DNA of 64,000 nt from Sulfurimonas denitrificans DSM 1251 (lineage in GTDB: Bacteria > Campylobacterota > Campylobacteria > Campylobacterales > Sulfurimonadaceae): positions 1,984,001 through 2,048,000 of the forward strand of contig NC_007575.1 of NCBI RefSeq assembly GCF_000012965.1, given 5' to 3'. The notes under the pieces are model-generated. The model had not been told where the DNA came from, ran no database searches, and saw only the letters and a program-made list of their open reading frames with translations. How positions within the stretch are numbered: position 1 is the first letter of the stretch; each line of letters begins with the position of its first letter. Position numbers and translations under genes: made by a program. Below, in pieces: positions 1-64,000 of the stretch.

Positions 1-3
1 TCA

Positions 4-2079
4 CTATAAATTTACCACTTCTACTTTTATAGATTTAAAAGCCGCTGTTAAAATAAGCTCATCACTCTCATCTCCAAAGAGTGCATTTACTTTAGAATCA
101 GCGTGATGAAATGTAACAAAGAGAGTTTTTGGCTCTACCTTGCTTGTAAATTTAATTCTTAGTGGAGTAGTCTGTCCATTTTTACTCTTTAAAATCACTC
201 TCTCGCCTCTAAAATCAGAAGCGTCACCTTCATTTACAAGAAGTAAATCTTCATCATAACGATCCATCAGACTCAGTGTCTGTTTTGTCTGTGCAGAGTT
301 ATTGTACATAGCAATCGTTCTGCCCGTTGTGAGATAGTAGCCGCTTAAATTTTTATCCAAAATCTCTTTTATCATATTTCTAAGCCCGTATTGGTGGTAA
401 CAAAACTCTCCCAAACCATCATCTGTTCTAAAATCCAACTGGTGAAGAATAGGTGTATCTTCTGTATGAACTGGCCATTGAAGTCCACGTTTACGGTGTC
501 TCTGTAGTCTTGTATAAGAAGCTCCGCTAAAGCGTCTATATGCAACTTCACGCACCTCATCCCAAATTTCATTTGAATTTTTATAAGCGCTCTCTCCGCC
601 CATTTTATTATCAAGAAGTTGGATAACATCCCAATCATCTGGCAAGTCTGATTCAACAAGCGGTTGAGATAGATGCAATCTCCTCATGGCGTTTATATAA
701 ACTCCAGTTTTTTCGTAAGCAGATTTCACACCTATGACAATATCTGCCCTAGAAGCTATCTCCGTCATAAATAGCTCTTGAACCATTATAAATTCGACAT
801 TTTGAAGTGCTTTTTCAATTTTATTAATATTTGGATGAATGTGCATTAAATCTTCGCCCATATTCAAAACAGCCTTCAATCGCCCCTCTAACATCTCATC
901 AACGAGTTGTGGAGTCATTAAACCAATCTCTTTAGGAGATTGATAATCTGGATCATAATATGGAAGCATTCCCATATCACACGCACCTTGAACATTATTT
1001 TGACCTCTTAGAGGCATTAGCCCTGCACCACTTTTTCCGATATTTCCAGTCATTAAAGATAGGTGTGTTATAGCCATAACTGCGTATGAACCATCTGTGT
1101 GCTCAGTAATTCCTAAACCCCAAAATATCATAGATTTTTTAAGAGCATACTCTCGAGCCACTTTTGGAATCATCTTGGCTAAGTACTCATACCCCTCAAG
1201 ACGCTCAAAAAATTTAGGATTTGCGTAAGGATCATTTAAAATCTTCTCTTTAAACTCTAAAAAACCTTTTGTTCGCTCCGCTATGAAACTCTCATCATAA
1301 AGCTCTTCGCTGATAATTACATGTGCTAACATATTTAAAACAAGAAGATTGGCTTCATGAGGCATAATAGCTTTATACTTTGCAAACTTATGAAGCTTTA
1401 TCTCTCTTACATCAAAAACAGCCATATTGTCATGTTTTTGAGCTACTTCAACTATACGATTTGCGATAATTGGATGAGCTTCTATGGTGTTTGAACCTAT
1501 GACAATCATAAATTCACAGTTATATATATCGTTGTATGGATTTGTTGCAGCACCTTCACCAATAGTTGTGCGCATCCCTTTTAAACTCGGTGAGTGACAC
1601 ACTCTAGCACAGTTATCAACATGAGGCGAGTTTAGCGTATGGCGTGTAAACTTTTGAAAAAGATAAACACTCTCACAAGATGTTCTAGCCCCACCTATTG
1701 AAGCGACACTTTTGCGTCCATGCTTCTGCTGAACCTCTTTTAATTTCATAGCAGAGGCTGTGGTAGCACCATCCAAATCGCTCTCATACCAAACATCATC
1801 ATAATCTAGAAGTGAAGATAAAATTGCCTCTTTTATAGATGGGTTTTTCTCCAAAAAGCTCTTCTTGATTCTGGGTGTTCTTAATCGCTCTTTTGAATCA
1901 ACAAAATCAAACCCATACTTACCTTTTATGCAGAGTTTCCCCTGTGAAACAACCCCATCTGGATGCGCAAAAATCTTTTGAATCTTATTATCTTTTACAT
2001 GTGCTGCTATATCACAACCGACACCACAGTATGTACAAACACTATCTATTGTCTGAATGTTTTCCATAAAACCTACCAT
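4..2079 (-). CDS. fdhF: Formate dehydrogenase catalytic (alpha) subunit, cysteine form
   Basis: A complete 691-residue Mo/W bis-MGD oxidoreductase of the formate dehydrogenase alpha type, which oxidises formate to CO2. The N-terminal domain carries 4Fe-4S cysteines C15, C18, C22 and C50. The segment NCARVCHSP puts C161-H162 where E. coli FdhF has selenocysteine-His, so this is the cysteine variant. QNNVQGACDMG is also typical of the family, and the length is close to FdhF (715). There is no Tat signal, which points to a cytoplasmic enzyme. The stop lies 3 bases inside the window, so electron-transfer partners would be further left and unseen. Two starts compete: ATG at 2079, and ATG at 2067 (687 residues) with a GGTAGG just upstream. 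It depends on molybdopterin made by moaA and moeA, both in this window. Confidence 0.9.
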   Translation of the reverse strand: MVGFMENIQTIDSVCTYCGVGCDIAAHVKDNKIQKIFAHPDGVVSQGKLCIKGKYGFDFVDSKERLRTPRIKKSFLEKNPSIKEAILSSLLDYDDVWYESDLDGATTASAMKLKEVQQKHGRKSVASIGGARTSCESVYLFQKFTRHTLNSPHVDNCARVCHSPSLKGMRTTIGEGAATNPYNDIYNCEFMIVIGSNTIEAHPIIANRIVEVAQKHDNMAVFDVREIKLHKFAKYKAIMPHEANLLVLNMLAHVIISEELYDESFIAERTKGFLEFKEKILNDPYANPKFFERLEGYEYLAKMIPKVAREYALKKSMIFWGLGITEHTDGSYAVMAITHLSLMTGNIGKSGAGLMPLRGQNNVQGACDMGMLPYYDPDYQSPKEIGLMTPQLVDEMLEGRLKAVLNMGEDLMHIHPNINKIEKALQNVEFIMVQELFMTEIASRADIVIGVKSAYEKTGVYINAMRRLHLSQPLVESDLPDDWDVIQLLDNKMGGESAYKNSNEIWDEVREVAYRRFSGASYTRLQRHRKRGLQWPVHTEDTPILHQLDFRTDDGLGEFCYHQYGLRNMIKEILDKNLSGYYLTTGRTIAMYNNSAQTKQTLSLMDRYDEDLLLVNEGDASDFRGERVILKSKNGQTTPLRIKFTSKVEPKTLFVTFHHADSKVNALFGDESDELILTAAFKSIKVEVVNL

Positions 2080-2103
2080 ATCTTTATCTGTCTATTATCA
2101 AAT

Positions 2104-2832
2104 TTAAAGTAACGAGTTTACAATCTTATCTCTTAAAAATTGCGGAAACAGCTTCAAAACAGAGATGATTAAATAAAATCTAAGCGGAAAAGGATAGAAA
2201 ATTTTCTCTTTTTTAATCGCCTCATAAATTCTCTTTGCCCCACTTTTTGTATCAAGAAAAAATGGCATCTTAAAGCTGTTTTTATCTGTCATCTCACTCT
2301 TTATAAACCCAGGCAAGATATTTATAACCTTTATTCCATCATTTTTATATTTATACCTAATGCCCTCTGCATAAGCATTAAGCGCTCTTTTTGATGAACT
2401 ATAAGCAACTGAAGTTGGCATTGATATAAGTGAAGCCAAAGATGAGATAAATACAATTTTCCCACTTCTCTTAGCTTTGAATTGTGGCAAAAGCAGCTCT
2501 AAAATAGCGTGATTTGAGAGAAGATTTATATCATAGATTTTTTTAAAATCACTAAAGGGGGTGATTTCTAAAGAGTGCCCAAGAGATGCACCAGCGTTGA
2601 GTATGACCATATCGATGTCATTCAAACTCTTTATCTTATCTTGCAAGAGTTCAAAATCAGTTACATCTACTACAACCAACTCAACGCTTTTTGCATCAAA
2701 GAGCTCCGCTCTCAAGGATTTTAGTCTATCTTCTCTGCGAGCTAGAAGAACTAATTGATGCCCTGCCTTAGCATAGAGCCTAGCCAAGGCTTCGCCTATT
2801 CCGCTACTTGCTCCAGTAATAAGAATCTTCAA
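2104..2832 (-). CDS. Short-chain dehydrogenase/reductase (SDR)
   Basis: A classical SDR of 242 residues, an NAD(P)-dependent oxidoreductase of unknown substrate. The dinucleotide-binding TGASSGIG motif is at residues 6-13, the NAG motif at 79-81, and the catalytic Y144-x3-K148 follows serines near 130. The C-terminal third ends in a hydrophobic stretch (FPLRFYLIISVLKLFP), which may associate with membrane as in DltE/YdfG-like relatives. It lies 6 bases downstream of hom and 24 bases upstream of the formate dehydrogenase, all leftward, so co-transcription is likely. The neighbours do not fix its substrate. Confidence 0.88.
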   Translation of the reverse strand: MKILITGASSGIGEALARLYAKAGHQLVLLARREDRLKSLRAELFDAKSVELVVVDVTDFELLQDKIKSLNDIDMVILNAGASLGHSLEITPFSDFKKIYDINLLSNHAILELLLPQFKAKRSGKIVFISSLASLISMPTSVAYSSSKRALNAYAEGIRYKYKNDGIKVINILPGFIKSEMTDKNSFKMPFFLDTKSGAKRIYEAIKKEKIFYPFPLRFYLIISVLKLFPQFLRDKIVNSLL

Positions 2833-2838
2833 CTTTTT

Positions 2839-4101
2839 TTATACTATCCTAATCATCACAGGCTTTGAGTTTACAAACTCTAACTTCTCTATTGATGAGA
2901 TAAGATTTTGAATATCATGTTCATAAGCTTTATGAGTAGAGATTAAAAGATTTGCGCTTTGAGTGCAAGATTGTCTTTGAAGAACTGCTTCTATCGATAT
3001 AGAGTTCTCTTCAAATATTTTTGTAATTCGCGCCAAAACACCTATCTTGTCAGATACATTTATGCGTAAGTAATATTTTGATTCTATATCTCCAGCCGCT
3101 TTTAGAGTAAGCTTGCCCTCCATTGGTTTATCAAAGCCCAACATCGGTTTACTCTTGCCACTTCTTGCTATATCTATGATATTTGCAACAACAGCACTAG
3201 CAGTTGCATTACCGCCAGCTCCAGCTCCATAGTAAAGAGTCTCGCCAACTTTGTCTCCAACTACGCTAATAGCATTCATAACACCGTCAATCTTTGCAAT
3301 CATCGCATCTTTTTTAATCAAAGAGGCATGAACTCTAAGTTCAACCTCATTTTTATCTTTTTTTGCAATTCCAAGAAGTTTGATAACATATCCAAACTCT
3401 TTAGCAAAAGCTATATCATCACGAGAGATATTTTCTATCCCCTCTATCAATATATCCTCTGGTTTTGCATCTATCCCATAAGCTATACTAGCTAAGATAA
3501 GAAGTTTATGAGCTGTATCAAATCCGCCTACATCAAAGGTTGGATCAGCTTCAGCATAGCCAAGCGCTTGAGCTTCTTTTAGGATAGTATCATAAGCAAC
3601 ACCATCATTTGTCATTTTGGTTAACATGTAGTTACATGTACCATTCATGATACCCATGATTGATTCTATATGATTTGCAGAGAGTCCATCACGCAGTGCA
3701 TTTATTATTGGAATACCACCAGCGACACTTGCCTCATACTCAAAAGCTATATCTTTTGCAATATCTGCTAGTTCATAACGATGATAAGCTAAAAGAGCCT
3801 TATTTGCGGTTACAACAGCTTTACCGTTTTTTAGAGCTTTTTTTACAACTTCAAAAGGCTCTTCCACTCCACCCATAAGCTCAACTACAACATCAATCTC
3901 TTCATCATCTAAAATATCATCAACATTATCACTAATTTTTATTCCAAGATGAGTTCTATCTTTGTTTAAGTTTTTTACTACGCCACTCTTTACTACTATC
4001 TCGACACCAGCACGAGCGGAAATGACATCGGCGTTCTCTCTTAATATATTTACAACACTGCTTCCTACAGTGCCTAAGCCGATTATTCCAACTTTTATCA
4101 T
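2839..4101 (-). CDS. hom: Homoserine dehydrogenase
   Basis: Reduces aspartate semialdehyde to homoserine, the branch point to threonine and methionine. The 420 residues have an N-terminal NAD(P)-binding GLGTVG (8-13), the family core with the GGFDTAHKL stretch, and a C-terminal ACT domain from about residue 345, where threonine feedback normally acts. The length matches the ACT-containing monofunctional enzyme. A GGAG ribosome-binding site precedes the ATG. It follows the aminotransferase gene by 38 bases in the same direction, giving an amino-acid operon. Confidence 0.95.
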   Translation of the reverse strand: MIKVGIIGLGTVGSSVVNILRENADVISARAGVEIVVKSGVVKNLNKDRTHLGIKISDNVDDILDDEEIDVVVELMGGVEEPFEVVKKALKNGKAVVTANKALLAYHRYELADIAKDIAFEYEASVAGGIPIINALRDGLSANHIESIMGIMNGTCNYMLTKMTNDGVAYDTILKEAQALGYAEADPTFDVGGFDTAHKLLILASIAYGIDAKPEDILIEGIENISRDDIAFAKEFGYVIKLLGIAKKDKNEVELRVHASLIKKDAMIAKIDGVMNAISVVGDKVGETLYYGAGAGGNATASAVVANIIDIARSGKSKPMLGFDKPMEGKLTLKAAGDIESKYYLRINVSDKIGVLARITKIFEENSISIEAVLQRQSCTQSANLLISTHKAYEHDIQNLISSIEKLEFVNSKPVMIRIV

Positions 4102-4139
4102 GCTACTTCTCCATCTCTTTTATTATCTTTTTTTCTTCT

Positions 4140-5357
4140 TTATGCTTTATCTTGAAACTGTTTTAGAAACTCTTTAATGTTACGTGCTGCTTGACGAATA
4201 CGATTGTCATTTTCTATAAGTGCAATACGAACATACTCATCCCCATAAACACCAAAGCCAATCCCTGGAGCAACCGCAACGCCAGCCTCTTTTAGAAGTT
4301 TTTTTGAGAACTCTAATGAGCCTAAATGAAGACAATAATCAGGTATTTTTGCCCAAACAAACATACTTGCTTGATTTTTTTTGATATGCCATCCAGCTCT
4401 ATCAAATGCGTCAAGCAGAACCTCTTGGCGGTGGTTGTACTTGTCTGTTATATCTTTTACACACTGCTGATCGCCATTTAATGCAATAGTAGCTGCAACT
4501 TGGATAGGCGTAAACATTCCATAATCCAACCATGATTTTATCTTTTGAAGTGCGCCAATAAGCTTTTTGTTTCCTACAAAGAAACCAACACGCCAACCTG
4601 CCATATTATAGCTTTTTGATAGTGTGAAACTCTCAACAGCAACATCCTTAGCACCCTCAACACTCATAATAGATGGAGTTACATAACCATCAAAAGTTAT
4701 ATCTCCATAAGCAATATCGCTGATAACGTAAAATCTCTTCTCTTTTGCCATTGCAACAAGGCGAACATAAAAATCTTGTGTTACTGTCGCTGTTGTCGGG
4801 TTGTGAGGGAAGTTTACAAGAACAAATTTTGGCTTAGGAGATGATTCCTTAAAAACTCTATCTAAATCTTCAAAAAACTTATCTTCATTAAGTCTGTAAT
4901 CTTCATCAAACTCTATTCCAAACTTTGAAACATTTCCGCCAGCAAGAATAAAAGAGTACTCATGTATCGGATATGTAGGATCTGGTACGATTGCAACATC
5001 GCCAGGATTTGTGATAGCATAAGCAAGATGCGCATAACCCTCTTTTGAGCCCATAGTCGCTACACACTCAGTGGAAGGGTCTAAATCACAGTCGTATCTT
5101 CTTTTATACCAATCAGCAATTGCAACTAGAAGTTTTGGAATACCTTTTGAAACAGAGTAACCATGTGTTCTTGTCTTTTGCGCAGACTCTATCAACTTCT
5201 CTCTAATATGCTCTGGAGTATCGCCATCTGGATTTCCCATAGAAAAATCTATAACATCAACACCAGCTCTTCTCTCAGCCATCTTTAACTCATTTACCTC
5301 AGCAAAAACGTACTTTGGCAACCGTTTCATTCTATCAAACTGTATCTCATCAAACAT
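4140..5357 (-). CDS. alaC: Class I/II PLP aminotransferase, AlaC-like
   Basis: A fold-type I aminotransferase of 405 residues closely resembling E. coli AlaC (glutamate-pyruvate transaminase) over its whole length: N-terminal IDFSMGNPDG, the GSKEG segment, the PLP-lysine motif TLSKSYNMAGWR with K248, and C-terminal VAPGIGFG and RIALIEN. AlaC makes alanine from pyruvate and glutamate. In Campylobacterota this relative is often annotated only as an aminotransferase, and LL-diaminopimelate aminotransferase is the main alternative. Its position just upstream of hom suits a role in the aspartate/alanine amino-acid pathways. Confidence 0.82.
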   Translation of the reverse strand: MFDEIQFDRMKRLPKYVFAEVNELKMAERRAGVDVIDFSMGNPDGDTPEHIREKLIESAQKTRTHGYSVSKGIPKLLVAIADWYKRRYDCDLDPSTECVATMGSKEGYAHLAYAITNPGDVAIVPDPTYPIHEYSFILAGGNVSKFGIEFDEDYRLNEDKFFEDLDRVFKESSPKPKFVLVNFPHNPTTATVTQDFYVRLVAMAKEKRFYVISDIAYGDITFDGYVTPSIMSVEGAKDVAVESFTLSKSYNMAGWRVGFFVGNKKLIGALQKIKSWLDYGMFTPIQVAATIALNGDQQCVKDITDKYNHRQEVLLDAFDRAGWHIKKNQASMFVWAKIPDYCLHLGSLEFSKKLLKEAGVAVAPGIGFGVYGDEYVRIALIENDNRIRQAARNIKEFLKQFQDKA

Positions 5358-5425
5358 GAATTTTCCTACTCAAATAATTAATGACATTCTATCGAAAAAA
5401 TTTTAGAATTAAGTTTATCGCTCTG

Positions 5426-6253
5426 TTAATATTTTCTCTCTCTTGGCAATAAAACCAAGTCATCTTTAATATTTTTAAGTGTGTAAATATCTGATATTTT
5501 TATATAACGAACATCACTGTTTATATCTATAGTTATCTCTGTTTTTTTTGTATCTAATTTTATTACACTAAGAAGCTTTAGTGATTTATCGTAAAATGCT
5601 ATGTAAGGGTACCAATCATTTCTTAGTGAGCTAGTAATATCAACTGACTCAACGTTTGAAACATCAAGCCAGTAAGCATAAAGTGAGCGCTTTAGACTAA
5701 ATGTCACTCCGCCTTCTAGCGTACTGACATCTAATTTTGCATTTTTCATATCAACTACATAACTCCAGTCACTCTCATTCTCGCGCACAACGTCGCTGAT
5801 TTGACACCCATTTTTTTTGAGCTCTTGAGAGAGAATTATTGGATCAGCCGCATATTCTGATGTAAGATTTATTTTCCATACAAACTCCTCGCCATCAAGA
5901 CTAGACTCTTTTGTCACATATTTATAATATCCAATATTTTGAAGAGCATCACTCATGATTTTTATAAAAAAGAGTGCCTCGCCATTAGTCTTAAAACTTA
6001 TGTTTATATCACGAGGTTTTTGAAAAAATAGATTTAAAATACCATTTTCTTTTAACGTTTTTATAACTTTAATTGAGTCAACTGCTCCATTACTGTTATA
6101 GAACTCACTCTTTGGGGAGAAGATAGTCTCTATAAAAGCTCTATCTTTAGCAAACGTCTTTGGACTTACTAAATTTTGAATCTTTTTTATAAGAAGATCT
6201 TGTGCATGTAGAGATGAAAATAAAAATAGTATTAAAAAAAATATCTTTACCAT
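5426..6253 (-). CDS. Secreted protein of unknown function
   Basis: A 275-residue protein with a signal peptide (hydrophobic residues 4-14, cleavage likely after SSLHA at residue 17). I do not recognise the domains. The mature part alternates short beta-rich segments and contains one cysteine, so a periplasmic soluble domain is likely. Its start overlaps the RodZ-like gene by 7 bases, and the pair is coupled to rlmB, so it is the last gene of that group. A gap of 68 bases separates it from the aminotransferase. Periplasmic partnership with its membrane neighbour is an inference from the overlap only. Confidence 0.75.
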   Translation of the reverse strand: MVKIFFLILFLFSSLHAQDLLIKKIQNLVSPKTFAKDRAFIETIFSPKSEFYNSNGAVDSIKVIKTLKENGILNLFFQKPRDINISFKTNGEALFFIKIMSDALQNIGYYKYVTKESSLDGEEFVWKINLTSEYAADPIILSQELKKNGCQISDVVRENESDWSYVVDMKNAKLDVSTLEGGVTFSLKRSLYAYWLDVSNVESVDITSSLRNDWYPYIAFYDKSLKLLSVIKLDTKKTEITIDINSDVRYIKISDIYTLKNIKDDLVLLPRERKY

Positions 6254-7179
6254 ATATTACCGCTGTTTAACTCTTTAAATTCATCTACATTCAATTCTCT
6301 TATCTCTGCATTTTTATATACAAATCTTAGGTTTTTTACTGTTTCATACTTCTGAAGTTTACCATTTGATTCTATATCTAAATGTCCATGTCCAAATGCA
6401 AGAAGCCAATCTTTTGTGGAATCTAGCGATAACTCCTCAGAAGAGACTTTCTGATATTTTTTACCGCTGCTCAAATCAATATACCCTATCCAGACTTTAC
6501 TCTTTGGGATAATTTTAAGAGACTTGCCCTTGCTCTCTTGCTCTGGGGCTACTTTTGCTTGAGAGACCTCTTTAATCTCTTCTTTAATCTCTTCTTTTTT
6601 GATTGTCTCTTGAGGTTTCTGCTGAGTTGTCTCTTTTATCGGCTCTTGAGTTTTTTCTTTAATAACCTCTTCTATCTCTTCTACTTTACTCTCATTTTTA
6701 TCAAAAGAGGTGCTATTTTTATCTGTGACGCTAAGATTGTTTTCAACCAAAGTAGGTAAAGCCTTGTTTTGAGCAGTTGGTTCAATTTTACTGCTCTCTT
6801 CTTTAGAGAGCAACTCCTCTTGCGTAATATCTGTACTCAAATATGCAAACAGAACAAAAAGAGTAATACCTAAAGCAATATAAAAAAATGTTAATTTATT
6901 TTTTCTTCTGTCTGCTAAGAAGAGGTTTGTTTTTGATGGTTCAAGTTGTGAATATTTTGCAATATCTTCAAAATGATTTTTTACTTTTATTTTTAAATCA
7001 CTTAAATCAACGTTATACTCTCTCTCAAGTATCGATAAAAACCCACCAAGCTGAACTTTGTTGTGCATATCTTCAAAATTTTCTTGTAAAATAGCCTCTA
7101 CATGTAATCTTGAAATATGAGTATTTTCATGAATTTTTTGAATACCTATTTTTTTTAACTTATCAATTCCACTACTCAT
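6247..7179 (-). CDS. Single-pass membrane protein with RodZ-like architecture
   Basis: 310 residues in three parts: a cytoplasmic N-terminus (1-90) with helical segments, one transmembrane helix (about 95-115, FFYIALGITLFVLFAYLS), a Glu/Lys/Thr-rich low-complexity linker (120-215), and a C-terminal beta-rich domain (218-310) with alternating hydrophobics. This order matches RodZ-type morphogenesis proteins (HTH, TM, linker, beta domain), but the N-terminal helix-turn-helix is not clearly readable, so RodZ itself is only a suggestion. It overlaps rlmB by 4 bases upstream and the secreted protein by 7 bases downstream, which means tight translational coupling. Confidence 0.72.
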   Translation of the reverse strand: MSSGIDKLKKIGIQKIHENTHISRLHVEAILQENFEDMHNKVQLGGFLSILEREYNVDLSDLKIKVKNHFEDIAKYSQLEPSKTNLFLADRRKNKLTFFYIALGITLFVLFAYLSTDITQEELLSKEESSKIEPTAQNKALPTLVENNLSVTDKNSTSFDKNESKVEEIEEVIKEKTQEPIKETTQQKPQETIKKEEIKEEIKEVSQAKVAPEQESKGKSLKIIPKSKVWIGYIDLSSGKKYQKVSSEELSLDSTKDWLLAFGHGHLDIESNGKLQKYETVKNLRFVYKNAEIRELNVDEFKELNSGNIW

Positions 7180-7856
7180 TTTCTCATCCTATCCATCAAA
7201 ATAGCTCCAGCGACGCTAACATTTAAAGAGTCAAATTCGTGTGACATTTTTATGCTAACGAGTTCATCAAGTTTTGAACTCACTCTTTGAGTAAGGCCCT
7301 CTCCCTCGCTACCCAAAAAGAGTGCTCGTTTTTGTTTTATTTTTACATCCCTAATATCTGTTGCGCCCATGTCTGCTCCATAAGAGGTAAATCCTGACAT
7401 TTTAAGATCATTTAAAACATCAAGAACATTTTGCTCAATTGCAAAAGGCATATCAAATAGCGCTCCAGTACTTGTTCTCACAATTGCTTCAATAGGAAGT
7501 GATTTCACTCCACAGGCAATTACACCATCCACACCTAGTGCGTATGCAGTTCTTATAATTGCGCCTATATTACCAACATCGGTCACTCCAGACAAAACAA
7601 GTACAAACTCATAATTTAAAAAGGTTTTGTAGTTGCAAAGCACATACTCATCTACCTCTGCTAATATGCCTTGATGAGAGGCGTTTTTACACATTTTCCC
7701 TGCTGCATCTGGTGGGATTCTTTTTATCTCAAAACCAATTTTCATCAGCTGTGAGTACTCTTTTTTATCCATCTCTTTTGCAAGATAAAGTTTCTTTATC
7801 TTAGTTGGATGTTTTTGTATAATATAGTTTATTGGTTGTTTTGCGTAAATTAACAT
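7176..7856 (-). CDS. rlmB: TrmH-family 23S rRNA 2'-O-methyltransferase (RlmB type)
   Basis: A SpoU/TrmH family methyltransferase, probably methylating G2251 of 23S rRNA at the ribose. The small N-terminal substrate-binding domain ends in the RlmB-typical HQGI (61-64). The SPOUT domain has motif 1 (N96, R102 in DVGNIGAIIRTA), motif 2 (LFLGSEGEGL) and motif 3 (SLNVSVAGAILM), so the trefoil knot is complete. At 226 residues it is slightly shorter than the E. coli enzyme (243). It lies 38 bases downstream of rsmI and overlaps the RodZ-like gene. Confidence 0.9.
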   Translation of the reverse strand: MLIYAKQPINYIIQKHPTKIKKLYLAKEMDKKEYSQLMKIGFEIKRIPPDAAGKMCKNASHQGILAEVDEYVLCNYKTFLNYEFVLVLSGVTDVGNIGAIIRTAYALGVDGVIACGVKSLPIEAIVRTSTGALFDMPFAIEQNVLDVLNDLKMSGFTSYGADMGATDIRDVKIKQKRALFLGSEGEGLTQRVSSKLDELVSIKMSHEFDSLNVSVAGAILMDRMRK

Positions 7857-7894
7857 GTAGGCATTTTATCCAAAATTATTAAAATAGTGTACAT

Positions 7895-8710
7895 TTAGAG
7901 GTGTAACAATCTCTCATAACAAGCTTTTGTATTCTCGCCAGTTATTTTAGAGATTAATTTTGCTTGAACTTTCTTTGGTAAATCAAGCTCTAGAATCTCT
8001 TTTTGAGTTATAGCAGAGCTGTTATGGGCATCTGAAGCTTCAATTACTACAACCCACTCGCCTCTTAAATTTTCATCAACTCTCTTTTTAACTTCAAGAG
8101 CTGTTCCAAAATAGTATTTTTGATACCTTTTAGTAAGCTCTTTTGCTAAAAATATTTTTCTCAAAGGCTCTTGTGATGAGAGTTCATTTAAAAGTTTCTC
8201 TAACCTATGTGGTGATTCATAAACAATTGTTGTAAAACCGCTGTTGAGTGCACCTTGTAGAGAGAGTTCTCTATCTTTGCCCTTATGCGGTAAAAATCCC
8301 CAAAAAAGCATTTTTGTCTCTACAAAACCACTTGCTACAAAAGCCGTTAGAAGTGCATTTGCGCCAGGAAGAACATCATACTTCACACCATTTTCTTGAG
8401 CATATTTAACTAACGCTTGCGCAGGATCACTAATCCCAGGCATTCCTGCATCACTTACATAAATAACATTTTGTTCAAAAAAAGATGTTGAGAGCTTCTC
8501 TATAAACTCTTTTTCATTGTGAGAATGGAGTGAGATAAAATTTTGCTCATCTTTAAAAGTGGTGTTGTACCGTTCTTTAAGGATTTGGATAAGTTTTTTT
8601 GTGACTCTTGTGTCTTCGCAAAGGAGTGTATCTGCAGAACTTAGAGCTTCGATAGCTCTAAGCGATATGTCGCCTATATTTCCAATTGGAGTAGGGACTA
8701 ATGTTAGCAA
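7895..8710 (-). CDS. rsmI: 16S rRNA (cytidine-1402 2'-O)-methyltransferase
   Basis: A 271-residue tetrapyrrole-methylase-fold enzyme that methylates C1402 in the ribosomal decoding centre. Family signatures are present in order: LVPTPIGNIGDIS at the N-terminus, EDTR at about 32-35, and the SAM-binding SDAGMPGISDP. The length is near the usual 280-290. It follows rpmE by 12 bases in the same direction, a common arrangement in Campylobacterota, and precedes rlmB. Confidence 0.95.
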   Translation of the reverse strand: MLTLVPTPIGNIGDISLRAIEALSSADTLLCEDTRVTKKLIQILKERYNTTFKDEQNFISLHSHNEKEFIEKLSTSFFEQNVIYVSDAGMPGISDPAQALVKYAQENGVKYDVLPGANALLTAFVASGFVETKMLFWGFLPHKGKDRELSLQGALNSGFTTIVYESPHRLEKLLNELSSQEPLRKIFLAKELTKRYQKYYFGTALEVKKRVDENLRGEWVVVIEASDAHNSSAITQKEILELDLPKKVQAKLISKITGENTKACYERLLHL

Positions 8711-8722
8711 GAAAAATCTTGA

Positions 8723-8923
8723 CTAGTTTTGAGCGTAACGCTTTTTGAATTTATCAATTCTTCCAGCAGTATCTACCATTCTCTCAGAACCTGTGAAAAA
8801 TGGATGACACTCATTACAGATGTCAATCCTCATTTCACTTTTTTGACTCTCATTTTTAAAACTGTTTCCACATGAACATGTAACAGTACACTCTACTAAT
8901 TTTGGGTGAATATCTTTTTTCAT
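8723..8923 (-). CDS. rpmE: Ribosomal protein L31, zinc-binding form
   Basis: 66-residue large-subunit protein bL31. The zinc ligands of the C+ form are intact (C16, C18, C36, C39), and the MKKDIHP start and [22 protein letters not shown] stretches are diagnostic (read in pieces of the C-terminal half). A C+ L31 usually implies that zinc-replete growth is the default; no C- paralogue is in the window. It is the first gene of the rpmE-rsmI-rlmB run, with a 116-base upstream gap that must hold its promoter. Confidence 0.97.
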
Positions 8924-8972
8924 CTTTTTACCTTTTGATACTCGGTAGTTTGCGAATATCTATATATTTTTT

Positions 8973-8994
8973 AAATCCGTATGAGAGCGGATTT
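8973..8994 (-). terminator. Inverted repeat after rsmE
   Basis: AAATCCG (8973-8979) pairs with CGGATTT (8988-8994) around an 8-base loop, about 45 bases downstream of the rsmE stop and upstream of rpmE. The U-tract is poor on either strand, so it may be a weak or factor-assisted terminator, or a regulatory hairpin of rpmE. Confidence 0.4.
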
Positions 8995-9039
8995 TAAGAG
9001 TCGCATTTTACCTATAATTATCTTAATTTAAAGACAATG

Positions 9040-9711
9040 TTAAAGTATTATTCTACTAGCAACTGCCAAAACCGCACTCTCTGAGCGTAAAACCATAGGA
9101 GTATCCAGTCTAAAACTTCCCAAAGATTTAAATAGTTCTCTCTCATTTGGAGAAAATCCACCCTCGCATCCAATAAGAACCGTTTTTATATCACTATAAT
9201 CATTAAGTACGTTATCACAAAAATCAAAAACTTTTGTATCTGGATATTTTGTTATAAACTCTTTTACACTCTTACATGTATTAAATTCAATATAACTACT
9301 TCTGCCACACTGCTGCATCGAAGCTTCTTGAATCCTCTCAAATCTTTTGAAATCTAGTTTAAAATTTTTCTGGCTTCTCTCACATGAGATAAAAGTTATT
9401 GCCTCAACTCCTATTTCACAAAGTGCGGGAAGAACTTTCTCAATAGCACTTGAGTCTATAATGCACCAGCCAATGTGAAGGTTTTTAGAACTCTTAAGCT
9501 CATTTGTCTCTGAGGAGATTAGAGTCAGCTCAGCACTTCTTGGCTCAAGTAGAGTTATCTTATAAGCATGTAGAAACTCAAGATTTTCTCTTGTTCTAAA
9601 GTGTAAAATATCGCCCTCTTTGTGACGGCGAACTTTGATTAAATATTTATAGAGTTCAGCTCTTACATGTAGTGTTTTTCTGCCAGCTTCATCATCAAGT
9701 ATGTAAATCAT
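9040..9711 (-). CDS. rsmE: 16S rRNA (uracil-1498 N3)-methyltransferase
   Basis: A SPOUT-class methyltransferase modifying U1498 of 16S rRNA. The N-terminal PUA-like part contains RRHKEGDILHF-type residues, and the C-terminal knot shows IGCEGGFSPNERELF and LRSESAVLAVASRI, both family marks. I place the start at ATG 9711 (223 residues), because it overlaps the upstream stop as ATGA. The longer frame from 9723 only adds four residues and has no better ribosome-binding site. It is translationally coupled to the upstream membrane protein. Confidence 0.92.
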   Translation of the reverse strand: MIYILDDEAGRKTLHVRAELYKYLIKVRRHKEGDILHFRTRENLEFLHAYKITLLEPRSAELTLISSETNELKSSKNLHIGWCIIDSSAIEKVLPALCEIGVEAITFISCERSQKNFKLDFKRFERIQEASMQQCGRSSYIEFNTCKSVKEFITKYPDTKVFDFCDNVLNDYSDIKTVLIGCEGGFSPNERELFKSLGSFRLDTPMVLRSESAVLAVASRIIL

Positions 9712-10115
9712 ACCCACATCCAAAGAGAGATACTAAGCACAACAGCTATCTCTGCAAGAAAAATGTTCGTAGCCTCTCTTTTATACTCTAAAAATGAGGC
9801 TTCATCTCTTTTATTTACTCGGCTGACTCCTTTGGAGCGTTTTACCTCAAGATATATCAGCGCTGTTGCAAAGAGTATCATCACTATATTTTCTATAGTA
9901 AAATCAAGATGTTTTGAAGCCATCATTACAATACCCGTAAAGATTACCATCCCAATTGCAGTACCAACAATAGGTGTAAAAAGAGAGATTGCTCTCATAT
10001 ATTTTACACTGCTTTTTATGCCAAAGAGCATTAAAATATTTATCAAAATGACACCTAAAACCGCAATAACACCCCAGTTATGTGTTACAATACTCATATC
10101 ATACATTTCATTCAT
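9708..10115 (-). CDS. Four-helix membrane protein of unknown function
   Basis: 135 residues with four hydrophobic helices (about 13-32, 42-64, 73-88 and 114-133) and a basic, charged loop (90-110) after helix 3. I do not recognise a family. Its stop overlaps the rsmE start (ATGA), so the two are one operon. It is divergent from moeA with only 37 bases between the start codons, so the promoters overlap. A rightward reading frame across this gene is an upstream extension of moeA and not a separate protein. Confidence 0.7.
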   Translation of the reverse strand: MNEMYDMSIVTHNWGVIAVLGVILINILMLFGIKSSVKYMRAISLFTPIVGTAIGMVIFTGIVMMASKHLDFTIENIVMILFATALIYLEVKRSKGVSRVNKRDEASFLEYKREATNIFLAEIAVVLSISLWMWV

Positions 10116-10152
10116 ACCGAAATGTTACAATAAAAATGCAAAAAGAAGAAAC

Positions 10153-11379
10153 ATGGCTACGTCAATAGAAGAAGCACTACAAATAATCTACAAACACACA
10201 GCGCCAAAATCACTAAAAATTGTCCCTATTGAGAATGCACTTGGATACGTTTTAGCGGAAGACATAACAGCCACTCACAACCTTCCTCCGTTTGACAACT
10301 CCGCTATGGATGGTTATGCCATTAAAGCTGATGATGCGCAAATGAGCCTAAAGGTTAAGCATACTATTTTTGCTGGAGATAACTCAGGCGAAGAGTTAGA
10401 GAGTGGTTTTGCCATCAAAATAATGACAGGAGCAAAAATACCTATCGGATGTGATAGTGTAGTTCCCATAGAGAGAGTACAAAACTTTGATAACGCTATA
10501 ACAATTATGGATAAAGTAAAAAAAGGGAGCAATATTCGCCTATACGCAGAGGACATAAAAAGCGGCTCAACTCTGCTTAATAAAGGGGAGAAGATATTTG
10601 CACATCATGTAACACTTCTTGCATCTCAAGGCATTAGTCATATAAAAGTATATAAAAAACCAAAAGTGGCAATTTTTGCTTCAGGAAATGAGTTAAAGAT
10701 GCATTTTGAAAGTGTTGATGCACATCAGCTCTACAATACAAACAGCCCTACATTCTTTGCTAGAGCAAAGGAACTTGGATGTGATGTTGACTTTATAGGA
10801 ACTGCTAAAGATTCACTTGAAAATATTCACAAGCATATTCAAAGTGCTCTTGATAGCGACCTTATAATTACCTCTGGAGGTGTAAGCGTTGGAGATGCCG
10901 ACTTTACAAAAGAGGCGTTTGGTGCTTTTGGATATGAAATTTATTTTGATAAAGTTGATATAAAACCAGGAAAACCTACAACATTTGGCAAATGTAAAGA
11001 GACTCTTGTTTTAAATCTTCCAGGCAATCCCCTAGCAGCTGCGCTAAACTTTGAAATTTTTGCTCAAACAATTATTTTAGCTCTCAAAGGAGATGCAGCA
11101 AAATATATCGCACCTCTTGAAACTAAAATGGCAAATGATTATGCTATAAAAAATGGCAAAATAGCGGTAATTCCTGGATTTTTTGATGGCGCTTCATTTA
11201 AAGCACATGAAAAGTTTTCACCAGGGATGATAATGCCACTAGCCCTCTGCAATGCTTTTATAATTGTTGATGAGAAGTGCCAAATGCTAAAAAAAGATAG
11301 CTCTATTAAGATAATATCTACTAGATTTAGTTTTAACTCCAAAGAACAAAAAGAGCTTTTAAACCGTTGTAGGATTTAA
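10153..11379 (+). CDS. moeA: Molybdopterin molybdotransferase
   Basis: MoeA inserts molybdate into adenylated molybdopterin. The 408 residues from ATG 10153 match the usual length (411). Motifs: PPFDNSAMDGYA (46-56), the TSGGVSVGDADF segment, and NLPGNPLAA. The frame is open further upstream to 9763, but that part lies antisense to the four-helix gene and has no MoeA similarity, so the internal ATG is the start. It converges with queD and overlaps its 3' end by 21 bases. It serves the formate dehydrogenase at the left edge together with moaA. Confidence 0.95.
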   Translation: MATSIEEALQIIYKHTAPKSLKIVPIENALGYVLAEDITATHNLPPFDNSAMDGYAIKADDAQMSLKVKHTIFAGDNSGEELESGFAIKIMTGAKIPIGCDSVVPIERVQNFDNAITIMDKVKKGSNIRLYAEDIKSGSTLLNKGEKIFAHHVTLLASQGISHIKVYKKPKVAIFASGNELKMHFESVDAHQLYNTNSPTFFARAKELGCDVDFIGTAKDSLENIHKHIQSALDSDLIITSGGVSVGDADFTKEAFGAFGYEIYFDKVDIKPGKPTTFGKCKETLVLNLPGNPLAAALNFEIFAQTIILALKGDAAKYIAPLETKMANDYAIKNGKIAVIPGFFDGASFKAHEKFSPGMIMPLALCNAFIIVDEKCQMLKKDSSIKIISTRFSFNSKEQKELLNRCRI

Positions 11380-11940
11380 AAATCTCTTATCTTTTTTCAT
11401 CTTATCCCAAAAATCTCTATCTGCCCAATCATCTTTGATGGTGTCGCTAAATATAATTTCATCTATATTTACGATGCCCATATTTTTTGAGTAAGCATCC
11501 TCTTTAAATGCTTGTGCGTATCCTGTGTCCGTCTCATGGACTATCACGCTATAAAGTTTTACCTCTTTTTCTCCGTTTACTGAAGTAGTGAGTGATAAAA
11601 GTTTATCTATAAGCACAAAAAATAGTCTTGAAAATTGCTCAGCGGATGGTGATAATGGTAAAAGCACCCATCTTTGTGAGTGCTTTTGCATTGAAGCTAT
11701 ATACTCCGCCTCATCCTTATCCCAAAGAGTGATAGAGTGATCAAAACTATCAATTATGGCTTTCATATTTTGCTTCATAAGTCCAAAATCATAAACCATC
11801 TGAGCGTTATCCAAGAAATTTGATTCAAAAAGAAGTTCTACTTTGTATGAATGACCATGAATTGAGCTTCTACATCTAAGAGTAGAACATCCCCTAACTA
11901 CATGTGCATTCTCAAATTTAAAAAGTTTTCTTATAATCAC
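11359..11940 (-). CDS. queD: 6-carboxy-5,6,7,8-tetrahydropterin synthase-like (QueD family)
   Basis: A member of the PTPS/QueD family, which makes 6-carboxytetrahydropterin for queuosine. Zinc-binding histidines H13, H28 and H30 (motif IHGHSY) and a catalytic-type C23 are visible; C-x4-H is one residue longer than the C-x3-H of E. coli QueD. It is longer (193) than E. coli QueD (121), with an extra C-terminal region. The start is GTG at 11940, overlapping the queE stop as TAGTG. It follows moaA and queE in one operon. Confidence 0.86.
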   Translation of the reverse strand: MIIRKLFKFENAHVVRGCSTLRCRSSIHGHSYKVELLFESNFLDNAQMVYDFGLMKQNMKAIIDSFDHSITLWDKDEAEYIASMQKHSQRWVLLPLSPSAEQFSRLFFVLIDKLLSLTTSVNGEKEVKLYSVIVHETDTGYAQAFKEDAYSKNMGIVNIDEIIFSDTIKDDWADRDFWDKMKKDKRFLNPTTV

Positions 11941-12698
11941 TACACACCTCTATTTTGATCCCATATTCGTATATGGAGTCTATCGCTAAAATTGTACCCT
12001 TTTGCTTTACAAAACTCTACCAAGGGCTCTGTATTTGCCTCTACCTCTTCTTTTGTGCCACCAAGAGGCATGCAGTAAACTTTAGTTTTTGGGCTAAAGG
12101 AAGTTATCTCTAAAATCTCATCTTCAAGTGCTGCATTAATTGAATCTGCATCTATTGAAAACTTAAAAAAAACCTCTTTTGCATTTAATGCAATGTTGCT
12201 TATTACTTCGCCTTTTACTCTTTTTGCAAATGCCTCATTTGAATTTGATAGTTTTACTGATAGTGCAAATATACACTTTTTATAGATTACATGTCGCTCA
12301 AAATCAACGCTCAAAGTCCCATTTGTTTCAAAAGTAATTTTATGACCTCTCTCATATAGCTTCTCTAAAAACTCTATAAAAATAGGCTCATTTGCATAAA
12401 TAAGCGGCTCCCCACCAGTTAAAACGACATCAACAGCAAATGGCAAATCATAAAAATTTAAGATATTTAAAAGCTCGTGTGCAGAGGTTATTGGAATCCA
12501 GTTTTGTAAAAAATGTTCTCTATTTACCGCATAGATAGTGTCACAGCCCACTATTTTTTCTCCATTTGGCGTACTCTCCTCACATCCAAAACCTTCGCAT
12601 CTCATGTTGCATCCACCAAAGCGAAAAAAGAGAGAAGGAGTACCTACATAGCGTCCCTCACCTTGTATGCTATAGAAATGTTCTACTAAATATACCAT
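11940..12698 (-). CDS. queE: 7-carboxy-7-deazaguanine synthase, radical SAM
   Basis: QueE converts carboxytetrahydropterin to 7-carboxy-7-deazaguanine. The N-terminal FYSIQGEG is diagnostic, and VDVVLTGGEPLI follows. The iron-sulfur loop is expanded: C30-x3-C34 and then, after an insertion of 17 residues, the C52-D53-T54 that normally completes CxxxCxxCDT, with an extra C39 inside the insertion. Expanded loops are known in some QueE lineages. The start overlaps the moaA stop (TAATG), and the product feeds the same pathway as queD downstream. Confidence 0.9.
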   Translation of the reverse strand: MVYLVEHFYSIQGEGRYVGTPSLFFRFGGCNMRCEGFGCEESTPNGEKIVGCDTIYAVNREHFLQNWIPITSAHELLNILNFYDLPFAVDVVLTGGEPLIYANEPIFIEFLEKLYERGHKITFETNGTLSVDFERHVIYKKCIFALSVKLSNSNEAFAKRVKGEVISNIALNAKEVFFKFSIDADSINAALEDEILEITSFSPKTKVYCMPLGGTKEEVEANTEPLVEFCKAKGYNFSDRLHIRIWDQNRGV

Positions 12699-13663
12699 TA
12701 TCCGCCCGTTTCATAAAACGCTCTTGTGGAGACTTCGCCATCTTCACCACCCCAGCGATTTTTCTCTGGTTTGTTTTTTACAACATCTCTTAAAACTTCA
12801 CTAGCAGCGACTATATCGCCCTCTTTTATTGATTTTGCGATGCTTAGAGCCTCATCAAAATATAAACATGGTATAAGTTGTCCCTCAGCAGTTAAGCGGA
12901 TACGATTACACTGTTTACAAAAGTCATCTCCATAAGGCTCAATTATCCCAAATCTGTATCCATCGCTCATTTTATAATAGCGTGATGGAGAAGCGCCATC
13001 ATATCCCTCATCAACAAATTCATAATGCTCTCTTAGCATAGATAAAAGCTCATCAGACTTTAGCCCGCTTATCTCTTTAGAAGCAAATTTATTCTCCATA
13101 TACTCTATGAAGCGAATAGTCATTCCACGCTTTTTTGAGTACTCTAAGACATCAACTATCTCTTGAGCGTTCATATTTTTCATAGGAACCATATTTACTT
13201 TTACTTTCAATCCAACTGCGAGCGCTTCATTTACACCATCTAAAACGTTTTTCAAAACATCTTTTCCTGCAATTGCAAATGCCACTTCTGGTTTGAGTGT
13301 ATCTATGCTTACATTTAGACGTTTTAATCCTGCATCACGCAATTTTTGTGCGGTTGATTTAAGAAGATAGGCATTTGTAGTCATTGCCAAATCTATATCT
13401 GGGGCATAATCAAAAATCATCTTTATAAACTTGTCTAAATCCTCACGCAGAAGTGGCTCTCCACCTGTAATGCGTATCTTTCTAATGCCCTCATCTATTG
13501 CTACTTTTACAAACAAAAAGAGCTCTTCAAAGGTGAGTAGGTTCTCTTTTGGAACCCATGAAAATGGTTTCTCAGGCATACAGTATTGACATCTGAAGTT
13601 GCATCGCTCCGTTACAGAGATACGCAGATAATCAACTACTCTATCATAGCTATCTATTAACAT
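12698..13663 (-). CDS. moaA: GTP 3',8-cyclase
   Basis: MoaA performs the first step of molybdopterin synthesis. The N-terminal radical SAM cluster is C21-x3-C25-x2-C28; the C-terminal cluster uses CKQCNRIRL and the later PCLYFDE cysteine. The protein ends in the GG typical of MoaA, and 321 residues is the usual size. It is the first gene of a moaA-queE-queD operon joined by start/stop overlaps, which unites Mo-cofactor and queuosine synthesis; both start from GTP. Confidence 0.96.
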
Positions 13664-13761
13664 CTGTTTTCCTATTTTATTCGTGTGTTATTATATCTTT
13701 TAGAGCTAAAATAAAGTTTGTATCAATCTTGGGATTTTCAAAATGGAGAAGTAAATTTTAA

Positions 13762-13797
13762 AGAAGATTCAAAACTACCATAAGTTTTGAATCTTCT
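13762..13797 (-). terminator. Terminator hairpin of the lipoprotein gene
   Basis: A perfect 15-bp inverted repeat (arms 13762-13776 and 13783-13797, loop ACCATA). On the minus strand it follows the lipoprotein stop by about 58 bases and is trailed by a short T-rich run. It may also stop transcription coming the other way. Confidence 0.65.
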
Positions 13798-13854
13798 ATC
13801 TATAATTTTATTGTTTGAATTATCTTTTTTTAAAAGCCATTCAAAATAGAGCGG

Positions 13855-14496
13855 CTATTTAGAGATTATTTGAGATTTTAAAGTATTAAACTCCTCATCA
13901 CTAAGAGCACCTTTTTCTTTTAGTTTATAAGCTTTTTCTAGTTCATCTACTTTTGAAACTGGAGTTGGTGCTGGAGCAGCTGTTTTTCTTGTTTCTACAA
14001 CTTGGCTCTCTTGAGTTTTACCAGTTCCTACGAGCTCTGTTAAAGTGTTATCTATATCTTCTATCATAGTTCCAGCAACTCCAGTTGTTGTAATCTCTTT
14101 TGCACCTACATCTTTAGATACTTGTTCAAAAGCAAAAGCACCTCTTTCTAAATTATCTCTGATTTTAAGATAGTATGTCTCACCAGCCTTTAAATCCAAA
14201 TCTAGAGACTTTTCTACAATTTGATCTTTTGTAGCGGATAGTTTTGCAGGGTTTGGCTTAATATCTAATGTTGTATATTCACCAGCTTTGAGTCTCTCAC
14301 CTACTCTTTTGCCATTAATTCTTATGCTATAAGATTGATAAGAAGCGCTCTCTATATCCCCTTTTGATTCTATAACATATACATAAACTAAGGCAGCATC
14401 AGCAAGTGGCTCTTGTGCTTTAAAAGGTATCTTACTTCCACACCCTGAGATAAAGAGTGCAACTACAACTGCCAAGGCTATTTTTATCTTTTTCAT
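13855..14496 (-). CDS. Lipoprotein with DUF2846-like and SHOCT domains
   Basis: 213 residues with a lipoprotein signal: charged start, hydrophobic stretch and lipobox FISGC with the acylated cysteine at about residue 19. The middle (ALVYVYVIES, RINGKRVGE, LKAGETYYLKI) resembles DUF2846, a beta-rich periplasmic domain. The last 30 residues form a SHOCT motif (short helical C-terminal oligomerisation: DELEKAYKLKEKGALSDEEF). Between them lies an Ala/Pro/Thr-rich linker. A membrane-anchored, self-associating envelope protein is the reasonable reading; its specific role is unknown. It appears to be transcribed alone. Confidence 0.85.
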   Translation of the reverse strand: MKKIKIALAVVVALFISGCGSKIPFKAQEPLADAALVYVYVIESKGDIESASYQSYSIRINGKRVGERLKAGEYTTLDIKPNPAKLSATKDQIVEKSLDLDLKAGETYYLKIRDNLERGAFAFEQVSKDVGAKEITTTGVAGTMIEDIDNTLTELVGTGKTQESQVVETRKTAAPAPTPVSKVDELEKAYKLKEKGALSDEEFNTLKSQIISK

Positions 14497-14602
14497 ATTT
14501 ACTCTTTTTATTGATTTTAGTTAAAGATTATAGCATAAAGAGGTCTAATTTTATAAATTATGATTTGATTGCAATAAGAAGTTTTTGATTTTTAAGAAGA
14601 GT

Positions 14603-14625
14603 CTCTTACGCAAGATGCGTAAGAG
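14603..14625 (-). terminator. Terminator hairpin of the porin gene
   Basis: CTCTTACGCA (14603-14612) pairs perfectly with TGCGTAAGAG (14616-14625) across a 3-base loop, 30 bases after the porin stop. On the minus strand the hairpin is followed by a pyrimidine-rich TCTTCTT stretch. Confidence 0.7.
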
Positions 14626-14654
14626 CATAAAGAGGTAATGTAATTAGCTCTTTA

Positions 14655-15926
14655 TTAGAAGTTGTAACGACCCCAAACACGAATCCAGTTTTCACTGTCT
14701 TGAGAATTTGCAACTTTCTCTTCACTCCAAGTACGGTTAGCAATTGCTGCGAAATACTGAACACCACCTGCTTTGATTTTATAAACAAGCTCTAAATCAT
14801 TATAATCTGCATTTTTGCCAGCTGTACGACCAGCATTTTCTCTGTTTTTGCTACCTGCAGATGTAAATGCATCTTGAAGTGTAATTGCTCCAAAATCACC
14901 CATGTTGTAATCTGCTTTTACCATGATAGTATCTGCATCTTTAGAGATTGGATCTTGGTTAGCTATCATTTGTGTATAAAGTGGAGTTTTAACACCGCCA
15001 ACATTTACTAAAGGAACATCACCATCATTAACATTTGAGTATGCAACACAAAGAGTTAGAGGATCCATTGGCTTAATGCTTATTCTAGCACCAAAAGCGT
15101 TTGTATCTTTTAAGTTTGAAGCGCTATCAGGCATAATAGATCCGCCTTGAACTCCCACTTTAAGACCCATTGGTAAAGATTTGTCACTAATAGTCACATC
15201 TCCCCATAAAACATCAGCATCAACAGCAGTTGCTATATTTTGAAGTCCATAATAAGTTGCTGTTACAGTAGCCATTGGTAGAGATTTATTTTGTACAGTA
15301 AGCATGTATGCTGTACCATCAATGTCCATTCCTGCTACTTTTAAATCACCAAATTGCGCCATATTTGAAGCTGGTGCATTATAGTTTCCGCCACTTACGT
15401 AAGCTCCAACTACAGTTGTATCTGGAAGATCTGTATTTACCGCAAGAATTGCATCAAAAGTATTTTTAAATACATTCCAATCTTCTGAGTAAGCAAATGG
15501 TGAAAGTGACATTGGAAGTTCTTGACGACCAATTTTTACAGTTGTGTTAGCAATTTTTTTAGCAATATATAATTGACTTAAATAGATATCATCATTAATA
15601 CCAGTACTTCCAGCTTTTGCATTAATATCTTGCATAGTGTTACCAACAACATTTTTTTCTAAACCTGAAGTACCTAAGTATGTAATTTGAGATCCAAAAG
15701 TGAAGTTGTTTTTAAGATCTGCATCTAAGTTAAGTTGAAGACCAGCGTTTGCTCTTGATTTTGAGCTATCAAAAAGATCTTTTTCGCCATTACCATTACC
15801 AGCTACTGTTTGGTAGTAAAGTGCTGCTTGACCAGTTACTGCGATATCTATACCCTTATCTGCTGCCATTGCAGAAGTTGCAACTAAAGACGCTACTACT
15901 ATTGACATTTTTACTAATTTTCTCAT
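14655..15926 (-). CDS. Major outer-membrane porin
   Basis: 423 residues with a signal peptide ending ATSAMAA (cut after about residue 21) and a beta-barrel pattern of alternating residues, finishing in WGRYNF with the C-terminal phenylalanine that the BAM complex recognises. It fits the Campylobacterota major porin / OprD-like type that forms general diffusion channels. A strong AGGAG site precedes the ATG. The 324-base region upstream carries several palindromes, and a strong hairpin follows the gene, consistent with a highly expressed, separately regulated gene. Confidence 0.85.
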   Translation of the reverse strand: MRKLVKMSIVVASLVATSAMAADKGIDIAVTGQAALYYQTVAGNGNGEKDLFDSSKSRANAGLQLNLDADLKNNFTFGSQITYLGTSGLEKNVVGNTMQDINAKAGSTGINDDIYLSQLYIAKKIANTTVKIGRQELPMSLSPFAYSEDWNVFKNTFDAILAVNTDLPDTTVVGAYVSGGNYNAPASNMAQFGDLKVAGMDIDGTAYMLTVQNKSLPMATVTATYYGLQNIATAVDADVLWGDVTISDKSLPMGLKVGVQGGSIMPDSASNLKDTNAFGARISIKPMDPLTLCVAYSNVNDGDVPLVNVGGVKTPLYTQMIANQDPISKDADTIMVKADYNMGDFGAITLQDAFTSAGSKNRENAGRTAGKNADYNDLELVYKIKAGGVQYFAAIANRTWSEEKVANSQDSENWIRVWGRYNF

Positions 15927-15980
15927 TTATATCTCCTGTTTTTTATCTCTTAATCACCCATAATTGAAGTGATACCTAAT

Positions 15981-15996
15981 GTGATAATATTATCAC
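15981..15996. promoter_or_regulatory. 16-bp palindrome in the porin promoter region
   Basis: GTGATAATATTATCAC is a perfect palindrome 55 bases upstream of the porin ATG, where the core promoter should lie. It is followed by two tandem copies of TATCACTTAA (15991-16000 and 16003-16012), which repeat its right half. This suits a repressor operator. The 324-base gap 15927-16250 also holds the two features below. Confidence 0.55.
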
Positions 15997-16083
15997 TTAA
16001 ATATCACTTAAATTAAAGTGAAATTGAGAAATTACAACATTCTACCTCCGCAATTTTTAAATTAAGTTTAAATTAGTAGTTTC

Positions 16084-16100
16084 GTTAATAATTTATTAAC
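16084..16100. promoter_or_regulatory. Inverted repeat GTTAATA-N3-TATTAAC
   Basis: Perfect 7-bp arms (16084-16090 and 16094-16100) in the middle of the porin/RDD intergenic region. Candidate transcription-factor site; the factor is unknown. Confidence 0.4.
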
Positions 16101-16152
16101 TATTTGCGCTTTGCGGCAGCAATTGTGTTGTTTATTACACATCTTAAAAATT

Positions 16153-16166
16153 TTAACTAATGTTAC
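16153..16166. promoter_or_regulatory. FNR/NssR-like site TTAAC-N4-GTTAC
   Basis: TTAAC-TAAT-GTTAC differs by one base from the TTAAC-N4-GTTAA site bound by the Crp/FNR-family regulator NssR in Campylobacter. It lies 85 bases upstream of the RDD gene. Such a short match could occur by chance. Confidence 0.35.
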
Positions 16167-16238
16167 ATGCAAAGAAAATCCTGCTAAACTCTATAAAATT
16201 ATCACAAATTTCAAGATATAAAGATTTTTTTCTTCTGC

Positions 16239-16244
16239 TATAAT
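16239..16244 (+). promoter_or_regulatory. -10 box of the RDD gene
   Basis: A perfect TATAAT ends only 6 bases before the ATG at 16251. If it is used, transcription would begin at or next to the start codon, giving a leaderless mRNA. No ribosome-binding site is visible upstream of this ATG. Confidence 0.5.
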
Positions 16245-16250
16245 TGTATT

Positions 16251-16715
16251 ATGAGATTTAGAAACCTAAAAAAAAACAGTAAAACTGTACAAGTAAAAGA
16301 GTCACAAAAGTTAGTTTATGCTCCATATAGTTATAGAGTAAAAGCTTTTATTACAGATATGTTTATGATATATGCTCCAATTTTATATATCATAACCTAT
16401 GTTGTAATGAATGGGAGTGATGATTTTCAATCCTCACAGCTCGCTGTATTTTTTGGAGTAGCTCTTTATGGAGTTATTTATGCAACTCTTTTAAGTAAGT
16501 TTGGACAGACGCCTGGAAAAAAAGCTTATGACATAAAAGTAGTAGATGACAAAAGTGGTAAAAACATAGGATTTTTTAAAGCAATATTTAGATTTACTCT
16601 ATTTTTGTTTACGGCCATGACACTTCTTGGACTACTTATCCCTTTTTATAGAAGAGACAAAAAAGCACTTCATGATTTAGTTTGCAACACTCTTGTTGTT
16701 GCTATTAAGAAATAA
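16251..16715 (+). CDS. RDD-family membrane protein
   Basis: 154 residues with the RDD domain from about residue 22: R29 in APYSYRVKAFITD with the paired D34, helices at 35-50 and 64-82, the GQTPGKKAYDIKVVD signature at 86-100, a third helix near 112-128, and the closing KKALHDLVCNTLVV. RDD proteins are small integral membrane proteins, some of them linked to Na+ transport; the role here is open. The start shows no ribosome-binding site but a -10 box directly upstream. It is divergent from the porin. Confidence 0.85.
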   Translation: MRFRNLKKNSKTVQVKESQKLVYAPYSYRVKAFITDMFMIYAPILYIITYVVMNGSDDFQSSQLAVFFGVALYGVIYATLLSKFGQTPGKKAYDIKVVDDKSGKNIGFFKAIFRFTLFLFTAMTLLGLLIPFYRRDKKALHDLVCNTLVVAIKK

Positions 16716-16915
16716 TATAAAAAAAGTCTGCTAGTTTAAAACTTCCATTTGAATTGAATTTACTAAAATTAAATATAGATGCGCAGGACAATTTGCAAAA
16801 GACTTTTTGACCACAGCATAAGAATCAAATCACAAAAGAATCAATCAGATAAAAACAGACCATTGTTGCAATCAAGAAGAATAAAGATAGTATAGAGGAG
16901 TGTTAAAGAGAGGAT

Positions 16916-16938
16916 TCCTACCTCAAGACGAGGTAGGA
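16916..16938 (-). terminator. Terminator hairpin of the petABC operon
   Basis: TCCTACCTC (16916-16924) pairs with GAGGTAGGA (16930-16938) around loop AAGAC, 18 bases beyond the petC stop. On the minus strand it is followed by TCCTCTCTTT. Confidence 0.65.
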
Positions 16939-16956
16939 TTGTAGAGACGTATAGAT

Positions 16957-17904
16957 TTAGTGTAGATCTTTCCAAACCTGTTTTTTCCATAAAAGAGCAA
17001 ATATAGCAAAGATTACAGAGTAAATTAACACTGATTTACCAATTGAGTCTCTTTCGTGTCTTTTTGTATCACCAGCATCTGCTAAGTGTTCTATCACTTT
17101 CTCAGCAGCATCAGCAGTAACACCAACTCTAGGCATTGCAGTACCCTCTAAGTGAGCTTGAGGGTTCTCTATAAATGTACTTATAAAGTGCTCGCCACGA
17201 GAACGGATATACATACTTAAATCTGGAGGCAATTTACCCATATATTTTGTTAAATGTTCTTTGTACTCTAACACTTGAATATCAAACGCTAAAGCATCTT
17301 TTTCAAATTTAAATGCAGGTTTTTCACCAATTTGAGTCCAATTTTCATACTCAAGTGCGTGACATCTACCACACGCATTTTCATATGCAATTTTTGGAGT
17401 AACTTCACTTGGGCTAATAGCTATTGATTTTAAGTATGCAACCATATCTGCAACTTCTTGATCAATATCTCCACCAGCACCAAAGAACGCTGTCATTGGG
17501 TGCATTTGACCTTTTGCTGCATCAAACTTATGCTCTACTTTTAGTGCATGAGCTGGATTTACTATCAAGTTAGCCAAAAACTTTGCATCATAAATAGCAC
17601 CAGCATTACTTAAGTCTGGTGGATTTACACCATAGCTAGCAGCAGCAGAAACAGCATCCATCGCAGCTGGCATGCCCTCTTTTTCTATCGAGTGACATCC
17701 AGTACAAGCAGCAGCGCCCATTACTAGATCTTTACCGTTTGCAACATTTCCAGTTTTTGAAACTGGTTTTAAGTCTGCATAAGCAAACTGCTCACTCTCT
17801 ACATGCTTGTGCATTACAGAGTGTGCGTATGGCTCAACTAACCAATAAGTTAGGAGAGTAAAAGCAACAACAACAACCAGAATTAAAGGTTCTTTATTTT
17901 TCAT
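16957..17904 (-). CDS. petC: Cytochrome c subunit of the bc1-type complex (di-haem)
   Basis: The cytochrome c subunit of quinol:cytochrome c oxidoreductase, passing electrons from the Rieske protein to soluble cytochrome c. It has two haem sites, CTGCH and CGRCH, as in Campylobacterota, in place of the single haem of classical cytochrome c1. An N-terminal hydrophobic anchor (about 7-22) and a C-terminal helix (about 290-305) place the domain in the periplasm. I choose ATG 17904 (315 residues) over the frame's first ATG at 17931, because AAGGAG sits at the right distance before it and the earlier one overlaps petB. It is third in the petABC operon. Confidence 0.93.
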   Translation of the reverse strand: MKNKEPLILVVVVAFTLLTYWLVEPYAHSVMHKHVESEQFAYADLKPVSKTGNVANGKDLVMGAAACTGCHSIEKEGMPAAMDAVSAAASYGVNPPDLSNAGAIYDAKFLANLIVNPAHALKVEHKFDAAKGQMHPMTAFFGAGGDIDQEVADMVAYLKSIAISPSEVTPKIAYENACGRCHALEYENWTQIGEKPAFKFEKDALAFDIQVLEYKEHLTKYMGKLPPDLSMYIRSRGEHFISTFIENPQAHLEGTAMPRVGVTADAAEKVIEHLADAGDTKRHERDSIGKSVLIYSVIFAIFALLWKKQVWKDLH

Positions 17905-17914
17905 CCTATTCTCC

Positions 17915-19129
17915 TTATACTTTTTTTTCATTCATAGTTATAAACGGAAGTGCAACCCATAAAAGGATAAACGCAACTGCGGCAACTAAACCGATAGTAC
18001 TAAACATACCCTCTGGAGGTAGTTTACCCATAGCTGTTAAAACTATCATATCAATAAGTAATAACCAGAACCAGATACTAAATGCTCCACGGCGACTTGC
18101 TGGAACAGCATTTGGACTTCTGTCTAACCATGGTAAAAGTACAAAAATAACTTGTGCAAAACCAAATGCTATAAGACCGATGTTTACAGAGAATGGACGT
18201 AAAATCTCATAAGACCATAAGAAATACCACTCTGGGTAGATATGTGCTGGAGTTTTAAGTCCATCAGCAGGGTCAAAGTTTACAGGGTCAAGCGCAAATC
18301 CATATTGAAAAAATACAAGATAAAAGAAGAAGATTAAGAAAAATCCAACAACCATCAAGTCTTTAGACATAAAGTCATTTGCAAAACGGATAACTTTTGA
18401 ACTAGCTTTGTCACCAGCTAAATATTTTTTAGCTTCAACATCAAAGTCAATCTCTTCACCATCTTGATTATTAACATGTGGAATACGTAAAGCTGCAAAG
18501 TGAAGCCCGATTAATCCCATGATAGCCAATGGTAAAAGAAGTACGTGAAGCATAAAGAAACGAGTTAAGAAAGCTTGTGCAGGAACATAATCCCCTCTAA
18601 TCCACTCAACTAAACCATCTAAATGTAATCCGCCAAGACTAAAGATATTTGTAATAACCATACCAGCCCAGTAGCTCATTTGTCCCCATGGAAGCATATA
18701 ACCGCTAAATGCTTCAGCAGAGAATGTAACAAAAAGAAGCATACCTGAAACCCAAATCATCTCACGGCCTTTTTTATAAGAACCATAATAGATACCAGTA
18801 AACATGTGAATATAGATAATCAAGAAAACAACTGAAGCAGCAACTCCATGAACATGTCTCCATAACCAACCAAAATCAACATCTCTCATAATCGTGTAGT
18901 TTACGCTGTAAAACGCATCTTTAACATCTGGCTGATAATACATCAACAAGAAAATTCCTGAAACTAAAAGTAGTGCGAACGTGATTGCAAGAACCATCCC
19001 CATCGCCCACAAGAAGTTAATATTTTTTGGAATCCAATACTCAGATGCCATAACTTTTTCAACTTTTTCAATTGCTAAACGTTGGTTTAACCAATCTTTA
19101 ACACTAGTTGCTTTTGTAAAATGTGCCAT
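17915..19129 (-). CDS. petB: Cytochrome b of the bc1-type complex
   Basis: A full-length cytochrome b (404 residues, eight or more transmembrane helices) that carries both b haems and the quinol sites. Haem-ligand histidines lie in helix B (RHVHG) and helix D (FFMLHVLLLP, GLHFAALR), and the Qo-site PEWY motif is present. A strong GGAGGAATT precedes the ATG. It lies 12 bases after petA and 10 before petC, forming one leftward operon. Confidence 0.95.
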   Translation of the reverse strand: MAHFTKATSVKDWLNQRLAIEKVEKVMASEYWIPKNINFLWAMGMVLAITFALLLVSGIFLLMYYQPDVKDAFYSVNYTIMRDVDFGWLWRHVHGVAASVVFLIIYIHMFTGIYYGSYKKGREMIWVSGMLLFVTFSAEAFSGYMLPWGQMSYWAGMVITNIFSLGGLHLDGLVEWIRGDYVPAQAFLTRFFMLHVLLLPLAIMGLIGLHFAALRIPHVNNQDGEEIDFDVEAKKYLAGDKASSKVIRFANDFMSKDLMVVGFFLIFFFYLVFFQYGFALDPVNFDPADGLKTPAHIYPEWYFLWSYEILRPFSVNIGLIAFGFAQVIFVLLPWLDRSPNAVPASRRGAFSIWFWLLLIDMIVLTAMGKLPPEGMFSTIGLVAAVAFILLWVALPFITMNEKKV

Positions 19130-19141
19130 AATTCCTCCCCC

Positions 19142-19666
19142 TTAAAGCGTTATGCCGCTATCTTTCATAGCTTTGTACTCTGGACCAACTTCACCAAGAA
19201 CAAGAGATGTACCTTCAATTTTAAATGGAGGAATATCAAATGCACGTGGTGGTGGAACTTTTGTAACTTCCCCTGCCCAGTTAAACATACCGCCGTGACA
19301 TGCACAAAGAAATGACTCCTCAGCTGGAATATATGCTGGAATACACCCCAAATGCGTACACAAACCGATAGCTATCATAAAGTGAGAATCGCCAACAACG
19401 ATATCTCTTGCTTTTTGACTCTCTGTCTGTTTTGCAATCATTGCCGCTGTTTTTTTCAAAACAAAAATCGGCTTCCCTCTCCACTTTTCTGTTATTAACT
19501 GACCCTCTGGATATATGCTCATATCTAGAGTTGTAAAACCCGCAGCTTTAACGCTTGGAAGCGGATCCCACGTTTTTTTCATTGCGACCAATGAAGCAAC
19601 TGCCCCTACACCTGCTACGGCGCCAAATGCTTTACCCATAAACCCTCTACGGCTACTGTTATGCAT
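19142..19666 (-). CDS. petA: Rieske iron-sulfur subunit of the bc1-type complex
   Basis: 174 residues. The N-terminus has a Tat-type signal (SRRGFMGK, then a hydrophobic stretch to about 29) that remains as membrane anchor. The 2Fe-2S boxes are C103-T-H105-L-G-C108 and C121-A-C123-H124-G-G; box 2 has Ala and Gly where CPCHGS is common, but all ligand positions are intact. First gene of petABC. Confidence 0.95.
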   Translation of the reverse strand: MHNSSRRGFMGKAFGAVAGVGAVASLVAMKKTWDPLPSVKAAGFTTLDMSIYPEGQLITEKWRGKPIFVLKKTAAMIAKQTESQKARDIVVGDSHFMIAIGLCTHLGCIPAYIPAEESFLCACHGGMFNWAGEVTKVPPPRAFDIPPFKIEGTSLVLGEVGPEYKAMKDSGITL

Positions 19667-19725
19667 ATTTGCTCTCTTTCTTATAAAATTTGAGGCTGAT
19701 TATATACTAAATTACTTTTAATTAA

Positions 19726-20592
19726 TTATAAATTTAAGCTTTCTTTTATAAATTTTACTATTTTTGGTGTAGATTGTTCCATTTCGAAATAGTTTATGTT
19801 ATCTATCGAACTTATAATTTCAATAAGGTCTTCTTTTTTATAATTTTTTACAATCGGAATATTTAAGCTCTCAAAAAGCTCTAAAAAATCTCTTGTATAA
19901 TCTTCTCTTTGAATATAAATAGCCTTTGCTCCAGATGCAACACTCTCTAAAATAGCTTGAGGAGAGGCGGAGATAAGAATTTTAGAGCTTTGAATCATCT
20001 CATCATAATCTTCAAATTCATAATGATTTTTAAACTTTTTTCTAAGCATCTCTTCATAATCTAAAAAATAGTAAAAACCAAGTTGCAAGGCGGGGTTTAA
20101 ATCTTCAATAAATGAGAAGTTTTTACCCAAATCTTTCTCATAATCATCATCTCCAAAAAAGTAACTAACTTCTGTTGTTTTAACTTTTTTCTCAAAATAT
20201 TTTTCATCAACTGCTAAGGCGGTGCATATCCCTTTACCACTCAGATACGGAGATATTAGAAGCTCATTTTCCATCTTTATCTCATCTTTTTTATCACTTA
20301 CTCGTATAAAAGTAGAAAAAAAATCTCTCATATCTTCAAGCATTATAGGATTTGCTTCTTCTGAGTCAAAGATAAGTTTATCGCCATGTTGTGCAATTTG
20401 AGGAATATTTCTCACAACATCAATACCAACGGCTTTATCTACTCCAAAATGTCTAGCTTCATTTGCTATCCTAAAGTCAGAGCAAAGAAGCGTAATATCT
20501 ATATCTCCCAAGGCTCTGATAATAGTGCAAGCTCGCCTAAATCTATCAAGCCCTGTGCGATGTCCTGTATGTACATAATAATATATTTTCAC
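19726..20592 (-). CDS. Conserved protein, possibly glycosyltransferase-like (GT-B)
   Basis: 288 residues without signal or membrane segment. The opening (MKIYYYVHTGHRTGLDRFRR) and the segment ASPQAILESVASGAKAIYI, a glycine/serine-rich nucleotide-site-like turn near residue 220, recall MurG/GT-B proteins that edit or transfer sugars, but key signature residues cannot be confirmed. It lies 21 bases downstream of mnmG in the same direction, so it may be co-transcribed. Function unassigned. Confidence 0.6.
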   Translation of the reverse strand: MKIYYYVHTGHRTGLDRFRRACTIIRALGDIDITLLCSDFRIANEARHFGVDKAVGIDVVRNIPQIAQHGDKLIFDSEEANPIMLEDMRDFFSTFIRVSDKKDEIKMENELLISPYLSGKGICTALAVDEKYFEKKVKTTEVSYFFGDDDYEKDLGKNFSFIEDLNPALQLGFYYFLDYEEMLRKKFKNHYEFEDYDEMIQSSKILISASPQAILESVASGAKAIYIQREDYTRDFLELFESLNIPIVKNYKKEDLIEIISSIDNINYFEMEQSTPKIVKFIKESLNL

Positions 20593-20613
20593 AAAGTGCC
20601 TTTGTCTATTTTT

Positions 20614-22494
20614 TTATTTATTTCTGTTTTTTATATCTATTTTTATATATATATGTAAAATCTCTATAGCAGCTGGGGTTATTCCGCTGATTTGTGAAGC
20701 TGCTTGTAGTGTTGGCGGGTTGAAAGATTCCAACTTTTCTACTATCTCTTTGCTTAATCCGCTAATGCTTCTAAAGGCAAAATTTTGAGGAATTTCTACT
20801 TTTAGATACTTTTTCATCTTCTGTATCTCTTCGCTCTGTTTTTGGACATAGCGGGCATATTTCCCCTCTACTAAAATTTCATCTAGTATATATGACTCAT
20901 ACATCTCAAACTCTGGAATTAGCTTTAACATTTTTGACACATCAAAACTTTTTCTTGCCACTATCTGTTCAGCCGAGATAGTATCTCTTACACCCTCTTC
21001 GCCAATAGAGTTCAAAAATGCTATAAACTCCTTATTTGGTGTAAAAATTGTCTCTCTTAAAATCCTCGCACCCTCTTGAATCTGTGCCTCTTTTGCTTTT
21101 ACTCTCTCATAATTCTCATCATCTATGAGCCCAAATGTATGTCCATAATGACTAAGCCTTGTATCTGCTGACTCTTCACGCAGAAGAAGTCTGTACTCTG
21201 CACGGGATGTAAACATTCTATATGGCTCTTTTGTCCCTTTTGTTACTAAATCATCTATCAAAACGCCTATATAAGCCTCATCACGGCGTAAAATAAAAGG
21301 CTCTTTGCCTTGGAGGCTAAGTGAAGCATTTATGCCAGCCATTAAACCTTGCGCAGCAGCTTCCTCATAACCTGTTGTACCGTTAATCTGCCCTGCTAGA
21401 TAAAGACCTTTTATCTTTTTTGTCTCTAGCGTGTGTTTCAACTCTCTTGGATCTACAAAATCGTACTCTATGGCGTACCCATAACGGACTATTTTTGCAT
21501 TTTCCATCCCTTTTACAGAGTTAATCATCAGCTGTTGAACATCTGGTGGAAGTGAAGTGCTCATACCATTTATGTAGCATTCTGTATTTTCAAGAGTTTG
21601 AGGTTCTATAAAGAGATGATGTCTCTCTTTGTCTCTAAAGCGGTTTATTTTATCTTCTATGCTTGGGCAGTAGCGTGGTCCACGTCCCTCAATTTGACCT
21701 GTAAACATTGGTGCTCTGTAGAAGTTGCTCTCTATAATGTCATGTGTATTTTGATTTGTATAGGTGATGTAGCAAGGAATCTGCTTTTTGGTTTTTCTAA
21801 ACTCTTCACGATTTGTTCTAAAACTAAATGGATTTGGAAGCTCATCACCGCCTTGCTCTTCCATTACAGAAAAGTCTATAGTTGAAGCATCAACTCTAGC
21901 ACATGTACCTGTTTTTAATCTTCCCATCTCTAAACCACAAGATTTTAGTGAGGCGCTTAGAGCATCGCTGCTCTGTTCACCATATCGCCCGCCAATTTGT
22001 TTTATCTCGCCTACATGTATAACGCCTCTTAAAAATGTACCACTTGTAACTATCACTCTCTTGGCGCTGTACTCATTTAAAAGATTTGTTTTAACACCTT
22101 TTACTTCACCATCTTCGATAATAAGTGATTCTGCCATCTCTTGAACTAGCTCTAGGTTTGGAGTGTTTAAAATCTTATTTCTAGCGATTACTCGGTATCT
22201 ATCCATATCAATTTGGGCACGACTTCCACGAACTGCTGGACCTTTTGTCTGGTTTAGTATGCGAAACTGTATCCCTGCTTCATCTGTTATTAAAGCCATC
22301 TCTCCGCCTAGAGCATCTATCTCTCGTACTAAATGACCTTTTGCTAAACCTCCGATTGCTGGGTTACAGCTTGTAGCTCCAACATTTTCAGCGAGCATTG
22401 AGATAAGCAGAGTTTTATTTCCCATTCTAGCAGATGCCAAAGAAGCCTCAACCCCCGCATGACCGCCACCGATAATAATTACATCATAATTCAT
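20614..22494 (-). CDS. mnmG: tRNA uridine 5-carboxymethylaminomethyl modification protein
   Basis: MnmG (GidA) with MnmE adds the carboxymethylaminomethyl group to U34 of tRNAs. It has the N-terminal FAD-binding GGGHAG (8-13) and the family stretches [23 protein letters not shown] and [16 protein letters not shown] (each read in parts). 626 residues is full length. An MnmD-like methyltransferase for the next step lies at 34.7-35.5 kb. Confidence 0.97.
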
Positions 22495-22673
22495 ATAAGT
22501 TCCATATTTTTGTATATAACAATTTTTAAAATTATAGCTAGAAGTTTTTAAAATTTCTCAGCGTTACATGTAGTAGCTAAAGATAATTCTAACAGGTTTT
22601 GTTAAAATGAGTAATTCGGAATTAATATAGATTTGATTACAATTTCAAAAAGATTATATGTGGGGTTAGAAGT

Positions 22674-23777
22674 ATGAATACTATTACTGTTCTTGCTGTT
22701 GATGATGAGCCATTTAACTTAGATTTAATAGAATTAGCGTTTATGGATACAGAAAATATGAACCTAATCAAGGCTATAAACGGGCAAGATGCTTTAGACA
22801 AACTTCAACATATAAATGCAAATGTTATACTCCTTGACCTTAGAATGCCTGTGATGGATGGCTTTGCAATGCTAGAAAAAATAAAAAAAGACCCCATCTA
22901 CTCAAAAATTCCAGTAATTATTGTGACTGCAAATTCTGAAGAGAAAAACAGAGCCTTAGCGCTTGGCGCAAATGATTTTTTAGCAAAACCAGTCGATACA
23001 GTAGAGTTAAAACTGCGTACATTAAACTATACAAAACTACATAAAAGCCAAGTAGCACTTGAAGAGCTAAACAAAAACCTAGATAAATTAGTTATTCAGA
23101 GAACAGCCCAACTGCATGTAGCACTCAAACTTGCTCAAGAGACGGAGTATGAAGTATCTCTAAGGCTTGGTATGGCTAGTGAGTATAGAGATTTAGAAAC
23201 AGGTATGCACATCAAGCGAATCAGCCACTACTCTGCACTGTTAGGAAAACTCTCTGGCATGGACGAGGAGCAGGAGAGACTACTTCTATACTCTTCTCCA
23301 CTGCATGATATTGGTAAAATAGGGATTCCTGATGCAATTTTACTAAAGCATGGAAAGCTCGATGACAAAGAGTTTAAGCTAATGAAAGAGCATACTACTA
23401 TCGGCGGATTAATGCTTAAAGATGGAGAGAGATACCCTATTATAAAAGCTGGGCAAATTATTGCACAACAGCATCATGAAAAATATGATGGTTCTGGTTA
23501 TCCATTAGGTCTTAAGGGTGAGGAGATACATATATACGCAAGAATAGTATCAATTGTTGATGTATTTGATGCTTTATCATCAAAAAGAATTTATAAAGAT
23601 GCTTTCCCACTAGAGAAGACCATAGAGATTATGAAAGATGGAGCTCGAACCCATTTTGACCCAATATTGCTAAATCTTTTTATTGATAACTTAGATAAAT
23701 TTTTAGAGATAAGAGATAGTTTTACAGATGTCGATGAAACACCACATTTAATCAACCTAATAGAGGAGTATAGATGA
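22674..23777 (+). CDS. Response regulator with HD-GYP cyclic-di-GMP phosphodiesterase domain
   Basis: N-terminal receiver (acidic D10/D11, phospho-acceptor D55 in LLDLRMPVMDG, T85, K105), a coiled linker (about 120-155), then an HD-GYP domain with HD at 211-212, HHEKYDGSGYP (267-277) and the downstream VDVFDAL. HD-GYP enzymes hydrolyse cyclic di-GMP, so phosphorylation likely sets its level. First gene of a five-gene signalling operon; its stop overlaps the next start (ATGA). A likely partner kinase is encoded two genes downstream. Confidence 0.92.
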   Translation: MNTITVLAVDDEPFNLDLIELAFMDTENMNLIKAINGQDALDKLQHINANVILLDLRMPVMDGFAMLEKIKKDPIYSKIPVIIVTANSEEKNRALALGANDFLAKPVDTVELKLRTLNYTKLHKSQVALEELNKNLDKLVIQRTAQLHVALKLAQETEYEVSLRLGMASEYRDLETGMHIKRISHYSALLGKLSGMDEEQERLLLYSSPLHDIGKIGIPDAILLKHGKLDDKEFKLMKEHTTIGGLMLKDGERYPIIKAGQIIAQQHHEKYDGSGYPLGLKGEEIHIYARIVSIVDVFDALSSKRIYKDAFPLEKTIEIMKDGARTHFDPILLNLFIDNLDKFLEIRDSFTDVDETPHLINLIEEYR

Positions 23778-24139
23778 AATTTTTACTAGTTGAAGATGAA
23801 GAGTTTAACCTCATCGTACTTGAAGAGATGATAAAGATATCATATCCAGATGCAAAAATCGTACTTACCAACAATGGTCAAGAAGCCTATGAAATGCTAC
23901 AAACAAACTCTTTTGATTTAATCTTAAGTGATATAAATATGCCGATTATGGATGGATATGCTCTTATAAAGAAGATAAAAAATGAACTTCTACTCACTAC
24001 TCCCACAGTAGCTGTAACTGCTTTTGCTATTCAAGGCGATAAAGAAAAGCTCTTGATGTCAGGATTTGATTATTACATATCAAAACCAATTGATATGGCG
24101 GAATTGCATAAAGTCCTAAAAGTTTCTCTCTTAGATTAA
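23774..24139 (+). CDS. Single-domain response regulator (CheY-like)
   Basis: 121 residues made only of a receiver domain: acidic E7/D8, phospho-acceptor D53 in LSDINMPIMDG, T82 and K104. With no output domain it works by protein-protein contact or as a phosphate shuttle between the two kinases of this operon. Starts within the stop of the HD-GYP gene and ends 3 bases before the NIT-PAS kinase. Confidence 0.9.
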   Translation: MKFLLVEDEEFNLIVLEEMIKISYPDAKIVLTNNGQEAYEMLQTNSFDLILSDINMPIMDGYALIKKIKNELLLTTPTVAVTAFAIQGDKEKLLMSGFDYYISKPIDMAELHKVLKVSLLD

Positions 24140-24142
24140 GCT

Positions 24143-26236
24143 ATGAATTTTTTAAACATCAGATACAAACTTCTATTTTTATCTATCATCCCCACGCTCT
24201 TAACTCTGTTGCTATTTTTTATGATTCTATCACAGAGTCTAAGTGAAAAAAATAATTTTGAACTTACAAAAGGATATATCCTAGAATCAATAGCAATTTC
24301 AAAAATTGTTCATGCTATGCAGACAGAAAGAGGACTAAGCAGTGGTTTTTTAGCAAAAAATGAACTAGATAAACAAGATACAAACCTCCTCTTAGCGAGA
24401 GATGCTCTAAACAAAGCACTAGATAATGCTAAATATATCTACAAGAAGAAGCAACTAAAAGATAAAACTATATTAAATCTACTAAACGAGATAGATGTCA
24501 CAAGAAAAAATATGGATTTGAAAACTAAGTCCATAGCTTATATAAAAGATTATTACTCTCAAAAAATAGAGCTGCTTTTAAGTTATGTTGCTACTATACC
24601 AACCTTTATGAACGATAAAGAAAGCAGAAATTTTGTACAAGCATTAGTTTATTTATCTAGTGCAAAAGAGTCTCTTGGGATTATCCGAGCTACTCTAAAT
24701 AAAGTTTTTATAGAAAATAAGATTTTGATTGATGATTATTCAACTATTAAAGGCTCTTTAAAAAACTACAATCACAATATTGATGCGTTTAAGAGCACTA
24801 TTACCGAGGACTTTTTAAAAGAGTTTGAAGAAATTTTTAAAGGCAAGAACATAGATAATACATTTGCGATAATTGATGATAGTCTTGCAAATTCAAAAAA
24901 CAATATAGATTTTGCAACAAATCCTGACTATTGGTTTGAACAAGCTTCTCAGACTATAAATCTTTTAAATAGTGTTGAAAATGCTCTATTTCATGAAATA
25001 GGGAATATTATAGATGAAAAATTAAACTCTATTTTTTATAAATTAGCTCTAATTGTTATACTCTCAACTATTGGGATTATTGCGCTCATAAGCATAACTT
25101 TTAGTTTTGTAAAAAATATTTTAACTTCTACAAACAAATTAAATGAGGAGTTCTCAAACTCAAAATCTCTGCTTGAGCAATACAAATCAAGTGTAGATAG
25201 AAGTTTCATAGTCTCAAAAACAGACAAAAAAGGGGTAATCACCTACGCAAACGATGAGTTTTGCAAAATTTCTGGATACTCAAGAGATGAGCTAATTGGA
25301 AAATCTCACAATATAATAAGACATCCTGATACAGAAATGGCGATTTTTAAAGAGTTGTGGCACACCATAAGAGATAAAAAAGAGCCATGGTTTGGTGAAA
25401 TCAAAAATCTAAAAAAAGATAAATCATCATATTGGACAAAAGCAGTCATAAATCCAATACTCGACTCAAATCAAAATATAATTGAGTATATTGGGATAAG
25501 AACAGATATAACCGAACTTGAAAATGCAATGATAGCAGCCCTTAGTGCAGAAAAAGCAAAGAGTACTTTCTTGGCCACAATGAGCCATGAACTTAGAACT
25601 CCATTAAATGCTGTTATCGGTTTCTCTCAAATTTTAATGGCTAAAGATGATATGCCTAAAGAGAAGATAAGAACTTTTGTAGAAAAAATCAATATCTCAG
25701 GCAAACATCTGCTCAATCTAGTAAACAATATCCTAGACTTCTCAAAGATAGAATCAGGCAGAATGAATCTTAACAAAAGAGAGATTTTGTTGGAAAATTT
25801 TATTAATGAGACTATTTTGCTAGTAGAAAATGAAGCTCTAAAAAAAGATATTGAAATCATAAAAAAAGGCTTTTTTGAGATTAGTTTGAGTGCTGATGAG
25901 CAACTTCTAAAGCAGGTTATTTTAAATATTTTATCAAATGCCATCAAATTTTCAAATCAAAATTCTGCCATTAATATCTCATATAAAAATGATGAAGAGA
26001 ACCATATCATCTCAATTTGCGATGAAGGAGTAGGATTATCACAAGAGCAGCTTGAAAAATTATTTAAGCCTTTCTCTCAGGTACAAGAGCATCAAAACAC
26101 TGCCCTTAAAGGCACTGGACTAGGACTTGTTATATCTCAAAAAATAGTAGAGCTTCATAATGGAAACATAGAAGTCAAGACTCAATCAGGAAAAGGTAGC
26201 TGTTTTTACATAAGCATACCAATCATAAAGGCATAA
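24143..26236 (+). CDS. NIT-PAS sensor histidine kinase
   Basis: 697 residues: TM1 (10-32), a periplasmic all-helical NIT-type sensor (about 40-290; the MQTERGLSSGFLA segment is typical of nitrate/nitrite sensing domains), TM2 (about 298-322), PAS (about 355-455), HisKA with phospho-acceptor H482 in MSHELRTPLN, and HATPase_c (about 585-697) with NAIKFS, DEGVGLS and GTGLGLVIS. No receiver is attached; the neighbouring receivers are its likely targets. The NIT-TM-PAS half is closely related to that of the GGDEF-EAL protein at 39.0-41.6 kb. Ligand (nitrate or nitrite) is an inference from the domain family. Confidence 0.9.
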   Translation: MNFLNIRYKLLFLSIIPTLLTLLLFFMILSQSLSEKNNFELTKGYILESIAISKIVHAMQTERGLSSGFLAKNELDKQDTNLLLARDALNKALDNAKYIYKKKQLKDKTILNLLNEIDVTRKNMDLKTKSIAYIKDYYSQKIELLLSYVATIPTFMNDKESRNFVQALVYLSSAKESLGIIRATLNKVFIENKILIDDYSTIKGSLKNYNHNIDAFKSTITEDFLKEFEEIFKGKNIDNTFAIIDDSLANSKNNIDFATNPDYWFEQASQTINLLNSVENALFHEIGNIIDEKLNSIFYKLALIVILSTIGIIALISITFSFVKNILTSTNKLNEEFSNSKSLLEQYKSSVDRSFIVSKTDKKGVITYANDEFCKISGYSRDELIGKSHNIIRHPDTEMAIFKELWHTIRDKKEPWFGEIKNLKKDKSSYWTKAVINPILDSNQNIIEYIGIRTDITELENAMIAALSAEKAKSTFLATMSHELRTPLNAVIGFSQILMAKDDMPKEKIRTFVEKINISGKHLLNLVNNILDFSKIESGRMNLNKREILLENFINETILLVENEALKKDIEIIKKGFFEISLSADEQLLKQVILNILSNAIKFSNQNSAINISYKNDEENHIISICDEGVGLSQEQLEKLFKPFSQVQEHQNTALKGTGLGLVISQKIVELHNGNIEVKTQSGKGSCFYISIPIIKA

Positions 26237-26237
26237 A

Positions 26238-28565
26238 ATGGGCAACTCTTTAGAATTAATCATAAAAAATTTCAACATAACAGAACAGGTGCTATCAGAT
26301 AGAAAAAATATCGGTCTTTATATAGAGTCTCTATCCTCTTTGATTGTGGATAAATTTTATGACTATCTTTTATCAAATGCAGATTTCGCGAAACTTATTG
26401 ACCCTAAAGATATTCCAATGTTAAAAAGAGTAAGGGCGCAGTTTATTGTTTCGCTGTTTAATGATGATTTTGATGATCTTCTTTTTAATAAGATTAAACA
26501 GGTTTATAAGGACTCTCCAGTTAGACCCAACACATACCTAATAGCTTCATCTTTTGAGATTATTATGCAGTCTATTATAGATATAGCCTCTGTCAATCAT
26601 CAACTTCAAAGAGGTTTAAAAACTATATATAAATTTTTACATATTGCTGAATTTATCATGCAAAAAGAGTTTCTAGATGATAGCGCTCAAAAAACAACTA
26701 CTTCAAAAAACAGCCTTATAAATGCGCTTGAGTCTCTTTATGAAATGTTATCTATCCATAAAAGCAAACACGAACTTCTACTTGAGTGCTATGAAAAAAA
26801 TATCATAGATACAAGCAACATCATAGAGCTTCCATCAAATGATGTTCTCTTGTGCAGATTTCATGAGACTACTTCTGCTATAAAGAATTTGGTTTTAGAT
26901 ATGGATTACTTTGGTGTAGATATCTCCATAATTGATGAATTGCATCGCAAATACCACCAAAATGTAAGTGATTTGTATAGCGCAATAGATAAAAATTTGC
27001 CAAAAAATGAGCAACAAGCTTATCTAAACAATACAGCCCAAACATCTCAAGAACTTTTTGAGCAGATAAATAAGCCCTTTGAAAAAGTATCATCACTTAC
27101 CTTTTTAGTCGTCAATGGCGGTATGCGCTTTATACAGCAGTATGGCTATATTTTAAATGAAACAAAATTTATCCCTTTTGATAAAGCCCAAGAGATGTGC
27201 GATTTCATCAAAAACATACTAAAAGAGTCTTTGCAAGAGTCGCTTTTATGGGCAATTGACTCATATAGTGTAACTACTAAAGAAGATGAAAGAAGCAGTG
27301 ATATTTCTGAGAGAATAGTCTTTAATAATGCGACAATCTTTATAACTCTAAATATTAAAAAAATCCCATATAGCTCATTTATCTTTGATATTTTACATAT
27401 TTTTTTAGAGATTTTAAAAATTACACTCATCAACCGAGAAAAAGAGCATAAGCTAACAATTTTTGCAGATAAAGCGGAGTCAGCCAATCGCTCTAAAGAT
27501 ATGTTTTTGGCAAATATGTCACATGAGTTAAGAACTCCGCTAAATGCGATAATAGGCTTTTCACAAATTTTGCAAACAAGAGAAGAGATACCGCAAAATA
27601 TGCGCTCTTACATAGAAAAAATATCCATAGCTGGAAATAATTTGCTAAACCTTGTAAATACTATTTTAGATTTTGCAAAACTTGAAGCTGGAAAAATATC
27701 TTATCATCCAAGGATGACGCTTCTCTCAGATATAGCAAAAGAGATTTCAATCATTATTTCGCCTCTTGCTGAAGCCAAAAATATCACTTTAACAATGCCA
27801 GCAGATATATCGTTGGCTCTTTTTATAGACGCACAACTTATGAAGCAATCCCTCATAAACATACTCTCAAATGCAATCAAATTTACTCCAAATGACGGAG
27901 AGGTTATATTTTCTATTACGTTTGACAAACAAAGAAATCAGTATGTTTTATCAATCTGCGATAACGGTGTAGGTATGGATAAAGAGTCCATTTCTCAGCT
28001 TTTTACACCATTTACGCAGATAGACAATCACCTTCAAACCGCTTCAAAGGGCACAGGATTAGGGCTTGTGATAACCAAAAAAATAGTAGAAGATTTGCAT
28101 GGCGGTAAAATCTGGGTAGAGAGTAGTGTTGGCGAGGGAAGCTGTTTTTATATCGCTGTTCCTATACAAACTGAATTAACAAAAATAGAAATTTTTGCTT
28201 CAAAAAACAGCGATAACGAAAAGCTCCTTATCGTTGAAGATAGTGAGGAGTATGTAAAAATTTTAGTAGAGAAACTTCTCCCGTACTACAACATTACAGT
28301 TACTAACTCCATAAACAAAGCAAAAGAGCTTTTAGAAAAAAATGAGTATGACAAGATGATACTCGACTTTTTTCTAATAGATGGCATCTGTTCAGAGGTT
28401 CTATTTTTTATGGAAAACAAAGAGATACAAACGCCAGTTTATGTAATTTCAGCAGAAGATGATTTTAAAATAGTAGAGCATCTTAGAGAGTCTAGCAATA
28501 TCATGGGTGTCTTTAACAAAAGAGATACTGTTCTTATCTGCGACACGATTAAAGGGGAGAGTTAG
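26238..28565 (+). CDS. Hybrid histidine kinase with globin-like N-terminal domain
   Basis: 775 residues, no membrane helix, so cytoplasmic. Residues 1-160 follow the helix pattern of globin-coupled sensors, but Y90 (KQVYKDSP) falls where the haem-ligating proximal histidine is expected. A second helical region (about 210-400) is unassigned. Then HisKA with H429 (MSHELRTPLN), HATPase_c with GTGLGLVIT, and a C-terminal receiver with phospho-acceptor D710 (ILDFFLIDG). It begins 1 base after the preceding gene, and its stop overlaps the HDOD start. A phosphorelay with the other receivers is likely. Confidence 0.87.
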   Translation: MGNSLELIIKNFNITEQVLSDRKNIGLYIESLSSLIVDKFYDYLLSNADFAKLIDPKDIPMLKRVRAQFIVSLFNDDFDDLLFNKIKQVYKDSPVRPNTYLIASSFEIIMQSIIDIASVNHQLQRGLKTIYKFLHIAEFIMQKEFLDDSAQKTTTSKNSLINALESLYEMLSIHKSKHELLLECYEKNIIDTSNIIELPSNDVLLCRFHETTSAIKNLVLDMDYFGVDISIIDELHRKYHQNVSDLYSAIDKNLPKNEQQAYLNNTAQTSQELFEQINKPFEKVSSLTFLVVNGGMRFIQQYGYILNETKFIPFDKAQEMCDFIKNILKESLQESLLWAIDSYSVTTKEDERSSDISERIVFNNATIFITLNIKKIPYSSFIFDILHIFLEILKITLINREKEHKLTIFADKAESANRSKDMFLANMSHELRTPLNAIIGFSQILQTREEIPQNMRSYIEKISIAGNNLLNLVNTILDFAKLEAGKISYHPRMTLLSDIAKEISIIISPLAEAKNITLTMPADISLALFIDAQLMKQSLINILSNAIKFTPNDGEVIFSITFDKQRNQYVLSICDNGVGMDKESISQLFTPFTQIDNHLQTASKGTGLGLVITKKIVEDLHGGKIWVESSVGEGSCFYIAVPIQTELTKIEIFASKNSDNEKLLIVEDSEEYVKILVEKLLPYYNITVTNSINKAKELLEKNEYDKMILDFFLIDGICSEVLFFMENKEIQTPVYVISAEDDFKIVEHLRESSNIMGVFNKRDTVLICDTIKGES

Positions 28566-29347
28566 TGAGCAAAATAGCTATTCCAGACTCATTTCCAAAT
28601 TTACCGTCTTCTATAAAGAAGATACAAAAAATGTTCTCTTCAAATGAGATAAATATCCATTCGCTCATTACCGCACTCAAAGAGGAGCCACTTTTATGTG
28701 CAAATATTTTAAAGTTGGTAAACTCTCCATATTATGGCTTAAAGAGTAGTGTTGCTTCCATTGAGAGTGCTGTTACTCTGCTTGGAGTAACTGTTCTAAG
28801 AGGCATAATTATGGCTACTATTTTAAAAAAATCATTCCCGCTGGATTTGTCTGTTTATAACATCTCCGCTCAAGAGTTTGACAAAATATGTATCTTGCGC
28901 ACAAGGTTTTTAAAGGTGTGGCTAAAGGATGAAGATTTTGACATTCAAACGCTATCATCAGTAGCTTTTTTAATGGAGAGCGGAAAAATAATAACTTCTT
29001 ATGAGATAATAAAAAATCAGCTTAGCTCTGCTTTTATAGAACTATCACAAAAAAACTCGATTTTGGAAGCAGAAAAAGAGCTATTTGATGCCAACAGCTA
29101 TGAAATAGCCTCTTTACTGTTTGAGCAGTGGGAGTTTGAAGAGAGTTTTATAAAACTAATCTCAAATATACCAAACCCCTCAACAAGGGAGCAAAAAATT
29201 CTACATGTACTCTCTGTTGCTATAAGTGTTGAGGGTGTTTTAGAAGAGAAAAATATTGGGTTAGCAATAGAGCTAATAAATGAGTATGGGTTTGATAAAG
29301 AGAAGTTTATGAAAGCTCTTGAGGCGTTAAGAGAAGAGTCGCTTTAG
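28565..29347 (+). CDS. HDOD domain signalling protein
   Basis: 260 residues spanning an HDOD domain: FPNLPSSIKKIQKM opening, LCANILKLVNSPYYGL and the SIESAVTLLGVTVLRGIIM helix pair. HDOD proteins are non-enzymatic relatives of HD phosphohydrolases and act as adaptors in bacterial signalling. The GTG start at 28565 sits in the stop of the hybrid kinase (TAGTG), so it is translationally coupled and the last gene of the operon. A role downstream of the two kinases is inferred from this arrangement. Confidence 0.85.
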   Translation: MSKIAIPDSFPNLPSSIKKIQKMFSSNEINIHSLITALKEEPLLCANILKLVNSPYYGLKSSVASIESAVTLLGVTVLRGIIMATILKKSFPLDLSVYNISAQEFDKICILRTRFLKVWLKDEDFDIQTLSSVAFLMESGKIITSYEIIKNQLSSAFIELSQKNSILEAEKELFDANSYEIASLLFEQWEFEESFIKLISNIPNPSTREQKILHVLSVAISVEGVLEEKNIGLAIELINEYGFDKEKFMKALEALREESL

Positions 29348-29407
29348 CCCAAATTTATCCTTTTTTAGTATTATTTGCACAATATATTTTAAAGATGGTT
29401 TACACAA

Positions 29408-30094
29408 ATGATAAAAAAAGCTCACGACGCATATAACAACAAAGATTTTGAGAGTGCATTTAAACTCTACACACAACTATCAAACGAGGGAAATGCTGAT
29501 GCTATGGCATCTCTGGGTTACATGTACCAAAACGCTCAAGGTTGTGATATAGATGAAAAAAAAGCTCTCTCTCTTTACGAGAGAGCCGCTGAACTTAAAC
29601 AGCCTTATGCTCTTTATAATTTAGGGATTTTATATATGAACGGTCTTGGCGGAGTAGAGCATGACCAGTTTAAGGCACATGACTTTTTTATGGAAGCTGC
29701 AACTAGAGAGGTTGTTCCAGCAATGTATGAGACAGCTCTTATGTTGGAGCGTGGGCTTGGATGTTTACAAAACTTCTCAGAGGCTGCCTTTTGGTATGAG
29801 GAGGGAGCAAAAAGAGGACATCTGGAATCTTTTAACAACCTTGGTGTTTTATACAAAGAGGGACATGGTGTTCATAAAGATGAGGCAAGATGCTTTATCT
29901 GTTTTAAGAGAGCCGCAGATGGCGGTCTTGCAGAGGGACTTTACAATCTTGGACTGCTTTATGATCAAGGATTTGGATGTGCACAAGATCATGACATGGC
30001 ACTAGACTTATGTAGAAAAGCCGCTTACAAGGGTCATACAAAGGCGCAAGAGATTATAAAAGGTCTTCAAGAAGAGGGCAAAATAGTATTTTAA
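29408..30094 (+). CDS. Sel1-repeat (SLR/TPR-like) protein
   Basis: 228 residues built from about six Sel1-like repeats of roughly 36 residues (for example AMASLGYMYQNAQGCDIDEKKALSLYERAAE; read as A-x2-LGxxYxxGxGxxxDxxKAxxxYxxAA). Several repeats contain a cysteine, as in the Helicobacter Hcp family, but no signal peptide is present, so this one should be cytoplasmic. Sel1 proteins are scaffolds for protein contacts; the partner is unknown. Confidence 0.88.
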   Translation: MIKKAHDAYNNKDFESAFKLYTQLSNEGNADAMASLGYMYQNAQGCDIDEKKALSLYERAAELKQPYALYNLGILYMNGLGGVEHDQFKAHDFFMEAATREVVPAMYETALMLERGLGCLQNFSEAAFWYEEGAKRGHLESFNNLGVLYKEGHGVHKDEARCFICFKRAADGGLAEGLYNLGLLYDQGFGCAQDHDMALDLCRKAAYKGHTKAQEIIKGLQEEGKIVF

Positions 30095-30128
30095 CGATAC
30101 TATAATTTACAATTAAAAGAGATAACAA

Positions 30129-30740
30129 ATGTTCACAGGACTCATAAGAGAGATAGCAAATGTTAAGAGTTTGCGTGGAAGTAAACTGAGTATCAGAGCA
30201 AAACACAAAGCTTCTATTGGCGACTCTATTGCAATAAATGGTGCTTGTTTGACGGTTATTGAGATTTCAAGTGATGGCTTTAGCGTTGAGCTATCACCTG
30301 AGAGTCAAAGTGTTTTGGCGATGGAGAACTACAAAAATGAAGTTCACATTGAACCAGCCATGATGATGGGCGATAGATTTGAAGGTCATATTGTTCAAGG
30401 GCATATTGACGCTATTGGCGAGATAAAAGAGATAAAAAACAGTGGCAACTCTTATGACGTTTATATAAAAATTGATAAAAAATTCATAGCATATATCATC
30501 CCTAAAGGCTCAATCACAGTTGATGGAATCAGCCTTACAGTAAATGAGGTTTTTGATGATAGCTTCCGTCTAACTATCATTCCCCACACCATGAAAGAGA
30601 CACTTTTTAAAAACTATAAAAGAGGCTCAAAGGTAAATATAGAGACAGATATGTTTGCCCGTTACGTTGCGCACATAATCTCTCACAAAAAAAACTCCCT
30701 CTCATGGGATGAAGTTGATGCCATATCAGCTTCTTATTGA
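30129..30740 (+). CDS. ribE: Riboflavin synthase alpha chain
   Basis: Dismutates 6,7-dimethyl-8-ribityllumazine to riboflavin. 203 residues with two lumazine-binding repeats: MFTGLIREI...GACLTV...HIVQGHID and the second copy YIIPKGSITVDGISLTV. Full length. Its TGA stop overlaps the recQ ATG (TGATG). No FMN riboswitch is recognisable in the 34 bases upstream. Confidence 0.95.
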   Translation: MFTGLIREIANVKSLRGSKLSIRAKHKASIGDSIAINGACLTVIEISSDGFSVELSPESQSVLAMENYKNEVHIEPAMMMGDRFEGHIVQGHIDAIGEIKEIKNSGNSYDVYIKIDKKFIAYIIPKGSITVDGISLTVNEVFDDSFRLTIIPHTMKETLFKNYKRGSKVNIETDMFARYVAHIISHKKNSLSWDEVDAISASY

Positions 30741-32515
30741 TGAAATACAAACTACTCAAAGACAACTTTGGGCATAACAGTTTTAGAGAGCTTCAAGAAG
30801 ATGGTGTTAATGCCATCTTAGATGGTCGTGACTTGCTTATGATTTTACCAACTGGTGGCGGAAAATCGCTTGTTTATCAGCTCCCTACACTTCTGATGGA
30901 CGGCATAAGCATAGTTATATCGCCACTTATAGCACTTATGCAAGACCAAGTCTCTTCACTTAGAGCGCAAGGAATGAGTGCGCAGATGATAAGCTCCGCA
31001 CAAAGCCGTGATGAAGTAGATGAGATAATCGCTCAAGCACAAAATGGCGAGTTAAAGTTTTTATATCTCTCTCCTGAGAGGCTAAACAATCAAGCCACAA
31101 TTGCGATGCTGCGAGGTTTAAATATAAACTTCTTTGTAGTAGATGAAGCGCACTGTATCTCACAATGGGGACATGAGTTTAGAGATGATTATAGAGCGCT
31201 TGGGAACTTAAGAGCAAACTTTGCATCAACTCCCATCTGCGCATTTACTGCAACTTCAACAGAGCATGTAACTGAGGATATACTGCGAGAGTTGAGATTT
31301 CAAAATCCGCTTCTCTTAAAGGGGAAAATATTTCGTAAAAATATTTTTATCTCTCTTGAGCGCAGAGTTGCAAATGGACACGAACAGCTCAAACTCTTCT
31401 TAGCAAGACATAAAAAAGAGAGCGGAATCATCTATGTAAGCTCAAGAAAAAAGGCAGAGGAGTTAAGTCTCTTTCTCAATAAAAGCGGTTATAAATCTCT
31501 GCCATATCACGCAGGTCTGCCTCAGCATGTAAGAGAGCAAAACTTCAAAATTTTTGTAAATGACAAGATAGATATTATGGTTGCAACCATAGCTTTTGGA
31601 ATGGGAATAGATAAGAGTAATATCCGTTTTGTAGTTCACATGTCACTTCCAAAATCATTAGAGAACTACTATCAAGAGATAGGACGAGCTGGGCGAGATG
31701 GGGATGACGCAGAGGTTATTATGTTCTTTAATGCAGCTGATCTTACTCAACACAAAAGATTTTTGGATGATATACAAAATGAGGAGTATAAAGAGCATCT
31801 AAGCCAAAAAATAGAGACTATCTACAAATACGCAACAAGTGAAATCTGTTTTCACAAGCAGATAGCCGAGTACTTTGAAGATACGCTTGATGAGTGTTTA
31901 ACTGGGTGCGACAATTGCGCAAACTCTAAAGAGATTAGAGAGAACATCACAAAAGAGGCTCAGATGATTCTAAGTGCCATCTATAAAACAGAGCAGAAGT
32001 TTGGAAAAAACTACATTATAGATATTTTAAGAGGTTCAAAAGAGCAAAAACTCTTAGCTAACAGTGCTGATAAACTCTCTGTCTATGGGATTGGTGAGAG
32101 TAGAGCCAAGCGAGTTTGGTATGTTATCTTAGAGAGGCTCTTAGAGCTAAAAATAGTATATTTGGGTGAGTTTAGCGTTCTCAAACTAACACAAGAAGCC
32201 GCAGAGACACTAAGAGGCAAAAAAGAGATTTTTATAAGAGCCTCAAGACTACATGTAAGCGATAAAGCAAAGAGAGTAAAACCTAGAGATGAAGAAGATT
32301 TCGATGCAGAACTATTTGAAAAATTAAAAGCAAAACGAACACAAATCGCTGGTGAGCTAAAAGTTCCAGCTTACATAGTCTTCTCAGATAAAGTACTCAA
32401 AAATCTCTCCGTTGCAAAACCGCAAAACAGAGAGAATATGTTAGAGGTAAACGGTGTTGCAGAGAAGAAGTTTCAGCTCTATGGGGCGCAGTTTTTAGAA
32501 GTTTTTAATAAATAA
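30740..32515 (+). CDS. recQ: RecQ-type ATP-dependent DNA helicase
   Basis: A 591-residue 3'-5' helicase of recombination and repair. Walker A LPTGGGKS and Walker B DEAHCISQWGHEFR lie in the first lobe, with GRAGRDG of motif VI and FGMGIDK in the second. The zinc-binding RQC part has cysteines in ICFHK and CLTGCDNC, and the C-terminal region (after about 500) resembles an HRDC domain. I use ATG 30740, coupled to the ribE stop; a TTG three bases earlier is also possible. Confidence 0.94.
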   Translation: MKYKLLKDNFGHNSFRELQEDGVNAILDGRDLLMILPTGGGKSLVYQLPTLLMDGISIVISPLIALMQDQVSSLRAQGMSAQMISSAQSRDEVDEIIAQAQNGELKFLYLSPERLNNQATIAMLRGLNINFFVVDEAHCISQWGHEFRDDYRALGNLRANFASTPICAFTATSTEHVTEDILRELRFQNPLLLKGKIFRKNIFISLERRVANGHEQLKLFLARHKKESGIIYVSSRKKAEELSLFLNKSGYKSLPYHAGLPQHVREQNFKIFVNDKIDIMVATIAFGMGIDKSNIRFVVHMSLPKSLENYYQEIGRAGRDGDDAEVIMFFNAADLTQHKRFLDDIQNEEYKEHLSQKIETIYKYATSEICFHKQIAEYFEDTLDECLTGCDNCANSKEIRENITKEAQMILSAIYKTEQKFGKNYIIDILRGSKEQKLLANSADKLSVYGIGESRAKRVWYVILERLLELKIVYLGEFSVLKLTQEAAETLRGKKEIFIRASRLHVSDKAKRVKPRDEEDFDAELFEKLKAKRTQIAGELKVPAYIVFSDKVLKNLSVAKPQNRENMLEVNGVAEKKFQLYGAQFLEVFNK

Positions 32516-32526
32516 CTTTATCATTT

Positions 32527-32550
32527 AACATTATAAAACAATGTTTTTTT
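32527..32550 (+). terminator. Weak terminator after recQ
   Basis: AACATT (32527-32532) and AATGTT (32540-32545) form a 6-bp stem followed by a run of T (through 32550), 11 bases past the recQ stop. Confidence 0.45.
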
Positions 32551-32630
32551 AACACTTTTCTCTTCATTTATAAGCAGTTTCATAATATCTATGTTAAAAT
32601 TCAAAATCTAAAATTGGAGCTAAAAAAATA

Positions 32631-34679
32631 ATGAAAAAAATGTCTATAAAAATGCAGGTTATCCTCTTAGTGATTGCCTCGTTAGCTGTGTTGGCTTTAA
32701 TATCAACTTCAATAGCTAGTTCAAAAAGTAAAGAGGCACTACTTAGTGAAAATTTATCTCAACTCTCAAAAGGAAGAGATCTTAAAAAAGGTCAGATTGA
32801 GGATTTTTTCCAATCAAGGGTAAAAGATATTGAGGTTCTCTCAAGGTCTAAAGATTTGGCTGAACTTGCTAGCTCACTTATAAGAGTCCATAATGAACTA
32901 GAAGTTAAAGGAGAAGATGATTATCCAGCTAAAAACCAGATGGCATTAGCGGAAATTGCTCCTCATGAGACATATTTTCAAGCCTATATGAAAGATTATG
33001 GTTATAGCGACATATTTGTTGTATGCGCAAAACATGGTCATGTTATGTACACAGGTGCAAAAAAGTCGGACAATGGAGCAAATCTTACTCATGGCTCACT
33101 AAAAGATAGCTCTTTGGGCATGGCATACAAAGAAGCTCTAAAAAACAATCGTCCTACTTTTATAGACATGAAGCCTTACGCACCAAGCAACAATGAACCC
33201 TCAATGTTTCTATCTACACCTGTAAAAGTAAATGGAGAAGTTAAAGCTGTTTTAATATTTCAAATTTCAAATAGCGCAATAAGCAAAGTTATGAGCTACA
33301 GAGAAGAAGGGAGCGCTGCAACTCAAGATGATTATCTAGTTGGAGCTGACAAGCTTATGAGAAGTGATAGCTTTTTGAGAAAAGATACTCACTCAGTAAA
33401 GGCATCTTTCGCAAATCCTTCTACTGGTTCTGGCGATACACAAGCCTCTCGCAATGCTCTTGAAGGAAAAACTGGAAACGTTACATCAACAGGTTTTGAT
33501 GGTAGCAGCGTTATATTTTCTTACTCTAGCATTCAAATAGGAGAGGACCTTAAATGGGCTATCATCTCAAGAATAGGTGAAGAGGAGGTTATAGCATCTG
33601 CAAATGAGATAAGAAATACTTTAATCATTGACTCACTGCTCCTGCTTGTTGTAATTATTATAATCTCTATCTATGTTATCAACGTAAGTTTAGTAAAACC
33701 TATAGAGAGATTTAAAACATCTCTTTTAACTATTGGCGATAATAAAAACCTAACAATAAAAGTGGATGAAAATGCACCTTTAGAGCTCTCACAAATGGCA
33801 CATAGTTTCAATACACTTATTTTAACACTAAGAGACCTCATAGAGACTTCAAAACAATCAGCAAGCGAAAACGCTTCAATCTCACATGAGCTCTCAACAA
33901 CGGCGATGGGAGTTGGAGAGAGTGTTGAGAAGTCTGTATCTATTATAGATGATGCAACTAAAAAAGCAAATAGCATCAAAGATGAGATTTCTCAGGCGAT
34001 ACATGATGCACAAGAGAGCAAAAAAGGGATACTTCAAGCAAATGAAAATCTTGACATGGCAAGAGCTGAGATAGTCTCTCTTAGTAAAAAAGTTGGAGAG
34101 AGTGCTCAACTTGAAGTTGAACTCTCTGATAGAATGCAAACTCTCTCACATGAAGCAAATGAAGTTAAAAATGTTCTTGAAATCATCTCAGACATTGCAG
34201 ACCAAACAAACCTTCTAGCTCTAAATGCTGCGATTGAAGCAGCTCGTGCTGGTGAGCATGGACGTGGTTTTGCCGTTGTTGCTGATGAAGTGCGCAAACT
34301 TGCAGAGAGAACGCAAAGAAGCTTAACAGAGATAAATGCAACTATAAATGTAATAGTACAATCTATCGTTGATGTAAGTGGGCAGATGAGCTCAAATTCA
34401 GAGGAAGTTCAAGCCTTAGCGCAAAGTGCTTCTGATGTAGAAGATAAGATAAATAACAGTGTTGCTATAGTTGAGAATGCTGTAAGAGCTAGTGATAAGA
34501 CTGTAAGCGATTTTGAGAAAACTGGTAAAAATGTTGAGTATATTGTCTCACAAGTTACTCAAATAAATGAAATCTCTTCAAAAAATGCAAGAAACGTAGA
34601 AGAGATTGCAGCAGCAGCTGAACATCTAAACTCTATGACCGATGAGTTACATGGTAAACTTGAAGAGTTTAGAACTTAA
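32631..34679 (+). CDS. Methyl-accepting chemotaxis protein
   Basis: 682 residues: TM1 (about 7-28), a periplasmic Cache-like ligand domain (about 35-320, with [13 protein letters not shown] and MFLSTPV), TM2 (about 322-345), a HAMP-like segment ([11 protein letters not shown]...), and a long signalling coiled coil whose tip [44 protein letters not shown]-type residues (read in parts, near 505-550) bind CheA/CheW. The ligand is not predictable. A GGAG site lies 11 bases before the ATG. It is convergent with the MnmD-like gene, only 5 bases away. Confidence 0.93.
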
Positions 34680-34684
34680 ATATA

Positions 34685-35467
34685 TTAGAGAGTGCAATCC
34701 CTAAGTGAAGTTACATGTGGATTGCACCTCATCTTATGCTCCACATCTACCACGCTATAAATATCTAGCTTTGATTGAGATGCCACAGTTGCATCTCTAA
34801 AGCCCTCTCCACTATTTAAAAAAACATAAAAACCACTCTCCCAAAGAGCAACTCTTATGGGTAGCGCTATTGAGTAGGTTGTAAGAACTCCATCATCTTT
34901 TATAATATTTTTTATATCCATAAAATACTCTTTTGTCCATAGCAATGGATTTGCTGCTGGAGAAAAAGCATCTTGGAAAACAACATCAAAGGTTTGAGCG
35001 CTAAATCTTTTTATATACTCTCTTGCATCGCCTACAAATATCTCTACATGTAGAGTTTCATCTTGATAAATCCCATTTTGTGACAACTCTTTTACTATAT
35101 TTTTTAGTGGTTCAAACTCTTTTGGATAACTAAAATATTTAAGTGATTTAACCAAAGAGCCATCAAGTTCAGGAGAAAATATACGCAGTTTTGAAGTTAG
35201 TCTGTTTTGTCTATGGTACCAAATAGTAGCGAGTGTATTAAAACCCAAACCAAAGCAGATATCTAAGATGGTTATCTCTGAATGATTTTTTTTTAGTTCA
35301 AATGCTGGGATAACATGTTTTACAAGTGATTCATATAGCGCACCATCTTTTGTAGAGTGATAATGCTCCTCGTACTCTTTTGAGTACGCCGTATAGCTCC
35401 CATCTTCACTTAAAACTATTGAGTGGAGTTTATCATCAAATTTTTTCATCACAGTCAAATAGCTCAC
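34685..35467 (-). CDS. mnmD: MnmD-type tRNA 5-methylaminomethyl-2-thiouridine methyltransferase
   Basis: 260 residues equivalent to the N-terminal methyltransferase half of bifunctional MnmC. Signature parts: EEHYHSTKDGALYESLVKHV, the SAM-binding CFGLGFNT and the DAFSPAANPLLW segment. It completes the wobble-uridine modification begun by MnmEG, and mnmG is in the same window. The FAD oxidase half of MnmC is absent, as in other stand-alone MnmD enzymes. The start GTG 35467 or ATG 35449 cannot be decided from ribosome-binding sites. Confidence 0.87.
   Translation of the reverse strand: MSYLTVMKKFDDKLHSIVLSEDGSYTAYSKEYEEHYHSTKDGALYESLVKHVIPAFELKKNHSEITILDICFGLGFNTLATIWYHRQNRLTSKLRIFSPELDGSLVKSLKYFSYPKEFEPLKNIVKELSQNGIYQDETLHVEIFVGDAREYIKRFSAQTFDVVFQDAFSPAANPLLWTKEYFMDIKNIIKDDGVLTTYSIALPIRVALWESGFYVFLNSGEGFRDATVASQSKLDIYSVVDVEHKMRCNPHVTSLRDCTL
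34692..34727. terminator. 9-bp inverted repeat at the MCP/mnmD junction
   Basis: GTGCAATCC (34692-34700) pairs perfectly with GGATTGCAC (34719-34727). It lies just past the MCP stop and inside the last codons of mnmD, so it could end the rightward transcript. No T-run follows. Confidence 0.35.
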
Positions 35468-35510
35468 TCTTTTTCTATAGTTTTACTTCAAAATGTTATT
35501 TATGCTGATT

Positions 35511-35804
35511 TTAGTTAAAAAGTCGCTCTTGTATCCATGATGGTTTTTTTCTACAATCAAGAACCGCATAAATATAAATTATCTTATTCTTTATTTTGTA
35601 ATATATTGAAAATGGAAAACGCTTTGACAAAAGTCTATAATAATCAGAAATAATTATGTGAACTCCAGCGTATATATGGAGTGATTCAATATCTGAAAAT
35701 ATAGAATCTAAAAAATACTTACCTAAGCCTTCGCTTTGTGATTCATAAAAATACACCCCTATAGCAATATCTTTTTCAGCTTCATCAAGGATTTTTATTT
35801 TCAT
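35511..35804 (-). CDS. RelE/ParE-family toxin
   Basis: 97 residues of ParE/RelE superfamily pattern: N-terminal KIKILDEAEKDIAIGVYFYE helix pair, the central beta strand RFPFSIYYKI and the closing IYIYAVLDCRKKPSWIQER, which resembles ParE. ParE members inhibit gyrase, RelE members cut mRNA; the target is not decidable. The start overlaps the antitoxin stop by one base, the classical antitoxin-first order. Confidence 0.85.
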   Translation of the reverse strand: MKIKILDEAEKDIAIGVYFYESQSEGLGKYFLDSIFSDIESLHIYAGVHIIISDYYRLLSKRFPFSIYYKIKNKIIYIYAVLDCRKKPSWIQERLFN

Positions 35805-36022
35805 TAAACTAACTTTTGTAACCTGCTTTTAGCCTCTTCTAACTCGCTAAAGGTTGATTTGCCATTTTGAATATTTTGTTCTCTTTGCTCTAATATATTC
35901 AGATGCCACTGAGGGGTAAAGCCCTTTTGAGTTGCATCATTACTCATATTTTCCCATAGCTCTTCCAACATTAAAAACTTTTCACTTATAGGCATTTGAT
36001 CATAATTTAATGACACTGACAT
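35804..36022 (-). CDS. Addiction-module antitoxin (Unstab_antitox type)
   Basis: 72-residue protein of the addiction module component family: NYDQMPISEKFLMLEELWENM at the N-terminus and a charged helix rich in Glu and Lys at the C-terminus (TFSELEEAKSRLQ) that wraps the toxin. AGGAG precedes the ATG at 36022. Forms an operon with the following RelE/ParE toxin. Confidence 0.82.
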   Translation of the reverse strand: MSVSLNYDQMPISEKFLMLEELWENMSNDATQKGFTPQWHLNILEQREQNIQNGKSTFSELEEAKSRLQKLV

Positions 36023-36162
36023 TTAAATACTCCTATGACATAAACTCTTTGGTACATTTTATCATATTTCTCTCATTTGTATAATCACATCTCCACTCAA
36101 GAAAGCAGCATAATAAACTCTATGAGTCGGATTGATAGACTTATAGAAGTGAGAAAAATCCT

Positions 36163-36651
36163 CTACAACCCATTACCCCACATATGCATCTTCTTGGCGA
36201 TTAGCAAATCGTATCTTTCAACCGCTTCTATCGTGTTTGGGGCTCTAAACTCAAAATCTTCAAGTTGCTTTACTACCTTATCTATATCTAAGATGCCTTT
36301 TTTTTCCATAATGATTATGTTTGCAGTGTTTGCAAGAGTAAGATAAGAGAGCTTTAACATCATCTCTTGATTTTGATGAAGATGAAATATATCTTTAAGA
36401 AGTACAGCATCATGGTCTCTTGGAAGCGCTCTAAATGGGGCTTTAAAGTCATCTATATACTGAACTCTTGCATTTATCGCATGGAGATTTTGTTTATTTT
36501 TGCCATAGAGAGCTAGATTAAACTCTCCGCCAACACCTTGCATCATATCGCTAAAGAGTTTGGTTATCTCATCTGTTGTTGTGCTAACTTCAAGATAGTG
36601 ATTTCCAGGGAGAGGTTTAAAAATAGCTCTGAAATGTTCTAAATCAACCAT
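36163..36651 (-). CDS. Conserved protein of unknown function (luxS operon)
   Basis: 162 residues, soluble, no signal peptide or clear motif. The C-terminal half is helical with a DIDKVVKQLEDFEF segment. I do not recognise the family. It starts 1 base after the preceding gene and is the third in a luxS operon, which suggests a link to that transcript, though not necessarily to autoinducer-2 metabolism. Confidence 0.65.
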   Translation of the reverse strand: MVDLEHFRAIFKPLPGNHYLEVSTTTDEITKLFSDMMQGVGGEFNLALYGKNKQNLHAINARVQYIDDFKAPFRALPRDHDAVLLKDIFHLHQNQEMMLKLSYLTLANTANIIIMEKKGILDIDKVVKQLEDFEFRAPNTIEAVERYDLLIAKKMHMWGNGL

Positions 36652-36652
36652 T

Positions 36653-36955
36653 TTAGTACGCTAACTCATTTAGCTCTTTAAAAAGATAAGCTTCAACTAT
36701 ATCATCTACACTACGCTGAGTGTGTGCTACTAAAACCATCATATTTTGCTCCATAAATGGCCATACATACTCGTTGTCATTTTTTACAACTGCAACTTCA
36801 CTTAGGTTAAGAAAAGCATCTCTGTTTGCATTATGAGAGACCGCTCTAATTCTGCCCTCTTCTACATGTAACTGAGTCCATACTACAACATCATTTATAG
36901 CAACTATTGAAGCCTCTTCTATATCATCGCTATCCATTGGGATTAAAATATACAT
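36653..36955 (-). CDS. Small conserved protein of unknown function (luxS operon)
   Basis: 100 residues, acidic, no cysteines, soluble. The opening YILIPMDSDDIEEASIVAI and the following strand pattern resemble dinitrogenase iron-molybdenum-cofactor (NifX-like) domains only faintly, so I leave it unassigned. It begins 3 bases downstream of luxS and ends 1 base before the 162-residue gene. Confidence 0.65.
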   Translation of the reverse strand: MYILIPMDSDDIEEASIVAINDVVVWTQLHVEEGRIRAVSHNANRDAFLNLSEVAVVKNDNEYVWPFMEQNMMVLVAHTQRSVDDIVEAYLFKELNELAY

Positions 36956-36958
36956 CTC

Positions 36959-37462
36959 TTATCCTATCTTTGATTCATCAAGAGCTAGAGCGTCATTATC
37001 CATAACACCAATGCGTCTCTCTAACACTTTTGAAGCAATCTCTTTTGCATCCTCAAGCGAGTGCATCTTATAAGTTCCGCACTGATAAACATTTAATTCT
37101 GGAATATCTTTTTGCTCTTTAACCCCTAAAATATCCTGCATTGAAGCGCTCCATGCATCTGCTACTCTCTGCTCGTCTGGTGAGCCAATTAAGCTCATAT
37201 AAAACCCTGTACGGCATCCCATAGGAGAGATGTCTATAATCTCAACATCCTTAGAGTTTAGGTGGTCTCGCATAAATCCAGCAAAAAGATGCTCTAACGT
37301 ATGAATACCCTCGGAGGATAAAATCTCTTTGTTTGGAGCAACAAAACGTAAATCAAAAACTGTAATATCATCACCGCTTGGTGTCTTCATCCCTTTTGCA
37401 CGGCGAACTGCTGGGGCTGGCATAATTGTATGATCAACTTTAAAACTATCTAATAGTGGCAT
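36959..37462 (-). CDS. luxS: S-ribosylhomocysteine lyase (AI-2 synthesis)
   Basis: LuxS cleaves S-ribosylhomocysteine to homocysteine and the autoinducer-2 precursor in the activated methyl cycle. The metal-binding [15 protein letters not shown] segment, the catalytic cysteine in PMGCRTGFY and the C-terminal cysteine YQCGTY are in place. I start at ATG 37462 (167 residues) because AAGGAG lies before it and the family begins MPLLDSF; the open frame extends upstream to 37561 but is not part of LuxS. Confidence 0.97.
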
Positions 37463-37544
37463 ATAAATCTCCTTGTATTTTTGACTTATTGTAGCGTTTT
37501 TATAAAAACAACCTCTCATAAAAAGGCTAACAAACAGAGTACAT

Positions 37545-37557
37545 GTGATAAAATCAC
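37545..37557. promoter_or_regulatory. Palindrome between luxS and cheB
   Basis: GTGATAAAATCAC is a perfect 5-bp inverted repeat with a 3-base centre in the divergent luxS/cheB promoter region. The GTGAT...ATCAC arms are also those of the porin palindrome at 15981-15996, but the spacing differs. Confidence 0.4.
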
Positions 37558-37597
37558 GCAAATTAAAGTTTGTAAAATATGTCTCTTAGGAATTTAT

Positions 37598-38179
37598 GTG
37601 TTAGAAAATTCACAACTCGAGAGAGTTATCCTCATAGGTGCTTCAACTGGAGGACCAGGTCAGATAGAGAAGATAATTAAAGCTCTGCCAAAACTCAAAC
37701 ATACAACCATCATAATCGCTCAGCACATGGCGCTTGATTTTATTGCAAGTTTTGTAAAAAGGTTAGGCGAGCATAGTAGTAACAGCATACATATTATAGA
37801 AAATGCTCTTAGATTAAGAGCGGGAGAGATATATATTTGCCAAGGAATCACCACAATTCATAGCACAAATGTGGGGCTGGAATTTCATCTTACATGTTCA
37901 AAAGAGTACAAATACAATCCCGATATAAACGCTCTCTTTAGCTCTTTTGCCCCTTTTGTAAAGAGTTATAAAACACTAGGCATTATACTAACAGGAATTG
38001 GCGATGATGGTGTTAGCGGATGCAAAGAGTTGTCTTTAATGGGGGCTAGAACAATTACCCAAACCCAAGAGAGCGCCATTGTAGATGGAATGCCGCTTCG
38101 GGCAAGACAATCAATAGAGTCAATTGAGATAGATGACACTAATGGTATAAAAAATAAAATTATGGAGTTTTGTAACTAA
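37598..38179 (+). CDS. cheB: CheB-type protein-glutamate methylesterase without receiver domain
   Basis: 193 residues from GTG 37598, which has AGGA six bases ahead; the open frame reaches 37481 but that part is not CheB-like. Catalytic residues are visible in GASTGGPG, IIAQHM and GIGDDGVSG. CheB removes methyl groups from chemoreceptors to reset adaptation. This copy lacks the regulatory receiver domain, so it is not controlled by CheA phosphorylation in the usual way. Its stop overlaps cheR (TAATG). Confidence 0.92.
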   Translation: MLENSQLERVILIGASTGGPGQIEKIIKALPKLKHTTIIIAQHMALDFIASFVKRLGEHSSNSIHIIENALRLRAGEIYICQGITTIHSTNVGLEFHLTCSKEYKYNPDINALFSSFAPFVKSYKTLGIILTGIGDDGVSGCKELSLMGARTITQTQESAIVDGMPLRARQSIESIEIDDTNGIKNKIMEFCN

Positions 38180-38958
38180 TGTTTTTTAATTTTTTCAAAA
38201 AAGATACCTCTTTTGAGCCAGAGCATAAAAGAGAGCAGATACAAGATTATGATGATATTTCACAAATTGCAAACTTCTTTAAAAATGAGACAGGAGTTAC
38301 TTTTGACAAACAAGAGTCCATCTTAAAAAATAAAGTAACAACATTTTGTAAACACAAAGAGATATTCTCATTTCATGAGCTACTAGACTCTTTAAATCGC
38401 AACAGCACTCTAAAACAAGAGCTTATTGACACGCTTACAACCAATGAGACATTTTTTTACAGAGAGTTTAAACAGGTTCAAGAGTTAGTAGAGCTTGTTA
38501 AAAAATGCTCTCATAAAGTAGAAATTTTGTGCGCACCCTCGGCTACTGGAGAGGAGCCATACAGTATAGCTATCGCTCTCTTAGAGGCTGGCGTTGCTTC
38601 TGAGAGCTTTAACATACTTGGTATAGATATCAATCAAGAGGCAATACAAAGAGCAAAAAATGGAGTTTACAAAGAGAGAAACATACGAAATCTCTCTAGC
38701 GAGCAGCTCCGTAAATATTTTAAGCAAGAGGGTGGCTTATATCGTTTAAATGATAGCGTTAAGTCAAGAGTCACCTTTAGAGTGATAAATATTTTTGACC
38801 ACTCTTTTAAAAACATAGGAAATTTCGATTTTATTTTTTGTAGAAACATGCTTATATATTTTGACAAAGAGACAAAAATAAAAGCAAAAGAGATTTTACA
38901 AAATCTTAGAAAAAATAAAAATCAAGAGATATTTTTTGGGCACGCAGATCTGTTTTAA
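38179..38958 (+). CDS. cheR: CheR chemoreceptor methyltransferase
   Basis: 259 residues: N-terminal helical domain and SAM-binding domain. Signatures: TTNETFFYREFKQVQEL, CAPSATGEEPYSIA and FCRNMLIYFDKETK. It adds methyl groups to receptor glutamates. Translationally coupled to cheB, so the adaptation pair is one operon; the MCP at 32.6 kb is one possible substrate. Confidence 0.94.
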   Translation: MFFNFFKKDTSFEPEHKREQIQDYDDISQIANFFKNETGVTFDKQESILKNKVTTFCKHKEIFSFHELLDSLNRNSTLKQELIDTLTTNETFFYREFKQVQELVELVKKCSHKVEILCAPSATGEEPYSIAIALLEAGVASESFNILGIDINQEAIQRAKNGVYKERNIRNLSSEQLRKYFKQEGGLYRLNDSVKSRVTFRVINIFDHSFKNIGNFDFIFCRNMLIYFDKETKIKAKEILQNLRKNKNQEIFFGHADLF

Positions 38959-39035
38959 GTCGCTATAATAATACTTTTAATATCCTAATCTATATTAAAA
39001 AAAATTATATAACATGAAAGAACGAAAGAGAAGAA

Positions 39036-41621
39036 ATGAAGTTAAAACTAAAGTCTAAATTACTATTTTTATCAGTAGTGCCGATACTTTTTATAACTTT
39101 TCTCTCATTTATGCTTCTCTCAGATATTATTAAAAACAGACAAAATCTAGAACTTACAAAACAGTACATACTAGAAGCAGAAGTTATTTCAAAAGTTATT
39201 CACTTCATGCAAATAGAGCGTGGCACTACAACTGGAATGATTGCAAATAAAAAAATAGACGATAAAGATACAAATCTTCAACATGTAAAAGCACTCTGCG
39301 ACAGAGCCGTTTTGGATGCTAAGAGCACTCTTGATGTTTGTGATTTTTGTCATAACTCTCAAGCGCTAGGTACTTTAGAAGATATTAAAAACAGAAACAA
39401 TATTAAACTCCTTAGCCTCTCTATTCCTGATGCAAAAGCCTACTATACACAACAGATAGAATCTCTTCTTCTATTTGTAAAAAAAATTCCATCTTTAATG
39501 AATGATAAAGAGCACAGAAACTATCTCCAAGCTCATAGCTATCTCGCGTCTGCAAAAGAGGCTCTGGGGCAGATAAGAGCAACTTTGATGGAGGTTTACT
39601 CAAACAAACAGCTCTCTGAGGGCTCTTTGCTATCTCTAATAAAATTTTTAGAGATTTATAATCTTGATTGTGAAAATTTCAAAACAATCGCTAGTAAAGA
39701 TATTCTTGCTATTCATGCACGACACTTCAGGGGAGAGGCTGTTGAGAAGACTCTTGATATGATACACTCAATCATTAGAGATAGAAATGATATAAATTTT
39801 TCTCTAGTAGAGCCATCATACTGGTTTAAACAATCAACAATCTCAATAAACGCACTAAGAGATGTAGAGCGTGAACTCTTTGAGAGTGTAACTGAGCTTA
39901 TAAATGAGAAACTAAAACTTACTTTTTACAAAATTCTTCTTATAACATCATTTCTGCTCACTACTATCATTACTCTTGCTTCTATAATGGTGTTAATTGT
40001 TAGAAAAATTATCTCCTCAACAAACTCTTTAGAACAAAATTATGATGAATCTATCTCACTTTTAGAGCAGTACAGAGCAGCGGTAGATAGAAGCTTTATA
40101 GTTTCAAAAACAGATCCAAAAGGTATTATTACCTATGTAAATAGTGAATTTTGTAAAATCAGCGGTTTTTCAAAGGATGAACTAATTGGTAAATCGCACA
40201 ATTTTATAAGACACCCACAAATGAAAGATAATACATTCAAAGAGATGTGGCATACCATAAAAGAGCTAAAAAAACCGTGGCGTGGTGAGGTAATAAACCT
40301 TAAAAAAGATGGCTCATACTACTGGGTAAAGGCGATTATAAACCCTATCCTCGATAAGAATGGAGAGATTGTTGAGTATATTGCAATTCGTAGCGACATC
40401 ACAGAGATAAAAAATGCTCTCACAACTGATGCACTAACTGGTTATGACAACCGAACAAAACTCTCTGAGGATATTAAAGAGCTTAAAGACCTCTCTTTGG
40501 CAATATTAAACCTTGATAATTTCAGGCAGCTTAATGACTTTTATGGGCATCAGTTTGGAAACTTAGTCATCATCTCAATAGCAAATAAAATCTATAATTT
40601 CATCTCAAAAGATAAAAAACTAAAGTTTTATAGACTCCAAGGTGATGAGTTTGTAGTAGTTGGAGTTGAGTATGACAAAGAGAAATTCATCTCAAAAACA
40701 AAAGAGATACTGCTCCTAATAAAAGAGAGATTTAGCATGAAAAATGAAGAAATTCTTCTTTCATGTAGTTGCGGAATCTCTTTTGAAGATAACGAACACA
40801 TCCTCTCTGGTGCGAACATGGCTCTTAAAACTGCTAAAAAAAGCAGCATTGACCTTTTAGTTTATGATGACTCTTTATCGCTAAATCAGCAGTATGAAAA
40901 CAATATGATAGTTACAAAAAAAATCTCTGACGCTCTAAAAAACGATAACATCATCACCTACTATCAGCCAATAATAAATAACAAAGACGAAAACAAAGAG
41001 CCTAAAAAATATGAGTGTTTAGTTAGAATGAGAGATGGAGATAAAATTTTATCTCCCTATTTCTTCTTAGACATTGCAAAACAGACAAAGCAGTATTTTG
41101 GTATTACTAAAGCTGTAGTTTTTCAGGCTTTTGAGATGTTTAAAGATAAAGAAGCACAGTTTTCTATAAATCTATCCATTAACGATATTTTAGATGAAGA
41201 GATGTCTAAATATATTCTTATGATGCTCGATAGATATGAGGTTGGAAATAGAGTTATTTTTGAAATTCTCGAATCTGAATATATAGAAAATTTTGAAGAA
41301 CTCTTAATATTTATCACAAAAATAAAAAAGTATAAGTGTAAAATTGCTATTGATGATTTTGGAACTGGCTATAGCAACTTTGGATACCTTATAAAACTAA
41401 AACCTGACCTCTTAAAGATTGATGGCTCACTTATTAGAAATATAGACAAAGATAAAAATGCGCGTCTTATAGTCTCAACTATTGTTGAATTTTCACATAA
41501 ACTTGGAATGAAGATTGTTGCAGAGTTTGTTGAAAATAAGGAGATATTTGAGATAGTCAAAACTCTAGGAATTGACTATTCACAAGGATACTACTTCTCA
41601 GAACCAAAAGAGAGTTTGTAA
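39036..41621 (+). CDS. NIT-PAS-GGDEF-EAL cyclic-di-GMP protein
   Basis: 861 residues: TM1 (8-28), NIT-type periplasmic sensor (40-300; MQIERGTTTGMIA), TM2 (305-328), PAS (360-460), GGDEF (about 465-620) and EAL (about 635-861). The GGDEF signature is degenerate, R533-L-Q-G-D-E-F, so cyclase activity is doubtful. The EAL part keeps E660 (ECLVR), IDDFGTGYSN, K in LKIDGS and QGYYFS, so phosphodiesterase activity is likely. The sensor half closely matches the kinase at 24.1-26.2 kb. AAGAG lies before the ATG. Confidence 0.9.
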   Translation: MKLKLKSKLLFLSVVPILFITFLSFMLLSDIIKNRQNLELTKQYILEAEVISKVIHFMQIERGTTTGMIANKKIDDKDTNLQHVKALCDRAVLDAKSTLDVCDFCHNSQALGTLEDIKNRNNIKLLSLSIPDAKAYYTQQIESLLLFVKKIPSLMNDKEHRNYLQAHSYLASAKEALGQIRATLMEVYSNKQLSEGSLLSLIKFLEIYNLDCENFKTIASKDILAIHARHFRGEAVEKTLDMIHSIIRDRNDINFSLVEPSYWFKQSTISINALRDVERELFESVTELINEKLKLTFYKILLITSFLLTTIITLASIMVLIVRKIISSTNSLEQNYDESISLLEQYRAAVDRSFIVSKTDPKGIITYVNSEFCKISGFSKDELIGKSHNFIRHPQMKDNTFKEMWHTIKELKKPWRGEVINLKKDGSYYWVKAIINPILDKNGEIVEYIAIRSDITEIKNALTTDALTGYDNRTKLSEDIKELKDLSLAILNLDNFRQLNDFYGHQFGNLVIISIANKIYNFISKDKKLKFYRLQGDEFVVVGVEYDKEKFISKTKEILLLIKERFSMKNEEILLSCSCGISFEDNEHILSGANMALKTAKKSSIDLLVYDDSLSLNQQYENNMIVTKKISDALKNDNIITYYQPIINNKDENKEPKKYECLVRMRDGDKILSPYFFLDIAKQTKQYFGITKAVVFQAFEMFKDKEAQFSINLSINDILDEEMSKYILMMLDRYEVGNRVIFEILESEYIENFEELLIFITKIKKYKCKIAIDDFGTGYSNFGYLIKLKPDLLKIDGSLIRNIDKDKNARLIVSTIVEFSHKLGMKIVAEFVENKEIFEIVKTLGIDYSQGYYFSEPKESL

Positions 41622-41626
41622 AAACC

Positions 41627-41830
41627 TCAGACTCTCTCAAGGAGTTTTTTGAGGATATATAGCTTATCTTTGAGTTTATCTTTATCCTCTTTTTTTGAAA
41701 CCTCTTTTAACTCTTTTTTTGTTTTTGTTATCTTTTTTACAAGCTTATCTTTTAGTTTTTCCCTCTTTTTTTCGTCACTTTCACTAAAGAAAAGTTTTTG
41801 TATCTCTTTGACTAGTTTATCTATTTTCAT
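41627..41830 (-). CDS. Small Lys/Glu-rich coiled-coil protein
   Basis: 67 residues, about half of them Lys, Glu or Asp, with a heptad-like pattern of leucines across almost its whole length, so a single helix or coiled coil. It overlaps the Na/Pi-type transporter by 4 bases at its start, so it is co-translated. I do not recognise a family. The composition could also reflect a spurious frame, but the overlap and the ATG argue for a gene. Confidence 0.6.
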   Translation of the reverse strand: MKIDKLVKEIQKLFFSESDEKKREKLKDKLVKKITKTKKELKEVSKKEDKDKLKDKLYILKKLLERV

Positions 41831-43581
41831 GTTGAAACTCCCAATGTTCTTAAATCTTTATCTTTTATCCACAATATTGTAGCCACTTGCAGAAGCTTTT
41901 GCGTTACATCATAGGCAAATGAGCTATCGTTAATAAGTGATGTTGCCATTTTTGAGTCTATCTTATTCTCTCTTATAAGCGTATCTATACGGCTATTTTT
42001 TATATTGTCAAGAGCCTTTACACTCTCTTTTAATAGTTCCATAGAGGAGAGAACATCTATCTCATCTTCATGCTCTTTAACCATATTTATAGTGTCTATC
42101 GTCTTTGCGATATAGATTCTTATGTTATTGTACTCATCTTTTACATAACTGTTTTTTGATTTTGAGTAAAAATATATATTTTTTTGCAAATCTCGCATAT
42201 TTTTTATGGCTTCTATTATCTCACGTGAAGCAAGTTTCAAATCATAGACATGATTTTGGCTCTCTTGGTTCATATTTTCTTGAGATAAAGTCGCATAGTA
42301 GATTATGTCACTGTAGAGAGATTTTATTTTTTTGGCATAAAACTCATCCACATCTGTGTTGATATTTATCTGTGAATTTTTTACAACACTCGGTATGTCT
42401 GGGCTTTTTATAAACTCATGTCTATGCAGCGAAATGGCATGAGATATCGCTTCAATCGCACTATCATATAGGCGAATTGTCTCTTTTTTTATAGCTTCAA
42501 TCGCAGCATCTGGTACATTTATAACAACTTTATCCAAGTATAGAGGTTTTAGTGCATAAATATTTACCTCTATAAAAAGCGTCTCTAAATATTTTACAAG
42601 CCTTTGCGTAAATGGAGCGACAAGCAGAACTCCAATAACATTAAACATGGTATGAAAGAGTGCAAGTTTCATAGCATAATCATCATCGCCAATGCCTATT
42701 TTTGAGGCTAAAAACGTTGTAAAATCGCTTAGCTGATAGAGAAAAACAATAGCTACAAAAGCGGTTATAAGGTTAAAGATAAGATGTGCTGTTGCTACTC
42801 TTTTGCCATTTGCATTTGAGGAGAGTGCACCTAAAATTGCAGTAATTGTAGTTCCTACATTTGCGCCTATTGCAAGTTCAAGAGCATTTATATAGATAAT
42901 CTGATTTGTTGCAAGAGCAGTGATAACAATAGCCATTGTTGCTGCGCTTGACTGCATAATAACAGTTGCAATAACGCCTAGCAAAATATAAACCAAAGCC
43001 CCTAAATATCCCTCTAATGCGTATTTTGAAAGGTCAAGTTTGCTTTGCAAAACTTCAAAACCATCTTTCATATAATCAATACCAAGAAATATAAACCCAA
43101 GCCCTAAAAGTATATTTGCTATACCCTGATAACTTTTACTCTGTGAAAATTTTAAAACAACTCCAAAAATTATCATAGGCATCGCAAAAGAGGCTATATC
43201 TATCTTTAAACCAAAACTAGAGACTATCCAAGCGGTAGTAGTTGAGCCGATATTTGAGCCAAATATAACTCCAATAGCTCCACTTAGAGTTATAAGTTCT
43301 GCACTTAAAAATGAGATAATTATGATAGATACAAGTGATGAGCTTTGCATTAGAGCAGTGGCTATAAAGCCCGTTCCAATAGCCTTTGGAAGTGTGTCGG
43401 TACTAACTTGCAAGACTCTCTCAAGCACTCCACCGCTAAAGAGTTTAAACCCATCTTCCATAAAAGTCATACCAATCAAGAAGATAGCTACTCCAGCTAT
43501 GATAATCTTGTAGTCATGATTATAAAAAAGAACAAGAGCTAGTAAAAATAGAAAGAGATAGTAGTAATATTTTTTGAGCAT
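41827..43581 (-). CDS. Na+/phosphate cotransporter family protein with PhoU-like C-terminus
   Basis: 584 residues: eight or more membrane helices in residues 1-340 containing two inverted copies of the Na/Pi domain with the MQSS motif (ALMQSSSLV and IMQSSAATM), then a helical cytoplasmic domain (345-584) like PhoU. Such proteins carry phosphate with sodium, or regulate phosphate uptake. It lies 14 bases after the antiporter gene in the same direction. Confidence 0.88.
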   Translation of the reverse strand: MLKKYYYYLFLFLLALVLFYNHDYKIIIAGVAIFLIGMTFMEDGFKLFSGGVLERVLQVSTDTLPKAIGTGFIATALMQSSSLVSIIIISFLSAELITLSGAIGVIFGSNIGSTTTAWIVSSFGLKIDIASFAMPMIIFGVVLKFSQSKSYQGIANILLGLGFIFLGIDYMKDGFEVLQSKLDLSKYALEGYLGALVYILLGVIATVIMQSSAATMAIVITALATNQIIYINALELAIGANVGTTITAILGALSSNANGKRVATAHLIFNLITAFVAIVFLYQLSDFTTFLASKIGIGDDDYAMKLALFHTMFNVIGVLLVAPFTQRLVKYLETLFIEVNIYALKPLYLDKVVINVPDAAIEAIKKETIRLYDSAIEAISHAISLHRHEFIKSPDIPSVVKNSQININTDVDEFYAKKIKSLYSDIIYYATLSQENMNQESQNHVYDLKLASREIIEAIKNMRDLQKNIYFYSKSKNSYVKDEYNNIRIYIAKTIDTINMVKEHEDEIDVLSSMELLKESVKALDNIKNSRIDTLIRENKIDSKMATSLINDSSFAYDVTQKLLQVATILWIKDKDLRTLGVST

Positions 43582-43595
43582 TATAAACCTCTGCT

Positions 43596-44744
43596 TTACT
43601 TAATTTTTTTCAAAATAAATTTAATCACAATCATAATAACAATAGCCTCTATAATAGCCGCTAAAACAAATGCGTAGTACTCATCTAAACTAATAGCGTT
43701 GTTGCTTATAGCTATAGTAGCGATTGCTATTAAAAACGTCAAAGGCATGGAATCGCCAAGGCTAAACAAAATAGTTCCTCTAACTCCCAAATACCTGTAA
43801 TATGCCACAAATGAACTAACTATTCTAGCTAAAACCATAGCCATAACTATCAAGCTTGCTTCAAAGAGTATGTTTATAGTCAACAAGACGTTAATATCGA
43901 GTGTTGTTCCAACATAGATAAAAAACAGAGGCACTAAAAACCCAAACCCAACACGATGCAGAGTCTGTGGAAGTTCAACTTTATGCTCAAAAAAGTTTGC
44001 TATAAAAACACCCGCTATAAAGGCTCCCAAAACCATATCTATATGAAGATACTGCATAATTGCAATAAGTATAAAAAAGAGTGCCATAGATACTCTAATA
44101 TCCTGACTCATACTGTCATTGTCTGGCATAATAGTTTTTCTAAGTGCAGGAAACCACCAAAAAAGTATGCTTAGAGCTTTAAAAACATAAACTGTAACAA
44201 TAAGAACAACTATAAGAATTGAAATATTTTTATAAAACTCTTCACCAAAACCATGAACTGCTATTGCGTCAAAAATGACAAGTGCAGAGATACTTATAAG
44301 CTCACCAATTACGCCTATTATAAGTGAGAGTTCAAGCCACTTATGCTCTTTGCCATGCTCATTTATTAACACCATTATCATCCCCAAAGAGACTATTGGA
44401 ATAACGACTATATAGACTGGATTTAGATCAAAAATAAAATATAGCAAAAACGATATTCCATAAAGAGAGCTAAAATATAAAATGATGTTTTTTATATATT
44501 TATCTTTAAAAGTTATAAACTTTCTAATGTTTACCTCAACACCAGCCAAGAACATCAGATAAAAAAACCCTATCTTTGCAATATCTTTAAACTGCTCATT
44601 GTTCCCATCTATAAAACCCAACCAAACAACCAGTGCACCTAAAATTATCTCTACAACTGCAACTGACACTTTGAGTGTTCTTGCAAAGAGGGGAGCGACT
44701 AAAATTAAAATAACTATTCCCGATAACAACGCTACACTTTGCAT
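43596..44744 (-). CDS. CPA2-type cation:proton antiporter
   Basis: 382 residues, about twelve membrane helices, without the C-terminal RCK nucleotide-binding domain of KefB. The acidic residue of helix 5 region (VLGAFIAGVFIANFF context) and the IGELIS stretch match the NhaA/Kef antiporter superfamily. It exchanges Na+ or K+ for H+; which ion is not decidable. Upstream of the Na/Pi gene in one transcript. Confidence 0.85.
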   Translation of the reverse strand: MQSVALLSGIVILILVAPLFARTLKVSVAVVEIILGALVVWLGFIDGNNEQFKDIAKIGFFYLMFLAGVEVNIRKFITFKDKYIKNIILYFSSLYGISFLLYFIFDLNPVYIVVIPIVSLGMIMVLINEHGKEHKWLELSLIIGVIGELISISALVIFDAIAVHGFGEEFYKNISILIVVLIVTVYVFKALSILFWWFPALRKTIMPDNDSMSQDIRVSMALFFILIAIMQYLHIDMVLGAFIAGVFIANFFEHKVELPQTLHRVGFGFLVPLFFIYVGTTLDINVLLTINILFEASLIVMAMVLARIVSSFVAYYRYLGVRGTILFSLGDSMPLTFLIAIATIAISNNAISLDEYYAFVLAAIIEAIVIMIVIKFILKKIK

Positions 44745-44818
44745 GCAACTACCTATCCTTTTAGCTTACCAACTCATTAAAATAAAACTCTACTCCCAAC
44801 AAAACCATCTTTTTATAT

Positions 44819-46054
44819 CTACTTTATTCCTGCGGCTGCTTCTCTTGCTCTGTCCTTTTTACTTTTGCCTTTGCCTTTTATAGGCTCTTTGCCTTTTTCT
44901 CTCTTTGGCGCTTCTGTAGTAAGCTCAAAGCCCTCTATCTGCTCTCTTTTGAGTCTGATGTTTGAGCGTTTTTCTATCAAGCGAAAATGTGCCTCATCTT
45001 CATGGTCTATAAAGGAGATAGCCATCCCAGCTTTACCTGCTCTTGCCGTTCGTCCTATGCGGTGTATGTAGTCAGCACTTGAGCGCGGAAGGTCAAAATT
45101 GATTACGCATGTAATGTCATTTATATCCAATCCTCTTGAGACTAAATCAGTGGCAAATAAAATCTGGAGTTTTTTTGTTTTGAACTCTTCTAGCGTGTAG
45201 TTTCTATCTTCTTGATGCAAATCGCCATGAAACGAATCGGCGCTAAATCCATGTTTTCTAAACTTTGCAGCTATATTATCAGCAGCTCTTTTGCTTGACA
45301 TAAACACAATTACAAGTTCATATTTTTCACTCTTTAAGAGATGTCTAAGAAGAGGAGCGCGGTTTTCTCTGCTTACCAAAATAGCGCGTTGAACAACACT
45401 CTCAACTGTTGGCTCTTCATCTTCTACACTAACCTCAATGGGATTTTGCATAATCTTTGAAGCGATAAAGAGCATCTTTGGAGGATATGTAGCTGAGAAG
45501 AGTAAGTTTTGGCGCTTTTGCCCAAGTGCTTCAAGGATAAGTTCAAGCTCTTCTGCAAACCCAAAATCAAGCATTTTATCCGCTTCATCAAGAACAAAAA
45601 AATCTACATGTGAGAGAATCATCTGTTTTTTACTTAAAATATCAAGGAAGCGCCCCGATGTAGCAACTAAGATATCGCACCCTTTTTGAATGTTAAAGAG
45701 TTGCTCTCCAATCCCCTCTCCGCCGATTACACCAACAACTTTTGGCTTCTTGCTCATAAACGCACCAAAAGTGTTAAAAGCTTCAACTATCTGTTGTGTC
45801 AGCTCTCTTGTAGGTGTTAGAACAAGGACTTTTATCTTTGCTTTTCCCTCATAGCTATCACGAGATAAAAGCTCTAAAATAGGCAAAATAAAACTGGCAC
45901 TCTTCCCGCTTCCAGTTTGAGCCTTTGCCATAATATCATGACGCTCCAGCACAAGCGGAATAACTCTCTCTTGAATAGGTGTTGGTTTAGTAAAGCCGTT
46001 TTGCTTTAGTGCTTGTAGTATATTTTGCGAAAGTCCAAGTTTTGAAAACGGCAT
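44819..46054 (-). CDS. DEAD-box ATP-dependent RNA helicase (RhlE-like)
   Basis: 411 residues with all helicase motifs: Q-motif with FTKPTPIQE, Walker A AQTGSGKS, PTRELTQQ, DEAD, SAT, and HRIGRTARAG. The C-terminus is a basic tail (KKDRAREAAAGIK) suited to RNA binding. RhlE-type helicases act in ribosome assembly and mRNA decay, especially in the cold. Apparently a single-gene unit. Confidence 0.94.
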   Translation of the reverse strand: MPFSKLGLSQNILQALKQNGFTKPTPIQERVIPLVLERHDIMAKAQTGSGKSASFILPILELLSRDSYEGKAKIKVLVLTPTRELTQQIVEAFNTFGAFMSKKPKVVGVIGGEGIGEQLFNIQKGCDILVATSGRFLDILSKKQMILSHVDFFVLDEADKMLDFGFAEELELILEALGQKRQNLLFSATYPPKMLFIASKIMQNPIEVSVEDEEPTVESVVQRAILVSRENRAPLLRHLLKSEKYELVIVFMSSKRAADNIAAKFRKHGFSADSFHGDLHQEDRNYTLEEFKTKKLQILFATDLVSRGLDINDITCVINFDLPRSSADYIHRIGRTARAGKAGMAISFIDHEDEAHFRLIEKRSNIRLKREQIEGFELTTEAPKREKGKEPIKGKGKSKKDRAREAAAGIK

Positions 46055-46121
46055 TTACTATCCTTCTCTATATTTGAGCGCATTTTAGGTAATTTTGCCT
46101 TTAGAGGATATTTTACTGCTC

Positions 46122-46970
46122 CTATTTATTACTCAGTTGATTGTTTTGGATTGATTCACAGGCTATTAGTATCTTTTTTCTCTCTATTCCCCATCTGTAA
46201 CCGCTCATAGCTCCACTTTTTGCTATGACTCTATGGCATGGGATAAGATAGCCGATGTGATTTTTGCCAATGGCGGAGGCGACTGCTCTGGTAGCTTTTG
46301 GTTTCTCAAGATAGTTTGCTATATCTTGGTAAGTGGCGACTACGCCGTTTGGAAGGTTTAAGAGCGCTTTCCAAACATTTACTTGAAGATTTGTTCCCTT
46401 TACAAAAAGAGAGTATTTTTTGTTTTTTATAAAGATATTTTCTAAGTATTCACGTGCCGCTTTTTCATCAAAATGTAGATTTGCATTTTCCCAGAGTTCG
46501 TTAAATCTTTTAAAAATCTCATTTTTATTCTCATCTATAAAGCCCAGATAACAAACTCCCTTATCAGTAAAACCGATAAGTGCCTCACCAAAAGGAGTCT
46601 GCCCATAACCGTAAGTTATAAGAACATCCTTTCCTTTTTCTCTCCACTCTTTAGGAGTTACACCTATTAGATTTACGAAAAGTTCATGGAGACGGCTACT
46701 GCTTGATAGCCCTATATCCAAACTGCTATCAAGGATAGATTTGGACTCTTTTATATGCTCTTTTGCATAGTTTAGAGTAACAGAGTGCAAAAACTGTTTT
46801 GGGGTAACGCCTACATACTCTTTAAAAACTCTTATAAAATGAAATTTACTCATACCGATATTTTTAGCAACCTCGTCAATAGATGGGTGCTCTTTAAAGT
46901 TTTCATCAATATACTTGATGGCTTTTTCTATCTGTTTATAGTTATCGTGCAGGAGTGAAATTTCATCCAT
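46122..46970 (-). CDS. Ada-like AraC regulator / O6-methylguanine-DNA methyltransferase
   Basis: 282 residues: an AraC-type double helix-turn-helix (about 10-110; MSKFHFIRVFKEYVGVTPKQFL) fused to an MGMT domain with the alkyl-acceptor C245 in IPCHRVIAKSG. It repairs O6-methylguanine and can activate transcription, as E. coli Ada does. The N-terminal zinc domain of Ada (methylphosphotriester sensor) is missing, so activation cannot occur through that route. Eleven bases downstream of glyA. Confidence 0.9.
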   Translation of the reverse strand: MDEISLLHDNYKQIEKAIKYIDENFKEHPSIDEVAKNIGMSKFHFIRVFKEYVGVTPKQFLHSVTLNYAKEHIKESKSILDSSLDIGLSSSSRLHELFVNLIGVTPKEWREKGKDVLITYGYGQTPFGEALIGFTDKGVCYLGFIDENKNEIFKRFNELWENANLHFDEKAAREYLENIFIKNKKYSLFVKGTNLQVNVWKALLNLPNGVVATYQDIANYLEKPKATRAVASAIGKNHIGYLIPCHRVIAKSGAMSGYRWGIERKKILIACESIQNNQLSNK

Positions 46971-46981
46971 TTTTAGCTCTT

Positions 46982-48244
46982 TTAAAAAGTTGATTTATTA
47001 TAAATCACAAAGCCCTTTGCTAACTCTTCTAACTCTTTGTTTATCTTTACATGTAGCTCTGTATCGTTTATATTATCCAAAACATCGCAGATTTTGTTTG
47101 CGATAAGTTCAAACTCTGCTTCTTTCATACCTCTAGCCGTTAGTGCTGGGCTTCCTATACGGATACCGCTTGTTATAAAAGGGCTTCTTGTGTCGTTTGG
47201 AACACCGTTTTTGTTTACTGTGATTCCCGCTCTCTCCAGCGCTGCATCTGCATCTTTACCTGAGAAATCTCTGTTTAAAAACGACACCAACACTAAGTGG
47301 TTGTCCGTTCCGCCAGAGACCAAATCATAACCTCTTTTTGTTAAAACAACTTCAAGCACTTTTGCATTTGCCTTTACTTGTTTTGCATACTCTCTCCATG
47401 ACGGGTCTAGTATCTCTTTAAATGCAACAGCTTTTGCAGCGATAACATGTACAAGCGGACCACCTTGAATACCTGGGAAAATAGCAGAGTTTATCTTCTT
47501 TGCTATCTCTTCATCATCTGTCATAATCATACCGCCTCTTGGACCTCTTAGAGTCTTATGAGTAGTTGTTGTTACTACATGAGCGTGAGGAAATGGACTC
47601 ATATGCTCATCTGCCGCGACTAAACCAGCCACATGAGCGATATCTGCAAAAAGAAAAGCTCCAACAGCATCAGCAATTTCACGGAATTTTTTAAAGTCTA
47701 TCTCTCTAGCATAAGCCGATGCTCCACAAACGATAATCTTTGGTTGAACTGCTTTTGCGATTTCTAAGATTTTATCATAGTCCATTCTTCCGTCTGCCTC
47801 AACACCATAAGTAAAACTTGAGTAGTTTTGCCCTGAAAAGCTCGGTTTGCTACCATGTGTCAAGTGTCCGCCATGACTTAAATCCATACCTAAGAGTTTG
47901 TCACCAGCCTTTAGAAGTGCCGCATAAACAGCTGCATTTGCTTGACTTCCTGAGTGTGGTTGAACATTTGCAAATTTACAGCCAAATATCTCACAAGCTC
48001 TATCAATAGCTAACTGCTCAACAGCATCAGCATATTCGCAACCGCCATAATATCTCTTGTATGGATAACCCTCAGCGTACTTGTTTGTAAATACGCTTCC
48101 CATAGCTTCCATAACCGCCGGACTTGTAAAGTTTTCACTGGCAATCATCTCTAAGTGAGCAGTTTGCCTCTTTAACTCGCCTTCTATGATTGAAAATACT
48201 TCCCTGTCCGCATGTTCTAAACTTTTGCTTGATATAAAACTCAT
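46982..48244 (-). CDS. glyA: Serine hydroxymethyltransferase
   Basis: GlyA interconverts serine and glycine and charges tetrahydrofolate. The PLP lysine is K230 in [20 protein letters not shown] and ENFTSP also match. 420 residues is full length. It links to the methyl cycle that includes luxS. Confidence 0.97.
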
Positions 48245-48302
48245 CTTAGTATCTCCGCTATTATTTTATTTTTAAAATAATATCTCAAGCCAAAATATTT
48301 AA

Positions 48303-48318
48303 CAATCCAAAAATTGCT
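48303..48318 (+). repeat. 16-bp direct repeat flanking the flavin-protein gene (left)
   Basis: CAATCCAAAAATTGCT is present here and again at 48858-48873, one copy on each side of the PNPOx-like gene. Confidence 0.5.
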
Positions 48319-48334
48319 ATATTTTGCTTGCACT

Positions 48335-48808
48335 CTATTTATAGTATCGTCCCACACATTTAATAATATCTATTCTTATGACTGCAGTTCCACTTATCAT
48401 CTTTGGCGGCATCTCTTTATCTATCAGATGCGGAGTAAATTTTTCTATTATTTTATAAAGTGCTTTATACTTTTCATCAAAATCTTCAACAATCGAAGCA
48501 TGTCCTTGCATGATAATGCTGTTAAATTCACTATTTACGTCACATGGGTCTTCTACTCCCTCGTGTAACAGCGAGAGCATCTCATCTACCTCAAAACATA
48601 CGTTTGGATTATCTTTTATATTGTCTATCTTCTCTCCCATAGGCAAACCATGCAGATATATTTTATCTTCAAAATATACAAAATGCATTGGCACAATATA
48701 TGGATAATCATCTTTGGAAAATGTTCCTATTCTTCCAACTTCAGCACGATGCAAAAACTCTAAAATCTGTTCCTGCGTTAAAAGATGTGTTTTTGTTCTA
48801 TGTCTCAT
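48335..48808 (-). CDS. Pyridoxamine 5'-phosphate oxidase-like FMN-binding protein (copy A)
   Basis: 157 residues of the split-barrel PNPOx/NimA type: VGRIGTFSKDDYPYIVPMHFVYF at the N-terminus and a conserved histidine and acidic cluster after it, a pattern shared by flavin-binding oxidoreductases. True PdxH catalysis is unlikely; nitroreductase or haem-related roles are alternatives. Start chosen at ATG 48808, six bases after AAGGAG; the two residues before it in the open frame lie inside that site. A paralogue about 84 percent identical by my count lies at 59600-60073. Confidence 0.84.
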   Translation of the reverse strand: MRHRTKTHLLTQEQILEFLHRAEVGRIGTFSKDDYPYIVPMHFVYFEDKIYLHGLPMGEKIDNIKDNPNVCFEVDEMLSLLHEGVEDPCDVNSEFNSIIMQGHASIVEDFDEKYKALYKIIEKFTPHLIDKEMPPKMISGTAVIRIDIIKCVGRYYK

Positions 48809-48857
48809 ATCCATCTCCTTTTTTCTTGTTAGTATAATGCAATCTATCCGCTAAAAG

Positions 48858-48873
48858 CAATCCAAAAATTGCT
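48858..48873 (+). repeat. 16-bp direct repeat flanking the flavin-protein gene (right)
   Basis: Second copy of CAATCCAAAAATTGCT. Here it extends to a small hairpin, AGCAAT (48856-48861) against ATTGCT (48868-48873). A version with two mismatches lies upstream of copy B near 60128-60143. Confidence 0.5.
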
Positions 48874-48936
48874 CCACTCTTTATTGACAGATGAAACACT
48901 TTGGAATATACTTTGCAAAAAAATAAGGTAAAAATT

Positions 48937-49461
48937 ATGCCTACAGAGAGAAAAAACACAAAAGGTAAAAAAAGGAATATGTTGGAGACTTTTTTTACAA
49001 AAATCTTAAATTTTGATATCTTTTTAGATCAAAGAGCAGATGCTATACTTCTTAAGTTTGTAAATATTTTGCGTTATATTTTTATCATGATTATGATTGC
49101 ATACTTAGCTATTTGTCTTATGAGTCTGTTTCATAAAGTTGTCTCATTTACCTTTGCTCAAGGTGCTCTTGACTTTGCTTCTATAAAAAATATTTTAACA
49201 GATGGACTCTTTACGCTGATAGTACTTGCAATTGTAAAAACACTTTTCATAAAAAATGGTTTTGACTATGCCATAACATTTTTAGAGATTACTTTTGTTG
49301 TTTTAGTTAGAAAAATGATTTTACTAGAGACTGATCCATCTGAAACTCTGCTTCTGCTTGTCCTTGGTTTAACATCTGCACTATTTTTTATTCTTATTGT
49401 TTATATACATGTACTAAAAAACAGAGAAAAAAAAGAACAAGACCTTATAGAGCAAAAATAG
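48937..49461 (+). CDS. PsiE-like membrane protein
   Basis: 174 residues from ATG 48937 (AAGG upstream); the frame is open from a TTG at 48901 but without a good site. Basic N-terminus, then four membrane helices (about 40-62, 76-96, 105-125, 140-165) in the arrangement of the phosphate-starvation-inducible PsiE family. The function of PsiE is unknown. Convergent with the EamA gene, 17 bases away. Confidence 0.78.
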   Translation: MPTERKNTKGKKRNMLETFFTKILNFDIFLDQRADAILLKFVNILRYIFIMIMIAYLAICLMSLFHKVVSFTFAQGALDFASIKNILTDGLFTLIVLAIVKTLFIKNGFDYAITFLEITFVVLVRKMILLETDPSETLLLLVLGLTSALFFILIVYIHVLKNREKKEQDLIEQK

Positions 49462-49478
49462 TATTACTGCTAATTGCT

Positions 49479-50369
49479 CTACTTATTTATTTTCCTATTC
49501 ATATTAAAAAGAGCAACTGCAACAAAAGCGAGCAGACACCCTATAAGCGTTGATAATTCTAGATTTTCACCATATACAACCCAGCTAGAAGCGATAGCGC
49601 CTATTGGGACTATAAACATAAAAACGCCTGTTTGATGAGCGCCAATTTTACCTGCCGAGATAAAATAAAGAGCGGTGCTAAAAGTCCCAGGAACGATTCC
49701 TATAAAGATAATAGTAGCCCAAAAAACAGTGTCATACGCCCCGTAGTCAAACGGATGATAAGGGAGTGCAAACATCATATTTGTAAAGCCCGCCACGCCA
49801 AAAACGACAAGCGTATAAAACATAGGATTTGCTCTTGAAGCCGCCTTTTGCGAAAGTATGGTAACTAATGCCCAGACAACGGCACACCCCAAAAAGTATG
49901 AACTCTCTACATGCAAAAACCCAAAACCCTCAAACGGAATACGAAGTAAAATAAGTGCTCCGAAAATCCCGATGGAGAGTGCCACTACTTGTCTAGTTGA
50001 GACCTTTGTACCTAAAATAGTTATGGACATAAGATATGTAAAAATTGGTGCAAGAGATGTCACCATAGTTCCGCCATATCCAGCTGCTCCATGAGATAGT
50101 CCTGCAAAAAAAAGGTAGTTAAAAAGAGAGGTCAAAAGCCCAGCCATTAACATGTAGATAAATCCAACTCTATCTGATTTGAGTGGACTCTTAAGATACC
50201 AGATAACAGGCAAAAGAGTTATAAACGAGATAGCGTAACGCCAAAATGCTGCAACTTCCGCATGAGAATGCTCTGCTGCAACCTTCCCAGCCGTCCAAGC
50301 AACACCCCAAAAAAGCATAGCAACTATCATAAGTATAAAGTAGCGTGTCTGATTTTTCGTGCTGCTCAT
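49479..50369 (-). CDS. EamA (DMT) family transporter
   Basis: 296 residues with ten membrane helices made of two EamA repeats (first begins FILMIVAMLFWGVAWTAGK). DMT permeases export amino acids, nucleobases or drugs; the substrate is not predictable. It is preceded on its left by the PsiE-like gene, and the 276 bases between its start and the response regulator hold no gene that I can see. Confidence 0.88.
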   Translation of the reverse strand: MSSTKNQTRYFILMIVAMLFWGVAWTAGKVAAEHSHAEVAAFWRYAISFITLLPVIWYLKSPLKSDRVGFIYMLMAGLLTSLFNYLFFAGLSHGAAGYGGTMVTSLAPIFTYLMSITILGTKVSTRQVVALSIGIFGALILLRIPFEGFGFLHVESSYFLGCAVVWALVTILSQKAASRANPMFYTLVVFGVAGFTNMMFALPYHPFDYGAYDTVFWATIIFIGIVPGTFSTALYFISAGKIGAHQTGVFMFIVPIGAIASSWVVYGENLELSTLIGCLLAFVAVALFNMNRKINK

Positions 50370-50604
50370 CTTTTTTGCTCTTAGTTTTTATCGAATTATA
50401 CAAGCTTATTTCTTGATACTGTCGCCTTATTTAAAACCGCTTCTATCTTTTATAAGTTTGCTTTTTAGTTTGATTCATAAAATACAACATCCTTATCTCT
50501 CTAATATCTGCATGTAAACAAAACAAGAGCAGAAACAATAATCTAATAGCACATATAGTAACAGTTTTATATATTTATACCATTAAATAATAAAATTCTT
50601 AAAA

Positions 50605-50622
50605 TGTAACGCTAAATATAAC
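50605..50622 (+). promoter_or_regulatory. Shared 18-mer upstream of the response regulator
   Basis: TGTAACGCTAAATATAAC, two similar hexamers (TGTAAC, TATAAC) with a 12-base period. The same motif, 15 of 18 bases identical, lies at 51435-51452 upstream of the surface protein. The right hexamer could be the -10 box, or the pair could be an OmpR-type operator. Confidence 0.5.
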
Positions 50623-50645
50623 ATTTAAAAATTACTATTGAGTTT

Positions 50646-51053
50646 ATGAATCAAACTAAAGTATTAATCATTGAAGATAACAGATTATCAGCTTTAAAAA
50701 TAAAAAAATTACTCAAATCTAGCGGTTTTGAAGTATGTGGTATCGTATCTAACGCCAGTGATGCCATGGAAATTATTAAATTGTGCAGAGTGGATGGCAT
50801 AATTATTGACATGGAAACTAAATTTAAGTTAAATGGCATTGAGATTGTCTCTTTTATTCATAAAACAGAGAACATACCAACTATTGTTGTAACAAAACAC
50901 CATAATTATCAAATTTTAAAAGAGGCTTCAAAAATACACTTTATTGGTTACATTGTTAAACCTTACCTCGATTCACAACTCTTAAAAGAAGTTAAACTAA
51001 TCTCAATTCGTTTAGGATTAATTACCCCCCCTCAAATGACATCATTGACATAG
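50646..51053 (+). CDS. Receiver half of a frame-split OmpR-type response regulator
   Basis: 135 residues as read: acidic E10/D11, phospho-acceptor D55 (IIIDMET), T83 and K105, a complete receiver. The frame then runs through a tract of seven Cs and stops at 51051. Adding one C gives a continuous 226-residue protein with a winged-helix domain, the normal length for an OmpR/PhoB regulator. As it stands the product lacks DNA-binding ability. No kinase gene is adjacent. It lies 452 bases upstream of the surface-protein start. Confidence 0.8.
   Translation: MNQTKVLIIEDNRLSALKIKKLLKSSGFEVCGIVSNASDAMEIIKLCRVDGIIIDMETKFKLNGIEIVSFIHKTENIPTIVVTKHHNYQILKEASKIHFIGYIVKPYLDSQLLKEVKLISIRLGLITPPQMTSLT
51025..51031 (+). 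repeat. Homopolymeric C7 tract at the domain junction
   Basis: Seven Cs between the receiver and the DNA-binding half. C7 ends the protein early; C8 (or C5) restores the full frame; C6 stops at once (TGA at 51037-51039). A slippage site of this type is the hallmark of phase-variable genes in Campylobacterota. Confidence 0.85.
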
Positions 51054-51325
51054 GAAACAATTATCACTACAGCAGATATGAAAAAAAACTATACCACTCA
51101 AACATACATGTAAAACTCACAAAACAAGAACTCTCTTTAGTTGAAATTCTGGTTCAAAATATCGGACAAATTGTTACTCTTGAGACTATTGAATTTATAC
51201 TTTGGCACGACAAAGCAGTAACTGATGGCTCTCGCAGACAGTTGCTTTTTAGACTTAAGTCAAAAATGCAAGGAGTTACAATTGAAGTCATCAAAGGAGT
51301 TGGCTACAAACTTCACAAGCAGTAG
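51032..51325 (+). pseudogene. Winged-helix half of the split response regulator (out of frame)
   Basis: Open in the frame one base off the receiver: 97 codons ending in TAG at 51323-51325. The translation contains KLTKQELSLVEILVQN, TDGSRRQLLFRLKSK and VIKGVGYKL, the recognition-helix and wing pattern of OmpR-type Trans_reg_C domains. It has no start codon of its own with a ribosome-binding site. It could be an inactive state of a switchable gene, a decayed gene or a sequencing error. Confidence 0.85.
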
Positions 51326-51434
51326 CCATCCAAACCACATATTACAAAAATAGATATATTTTCACTTTCACAAATGACAAATAATTATATTACACAAAGT
51401 TACATCTTCTAAATTTTCTAGCATAATCAATCAA

Positions 51435-51452
51435 TGTAACACTATTTATAAC
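51435..51452 (+). promoter_or_regulatory. Shared 18-mer upstream of the surface protein
   Basis: TGTAACACTATTTATAAC, 53 bases before the ATG. Matches 15 of 18 bases of the motif ahead of the response regulator. An inverted TGTAAC (GTTACA, 51400-51405) lies upstream. The 180-base gap has no gene; AGGA at 51495-51498 is the ribosome-binding site. Confidence 0.5.
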
Positions 51453-51505
51453 GCTAGATTTATAAAATATGGTGTTTTTAAAATAAAATCAAAAAGGATT
51501 AGAAA

Positions 51506-54500
51506 ATGGCACTAACTACAGCGCAAAAAGAGACAATAATCATGAAAACTGCTTCGGCACTTTTCAACAAGGCATTTAGTCAAGAAACGTCAGCGAACTT
51601 CGTTACATTTTATGACAATAATGAAAACGATTTGGGGAAACTCTCAGATGCATTTATTGGTTCATCAGTATATGAAGCTCAGTATGCAAATGCTACTACA
51701 AAAGCAGACTTCGGTACTATTTTGATGGCAAAATACAACATGACTTATGGTGGCTCATCAGATGCTGATATGAAAATGACAGCTTTTGTTGACTACAGCT
51801 TTGCGCATGCAGCTGATTCAAACTCTCTTCGCACTATTCAAGCAGTAGATAAGTTTATCGTTGCAACACTTATCCCATCTATGACAGTAGATAATGTTTT
51901 TGAAAAGATGCATTCAGCTATTTCAAACAAAGCAGAAGTTGCTATAGCATTTAAAAACGATGCTTCAAGTGTAGGACAAGAGTTAAGTCTTGTTACTATT
52001 ACAGATGATCACATAACAGTTGATACTGCAAAGGTATCTATAAACCCAACAGCTGCTACAACAGGTATTTTACTTGATGGCTACATCTCTGGCGGTACAG
52101 TATTTGCAGATGCAAATGGTGATGGCATCTGGAACGCAGGCGAAGCAAAAGCAACAACAGATGCAAATGGTAACTTTACTCTCATAGGTGCAAAAGGAAC
52201 TATAGTAGGTTCAGGTGGTACTGATATCTCTACAGGTTTAGCTTTTACGGGTACATTTAGCGCTCCATCAGGTTCTACAACTATCTCACCTCTTACAACA
52301 CTCATAAATGAAGTTATGAAATCTTCAGGTACAACAGCCTCAGCTGCTGCAGCAACAGTTGCAAATGCATTAGGATTAAGCTCAACTACAAACCTAATGA
52401 CATTTGACCCAATCACAGCAGCGTCAAGCTCTACTCTTAGTGCAGCAGAAAAAGCAGCGGCAATCAACATCCAATCAGCTGCCGTTCAAGTAAACAACAT
52501 GATTGCTCAATCAGCTGCTATGTTAAATGGTGCAGGTGCAGGAAGTATAGCTAGTGGTTCAACCGCAGCTTCAAAAGCTTTAGCAGATATGATAGTCTCA
52601 AGCGCAGCAACTGCTACAAAAACTCTCGACCTCTCTTCAGCCGCAACTATTGAGTCTTTCTTAAATGCCTCAGCTACAAAAGCAGGAGCTACTGTAGAGC
52701 AAGTTGCAAAAGTATCAGCAGTTGCTTCAAGCGTTGCTACTTCAACAGCAAACATAAACACAGCTATGCAAACAGCAGTAACAGGCGCAGCAGTTGGAAC
52801 AAGTGCAACAGACATATTTGCCTCTCTAGCTAAAACTCAAGTAGCAGCAAATGATATTGCAGCATTAACTACTACAGCAGCATCTTCTGGAAGTACAACT
52901 GCATTGGTAGCGGGTTCTAGTACTGCTGCTATAAATAGTGCGGCGGCTGCGGCTGTTATTACTCCAGTTGTTACTCCGCCTGCGAGTGGTGGTGGTAGTT
53001 CTACGCCTGCAACTACATTTACAGCAACAGAAGATGATAGCACACATGTAGTAACTTTTGGTGGAACTGCAACAGGTGATATTTCTGTTGCTTGGGCAGG
53101 TACTGTTGGTGATTCATTAGCGACTTTTACAAGAGGTGGCAAAACTGCAACAGCAGATATCACCACTACTGATAAGATTACATTAGTTAGCGGACAGACA
53201 CTAGCAGATACTGCAGCTGATTTGGCAGGACTAACCATCGACGGTACAGGTACGGTAAATGTAACGGCACTTGAAGATACTTTAGATGCAGATTTAAGCG
53301 GGATTGCGGCTACTACTGTTACGGCAGCAATGACAGGCTTGGTAGGTGAAGGTTCAGTACCGCAATTCACAGGAAATTTAGGAAATGCGGCACTGACTTT
53401 AACTGGTTTTGCAGATTTTTTAAATAGCTCTCCAACGATTGGTGTTGATGCTTCCTTTGTAGTTAATGCAAGCTCTTATATCATGCTTAGTGCGGCAAAT
53501 GCAAGTGCTAAAACGATTACAGGTAGTGGCTCTCTTTCAGTATTTGCACTTGCAAGTGATACAAATACTGCAGGTTTTGCTTCTTCTTTAACAGTGACTG
53601 ATATTGTTACTGCTTCTGCAGATGTATCTGCATTTACAAACCTATCAACTATTGATGGATTCAATGTTCATTCAGAACAGACACTAACAATTACAGCCGC
53701 TCAAGCAGCGAGCAAATCTATTTTAGGTTCAGGAAATGTAACAGTAAAAGACCTAGCCGTAGATACAGACCTTTCAACTATTACTGCTAGCGGTACTTTA
53801 TCGGCAACAGTTACAGAAACGCTCGATCTAACAGAGGCTAATCTTAGCGGACTCGATGCTTTAACAATTTCTGATGAAGCAGGCACTGCGATTACAGTTA
53901 CAATAACCCCTGCGCAATACGCAGCATTAGTCGGAAAAGTCATACTGGGTGCGAATGATACACTGGTTTCTACAGATACAACAATCCCGACTTCGACTAT
54001 TACTTCGGCTGCATTTGATGAAAACACAGGCACACTGACTATCACGGGTACAAATTTCGATACTATTTTAGAAACTACGGAAGACGCTGCTACGGATGTT
54101 AAAGCGAGACTAGACTGGAGCAAACTGAGCTGGGATATCAACGGCGACGACGGCTCTACGGCAAATGTAAGTTTTGAAGTGGGCGATATCAGTTCAGTAA
54201 AAGTTACAGATGCTACTACACTCACTATCACGCTGACAAATACAAAAACAGCGGCACTCATAGCTACAGCAGGATATGGAGCTACGGGCAATGCTGATAC
54301 ACTCGATGTATCAACAGGATTTATCAGAGACATGTCACACAACGCGGCAACCACAGATGCCGCAGCAACTGATGCTATCGCGATTACGGCGGATAATACA
54401 GCTCCGACTATAGCAAGCGTAACTGTAGCAGACGGTACTTATAAGATTGGTGACACGGTGGCAGTAACTGTAACGGCAGGAAGTAGCGAAACGGGACTCA

Positions 54501-56122
54501 CTCTGGCAGGAACATTCAACGGACAAACATTGAGTGCAATCACGGATAATGAAGATGGAACTTATACGGGTACATATACCGTGGTTTCTGGCGATACAGG
54601 CATTGCGGATGAAGGAAGTGTGACAACAAGTATTACATTGACCGACGCAGCGAGCAATATAAGTACAGCAACTACAAGCGTAACGCTATCGGGAGAGAGC
54701 ATCGATGCTACCGCTCCGACAGCACCAACAGCCGTAACACTAACCACAGTAGGTGGAACATTAGTTGAAAATACCTTGAACGGTACAAATACTAACTTAA
54801 CGGCATCTGCGACTATTACCGCAGGAGAGGCTACGGGAGGCTCTGCCGTGCTAAAAGTAGATGGCACAACCATTGCGACCGACAGCACGATTGCAGCTGA
54901 AGATACGACAGTGAGTTTTGACCTTGAAAAAACTACGGCAGAAGAACTCCAAGCAGCAGTTGCAGCAGGCGGTACGGTTACGGTAGAGGCGATAGACGCG
55001 GCAGGAAATGCTACGGCAAGCACAGAGAGTAATCCGACACTTACGGTTGATTATACGGCTCCAGTCGTTAGTAGCGTTGCCATCACAAGTGCGACAGGAC
55101 ATCATGCTACTAATGGTACAATTAATGGCGGCAGTTTGATTACAGTTACTGTAACTTTTGATGAAGCAGTAACAATAACAGGTACTCCTCAACTTGGTTT
55201 AGCTGTTGGTGGTGATACGGTTCAAGCATCGTATCTTTCAGGAACGGGTACAACTGAGATAGTGTTTAAAACTACAGATTATTTATTTAATAAAAATGAT
55301 GCAGATGGTGTTGCTATTGCACAGAATGCTTTGTCATTGAATAGCGGTACAATTAAAGATGCAGCAGGAAATGATGCAACAATAACACATGTTGCTGTTG
55401 CCGATAACAGTGCTTATAAACTTGACGGCACTGTACCGACGGCTTCTAATTTTACAGTTACTTCAACGACAGTGGGTGCAACTTTAAATGAAATTGGCGA
55501 ACTTGTTGTTTTTGATACTTCAGGCAGTAAAATCGACAATATTAGTAGTGTTGTTGGCTTAGCAGCAGGCACTCCAGGCACTGTTACTGTAGCTGCTCAA
55601 AGTAACATTACTAATGCAAGTTTTCAACCTATGGATGCCGCTGGTAATGGTTCAGTTGAAAATGTCAGCATGATTTTAGGTACAACAGAAATCGATGCGA
55701 TTTCAGAAGCATCGTTTGGACAATTCATCTTTGGTTTTGCAGGGGCAGATGCTTTTACACTCAAAGCTGGCAACGATGGTACAGCATTGACTCAAATCGC
55801 TGATTATGCAGTGAATACAACAGGAGAAAGCATTGCCTTTGGCAGTACGGCAGCTGTTTGGACTACAGCAGTTGAGACTTGGACAATCGACAACGGTGTG
55901 GCTACAAAAACTGGTGCAACCGTTTCAGACTTCTACACAGCATTTGTTACAGCTACAGGAGCTGCTGGTGAGGTAGTTGCATTCGTAGATGGCGGCAATA
56001 CCTATCTTTTCGGTGAAGGTGCTGGAACTGATGATGCTGATAATACTGCAGTTGTACTTGTAGGTGTTGAAGCTACTGCAGTTGCTATAACTGCAGCTGC
56101 AGGTACAGTTTTAATAGCTTAA
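51506..56122 (+). CDS. Large Ig-like/beta-repeat surface protein, probably type I secreted
   Basis: 1538 residues, rich in Ala, Thr, Ser, Gly and Asp, almost no Cys, no signal peptide. N-terminal domain (1-185) beginning MALTTAQKE, as in S-layer proteins such as RsaA. Then a YISGGTVFADANGDG segment with an acidic calcium-loop look (190-255), an Ala-rich helical part (260-485), a Gly/Ser/Pro linker (488-502), beta segments (503-830), and at least three Ig-like units (about 832-965, 966-1075, 1076-1185, 1186-1313) of the AAGN and TAP type. The C-terminus (1400-1538: FIFGFAGADAFTL, FVDGGNTYLFGEG) resembles the uncleaved secretion ends of type I substrates. No type I exporter is in the window. 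Long antisense frames across it are base-composition shadows. Confidence 0.85.
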   Translation: MALTTAQKETIIMKTASALFNKAFSQETSANFVTFYDNNENDLGKLSDAFIGSSVYEAQYANATTKADFGTILMAKYNMTYGGSSDADMKMTAFVDYSFAHAADSNSLRTIQAVDKFIVATLIPSMTVDNVFEKMHSAISNKAEVAIAFKNDASSVGQELSLVTITDDHITVDTAKVSINPTAATTGILLDGYISGGTVFADANGDGIWNAGEAKATTDANGNFTLIGAKGTIVGSGGTDISTGLAFTGTFSAPSGSTTISPLTTLINEVMKSSGTTASAAAATVANALGLSSTTNLMTFDPITAASSSTLSAAEKAAAINIQSAAVQVNNMIAQSAAMLNGAGAGSIASGSTAASKALADMIVSSAATATKTLDLSSAATIESFLNASATKAGATVEQVAKVSAVASSVATSTANINTAMQTAVTGAAVGTSATDIFASLAKTQVAANDIAALTTTAASSGSTTALVAGSSTAAINSAAAAAVITPVVTPPASGGGSSTPATTFTATEDDSTHVVTFGGTATGDISVAWAGTVGDSLATFTRGGKTATADITTTDKITLVSGQTLADTAADLAGLTIDGTGTVNVTALEDTLDADLSGIAATTVTAAMTGLVGEGSVPQFTGNLGNAALTLTGFADFLNSSPTIGVDASFVVNASSYIMLSAANASAKTITGSGSLSVFALASDTNTAGFASSLTVTDIVTASADVSAFTNLSTIDGFNVHSEQTLTITAAQAASKSILGSGNVTVKDLAVDTDLSTITASGTLSATVTETLDLTEANLSGLDALTISDEAGTAITVTITPAQYAALVGKVILGANDTLVSTDTTIPTSTITSAAFDENTGTLTITGTNFDTILETTEDAATDVKARLDWSKLSWDINGDDGSTANVSFEVGDISSVKVTDATTLTITLTNTKTAALIATAGYGATGNADTLDVSTGFIRDMSHNAATTDAAATDAIAITADNTAPTIASVTVADGTYKIGDTVAVTVTAGSSETGLTLAGTFNGQTLSAITDNEDGTYTGTYTVVSGDTGIADEGSVTTSITLTDAASNISTATTSVTLSGESIDATAPTAPTAVTLTTVGGTLVENTLNGTNTNLTASATITAGEATGGSAVLKVDGTTIATDSTIAAEDTTVSFDLEKTTAEELQAAVAAGGTVTVEAIDAAGNATASTESNPTLTVDYTAPVVSSVAITSATGHHATNGTINGGSLITVTVTFDEAVTITGTPQLGLAVGGDTVQASYLSGTGTTEIVFKTTDYLFNKNDADGVAIAQNALSLNSGTIKDAAGNDATITHVAVADNSAYKLDGTVPTASNFTVTSTTVGATLNEIGELVVFDTSGSKIDNISSVVGLAAGTPGTVTVAAQSNITNASFQPMDAAGNGSVENVSMILGTTEIDAISEASFGQFIFGFAGADAFTLKAGNDGTALTQIADYAVNTTGESIAFGSTAAVWTTAVETWTIDNGVATKTGATVSDFYTAFVTATGAAGEVVAFVDGGNTYLFGEGAGTDDADNTAVVLVGVEATAVAITAAAGTVLIA

Positions 56123-56160
56123 GAACATGAACTTTAAAGATTTTATAAAAAAGGAAAGGG

Positions 56161-56173
56161 GGTGTCAGGCACC
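56161..56173 (+). repeat. REP-like palindrome 1
   Basis: GGTGTCAGGCACC followed by ATTTT, 39 bases after the surface-protein stop; may act as its terminator. Confidence 0.7.
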
Positions 56174-56360
56174 ATTTTGTTCCATTTTGATACTTTTCTT
56201 AGTTTTTTCTTAAATGCTTAAACACCTCAAAGCCTCACTTTCTCTTAGGAGTTGGTGGGACTTTTTTGCTTCTACTTTACATAATCATCATTCTCTTGAG
56301 GTAAATTTCTTCTTTTTTATTTTATTTCTATTCTTTTTTATATTTTGACATAATCTCTAT

Positions 56361-56603
56361 ATGACATTACAAGAACGAAAAGATAAAGCCGATATAATTG
56401 CTAAGAAGAGTGACATCATCTATAAAAAAATGGTTGTACTGTTAGCTTCTGCTGGAGCTATTGGTAGTTATGGCTTAAATCAGATAGGATTTGAAAAGTA
56501 CTTTCTAATGTTTTTATTTGGAATATTAGTAGTAGGTTTAATGTTCAACTATTTTTCCATTAATAAAGCAAAAAGACAGATTGAGGAGTTAGAAAATGAG
56601 TAG
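56361..56603 (+). CDS. Small membrane protein
   Basis: 80 residues: charged N-terminus (MTLQERKDKADIIAK), hydrophobic helices at about 25-42 and 47-63, and an acidic, helical C-terminus. No family is recognised. Its last codons overlap the start of a 32-residue membrane peptide. Confidence 0.6.
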   Translation: MTLQERKDKADIIAKKSDIIYKKMVVLLASAGAIGSYGLNQIGFEKYFLMFLFGILVVGLMFNYFSINKAKRQIEELENE

Positions 56604-56694
56604 TGGAATATTATTAGGTGTTACAATTATTATAGCAACGGTTATAGCCTATGCTGCATATAAAAACCACTGGAAGATAGCAGACTACTTCTAA
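56596..56694 (+). CDS. 32-residue single-helix membrane peptide
   Basis: A short frame, MSSGILLGVTIIIATV and so on, with one transmembrane helix and a Lys/His-rich end (KNHWKIADYF). It overlaps the preceding gene by 8 bases, with a GAGGAG at 56584-56589. Two tiny membrane proteins in overlap suggest a coupled pair; their role is unknown. Confidence 0.5.
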   Translation: MSSGILLGVTIIIATVIAYAAYKNHWKIADYF

Positions 56695-56696
56695 GA

Positions 56697-56875
56697 GAAA
56701 AGGGGTGACAGGCACCATTTTATGTACAAGGGCATAAACAAAAACTTATAGGAGCATGGAATGAATACTTCAATTACAAGAGTTGATTTCGGTGATAAAA
56801 TTTATATATATTTAAAAAGTAATGATATTTTAACTATTCCTTATAGTTATACTAAAAAAATTCAATATGCAAAAA
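56697..56875 (+). repeat. 179-bp exact duplication, copy 1
   Basis: Identical by reading to 58150-58328 (offset 1453). Contains REP-like palindrome 2, a ribosome-binding site and the first 38 codons of a DUF2442 gene. The right end borders palindrome 3. Confidence 0.9.
56704..56716 (+). repeat. REP-like palindrome 2
   Basis: GGTGACAGGCACC followed by ATTTT, within the 179-bp duplication. Confidence 0.7.
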
Positions 56876-56955
56876 TAAAGAAAAAGGTGTCTGGCACCTT
56901 TTTGCTATCAACAACCATAAACCTAAAAAGTGCTATAATTTTTAACAAACTTTAA
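56761..56955 (+). pseudogene. Truncated DUF2442 gene
   Basis: The first 38 residues (MNTSITRVDFGDKIYIYL...) equal those of the intact gene at 58214, then the frame runs into the REP-like hairpin 56881-56903 and unrelated codons. The C-terminal half with the DUF2442 core is missing. AGGAG stands before the ATG, so a fragment may still be made, but it should be non-functional. Confidence 0.8.
56881..56903 (+). repeat. REP-like palindrome 3 (hairpin/terminator)
   Basis: AAAAAGGTG (56881-56889) pairs with CACCTTTTT (56895-56903) around TCTGG; core GGTGTCTGGCACC. It has the form of a terminator for either strand and stands exactly where the truncated DUF2442 gene diverges. Confidence 0.75.
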
Positions 56956-56966
56956 AGGATATCAAA

Positions 56967-57194
56967 ATGCAATTAACTATTGATATTAGGGATTCCGCTA
57001 TTGATAAAATCATGTATATCTTAGATAATCTCAAAGCAGATGTAAAAATCATAAAAAAAGTTGATACAAATTCTTTAGATATCGAAACTGTTTCAAAAGA
57101 TGATTCGGACTATCAAATTATTTTAAACGCTAGAGATGATAGAAAAAATAACCCAAAAAATTATGGTAGTTTAAATGATATAAAATGGGATTAG
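56967..57194 (+). CDS. RelB-like antitoxin
   Basis: 75 residues, start with AAAGGA upstream. A short N-terminal helical region (MQLTIDIRDSAIDKIMYILDNL) and a charged, probably disordered C-terminus fit a type II antitoxin. It resembles in layout the antitoxin at 58946-59155. The toxin starts 4 bases after its stop. Confidence 0.75.
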   Translation: MQLTIDIRDSAIDKIMYILDNLKADVKIIKKVDTNSLDIETVSKDDSDYQIILNARDDRKNNPKNYGSLNDIKWD

Positions 57195-57198
57195 TTTA

Positions 57199-57459
57199 GT
57201 GTACAAAATAATTCTTCATAAAAAAGTTATTAAATTTATCAACAGTAGAAATCCAAAAGACAAGCAAAAAATTAAAGAAAAATTTGAGCTTTTACAAAAT
57301 AACCCTTATCCGTCAAACTATAATATAGATGTCAAAAAGATGCGAAATGCCAATGGATTTAGATTAAGAATCAGCGATTATAGATTTTTATATGATGTTG
57401 TCGAAGATGAATTGATAATATATATGGAAAACGGTGATAACAGAGGCGATATATATTAA
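57199..57459 (+). CDS. RelE-family toxin
   Basis: 86 residues: KIILHKKVIKFINSRNPKDKQKIKEKF helix pair, then the strand FRLRISDYRFLYDVVEDELIIYM, the RelE beta-sheet with basic residues. Start GTG. Type II toxin paired with the upstream antitoxin. RelE-type enzymes cleave mRNA on the ribosome. Confidence 0.85.
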   Translation: MYKIILHKKVIKFINSRNPKDKQKIKEKFELLQNNPYPSNYNIDVKKMRNANGFRLRISDYRFLYDVVEDELIIYMENGDNRGDIY

Positions 57460-57478
57460 AAATGGAAATAAGGAAATA

Positions 57479-57490
57479 GGTGCGAACACC
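57479..57490 (+). repeat. REP-like element 4 (variant)
   Basis: GGTGCGAACACC, followed by ATTAGCACC which can also pair with its left arm. Divergent member of the repeat family. Confidence 0.4.
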
Positions 57491-57583
57491 ATTAGCACCA
57501 AAAAGACTACTACTATGTTGAACTTCAAAAGATTCCTTTCCTCTGAATTCTTGCCCACCTCATCCTTTGCCGAAAAAAAAAGC

Positions 57584-57616
57584 AAAAAAAAAGGGCTAAA
57601 GCCGAAGCTCTAACCC
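57584..57616 (-). terminator. Strong intrinsic terminator
   Basis: On the minus strand a 10-bp stem (57593-57602 against 57607-57616) closes a UUCG tetraloop and is followed by nine Us. All ten pairs form with two G-U wobbles on the minus strand but leave two A-C mismatches on the plus strand, so the minus strand is the transcribed one. The decayed toxin gene ends 170 bases upstream. Confidence 0.85.
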
Positions 57617-57650
57617 TTATTCAAAGTAGTCTGATAGTTAGTCAGACAGG
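57584..57650 (-). ncRNA. Candidate small RNA
   Basis: Ahead of the terminator lies a second hairpin, GTCTGA (57629-57634) against TCAGAC (57642-57647) with a seven-base loop. The loop (CTAACTA on the RNA strand) is complementary to the UUAG of the terminator stem. The transcript would be about 65 bases or longer, with its 5' end near 57650-57700, where AT-rich TATGAT-like sequences occur. The 327-base gap 57460-57786 holds nothing else except the REP-like elements. It may equally be an extended 3' UTR. Confidence 0.45.
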
Positions 57651-57732
57651 ATATCTTTTGTCGTTCAAACAATAAAAAATCATATCATAAAAAACTAACT
57701 TTTTAATATCCTTCCAAAAACACAAAAACATA

Positions 57733-57748
57733 GGAGTCAGTCGCCACC
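57733..57748 (+). repeat. REP-like element 5 (variant)
   Basis: GGAGTCAGTCGCCACC followed by TTTTTG, a divergent member of the repeat family. Confidence 0.4.
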
Positions 57749-57786
57749 TTTTTGTCTTAGTTTTTCATTAAACTGTTTTTTTAATT

Positions 57787-58014
57787 CTATTTATAAATAT
57801 CTTTACGATGCCCAATTTTGATGACGATTATAACTACTTCATCATCCTTTATCTCATAAATTACCCTATAATCAGCAACTAGTAAGCGATAATAATGGGA
57901 GAGATTTTCTACAAGCTTTGTTTTAATGACTTCTATAATTTTCTTTTGCCACAACTTATCAATTTGTTTTAAATCTTTAATAACTTTATCATCAATCAAG
58001 AGTTTATAACTCAA
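57787..58014 (-). pseudogene. Decayed RelE-family toxin
   Basis: 75 residues from the TTG at 58014, nearly identical to the intact toxin at 63268-63525 but lacking ten residues (PHLGKPLVGN) after LVEN. The DNA is a clean 30-bp loss between short AATC repeats. The open frame reaches back to 58035, but that part is the antitoxin read out of frame. Loss of the loop probably alters the fold; its antitoxin partner is broken too. Confidence 0.8.
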
Positions 58015-58149
58015 GCGCTCTCTCCAACTCCTCAAGAGTTATAAGATTTCTATCTTCTGCATTTGAGCGTTTTTGCACTTCATAATACTCTTGCGTATCA
58101 TCAAGATAATTTCTCAAAGCTTCTTTAACAAAAAACTCTTTGGTCGTTT
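58004..58149 (-). pseudogene. 5'-truncated ribbon-helix-helix antitoxin
   Basis: About 47 codons equal to the C-terminal part (from RPKSFFVKEALRNYL on) of the antitoxin at 63069-63278, ending in TAA at 58004-58006. The N-terminal DNA-binding segment and start are gone: the sequence stops exactly where the 179-bp duplication begins at 58150. Confidence 0.85.
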
Positions 58150-58328
58150 GAAAAGGGGTGACAGGCACCATTTTATGTACAAGGGCATAAACAAAAACTT
58201 ATAGGAGCATGGAATGAATACTTCAATTACAAGAGTTGATTTCGGTGATAAAATTTATATATATTTAAAAAGTAATGATATTTTAACTATTCCTTATAGT
58301 TATACTAAAAAAATTCAATATGCAAAAA
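58150..58328 (+). repeat. 179-bp exact duplication, copy 2
   Basis: Identical to 56697-56875. Its left end cuts the antitoxin remnant; its right end lies inside the intact DUF2442 gene, so this is probably the source copy for the gene part. Confidence 0.9.
58157..58169 (+). repeat. REP-like palindrome 6
   Basis: GGTGACAGGCACC, same as palindrome 2, in duplication copy 2. Confidence 0.7.
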
Positions 58329-58456
58329 AAGAGCAGCTTTTAAACTACCGTATAATTGGTGGTGGGATTGGAGTGCATTTTGAAGAAATAGATGAAGATA
58401 TTTCACTTAACGGTATTATCACATATAAAATCAATCACGAACTAAAAGCTTCTTGA
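58214..58456 (+). CDS. DUF2442-family protein
   Basis: 80 residues with the DUF2442 core YRIIGGGIGVHFEEIDEDISLNGII (read in parts, 48-72) and an N-terminal beta region. DUF2442 proteins often pair with DUF4160 toxins as antitoxins, but no DUF4160 gene is adjacent. AGGAG precedes the ATG. The neighbouring duplication carries its first 38 codons a second time. Confidence 0.78.
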   Translation: MNTSITRVDFGDKIYIYLKSNDILTIPYSYTKKIQYAKKEQLLNYRIIGGGIGVHFEEIDEDISLNGIITYKINHELKAS

Positions 58457-58476
58457 ACATTGAGCCAAAACAAGGG

Positions 58477-58490
58477 GGATGTCAGGCACC
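58477..58490 (+). repeat. REP-like palindrome 7
   Basis: GGATGTCAGGCACC followed by ATTTTG, 21 bases after the DUF2442 stop. Confidence 0.6.
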
Positions 58491-58512
58491 ATTTTGTATT
58501 GAACATTTATAT

Positions 58513-58536
58513 AATAATGGGGTCAGACCCTATTAT
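58513..58536 (+). repeat. REP-like element 8 (GGGGTCAGACCC type)
   Basis: An inverted repeat with core GGGGTCAGACCCT flanked by AAT/ATT arms. Different core but the same general form and neighbourhood. Confidence 0.5.
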
Positions 58537-58545
58537 GTAACATAG

Positions 58546-58558
58546 GGTGTCAAGTACC
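58546..58558 (+). repeat. REP-like palindrome 9
   Basis: GGTGTCAAGTACC, one or two bases away from the consensus GGTGTCAGGCACC. Confidence 0.5.
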
Positions 58559-58640
58559 ATTACAGGAAGAAAACTCACTTTTTTCTTAAATTTTGTTTAT
58601 TGAGGGAAAGACTATATGTTAATTTTTTTAGTTTGCAGTG

Positions 58641-58946
58641 TCAGCTTTCATCATCATGGAATATATCTCTCTCATTAAAATCAATGTATTTATAAATTGC
58701 TAATATGGTTATATTCTCTTTGTTTATTTTATAAATAACTTTATATCCCAACACCACATAGTCCCTTATATGATGCATATTCATAGTTGCATTGATTTTA
58801 CCGATGTATGGGTAAGTTACTAATATTTCTATTTTATTTTTGATTTTGGATAGATATTGAATAGCGGTTTTTTTATTGTCTAATGAGATAAACTTTTTAA
58901 TGTTTTGCAACTGCTCATAAGATTCTTTTGAATAAACAATTTTCAT
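58641..58946 (-). CDS. RelE/ParE-family toxin
   Basis: 101 residues: N-terminal helix pair (ESYEQLQNIKKFISLDNKKTA), the TYPYIG turn, and strands DYVVLGYKVIYKI, ITILAIYKYID, with the order and charge of ParE/RelE toxins. Start overlaps the antitoxin stop by one base (58946). Confidence 0.83.
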   Translation of the reverse strand: MKIVYSKESYEQLQNIKKFISLDNKKTAIQYLSKIKNKIEILVTYPYIGKINATMNMHHIRDYVVLGYKVIYKINKENITILAIYKYIDFNERDIFHDDES

Positions 58947-59155
58947 TATTTTAGTAATTCACCCCATAACTCATCATGCTCCATTGTTTCACCGTTTTGC
59001 TCTTGATTAAGAGCTTTTAAAATCATCATCTGTTCTTTATTATAGGTAAGATTGTCAATTATTTCAATCTCTTCACCTTTTTGTGAAATTTGATTAAGCA
59101 TACTCATAACAACCTCAATGGTCTTATCTTCTGCTCTTAAATGAAGTGTTTGCAT
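58946..59155 (-). CDS. RelB-like antitoxin
   Basis: 69 residues, basic and charged N-terminus (MQTLHLRAEDKTIEVVMSML) and a C-terminal acidic helix. Antitoxin-first, overlapped by the toxin. Similar in length and layout to the 75-residue antitoxin at 56967-57194, so the two may be related. Confidence 0.75.
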   Translation of the reverse strand: MQTLHLRAEDKTIEVVMSMLNQISQKGEEIEIIDNLTYNKEQMMILKALNQEQNGETMEHDELWGELLK

Positions 59156-59268
59156 TTTAGGTTTCCCCTTGTTTATGGAGTTTAAATTTTCTTAATTGTA
59201 CCTAAAATTCATAAACAAGAACTACACTAACTACACCCCTGTGAATGAATCTCCACTTTTTTCTAGTC

Positions 59269-59285
59269 CCCAAGTGCAACTTGGG
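59269..59285. repeat. Hairpin CCCAAGT-N3-ACTTGGG
   Basis: A 7-bp perfect inverted repeat in the 215-base gap between the antitoxin and ywbE. The CCCAAG...CTTGGG form resembles short repeats scattered in many bacterial genomes; here one copy is visible. Confidence 0.5.
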
Positions 59286-59370
59286 AGTGAGGAAATTGCT
59301 TCATTTTAAACTACTTCTAAATTACAAATTTTAACTATAATACATCTACTAATCAAAAGGGAATTTATAC

Positions 59371-59565
59371 ATGTTAGACGCAACTCAAAGAAAAGATATA
59401 AAAAGTGGTCAAAGTGTAGCTATCGTTTTAAAGCAAGATCAGCGCAGCGGAATTTTAACACATGGCATAGTCAGGGATATTTTGACAAAATCACCAAACC
59501 ACCATCACGGCATAAAAGTTCGTTTGATGAGTGGTGAAGTCGGACGAGTTAAAGAGATAAACTAA
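59371..59565 (+). CDS. ywbE: YwbE-family protein
   Basis: 64 residues matching the YwbE family almost end to end (KDIKSGQSVAIVLKQDQRSG, LTHGIVRDIL, HGIKVRL). These are small beta-barrel proteins of unknown function. AAGGGAA stands before the ATG. It looks like an independent gene among repeats. Confidence 0.85.
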   Translation: MLDATQRKDIKSGQSVAIVLKQDQRSGILTHGIVRDILTKSPNHHHGIKVRLMSGEVGRVKEIN

Positions 59566-59599
59566 GGTTTAATTTCAAACCTGCTATTGGCACACTTTT

Positions 59600-60073
59600 T
59601 TATTTGTAATATCTTCCTACACATTTGATAATATTAATCCTAATGACTGCAGTTCCCTCTATCATCTTTGGGGGCATTTCTTTATCCAGCAGATGTGGGG
59701 TGAATTTTTTTACTATTTGAGAAAGTGCTTTTTGTTTTTCATAAAAATCATCCACAATAGAAGCATATCCTTGGATAATAATACTGTTGAATTCAGTATT
59801 AACATCACATGGATTTTCAACTCCTTCATATAATAACGAAAGCATCTCATCTACCTCAAAACATACATTTTGATTATATTTTATATTATCTACTTTCTCA
59901 CCCATTGGCAATCCGTGCATATAGATTTTATTGTCAAAATATACAAAGTGCATAGGCACAATATATGGAAAACCATCCTTCGAAAAAGTCCCCATTCTTC
60001 CAACTTCAGCACGATGCAATAACTCTAAAATTTGCTCTTGAGTCAAAAGATGAGTTTTTGTTCTATGTCTCAT
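59600..60073 (-). CDS. Pyridoxamine 5'-phosphate oxidase-like FMN-binding protein (copy B)
   Basis: 157 residues, same length as copy A (48335-48808) and about 84 percent identical by my count (25 differences). The conserved VGRMGTFSKDGFPYIVPMHFVYF region is present, so the fold is kept. The ribosome-binding site of copy A (AAGGAG) is replaced here by a tract of nine Gs (60079-60087 on the minus strand) after eight As. Function as for copy A: a flavin-dependent split-barrel protein, substrate unknown. Confidence 0.83.
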   Translation of the reverse strand: MRHRTKTHLLTQEQILELLHRAEVGRMGTFSKDGFPYIVPMHFVYFDNKIYMHGLPMGEKVDNIKYNQNVCFEVDEMLSLLYEGVENPCDVNTEFNSIIIQGYASIVDDFYEKQKALSQIVKKFTPHLLDKEMPPKMIEGTAVIRINIIKCVGRYYK

Positions 60074-60078
60074 TTCTA

Positions 60079-60087
60079 CCCCCCCCC
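60079..60087 (-). repeat. G9 tract in the ribosome-binding region of copy B
   Basis: On the minus strand: eight As, nine Gs, then TAGAA and the ATG at 60073. The G tract covers the position of the Shine-Dalgarno sequence. Its length would change spacing and pairing with 16S rRNA. Confidence 0.8.
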
Positions 60088-60253
60088 TTTTTTTTGTTGA
60101 CAGTATAATGTAACCCGTAAGCTAAAAACAACCCGAAAATTGCTTTTTTACTTTTTGTAATAACAAACTTAGATTTTTATCACATGTATAAAATATATAA
60201 AATGATACCTTTTACTTAAGGTCTAATTGAGATAGATTGTGATTAAATTAAAC

Positions 60254-60282
60254 AAGGTTGTTTATAAACTTAACCTTATAAT
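60254..60282 (+). promoter_or_regulatory. Promoter and operator of the diguanylate cyclase
   Basis: A perfect TATAAT (60277-60282) lies 29 bases before the ATG, and AAGGTT (60254-60259) is inversely repeated as AACCTT (60272-60277), reaching into the -10 box. AAGG (60302-60305) is the ribosome-binding site. Confidence 0.5.
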
Positions 60283-60311
60283 AAAATATATAAGAAAGAT
60301 AAGGTTTTTTA

Positions 60312-61601
60312 ATGATATATGATTTTTCTGCACTATTCAAAGATGATACAGAAGCAATTTTGGATGAATTTTTAGATAAATGTACTACATGTATAGAGGT
60401 AGATAGTGAGCATAGCGTCTCTATGTCTGTATTTTCAAACCACTATAGAGCTATTTTAAATACCTTTGAGAGCAATTTTGAAGAGGAGTATATTTTGGAT
60501 CTTTTTGAAAAAGTTGCCAAATATGAGAGCTCTTTTAAAACACCCTATATTGTCATCATGAACGAGCTCTTTTCCCTCAAACATATCTTGTTGGCTAAAA
60601 TTGCGCAGGGTGGAGAGCATCTCTATATCTCCCAAATGTTAATGTTATTTAAAAATATAAGCAACAGAGTGGCGAAAGTATATTTAGACGAATATATAGA
60701 TTTAGTTCTCTCACTAAATAACCTAAGAAGGATTTCCATATCTGATTTGGTAGAGAAAAAAACGATTAGATTTTATGAGGACCATCTTGCTTGGCTTACA
60801 AAGTTGGCGCAATCCATAAAAGAGAAAAATCTAGATATCTTTCCAGAGCTTGAAGCAACAGATTGTAGTTTTGGAAAATGGCTTCATAATGATGGAAAAA
60901 ACACAATTCATAACAACTCAAAATATAGTGCCATCAATACCCTGCATAACAACCTTCATCGCTTTGCACAAAAAATTTTTATGCGTATGCATACCCAAGA
61001 GCATGACATTCTAATTACATACCTTGAGAAGTGTGAACTCATATCGCTGAGCATCGGCACTGAACTTGCCATGATAGACAACGTCCTTATGAATCAACAA
61101 ATCACAAAAGATTCACTCACAAGCGCACTAAATAGAAACAGCTTGAAAAATATCTTTGAGAGTCAGTATGAACTCTCATTTGCAACGGGCAACCATTTTA
61201 TTTTGGCTATGTGTGACTTAGATTTTTTCAAAAATATCAACGACACATACGGACATGTTGCAGGAGATAAAATTCTAATAAATTTTGTAAAAATAGTAAA
61301 GAAAAACATCAGAAATTCCGACATTATCATAAGATATGGCGGTGAAGAGTTCATAATAATTCTCCCAGCTGTTGACAAAGAAAAAGGGTGCCAAGTTTTA
61401 GAAAAAATTCGTAAAGATTTTCAAGAAAGCAAGTTGCATTTTGAAGGTAAAGAGATTCAAGCAACTCTTAGCGTAGGCACAATGGAAATAAAACCAGAGT
61501 ATCACTACAAAAAGAGTTTTCTTGATGAGTACATTATGCAAGTTGACCAGAAACTATATCTTGCAAAGCGAAACGGAAGAAACAGAGTAGAATCATGTTA
61601 G
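60312..61601 (+). CDS. Diguanylate cyclase with zinc-binding CZB domain (DgcZ-like)
   Basis: 429 residues: an N-terminal helical domain (1-145) that resembles the first domain of the hybrid kinase at 26.2 kb, a CZB zinc-binding domain (about 150-245) with H158, C185 (DCSFGKW), H212 and H216, and a GGDEF domain with active-site GGEEF (343-347) and an RxxD product-inhibition site (RNSD, 334-337). The spacing of the four ligands fits that of E. coli DgcZ (H22, C52, H79, H83). Zinc would inhibit the cyclase, so it couples zinc to cyclic di-GMP. No membrane helix. Confidence 0.9.
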   Translation: MIYDFSALFKDDTEAILDEFLDKCTTCIEVDSEHSVSMSVFSNHYRAILNTFESNFEEEYILDLFEKVAKYESSFKTPYIVIMNELFSLKHILLAKIAQGGEHLYISQMLMLFKNISNRVAKVYLDEYIDLVLSLNNLRRISISDLVEKKTIRFYEDHLAWLTKLAQSIKEKNLDIFPELEATDCSFGKWLHNDGKNTIHNNSKYSAINTLHNNLHRFAQKIFMRMHTQEHDILITYLEKCELISLSIGTELAMIDNVLMNQQITKDSLTSALNRNSLKNIFESQYELSFATGNHFILAMCDLDFFKNINDTYGHVAGDKILINFVKIVKKNIRNSDIIIRYGGEEFIIILPAVDKEKGCQVLEKIRKDFQESKLHFEGKEIQATLSVGTMEIKPEYHYKKSFLDEYIMQVDQKLYLAKRNGRNRVESC

Positions 61602-61661
61602 CTAAAATCTCTGCTTTTATCGTGATAACAAAATTAACCAACCGCTGAAGCGGAGCAAAGC

Positions 61662-61684
61662 AAAGTGGTGTCAGTCACCACTTT
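61662..61684. terminator. REP-like palindrome 10 acting as shared terminator
   Basis: AAAGTGGTG (61662-61670) pairs with CACCACTTT (61676-61684) around TCAGT, followed by Ts, between the convergent cyclase and DsbA-family genes. It belongs to the REP-like group (GGTGTCAGTCACC core). Confidence 0.75.
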
Positions 61685-61686
61685 TT

Positions 61687-62310
61687 TTAAAAATTGACAT
61701 CTGTTGTTAAGTTCTTTATCTGATCTAGTATTGCTTCTGGTTCGTTGAATTTAATAGCTATTGGAGAGATGTTTTTTCCATGTTGAAGCACTAAAGATGG
61801 AAATCCTCTCACGTTAAGTGCTATTTTTAAATTCATTTTTTCACTAAAATTTTTAACTGTTACATCTGAGTAAAGGTCATTTTTAAATTTTTCTATATTT
61901 AGTTCTAACTCTTTAGCCACATTAAGGAGCATATCTTCATCACTGGGATTCATAGCTCTTAGATAATAGGCAGTTTGTATAGCCTCAATCATCTCCTCTT
62001 CTTTGCCTTGATTTTTTGCAGCTAAAGTTGCTTGACAAGCCAGATAAGTGGAGAGTTTAGGCGTGCATTTTATCCAAAAATCATGATTGAATTTAGTTCC
62101 TACAACCTTCTCAATCTGATACCAAATCGCTTGAATTTTATCTCTAAATCCTTGCTCCATAGGCTCATCACTATGAGGTGCCAAACCACCAGCAACATAC
62201 ACAACTTCAACATTTGAAGGCAAACCTTTTTTAACTTTTTTAAAAGTATCTCTAAAAGCGTAGCACCAAGAGCACATAGGGTCATAAACATAGTATAAAG
62301 TATGAGTCAT
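61687..62310 (-). CDS. DsbA-family protein (2-hydroxychromene/FrnE type)
   Basis: 207 residues with a thioredoxin-like fold and a CSWC active site (DPMCSWCYAF, about 12-19). No signal peptide is seen, so it is cytoplasmic and not a classical DsbA; it fits the FrnE/thiol-isomerase-like members of the DSBA family. The cis-proline (RGFPSL) is present. Likely a thiol oxidoreductase; its substrate is unknown. Confidence 0.85.
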   Translation of the reverse strand: MTHTLYYVYDPMCSWCYAFRDTFKKVKKGLPSNVEVVYVAGGLAPHSDEPMEQGFRDKIQAIWYQIEKVVGTKFNHDFWIKCTPKLSTYLACQATLAAKNQGKEEEMIEAIQTAYYLRAMNPSDEDMLLNVAKELELNIEKFKNDLYSDVTVKNFSEKMNLKIALNVRGFPSLVLQHGKNISPIAIKFNEPEAILDQIKNLTTDVNF

Positions 62311-62523
62311 AATTAAGCACCTCCTATATTTTACTCGATTATATAGTAGTAGGCTTTATTATAAGTTAATATTTAATTTGATGTTCTGTAGCTTCTTTAG
62401 TCCTAAAGTTCCATTTGTGGATACTTGCATTTGATATTACGCACTAAAACTAAGATAGACTCTTTTTTTGTATCGGAACTATATTTGCTTCTTATTTTTA
62501 CTTAAAAATATAGAGGAGCTATC

Positions 62524-63000
62524 ATGGATGTAGGAACTACTTATCTAAACAATACAAATATGACACAGAGCTTTCAAACAAAAGAAAACAGGGGCTCTAA
62601 AGTTGATTCTGAGCAAAAATTTGAAATTCCATATACACGAGAAGAGGAAAAAGAGACTAAAGAGTCGCAAATGGATGGCGCTCTTGCAGATTTTCTAAAA
62701 AAACTTCGTGAAAAAGGTGCTGCAAAATTTTTAGCAGATTTAAATAAAGAAAAAATAGAAGCACTTGTTCAAGAGTATAAACAAAAGCTCATAGACAATA
62801 TGGGTGACTCTCCTGAGGCTTTGCAAGATATAGCAAAACTAGTAGAGGCTTTTAAGGCGAAACTTGTAGAAGAGATGAAAGAGAAGATGGAAGATGAGAT
62901 AAAAACTGCCAAATACAGACTTAACGGAAATACTCTCTTAGAGACTCATCTAAATTCGCAAAAGAGAGCTACACCGCTAGAAGAGTTGCTAAAGTTATAG
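62524..63000 (+). CDS. Helical protein of unknown function
   Basis: 158 residues, rich in Lys and Glu. The N-terminus (1-50) is polar and probably disordered; from about 50 a helical region with DFLKKLREKGAAKFLADLNKEKIEALV is followed by more long helices. GAGGAG precedes the ATG. No family is recognised. It is transcribed away from the DsbA-family gene across 213 bases without other genes. Confidence 0.65.
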   Translation: MDVGTTYLNNTNMTQSFQTKENRGSKVDSEQKFEIPYTREEEKETKESQMDGALADFLKKLREKGAAKFLADLNKEKIEALVQEYKQKLIDNMGDSPEALQDIAKLVEAFKAKLVEEMKEKMEDEIKTAKYRLNGNTLLETHLNSQKRATPLEELLKL

Positions 63001-63068
63001 TTCAACAAATTAAATCCGATTTAGATACTATGATATAATTGCATGACATGTAATACAAAGGAGACAAA

Positions 63069-63278
63069 ATGCTTTCAATACGACTTGAAAATAGCATGGA
63101 AGCGCAGTTAAATGCACTTGCAGAAGCAACAAAACGACCAAAGAGTTTTTTTGTTAAAGAGGCTTTGAGAAACTATCTTGATGATATGCAGGAGTATTAT
63201 GAAGTGCAAAAACGCTCAAACGCAGAGGATAGAAACCTTATAACACTTGAGGAGCTAGAGAGAGCGCTTGAGTTATAA
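63069..63278 (+). CDS. Ribbon-helix-helix antitoxin
   Basis: 69 residues of the RHH/CopG type: MLSIRLENSMEAQLNALAEATKRPKSFFVKEAL with the beta strand and two helices, and a toxin-binding C-terminus. AAAGGAG precedes the ATG. It overlaps its toxin gene by 11 bases. A truncated copy lies at 58004-58149. Confidence 0.88.
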   Translation: MLSIRLENSMEAQLNALAEATKRPKSFFVKEALRNYLDDMQEYYEVQKRSNAEDRNLITLEELERALEL

Positions 63279-63525
63279 ACTCTTGATTGATGACAAAGTC
63301 ATTAAAGATTTAAAACAAATTGATAAGTTGTGGCAAAAGAAAATTATAGAAGTCATTAAAACAAAGCTTGTAGAAAATCCACATCTTGGGAAACCTCTCG
63401 TAGGTAATCTCTCCCCTTATTATCGTTTACGAGTTTTTGATTACAGGGTTATTTATGAAATAAATGATGATGAAGTAGTTGTAATTGTCATTAAAATTGG
63501 GCATCGTAAAGATATTTATAAATAG
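63268..63525 (+). CDS. RelE-family toxin (intact copy)
   Basis: 85 residues: LLIDDKVIKDLKQIDKLWQKKIIEVI helices, the KPLVGNLSPYYRLRV loop and FDYRVIYEINDDEVV strands, ending GHRKDIYK. The start is a TTG inside the antitoxin's last codons. RelE-type ribosome-dependent mRNA interferase is the likely activity. Compare the decayed copy at 57787-58014. Confidence 0.87.
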   Translation: MSYKLLIDDKVIKDLKQIDKLWQKKIIEVIKTKLVENPHLGKPLVGNLSPYYRLRVFDYRVIYEINDDEVVVIVIKIGHRKDIYK

Positions 63526-63555
63526 AATTTTAAGAAAAGATGCATTAAGTTTAGG

Positions 63556-63711
63556 TTAGCCGAAAAAGAAGCTTCCCGTTTTTCCTGCAAGTTGATAATC
63601 GTCATGTTTCTCTAAAGTCATTATTTCTTTTACCGCTCCCGACATGATAAAACTCATAAACCCCGAGAGCAAAAGGGATTGAACCTGATGAAGATATTTT
63701 ACTGAAATCAT
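63556..63711 (-). CDS. 51-residue protein coupled to the helicase
   Basis: A short open frame, MISVKYLHQVQSLLLSGFMS at the start, ending SFFFG. The ATG overlaps the TGA of the upstream helicase (ATGA at 63708-63711), a strong sign of coupled translation. Residues 9-25 are hydrophobic and may form one membrane segment. I do not recognise a family. Confidence 0.65.
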   Translation of the reverse strand: MISVKYLHQVQSLLLSGFMSFIMSGAVKEIMTLEKHDDYQLAGKTGSFFFG

Positions 63712-64000
63712 TTTTTTCTATACCCTCTGTTACTCACTCCTTGTCCTGCATAGTTTTTCTTAAAACATGCCTGACAGATTCCATAAGGGGAGTTTGGCGG
63801 AAGAGGTGCGCTACACATTCTGCACTTGGTGGCGAGTTGGCTCTGTTGGAGAGTATTTTCTATAAACTTATTTAGCACTCCTCTTGAAGCTCTTGCTCTG
63901 TTGGCATCGATAAAAAAGTCGCTAAATCTGTAACTCAGCCAGAGATAGAGTGAAATTTCTTTTACCATATCCTCAGCGCGGAGTAACTCATCTGTTGTTT
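63708..64000 (-). CDS. C-terminal end of a SUV3-type ATP-dependent helicase (partial)
   Basis: The frame is open to the window edge (TDELLRAEDMVKEISLYLWL precedes the nominal ATG), so the gene starts outside. The visible 96 or so residues contain YLWLSYRFSDFF, as in the C-terminus of SUV3-like RNA helicases, and a cysteine pair cluster CRMCSAPLPPNSPYGICQAC, a zinc ribbon. The helicase core lies to the right, unseen. The identification rests on the C-terminal part only. Confidence 0.6.
   Translation of the reverse strand, partial: TTDELLRAEDMVKEISLYLWLSYRFSDFFIDANRARASRGVLNKFIENTLQQSQLATKCRMCSAPLPPNSPYGICQACFKKNYAGQGVSNRGYRKK

What the first reader, a model, noticed from the sequence alone, without database searches (positions are those of the whole stretch)
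50646..51325. Response regulator split by a C7 tract that one base would repair
Seen: a complete receiver (D55, T83, K105) reads into seven Cs at 51025-51031 and stops; the frame one base off holds a full winged-helix domain ending at 51323-51325. Adding one C gives 226 residues, the normal OmpR size. Known: Campylobacterota switch genes by slippage in C/G tracts. Inference: the regulator is phase-variable and this copy is in the off state, or it is a recent pseudogene or a sequencing error.
Basis: partly seen in the sequence, partly recalled or inferred. Interest (0 to 1): 0.8.

Follow-up and report, generated by a model that had tools for sequence, protein, structure and literature searches.

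The report
Broken regulator beside giant surface protein
In this bacterium a gene-switching protein is cut in two by a reading-frame break at or beside a run of seven Cs, while two related species keep it whole next to a similar giant protein that it may control; whether the break flips back and forth or is just a recent loss is not shown.

Summary
An OmpR/PhoB-type response regulator has an intact receiver in one frame (50646-51053) and an intact winged-helix domain in another (to 51325). The frames part at or beside a C7 run (51025-51031), one of only four C/G runs of seven or more in the 2.2-Mb genome. The two close orthologues found among 135 genus genomes (225 and 227 aa) are unbroken and lack the C run. 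In all three genomes a giant repeat protein follows directly. A shared direct repeat (TRTAACRCY-N3-TATAAC, 12-bp period) lies upstream of both genes in all three, 6 of 6 regions. I infer that the regulator controls itself and the giant protein, and that this copy is OFF. Neither half has a second lesion, so the break is young.

Slippage at the C run is the likely cause; no MutL was found. But C7 is at the lower limit for phase-variable tracts, the genome has no poly-C repertoire, and the tract is not conserved. Phase variation is possible, not shown; I prefer a recent slippage knockout that reverts rarely. Sequencing error and programmed frameshifting are less likely.

The parts
50646..51053 (+). 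receiver half of an OmpR/PhoB-type response regulator, stops after the C run
   Evidence: ORF 135 aa; Pfam Response_reg 2.3e-17; 49-50% identical to G004 orthologue
51025..51031 (+). C7 tract in the inter-domain linker where the two frames part
   Evidence: lesion interval 50996-51053
51032..51325 (+). winged-helix DNA-binding half, in the other frame, without a usual start codon before 51242
   Evidence: 55-57% identical to G004
50603..50622 (+). candidate operator upstream of the regulator (direct repeat, half-sites 12 bp apart)
   Evidence: de novo shared 20-mer; exact pattern at 50606-50625
51433..51452 (+). candidate operator upstream of the giant gene, same direct repeat
   Evidence: exact pattern at 51436-51455
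51506..56122 (+). giant repeat protein (1538 aa), conserved neighbour and predicted target
   Evidence: 52% over 476 aa to the G155 neighbour, which carries DUF4214, Ig-like domains and a sub-cut-off RTX match

Best explanation
This is an orphan OmpR/PhoB-type response regulator that, when whole, controls its own promoter and that of the giant repeat protein next door, by binding a conserved direct repeat. In the sequenced lineage a slippage error at a newly arisen C run in the linker put the two domains out of frame, so only a receiver without DNA-binding domain is made and the module runs without its regulator. The break is young; reversion by a further length change in the run is possible but probably rare, so this is mainly a recent (perhaps laboratory) loss of function and not a dedicated switch. 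Shown: the frame break, two intact orthologues, gene order, the shared motif, absence of further lesions, no MutL found. Inferred: slippage as cause, DNA binding, activation rather than repression, effect on the giant protein.
For: Both domains intact by Pfam, no other stop or frame break; zero lesions in 651 bp bound the time under no constraint to 0.029-0.043 substitutions per site, under assumed indel:substitution ratios of 0.1-0.05. Intact orthologues G004 (225 aa) and G155 (227 aa), 79% identical to each other, without a C run. Regulator followed by giant repeat gene in 3 of 3 genomes. Shared motif upstream of both genes in 3 of 3 genomes: match sum 88 of 100 versus at most 74 in 100 shuffles. 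In the own genome the exact pattern occurs only at these two promoters (it was drawn from them), and all 5 one-mismatch sites lie inside ORFs. No MutL over cut-off in the own genome, 11 of 14 controls over it. The break interval holds one of the genome's four tracts.
Against: No reads, second strain or expression data. The break might lie beside the C run. The shared motif could be a core-promoter element, and part of its conservation is plain orthology of promoters; within single genomes the regulator-versus-giant match is only moderately above shuffles (fractions reaching it 0.033, 0.13, 0.02; sum 50, a value also reached among 300 shuffles). The pattern used, at up to one mismatch, finds 4 of the 6 promoter sites. 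The 12-bp half-site period differs from the 10-11 bp that I recall for OmpR/PhoB sites.
Confidence: 0.5

Rival explanations
1. True phase variation: the C run is a contingency tract that switches the regulator, and with it the giant protein, ON and OFF at high frequency; the sequenced cell was OFF.
For: C7 meets the >=7 G/C cut-off used for Campylobacter (passages of PMC6321876; passages of PMC4965091); no MutL found; the tract lies in an inter-domain linker; the predicted target is a giant repeat protein; a C. jejuni response regulator, FlgR, is reported to go OFF and ON by tract changes (passages).
Against: Tract not present in either intact orthologue; tracts not enriched in the genome, one run >=8; the other genic C/G7 tract lies in frame in an unbroken ORF; PMC6321876 says its cut-offs include tracts whose mutability may be below 1e-5; PMC8355987 calls FlgR/FlgS changes non-reversible.
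Confidence: 0.25
2. Sequencing or assembly error: the living strain has an intact regulator.
For: Homopolymers are where length errors fall (general knowledge); both orthologues are intact; no second lesion.
Against: Single-contig, 100% complete genome; I recall this size as the finished Sanger-era genome of Sulfurimonas denitrificans DSM 1251, and C7 is not a hard case for Sanger reads (recalled). A second split response regulator in the same genome has no long tract at its break, so breaks of this gene class need not be tract artefacts.
Confidence: 0.14
3. Recoding: a -1 ribosomal frameshift (heptamer C CCC CCT in the zero frame) or polymerase slippage makes some full-length protein beside the short receiver.
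For: The frame relation is that of a -1 shift, the run has the X XXY YYZ form, and AGGA lies 8 nt upstream (read).
Against: No stimulating structure downstream (MFE -3.9 kcal/mol, z 0.26, 113 of 200 shuffles fold as well); the two orthologues have neither break nor tract.
Confidence: 0.07
4. The receiver alone is the functional product (single-domain regulator) and the 3' half is debris.
For: Receiver pocket residues are kept.
Against: The winged-helix half is at least as well conserved as the receiver (55-57% versus 49-50%), with SRRQLLFRLK and KGVGYKLHK kept, and no lesion has accumulated.
Confidence: 0.04

Closest known systems
Response regulator FlgR / sensor FlgS of Campylobacter jejuni
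   Same: A two-component regulator put out of frame by a length change in a homopolymer tract, in the same phylum (passages of PMC8355987 and PMC3930126).
   Different: FlgR is an RpoN-dependent flagellar regulator with A/T tracts; here the protein is OmpR/PhoB-type, the tract is poly-C, and switching is untested. PMC8355987 calls the FlgR/FlgS changes non-reversible because the tracts are under 7; PMC3930126 describes revertants.
Poly-G/C contingency loci of Campylobacter
   Same: Intragenic C run of at least 7 at a frame change; MutL not found here, and C. jejuni lacks functional mismatch repair (PMC8355987 section 4).
   Different: C. jejuni tracts are mainly G9-G10 and 12 to 29 per genome in four genomes; here C7, four tracts in the genome, not conserved.
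OmpR/PhoB-family response regulators
   Same: Response_reg plus Trans_reg_C domains, about 226 residues, candidate direct-repeat operator.
   Different: Split frame in this copy; half-site period 12 bp; no histidine kinase recognised by eye among the ORFs at 46000-56000 (those neighbours were not scanned with Pfam).

Membership tests
OmpR/PhoB-family response regulator | receiver domain with acidic pocket, phospho-Asp, Thr and Lys | tested here: met
   Pfam Response_reg 2.3e-17; E10/D11, D55, T83, K105 counted on the translation (roles of these residues recalled)
OmpR/PhoB-family response regulator | C-terminal winged-helix Trans_reg_C domain | tested here: met
   5.3e-8, 33.3 bits against a cut-off of 26.2, but in another frame
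OmpR/PhoB-family response regulator | both domains in one reading frame | tested here: not met
   frames part within 50996-51053; met in both orthologues. So the intact gene is a member and this allele is a broken one
Simple-repeat phase-variable gene | repeat tract at or above the usual cut-off (>=7 G/C) | tested here: met
   C7, exactly at the cut-off
Simple-repeat phase-variable gene | tract length varies within or between isolates, reversible at high rate | not testable with these tools
   no reads, one genome per species
Simple-repeat phase-variable gene | tract kept in orthologues (supportive, not strictly required) | tested here: not met
   no C run in G004 or G155
Programmed -1 frameshift gene | slippery heptamer plus stimulating structure, conserved across orthologues | tested here: not met
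   heptamer form present; structure z 0.26; not conserved

The most novel reading that the evidence does not exclude
A free-living sulfur-oxidising campylobacterotan may carry a one-target surface switch: a slippage-prone regulator that drives its own gene and a single giant surface-type protein through a private operator, so that a tract-length change at one locus toggles the cell's coat without touching the coat gene.
Probability: 0.2. Interest if true: 0.6.

Novelty: new member of a known kind. Interest (0 to 1): 0.38.

Why it matters
It identifies a regulator-plus-giant-protein module with a candidate private operator in what I take to be Sulfurimonas, and shows that the sequenced genome carries the regulator broken, so expression or attachment work on this strain may reflect an OFF state. 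If the tract proves variable, poly-C phase variation would extend to a regulator in a member of the phylum that is not host-associated; I saw no such report in the listings (Sulfurimonas denitrificans + phase variation, 1 paper; Sulfurimonas + phase variation + homopolymeric, the same paper), which I did not open.

Tried and rejected
Strain-level comparison: not possible, one genome per species; the genome-contig scan gave only a 28% relative. Genome-wide enrichment of C runs as support for a contingency repertoire: not found; the result goes the other way (very high counts in some order members may include contig-end runs, as in G049:C2). Frameshift-stimulating RNA structure: none. Separate translation of the winged-helix half: no usual start before 51242. 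Module in more distant genomes: around the G048 hit no giant gene was seen among ORFs of 120 aa or more and a regex of mine found no motif, but that regex used a wrong spacing and also missed the window's own sites, so the motif was not tested there; the G028 hit is cut by its contig end. Motif elsewhere in the own genome: the five one-mismatch sites lie in ORFs. Pfam and NCBIfam on the window's giant protein: no family at E<=1. Literature: one search gave 17 papers and one search gave 9 (8 listed), listings only, none opened; DUF4214 with Sulfurimonas gave 0. My notebook calls the neighbour of the second split regulator a kinase and gives the half-site period as 11 bp; counting letters gives 12 bp, and the kinase was not checked.

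Full report
Where it is. The window is bases 1,984,001-2,048,000 of a single-contig genome of 2,201,561 bp, rated 100% complete. I recall this size as that of Sulfurimonas denitrificans DSM 1251; no tool named it, and one search gives only the taxonomy of that species.

The observation. C7 is at 51025-51031. The receiver ORF runs 50646-51053 and hits Response_reg at 2.3e-17; the other frame, to the TAG at 51323-51325, hits Trans_reg_C at 5.3e-8. By stop codons the frame change lies in 50996-51053; by alignment with orthologues it lies after the receiver's GL and before the DIG of the DNA-binding half, about 51021-51046. In the second frame the first usual start codons are TTG at 51242 and ATG at 51266, inside the domain. 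So this allele gives a receiver followed by ten linker or out-of-frame residues and no DNA-binding domain, unless recoding occurs.

Relatives. A search of 135 genus genomes (own included; 79 of them at least 90% complete and at most 5% contaminated; 21 candidates scored per genome at most) with the intact G004 protein gave, besides the window's own halves, G004 itself and G155, 79% identical to it. The next full-length hits, listed at E<=1e-20, are 26-38% identical; a contig-edge fragment in G028 matches the second half at 46%. Both orthologues have both domains in one frame (225 and 227 aa) and no C run at the linker. The window's halves are 49-50% (receiver) and 55-57% (winged helix) identical to G004.

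Neighbourhood. In all three genomes the next gene downstream is a giant repeat protein: 1538 aa in the window, 1706 aa in G155, and in G004 a 93-aa DUF4214 piece plus 1501 aa separated by one in-frame TGA. The window's and G155's proteins match at 52% over 476 residues. G155's carries DUF4214, bacterial Ig-like domains and an RTX match below cut-off, and the G004 pieces carry DUF4214 and RTX matches; the window's protein hits no Pfam or NCBIfam family. Surface location is inferred from these neighbours' domains.

A candidate operator. A scan without a preset motif of the upstream regions of both genes in three genomes (six sequences, 180-200 bp each) found one best shared 20-mer, AATGTAACGCTAAATATAAC in the window, with matches of 17, 20, 16, 18 and 17 of 20 in the other five: sum 88, against a mean of 69.0 and a maximum of 74 in 100 dinucleotide shuffles. 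Within each genome the best regulator-versus-giant pair is this same motif in 3 of 3, though its score alone is only moderately above shuffles (fractions reaching it 0.033, 0.13 and 0.02; sum 50 versus mean 44.7 and maximum 50 in 300). It is a direct repeat with half-sites 12 bp apart. In the own genome the pattern drawn from these sites occurs exactly only at these two promoters; 5 more sites have one mismatch, all inside ORFs, and the reversed-pattern control gave 4 matches in that genome, so those 5 are at chance level. Across the three genomes that pattern, at up to one mismatch, finds 4 of the 6 promoter sites. The likely reading is an operator for this regulator at its own and its neighbour's promoter; a shared core-promoter element is the alternative. 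The repeat ends 21-23 bp before the regulator's start codon and 53-62 bp before the giant gene's; that the regulator activates is a guess.

Age and cause of the break. Neither half (651 bp examined) has another stop or frame break; with assumed indel:substitution ratios of 0.05 and 0.1, zero lesions bounds unconstrained drift to 0.043 and 0.029 substitutions per site. The break is thus young against a divergence of about half of all residues. The genome holds four C/G runs of 7 or more: an intergenic C7, this one, the C9 at window 60079-60087, and a G7 in frame in an unbroken 202-aa ORF that I recognise as pyrE-like (the name is recalled). A 58-bp interval hits one of these by chance at about 1e-4, so tract and break are very likely linked, with the caution that the finding was selected for it. 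No MutL was found (two matches of 19.6 and 18.3 bits, cut-off 180; 11 of 14 control genomes over it); a MutS-like frame scores 290.6 bits, under the mutS1 cut-off of 641.7. Incomplete mismatch repair would make slippage easier.

Is it phase variation? For: a tract of 7 G/C is the cut-off used to list putative phase-variable genes in Campylobacter (passages of PMC6321876; passages of PMC4965091), and FlgR of C. jejuni is reported to be switched by tract changes (passages of PMC8355987 and PMC3930126). Against: PMC6321876 also says that such cut-offs include sequences whose mutability may be too low for switching; section 4 of PMC8355987 (read whole) gives mainly G9 and G10 for C. jejuni tracts; PMC8355987 calls FlgR/FlgS changes in tracts under 7 non-reversible, while PMC3930126 describes revertants. 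In one search (99 genomes) the own genome has 2 C8 matches (one C9 run); 53 of the 60 genus genomes have 10 or fewer, and 7 of the 39 others of the order have 49 to 606. The tract is absent from both orthologues. So phase variation is possible and unproven; I give it 0.25.

Other readings. Programmed -1 frameshifting has the right heptamer form but no downstream structure and no conservation. Sequencing error cannot be excluded; single-contig completeness and my recollection of a Sanger-finished genome make it the lesser bet. The same genome has a second response regulator split without a long tract at its break (receiver 75.4 bits; winged-helix ORF 24.8 bits, just under the cut-off of 26.2), which shows that broken regulators occur here without a C run, or that split forms exist.

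Verdict. The added result is the module: regulator, giant neighbour and shared motif in three genomes, with the regulator broken only here. It is a new member of a known kind, of moderate interest, raised if tract length proves variable.

Noticed in passing
window 60079-60087: C9 (G9 on the - strand), the only C/G run of 8 or more in the genome, ends 5 nt before the start codon of a pyridoxamine-phosphate-oxidase-like gene (59600-60073, -), where a ribosome-binding site would lie. Its paralogue at 48335-48814 (-) has an AAGGAG instead. Length changes could tune translation.
   Followed up: partly
L038 1641-2290 (G000:C1:1064000-1068000): A second response regulator in the same genome is split into a receiver ORF and a winged-helix ORF in different frames, with no long homopolymer at the break. 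The gene after it has a substrate-binding-type start and may be a sensor (not checked). In 135 genus genomes the winged-helix half has only 36-40% matches in G156 and G004 at E<=1e-14.
   Followed up: partly
L037 8144-12940 (G004): The giant repeat protein of G004 is interrupted by one in-frame TGA after the DUF4214 part.
   Followed up: partly
window 56150-61686: A 31-nt repeat around GGTGTCAGGCACCATTTT occurs six times (68-87% to the reference copy), and a 184-nt copy pair at 56697 and 58150 is 99% identical.
   Followed up: no
window 57199-57459, 57787-58035, 58641-58946: Three ParE-family toxin-like genes with adjacent small ORFs within 2 kb, downstream of the giant gene.
   Followed up: partly
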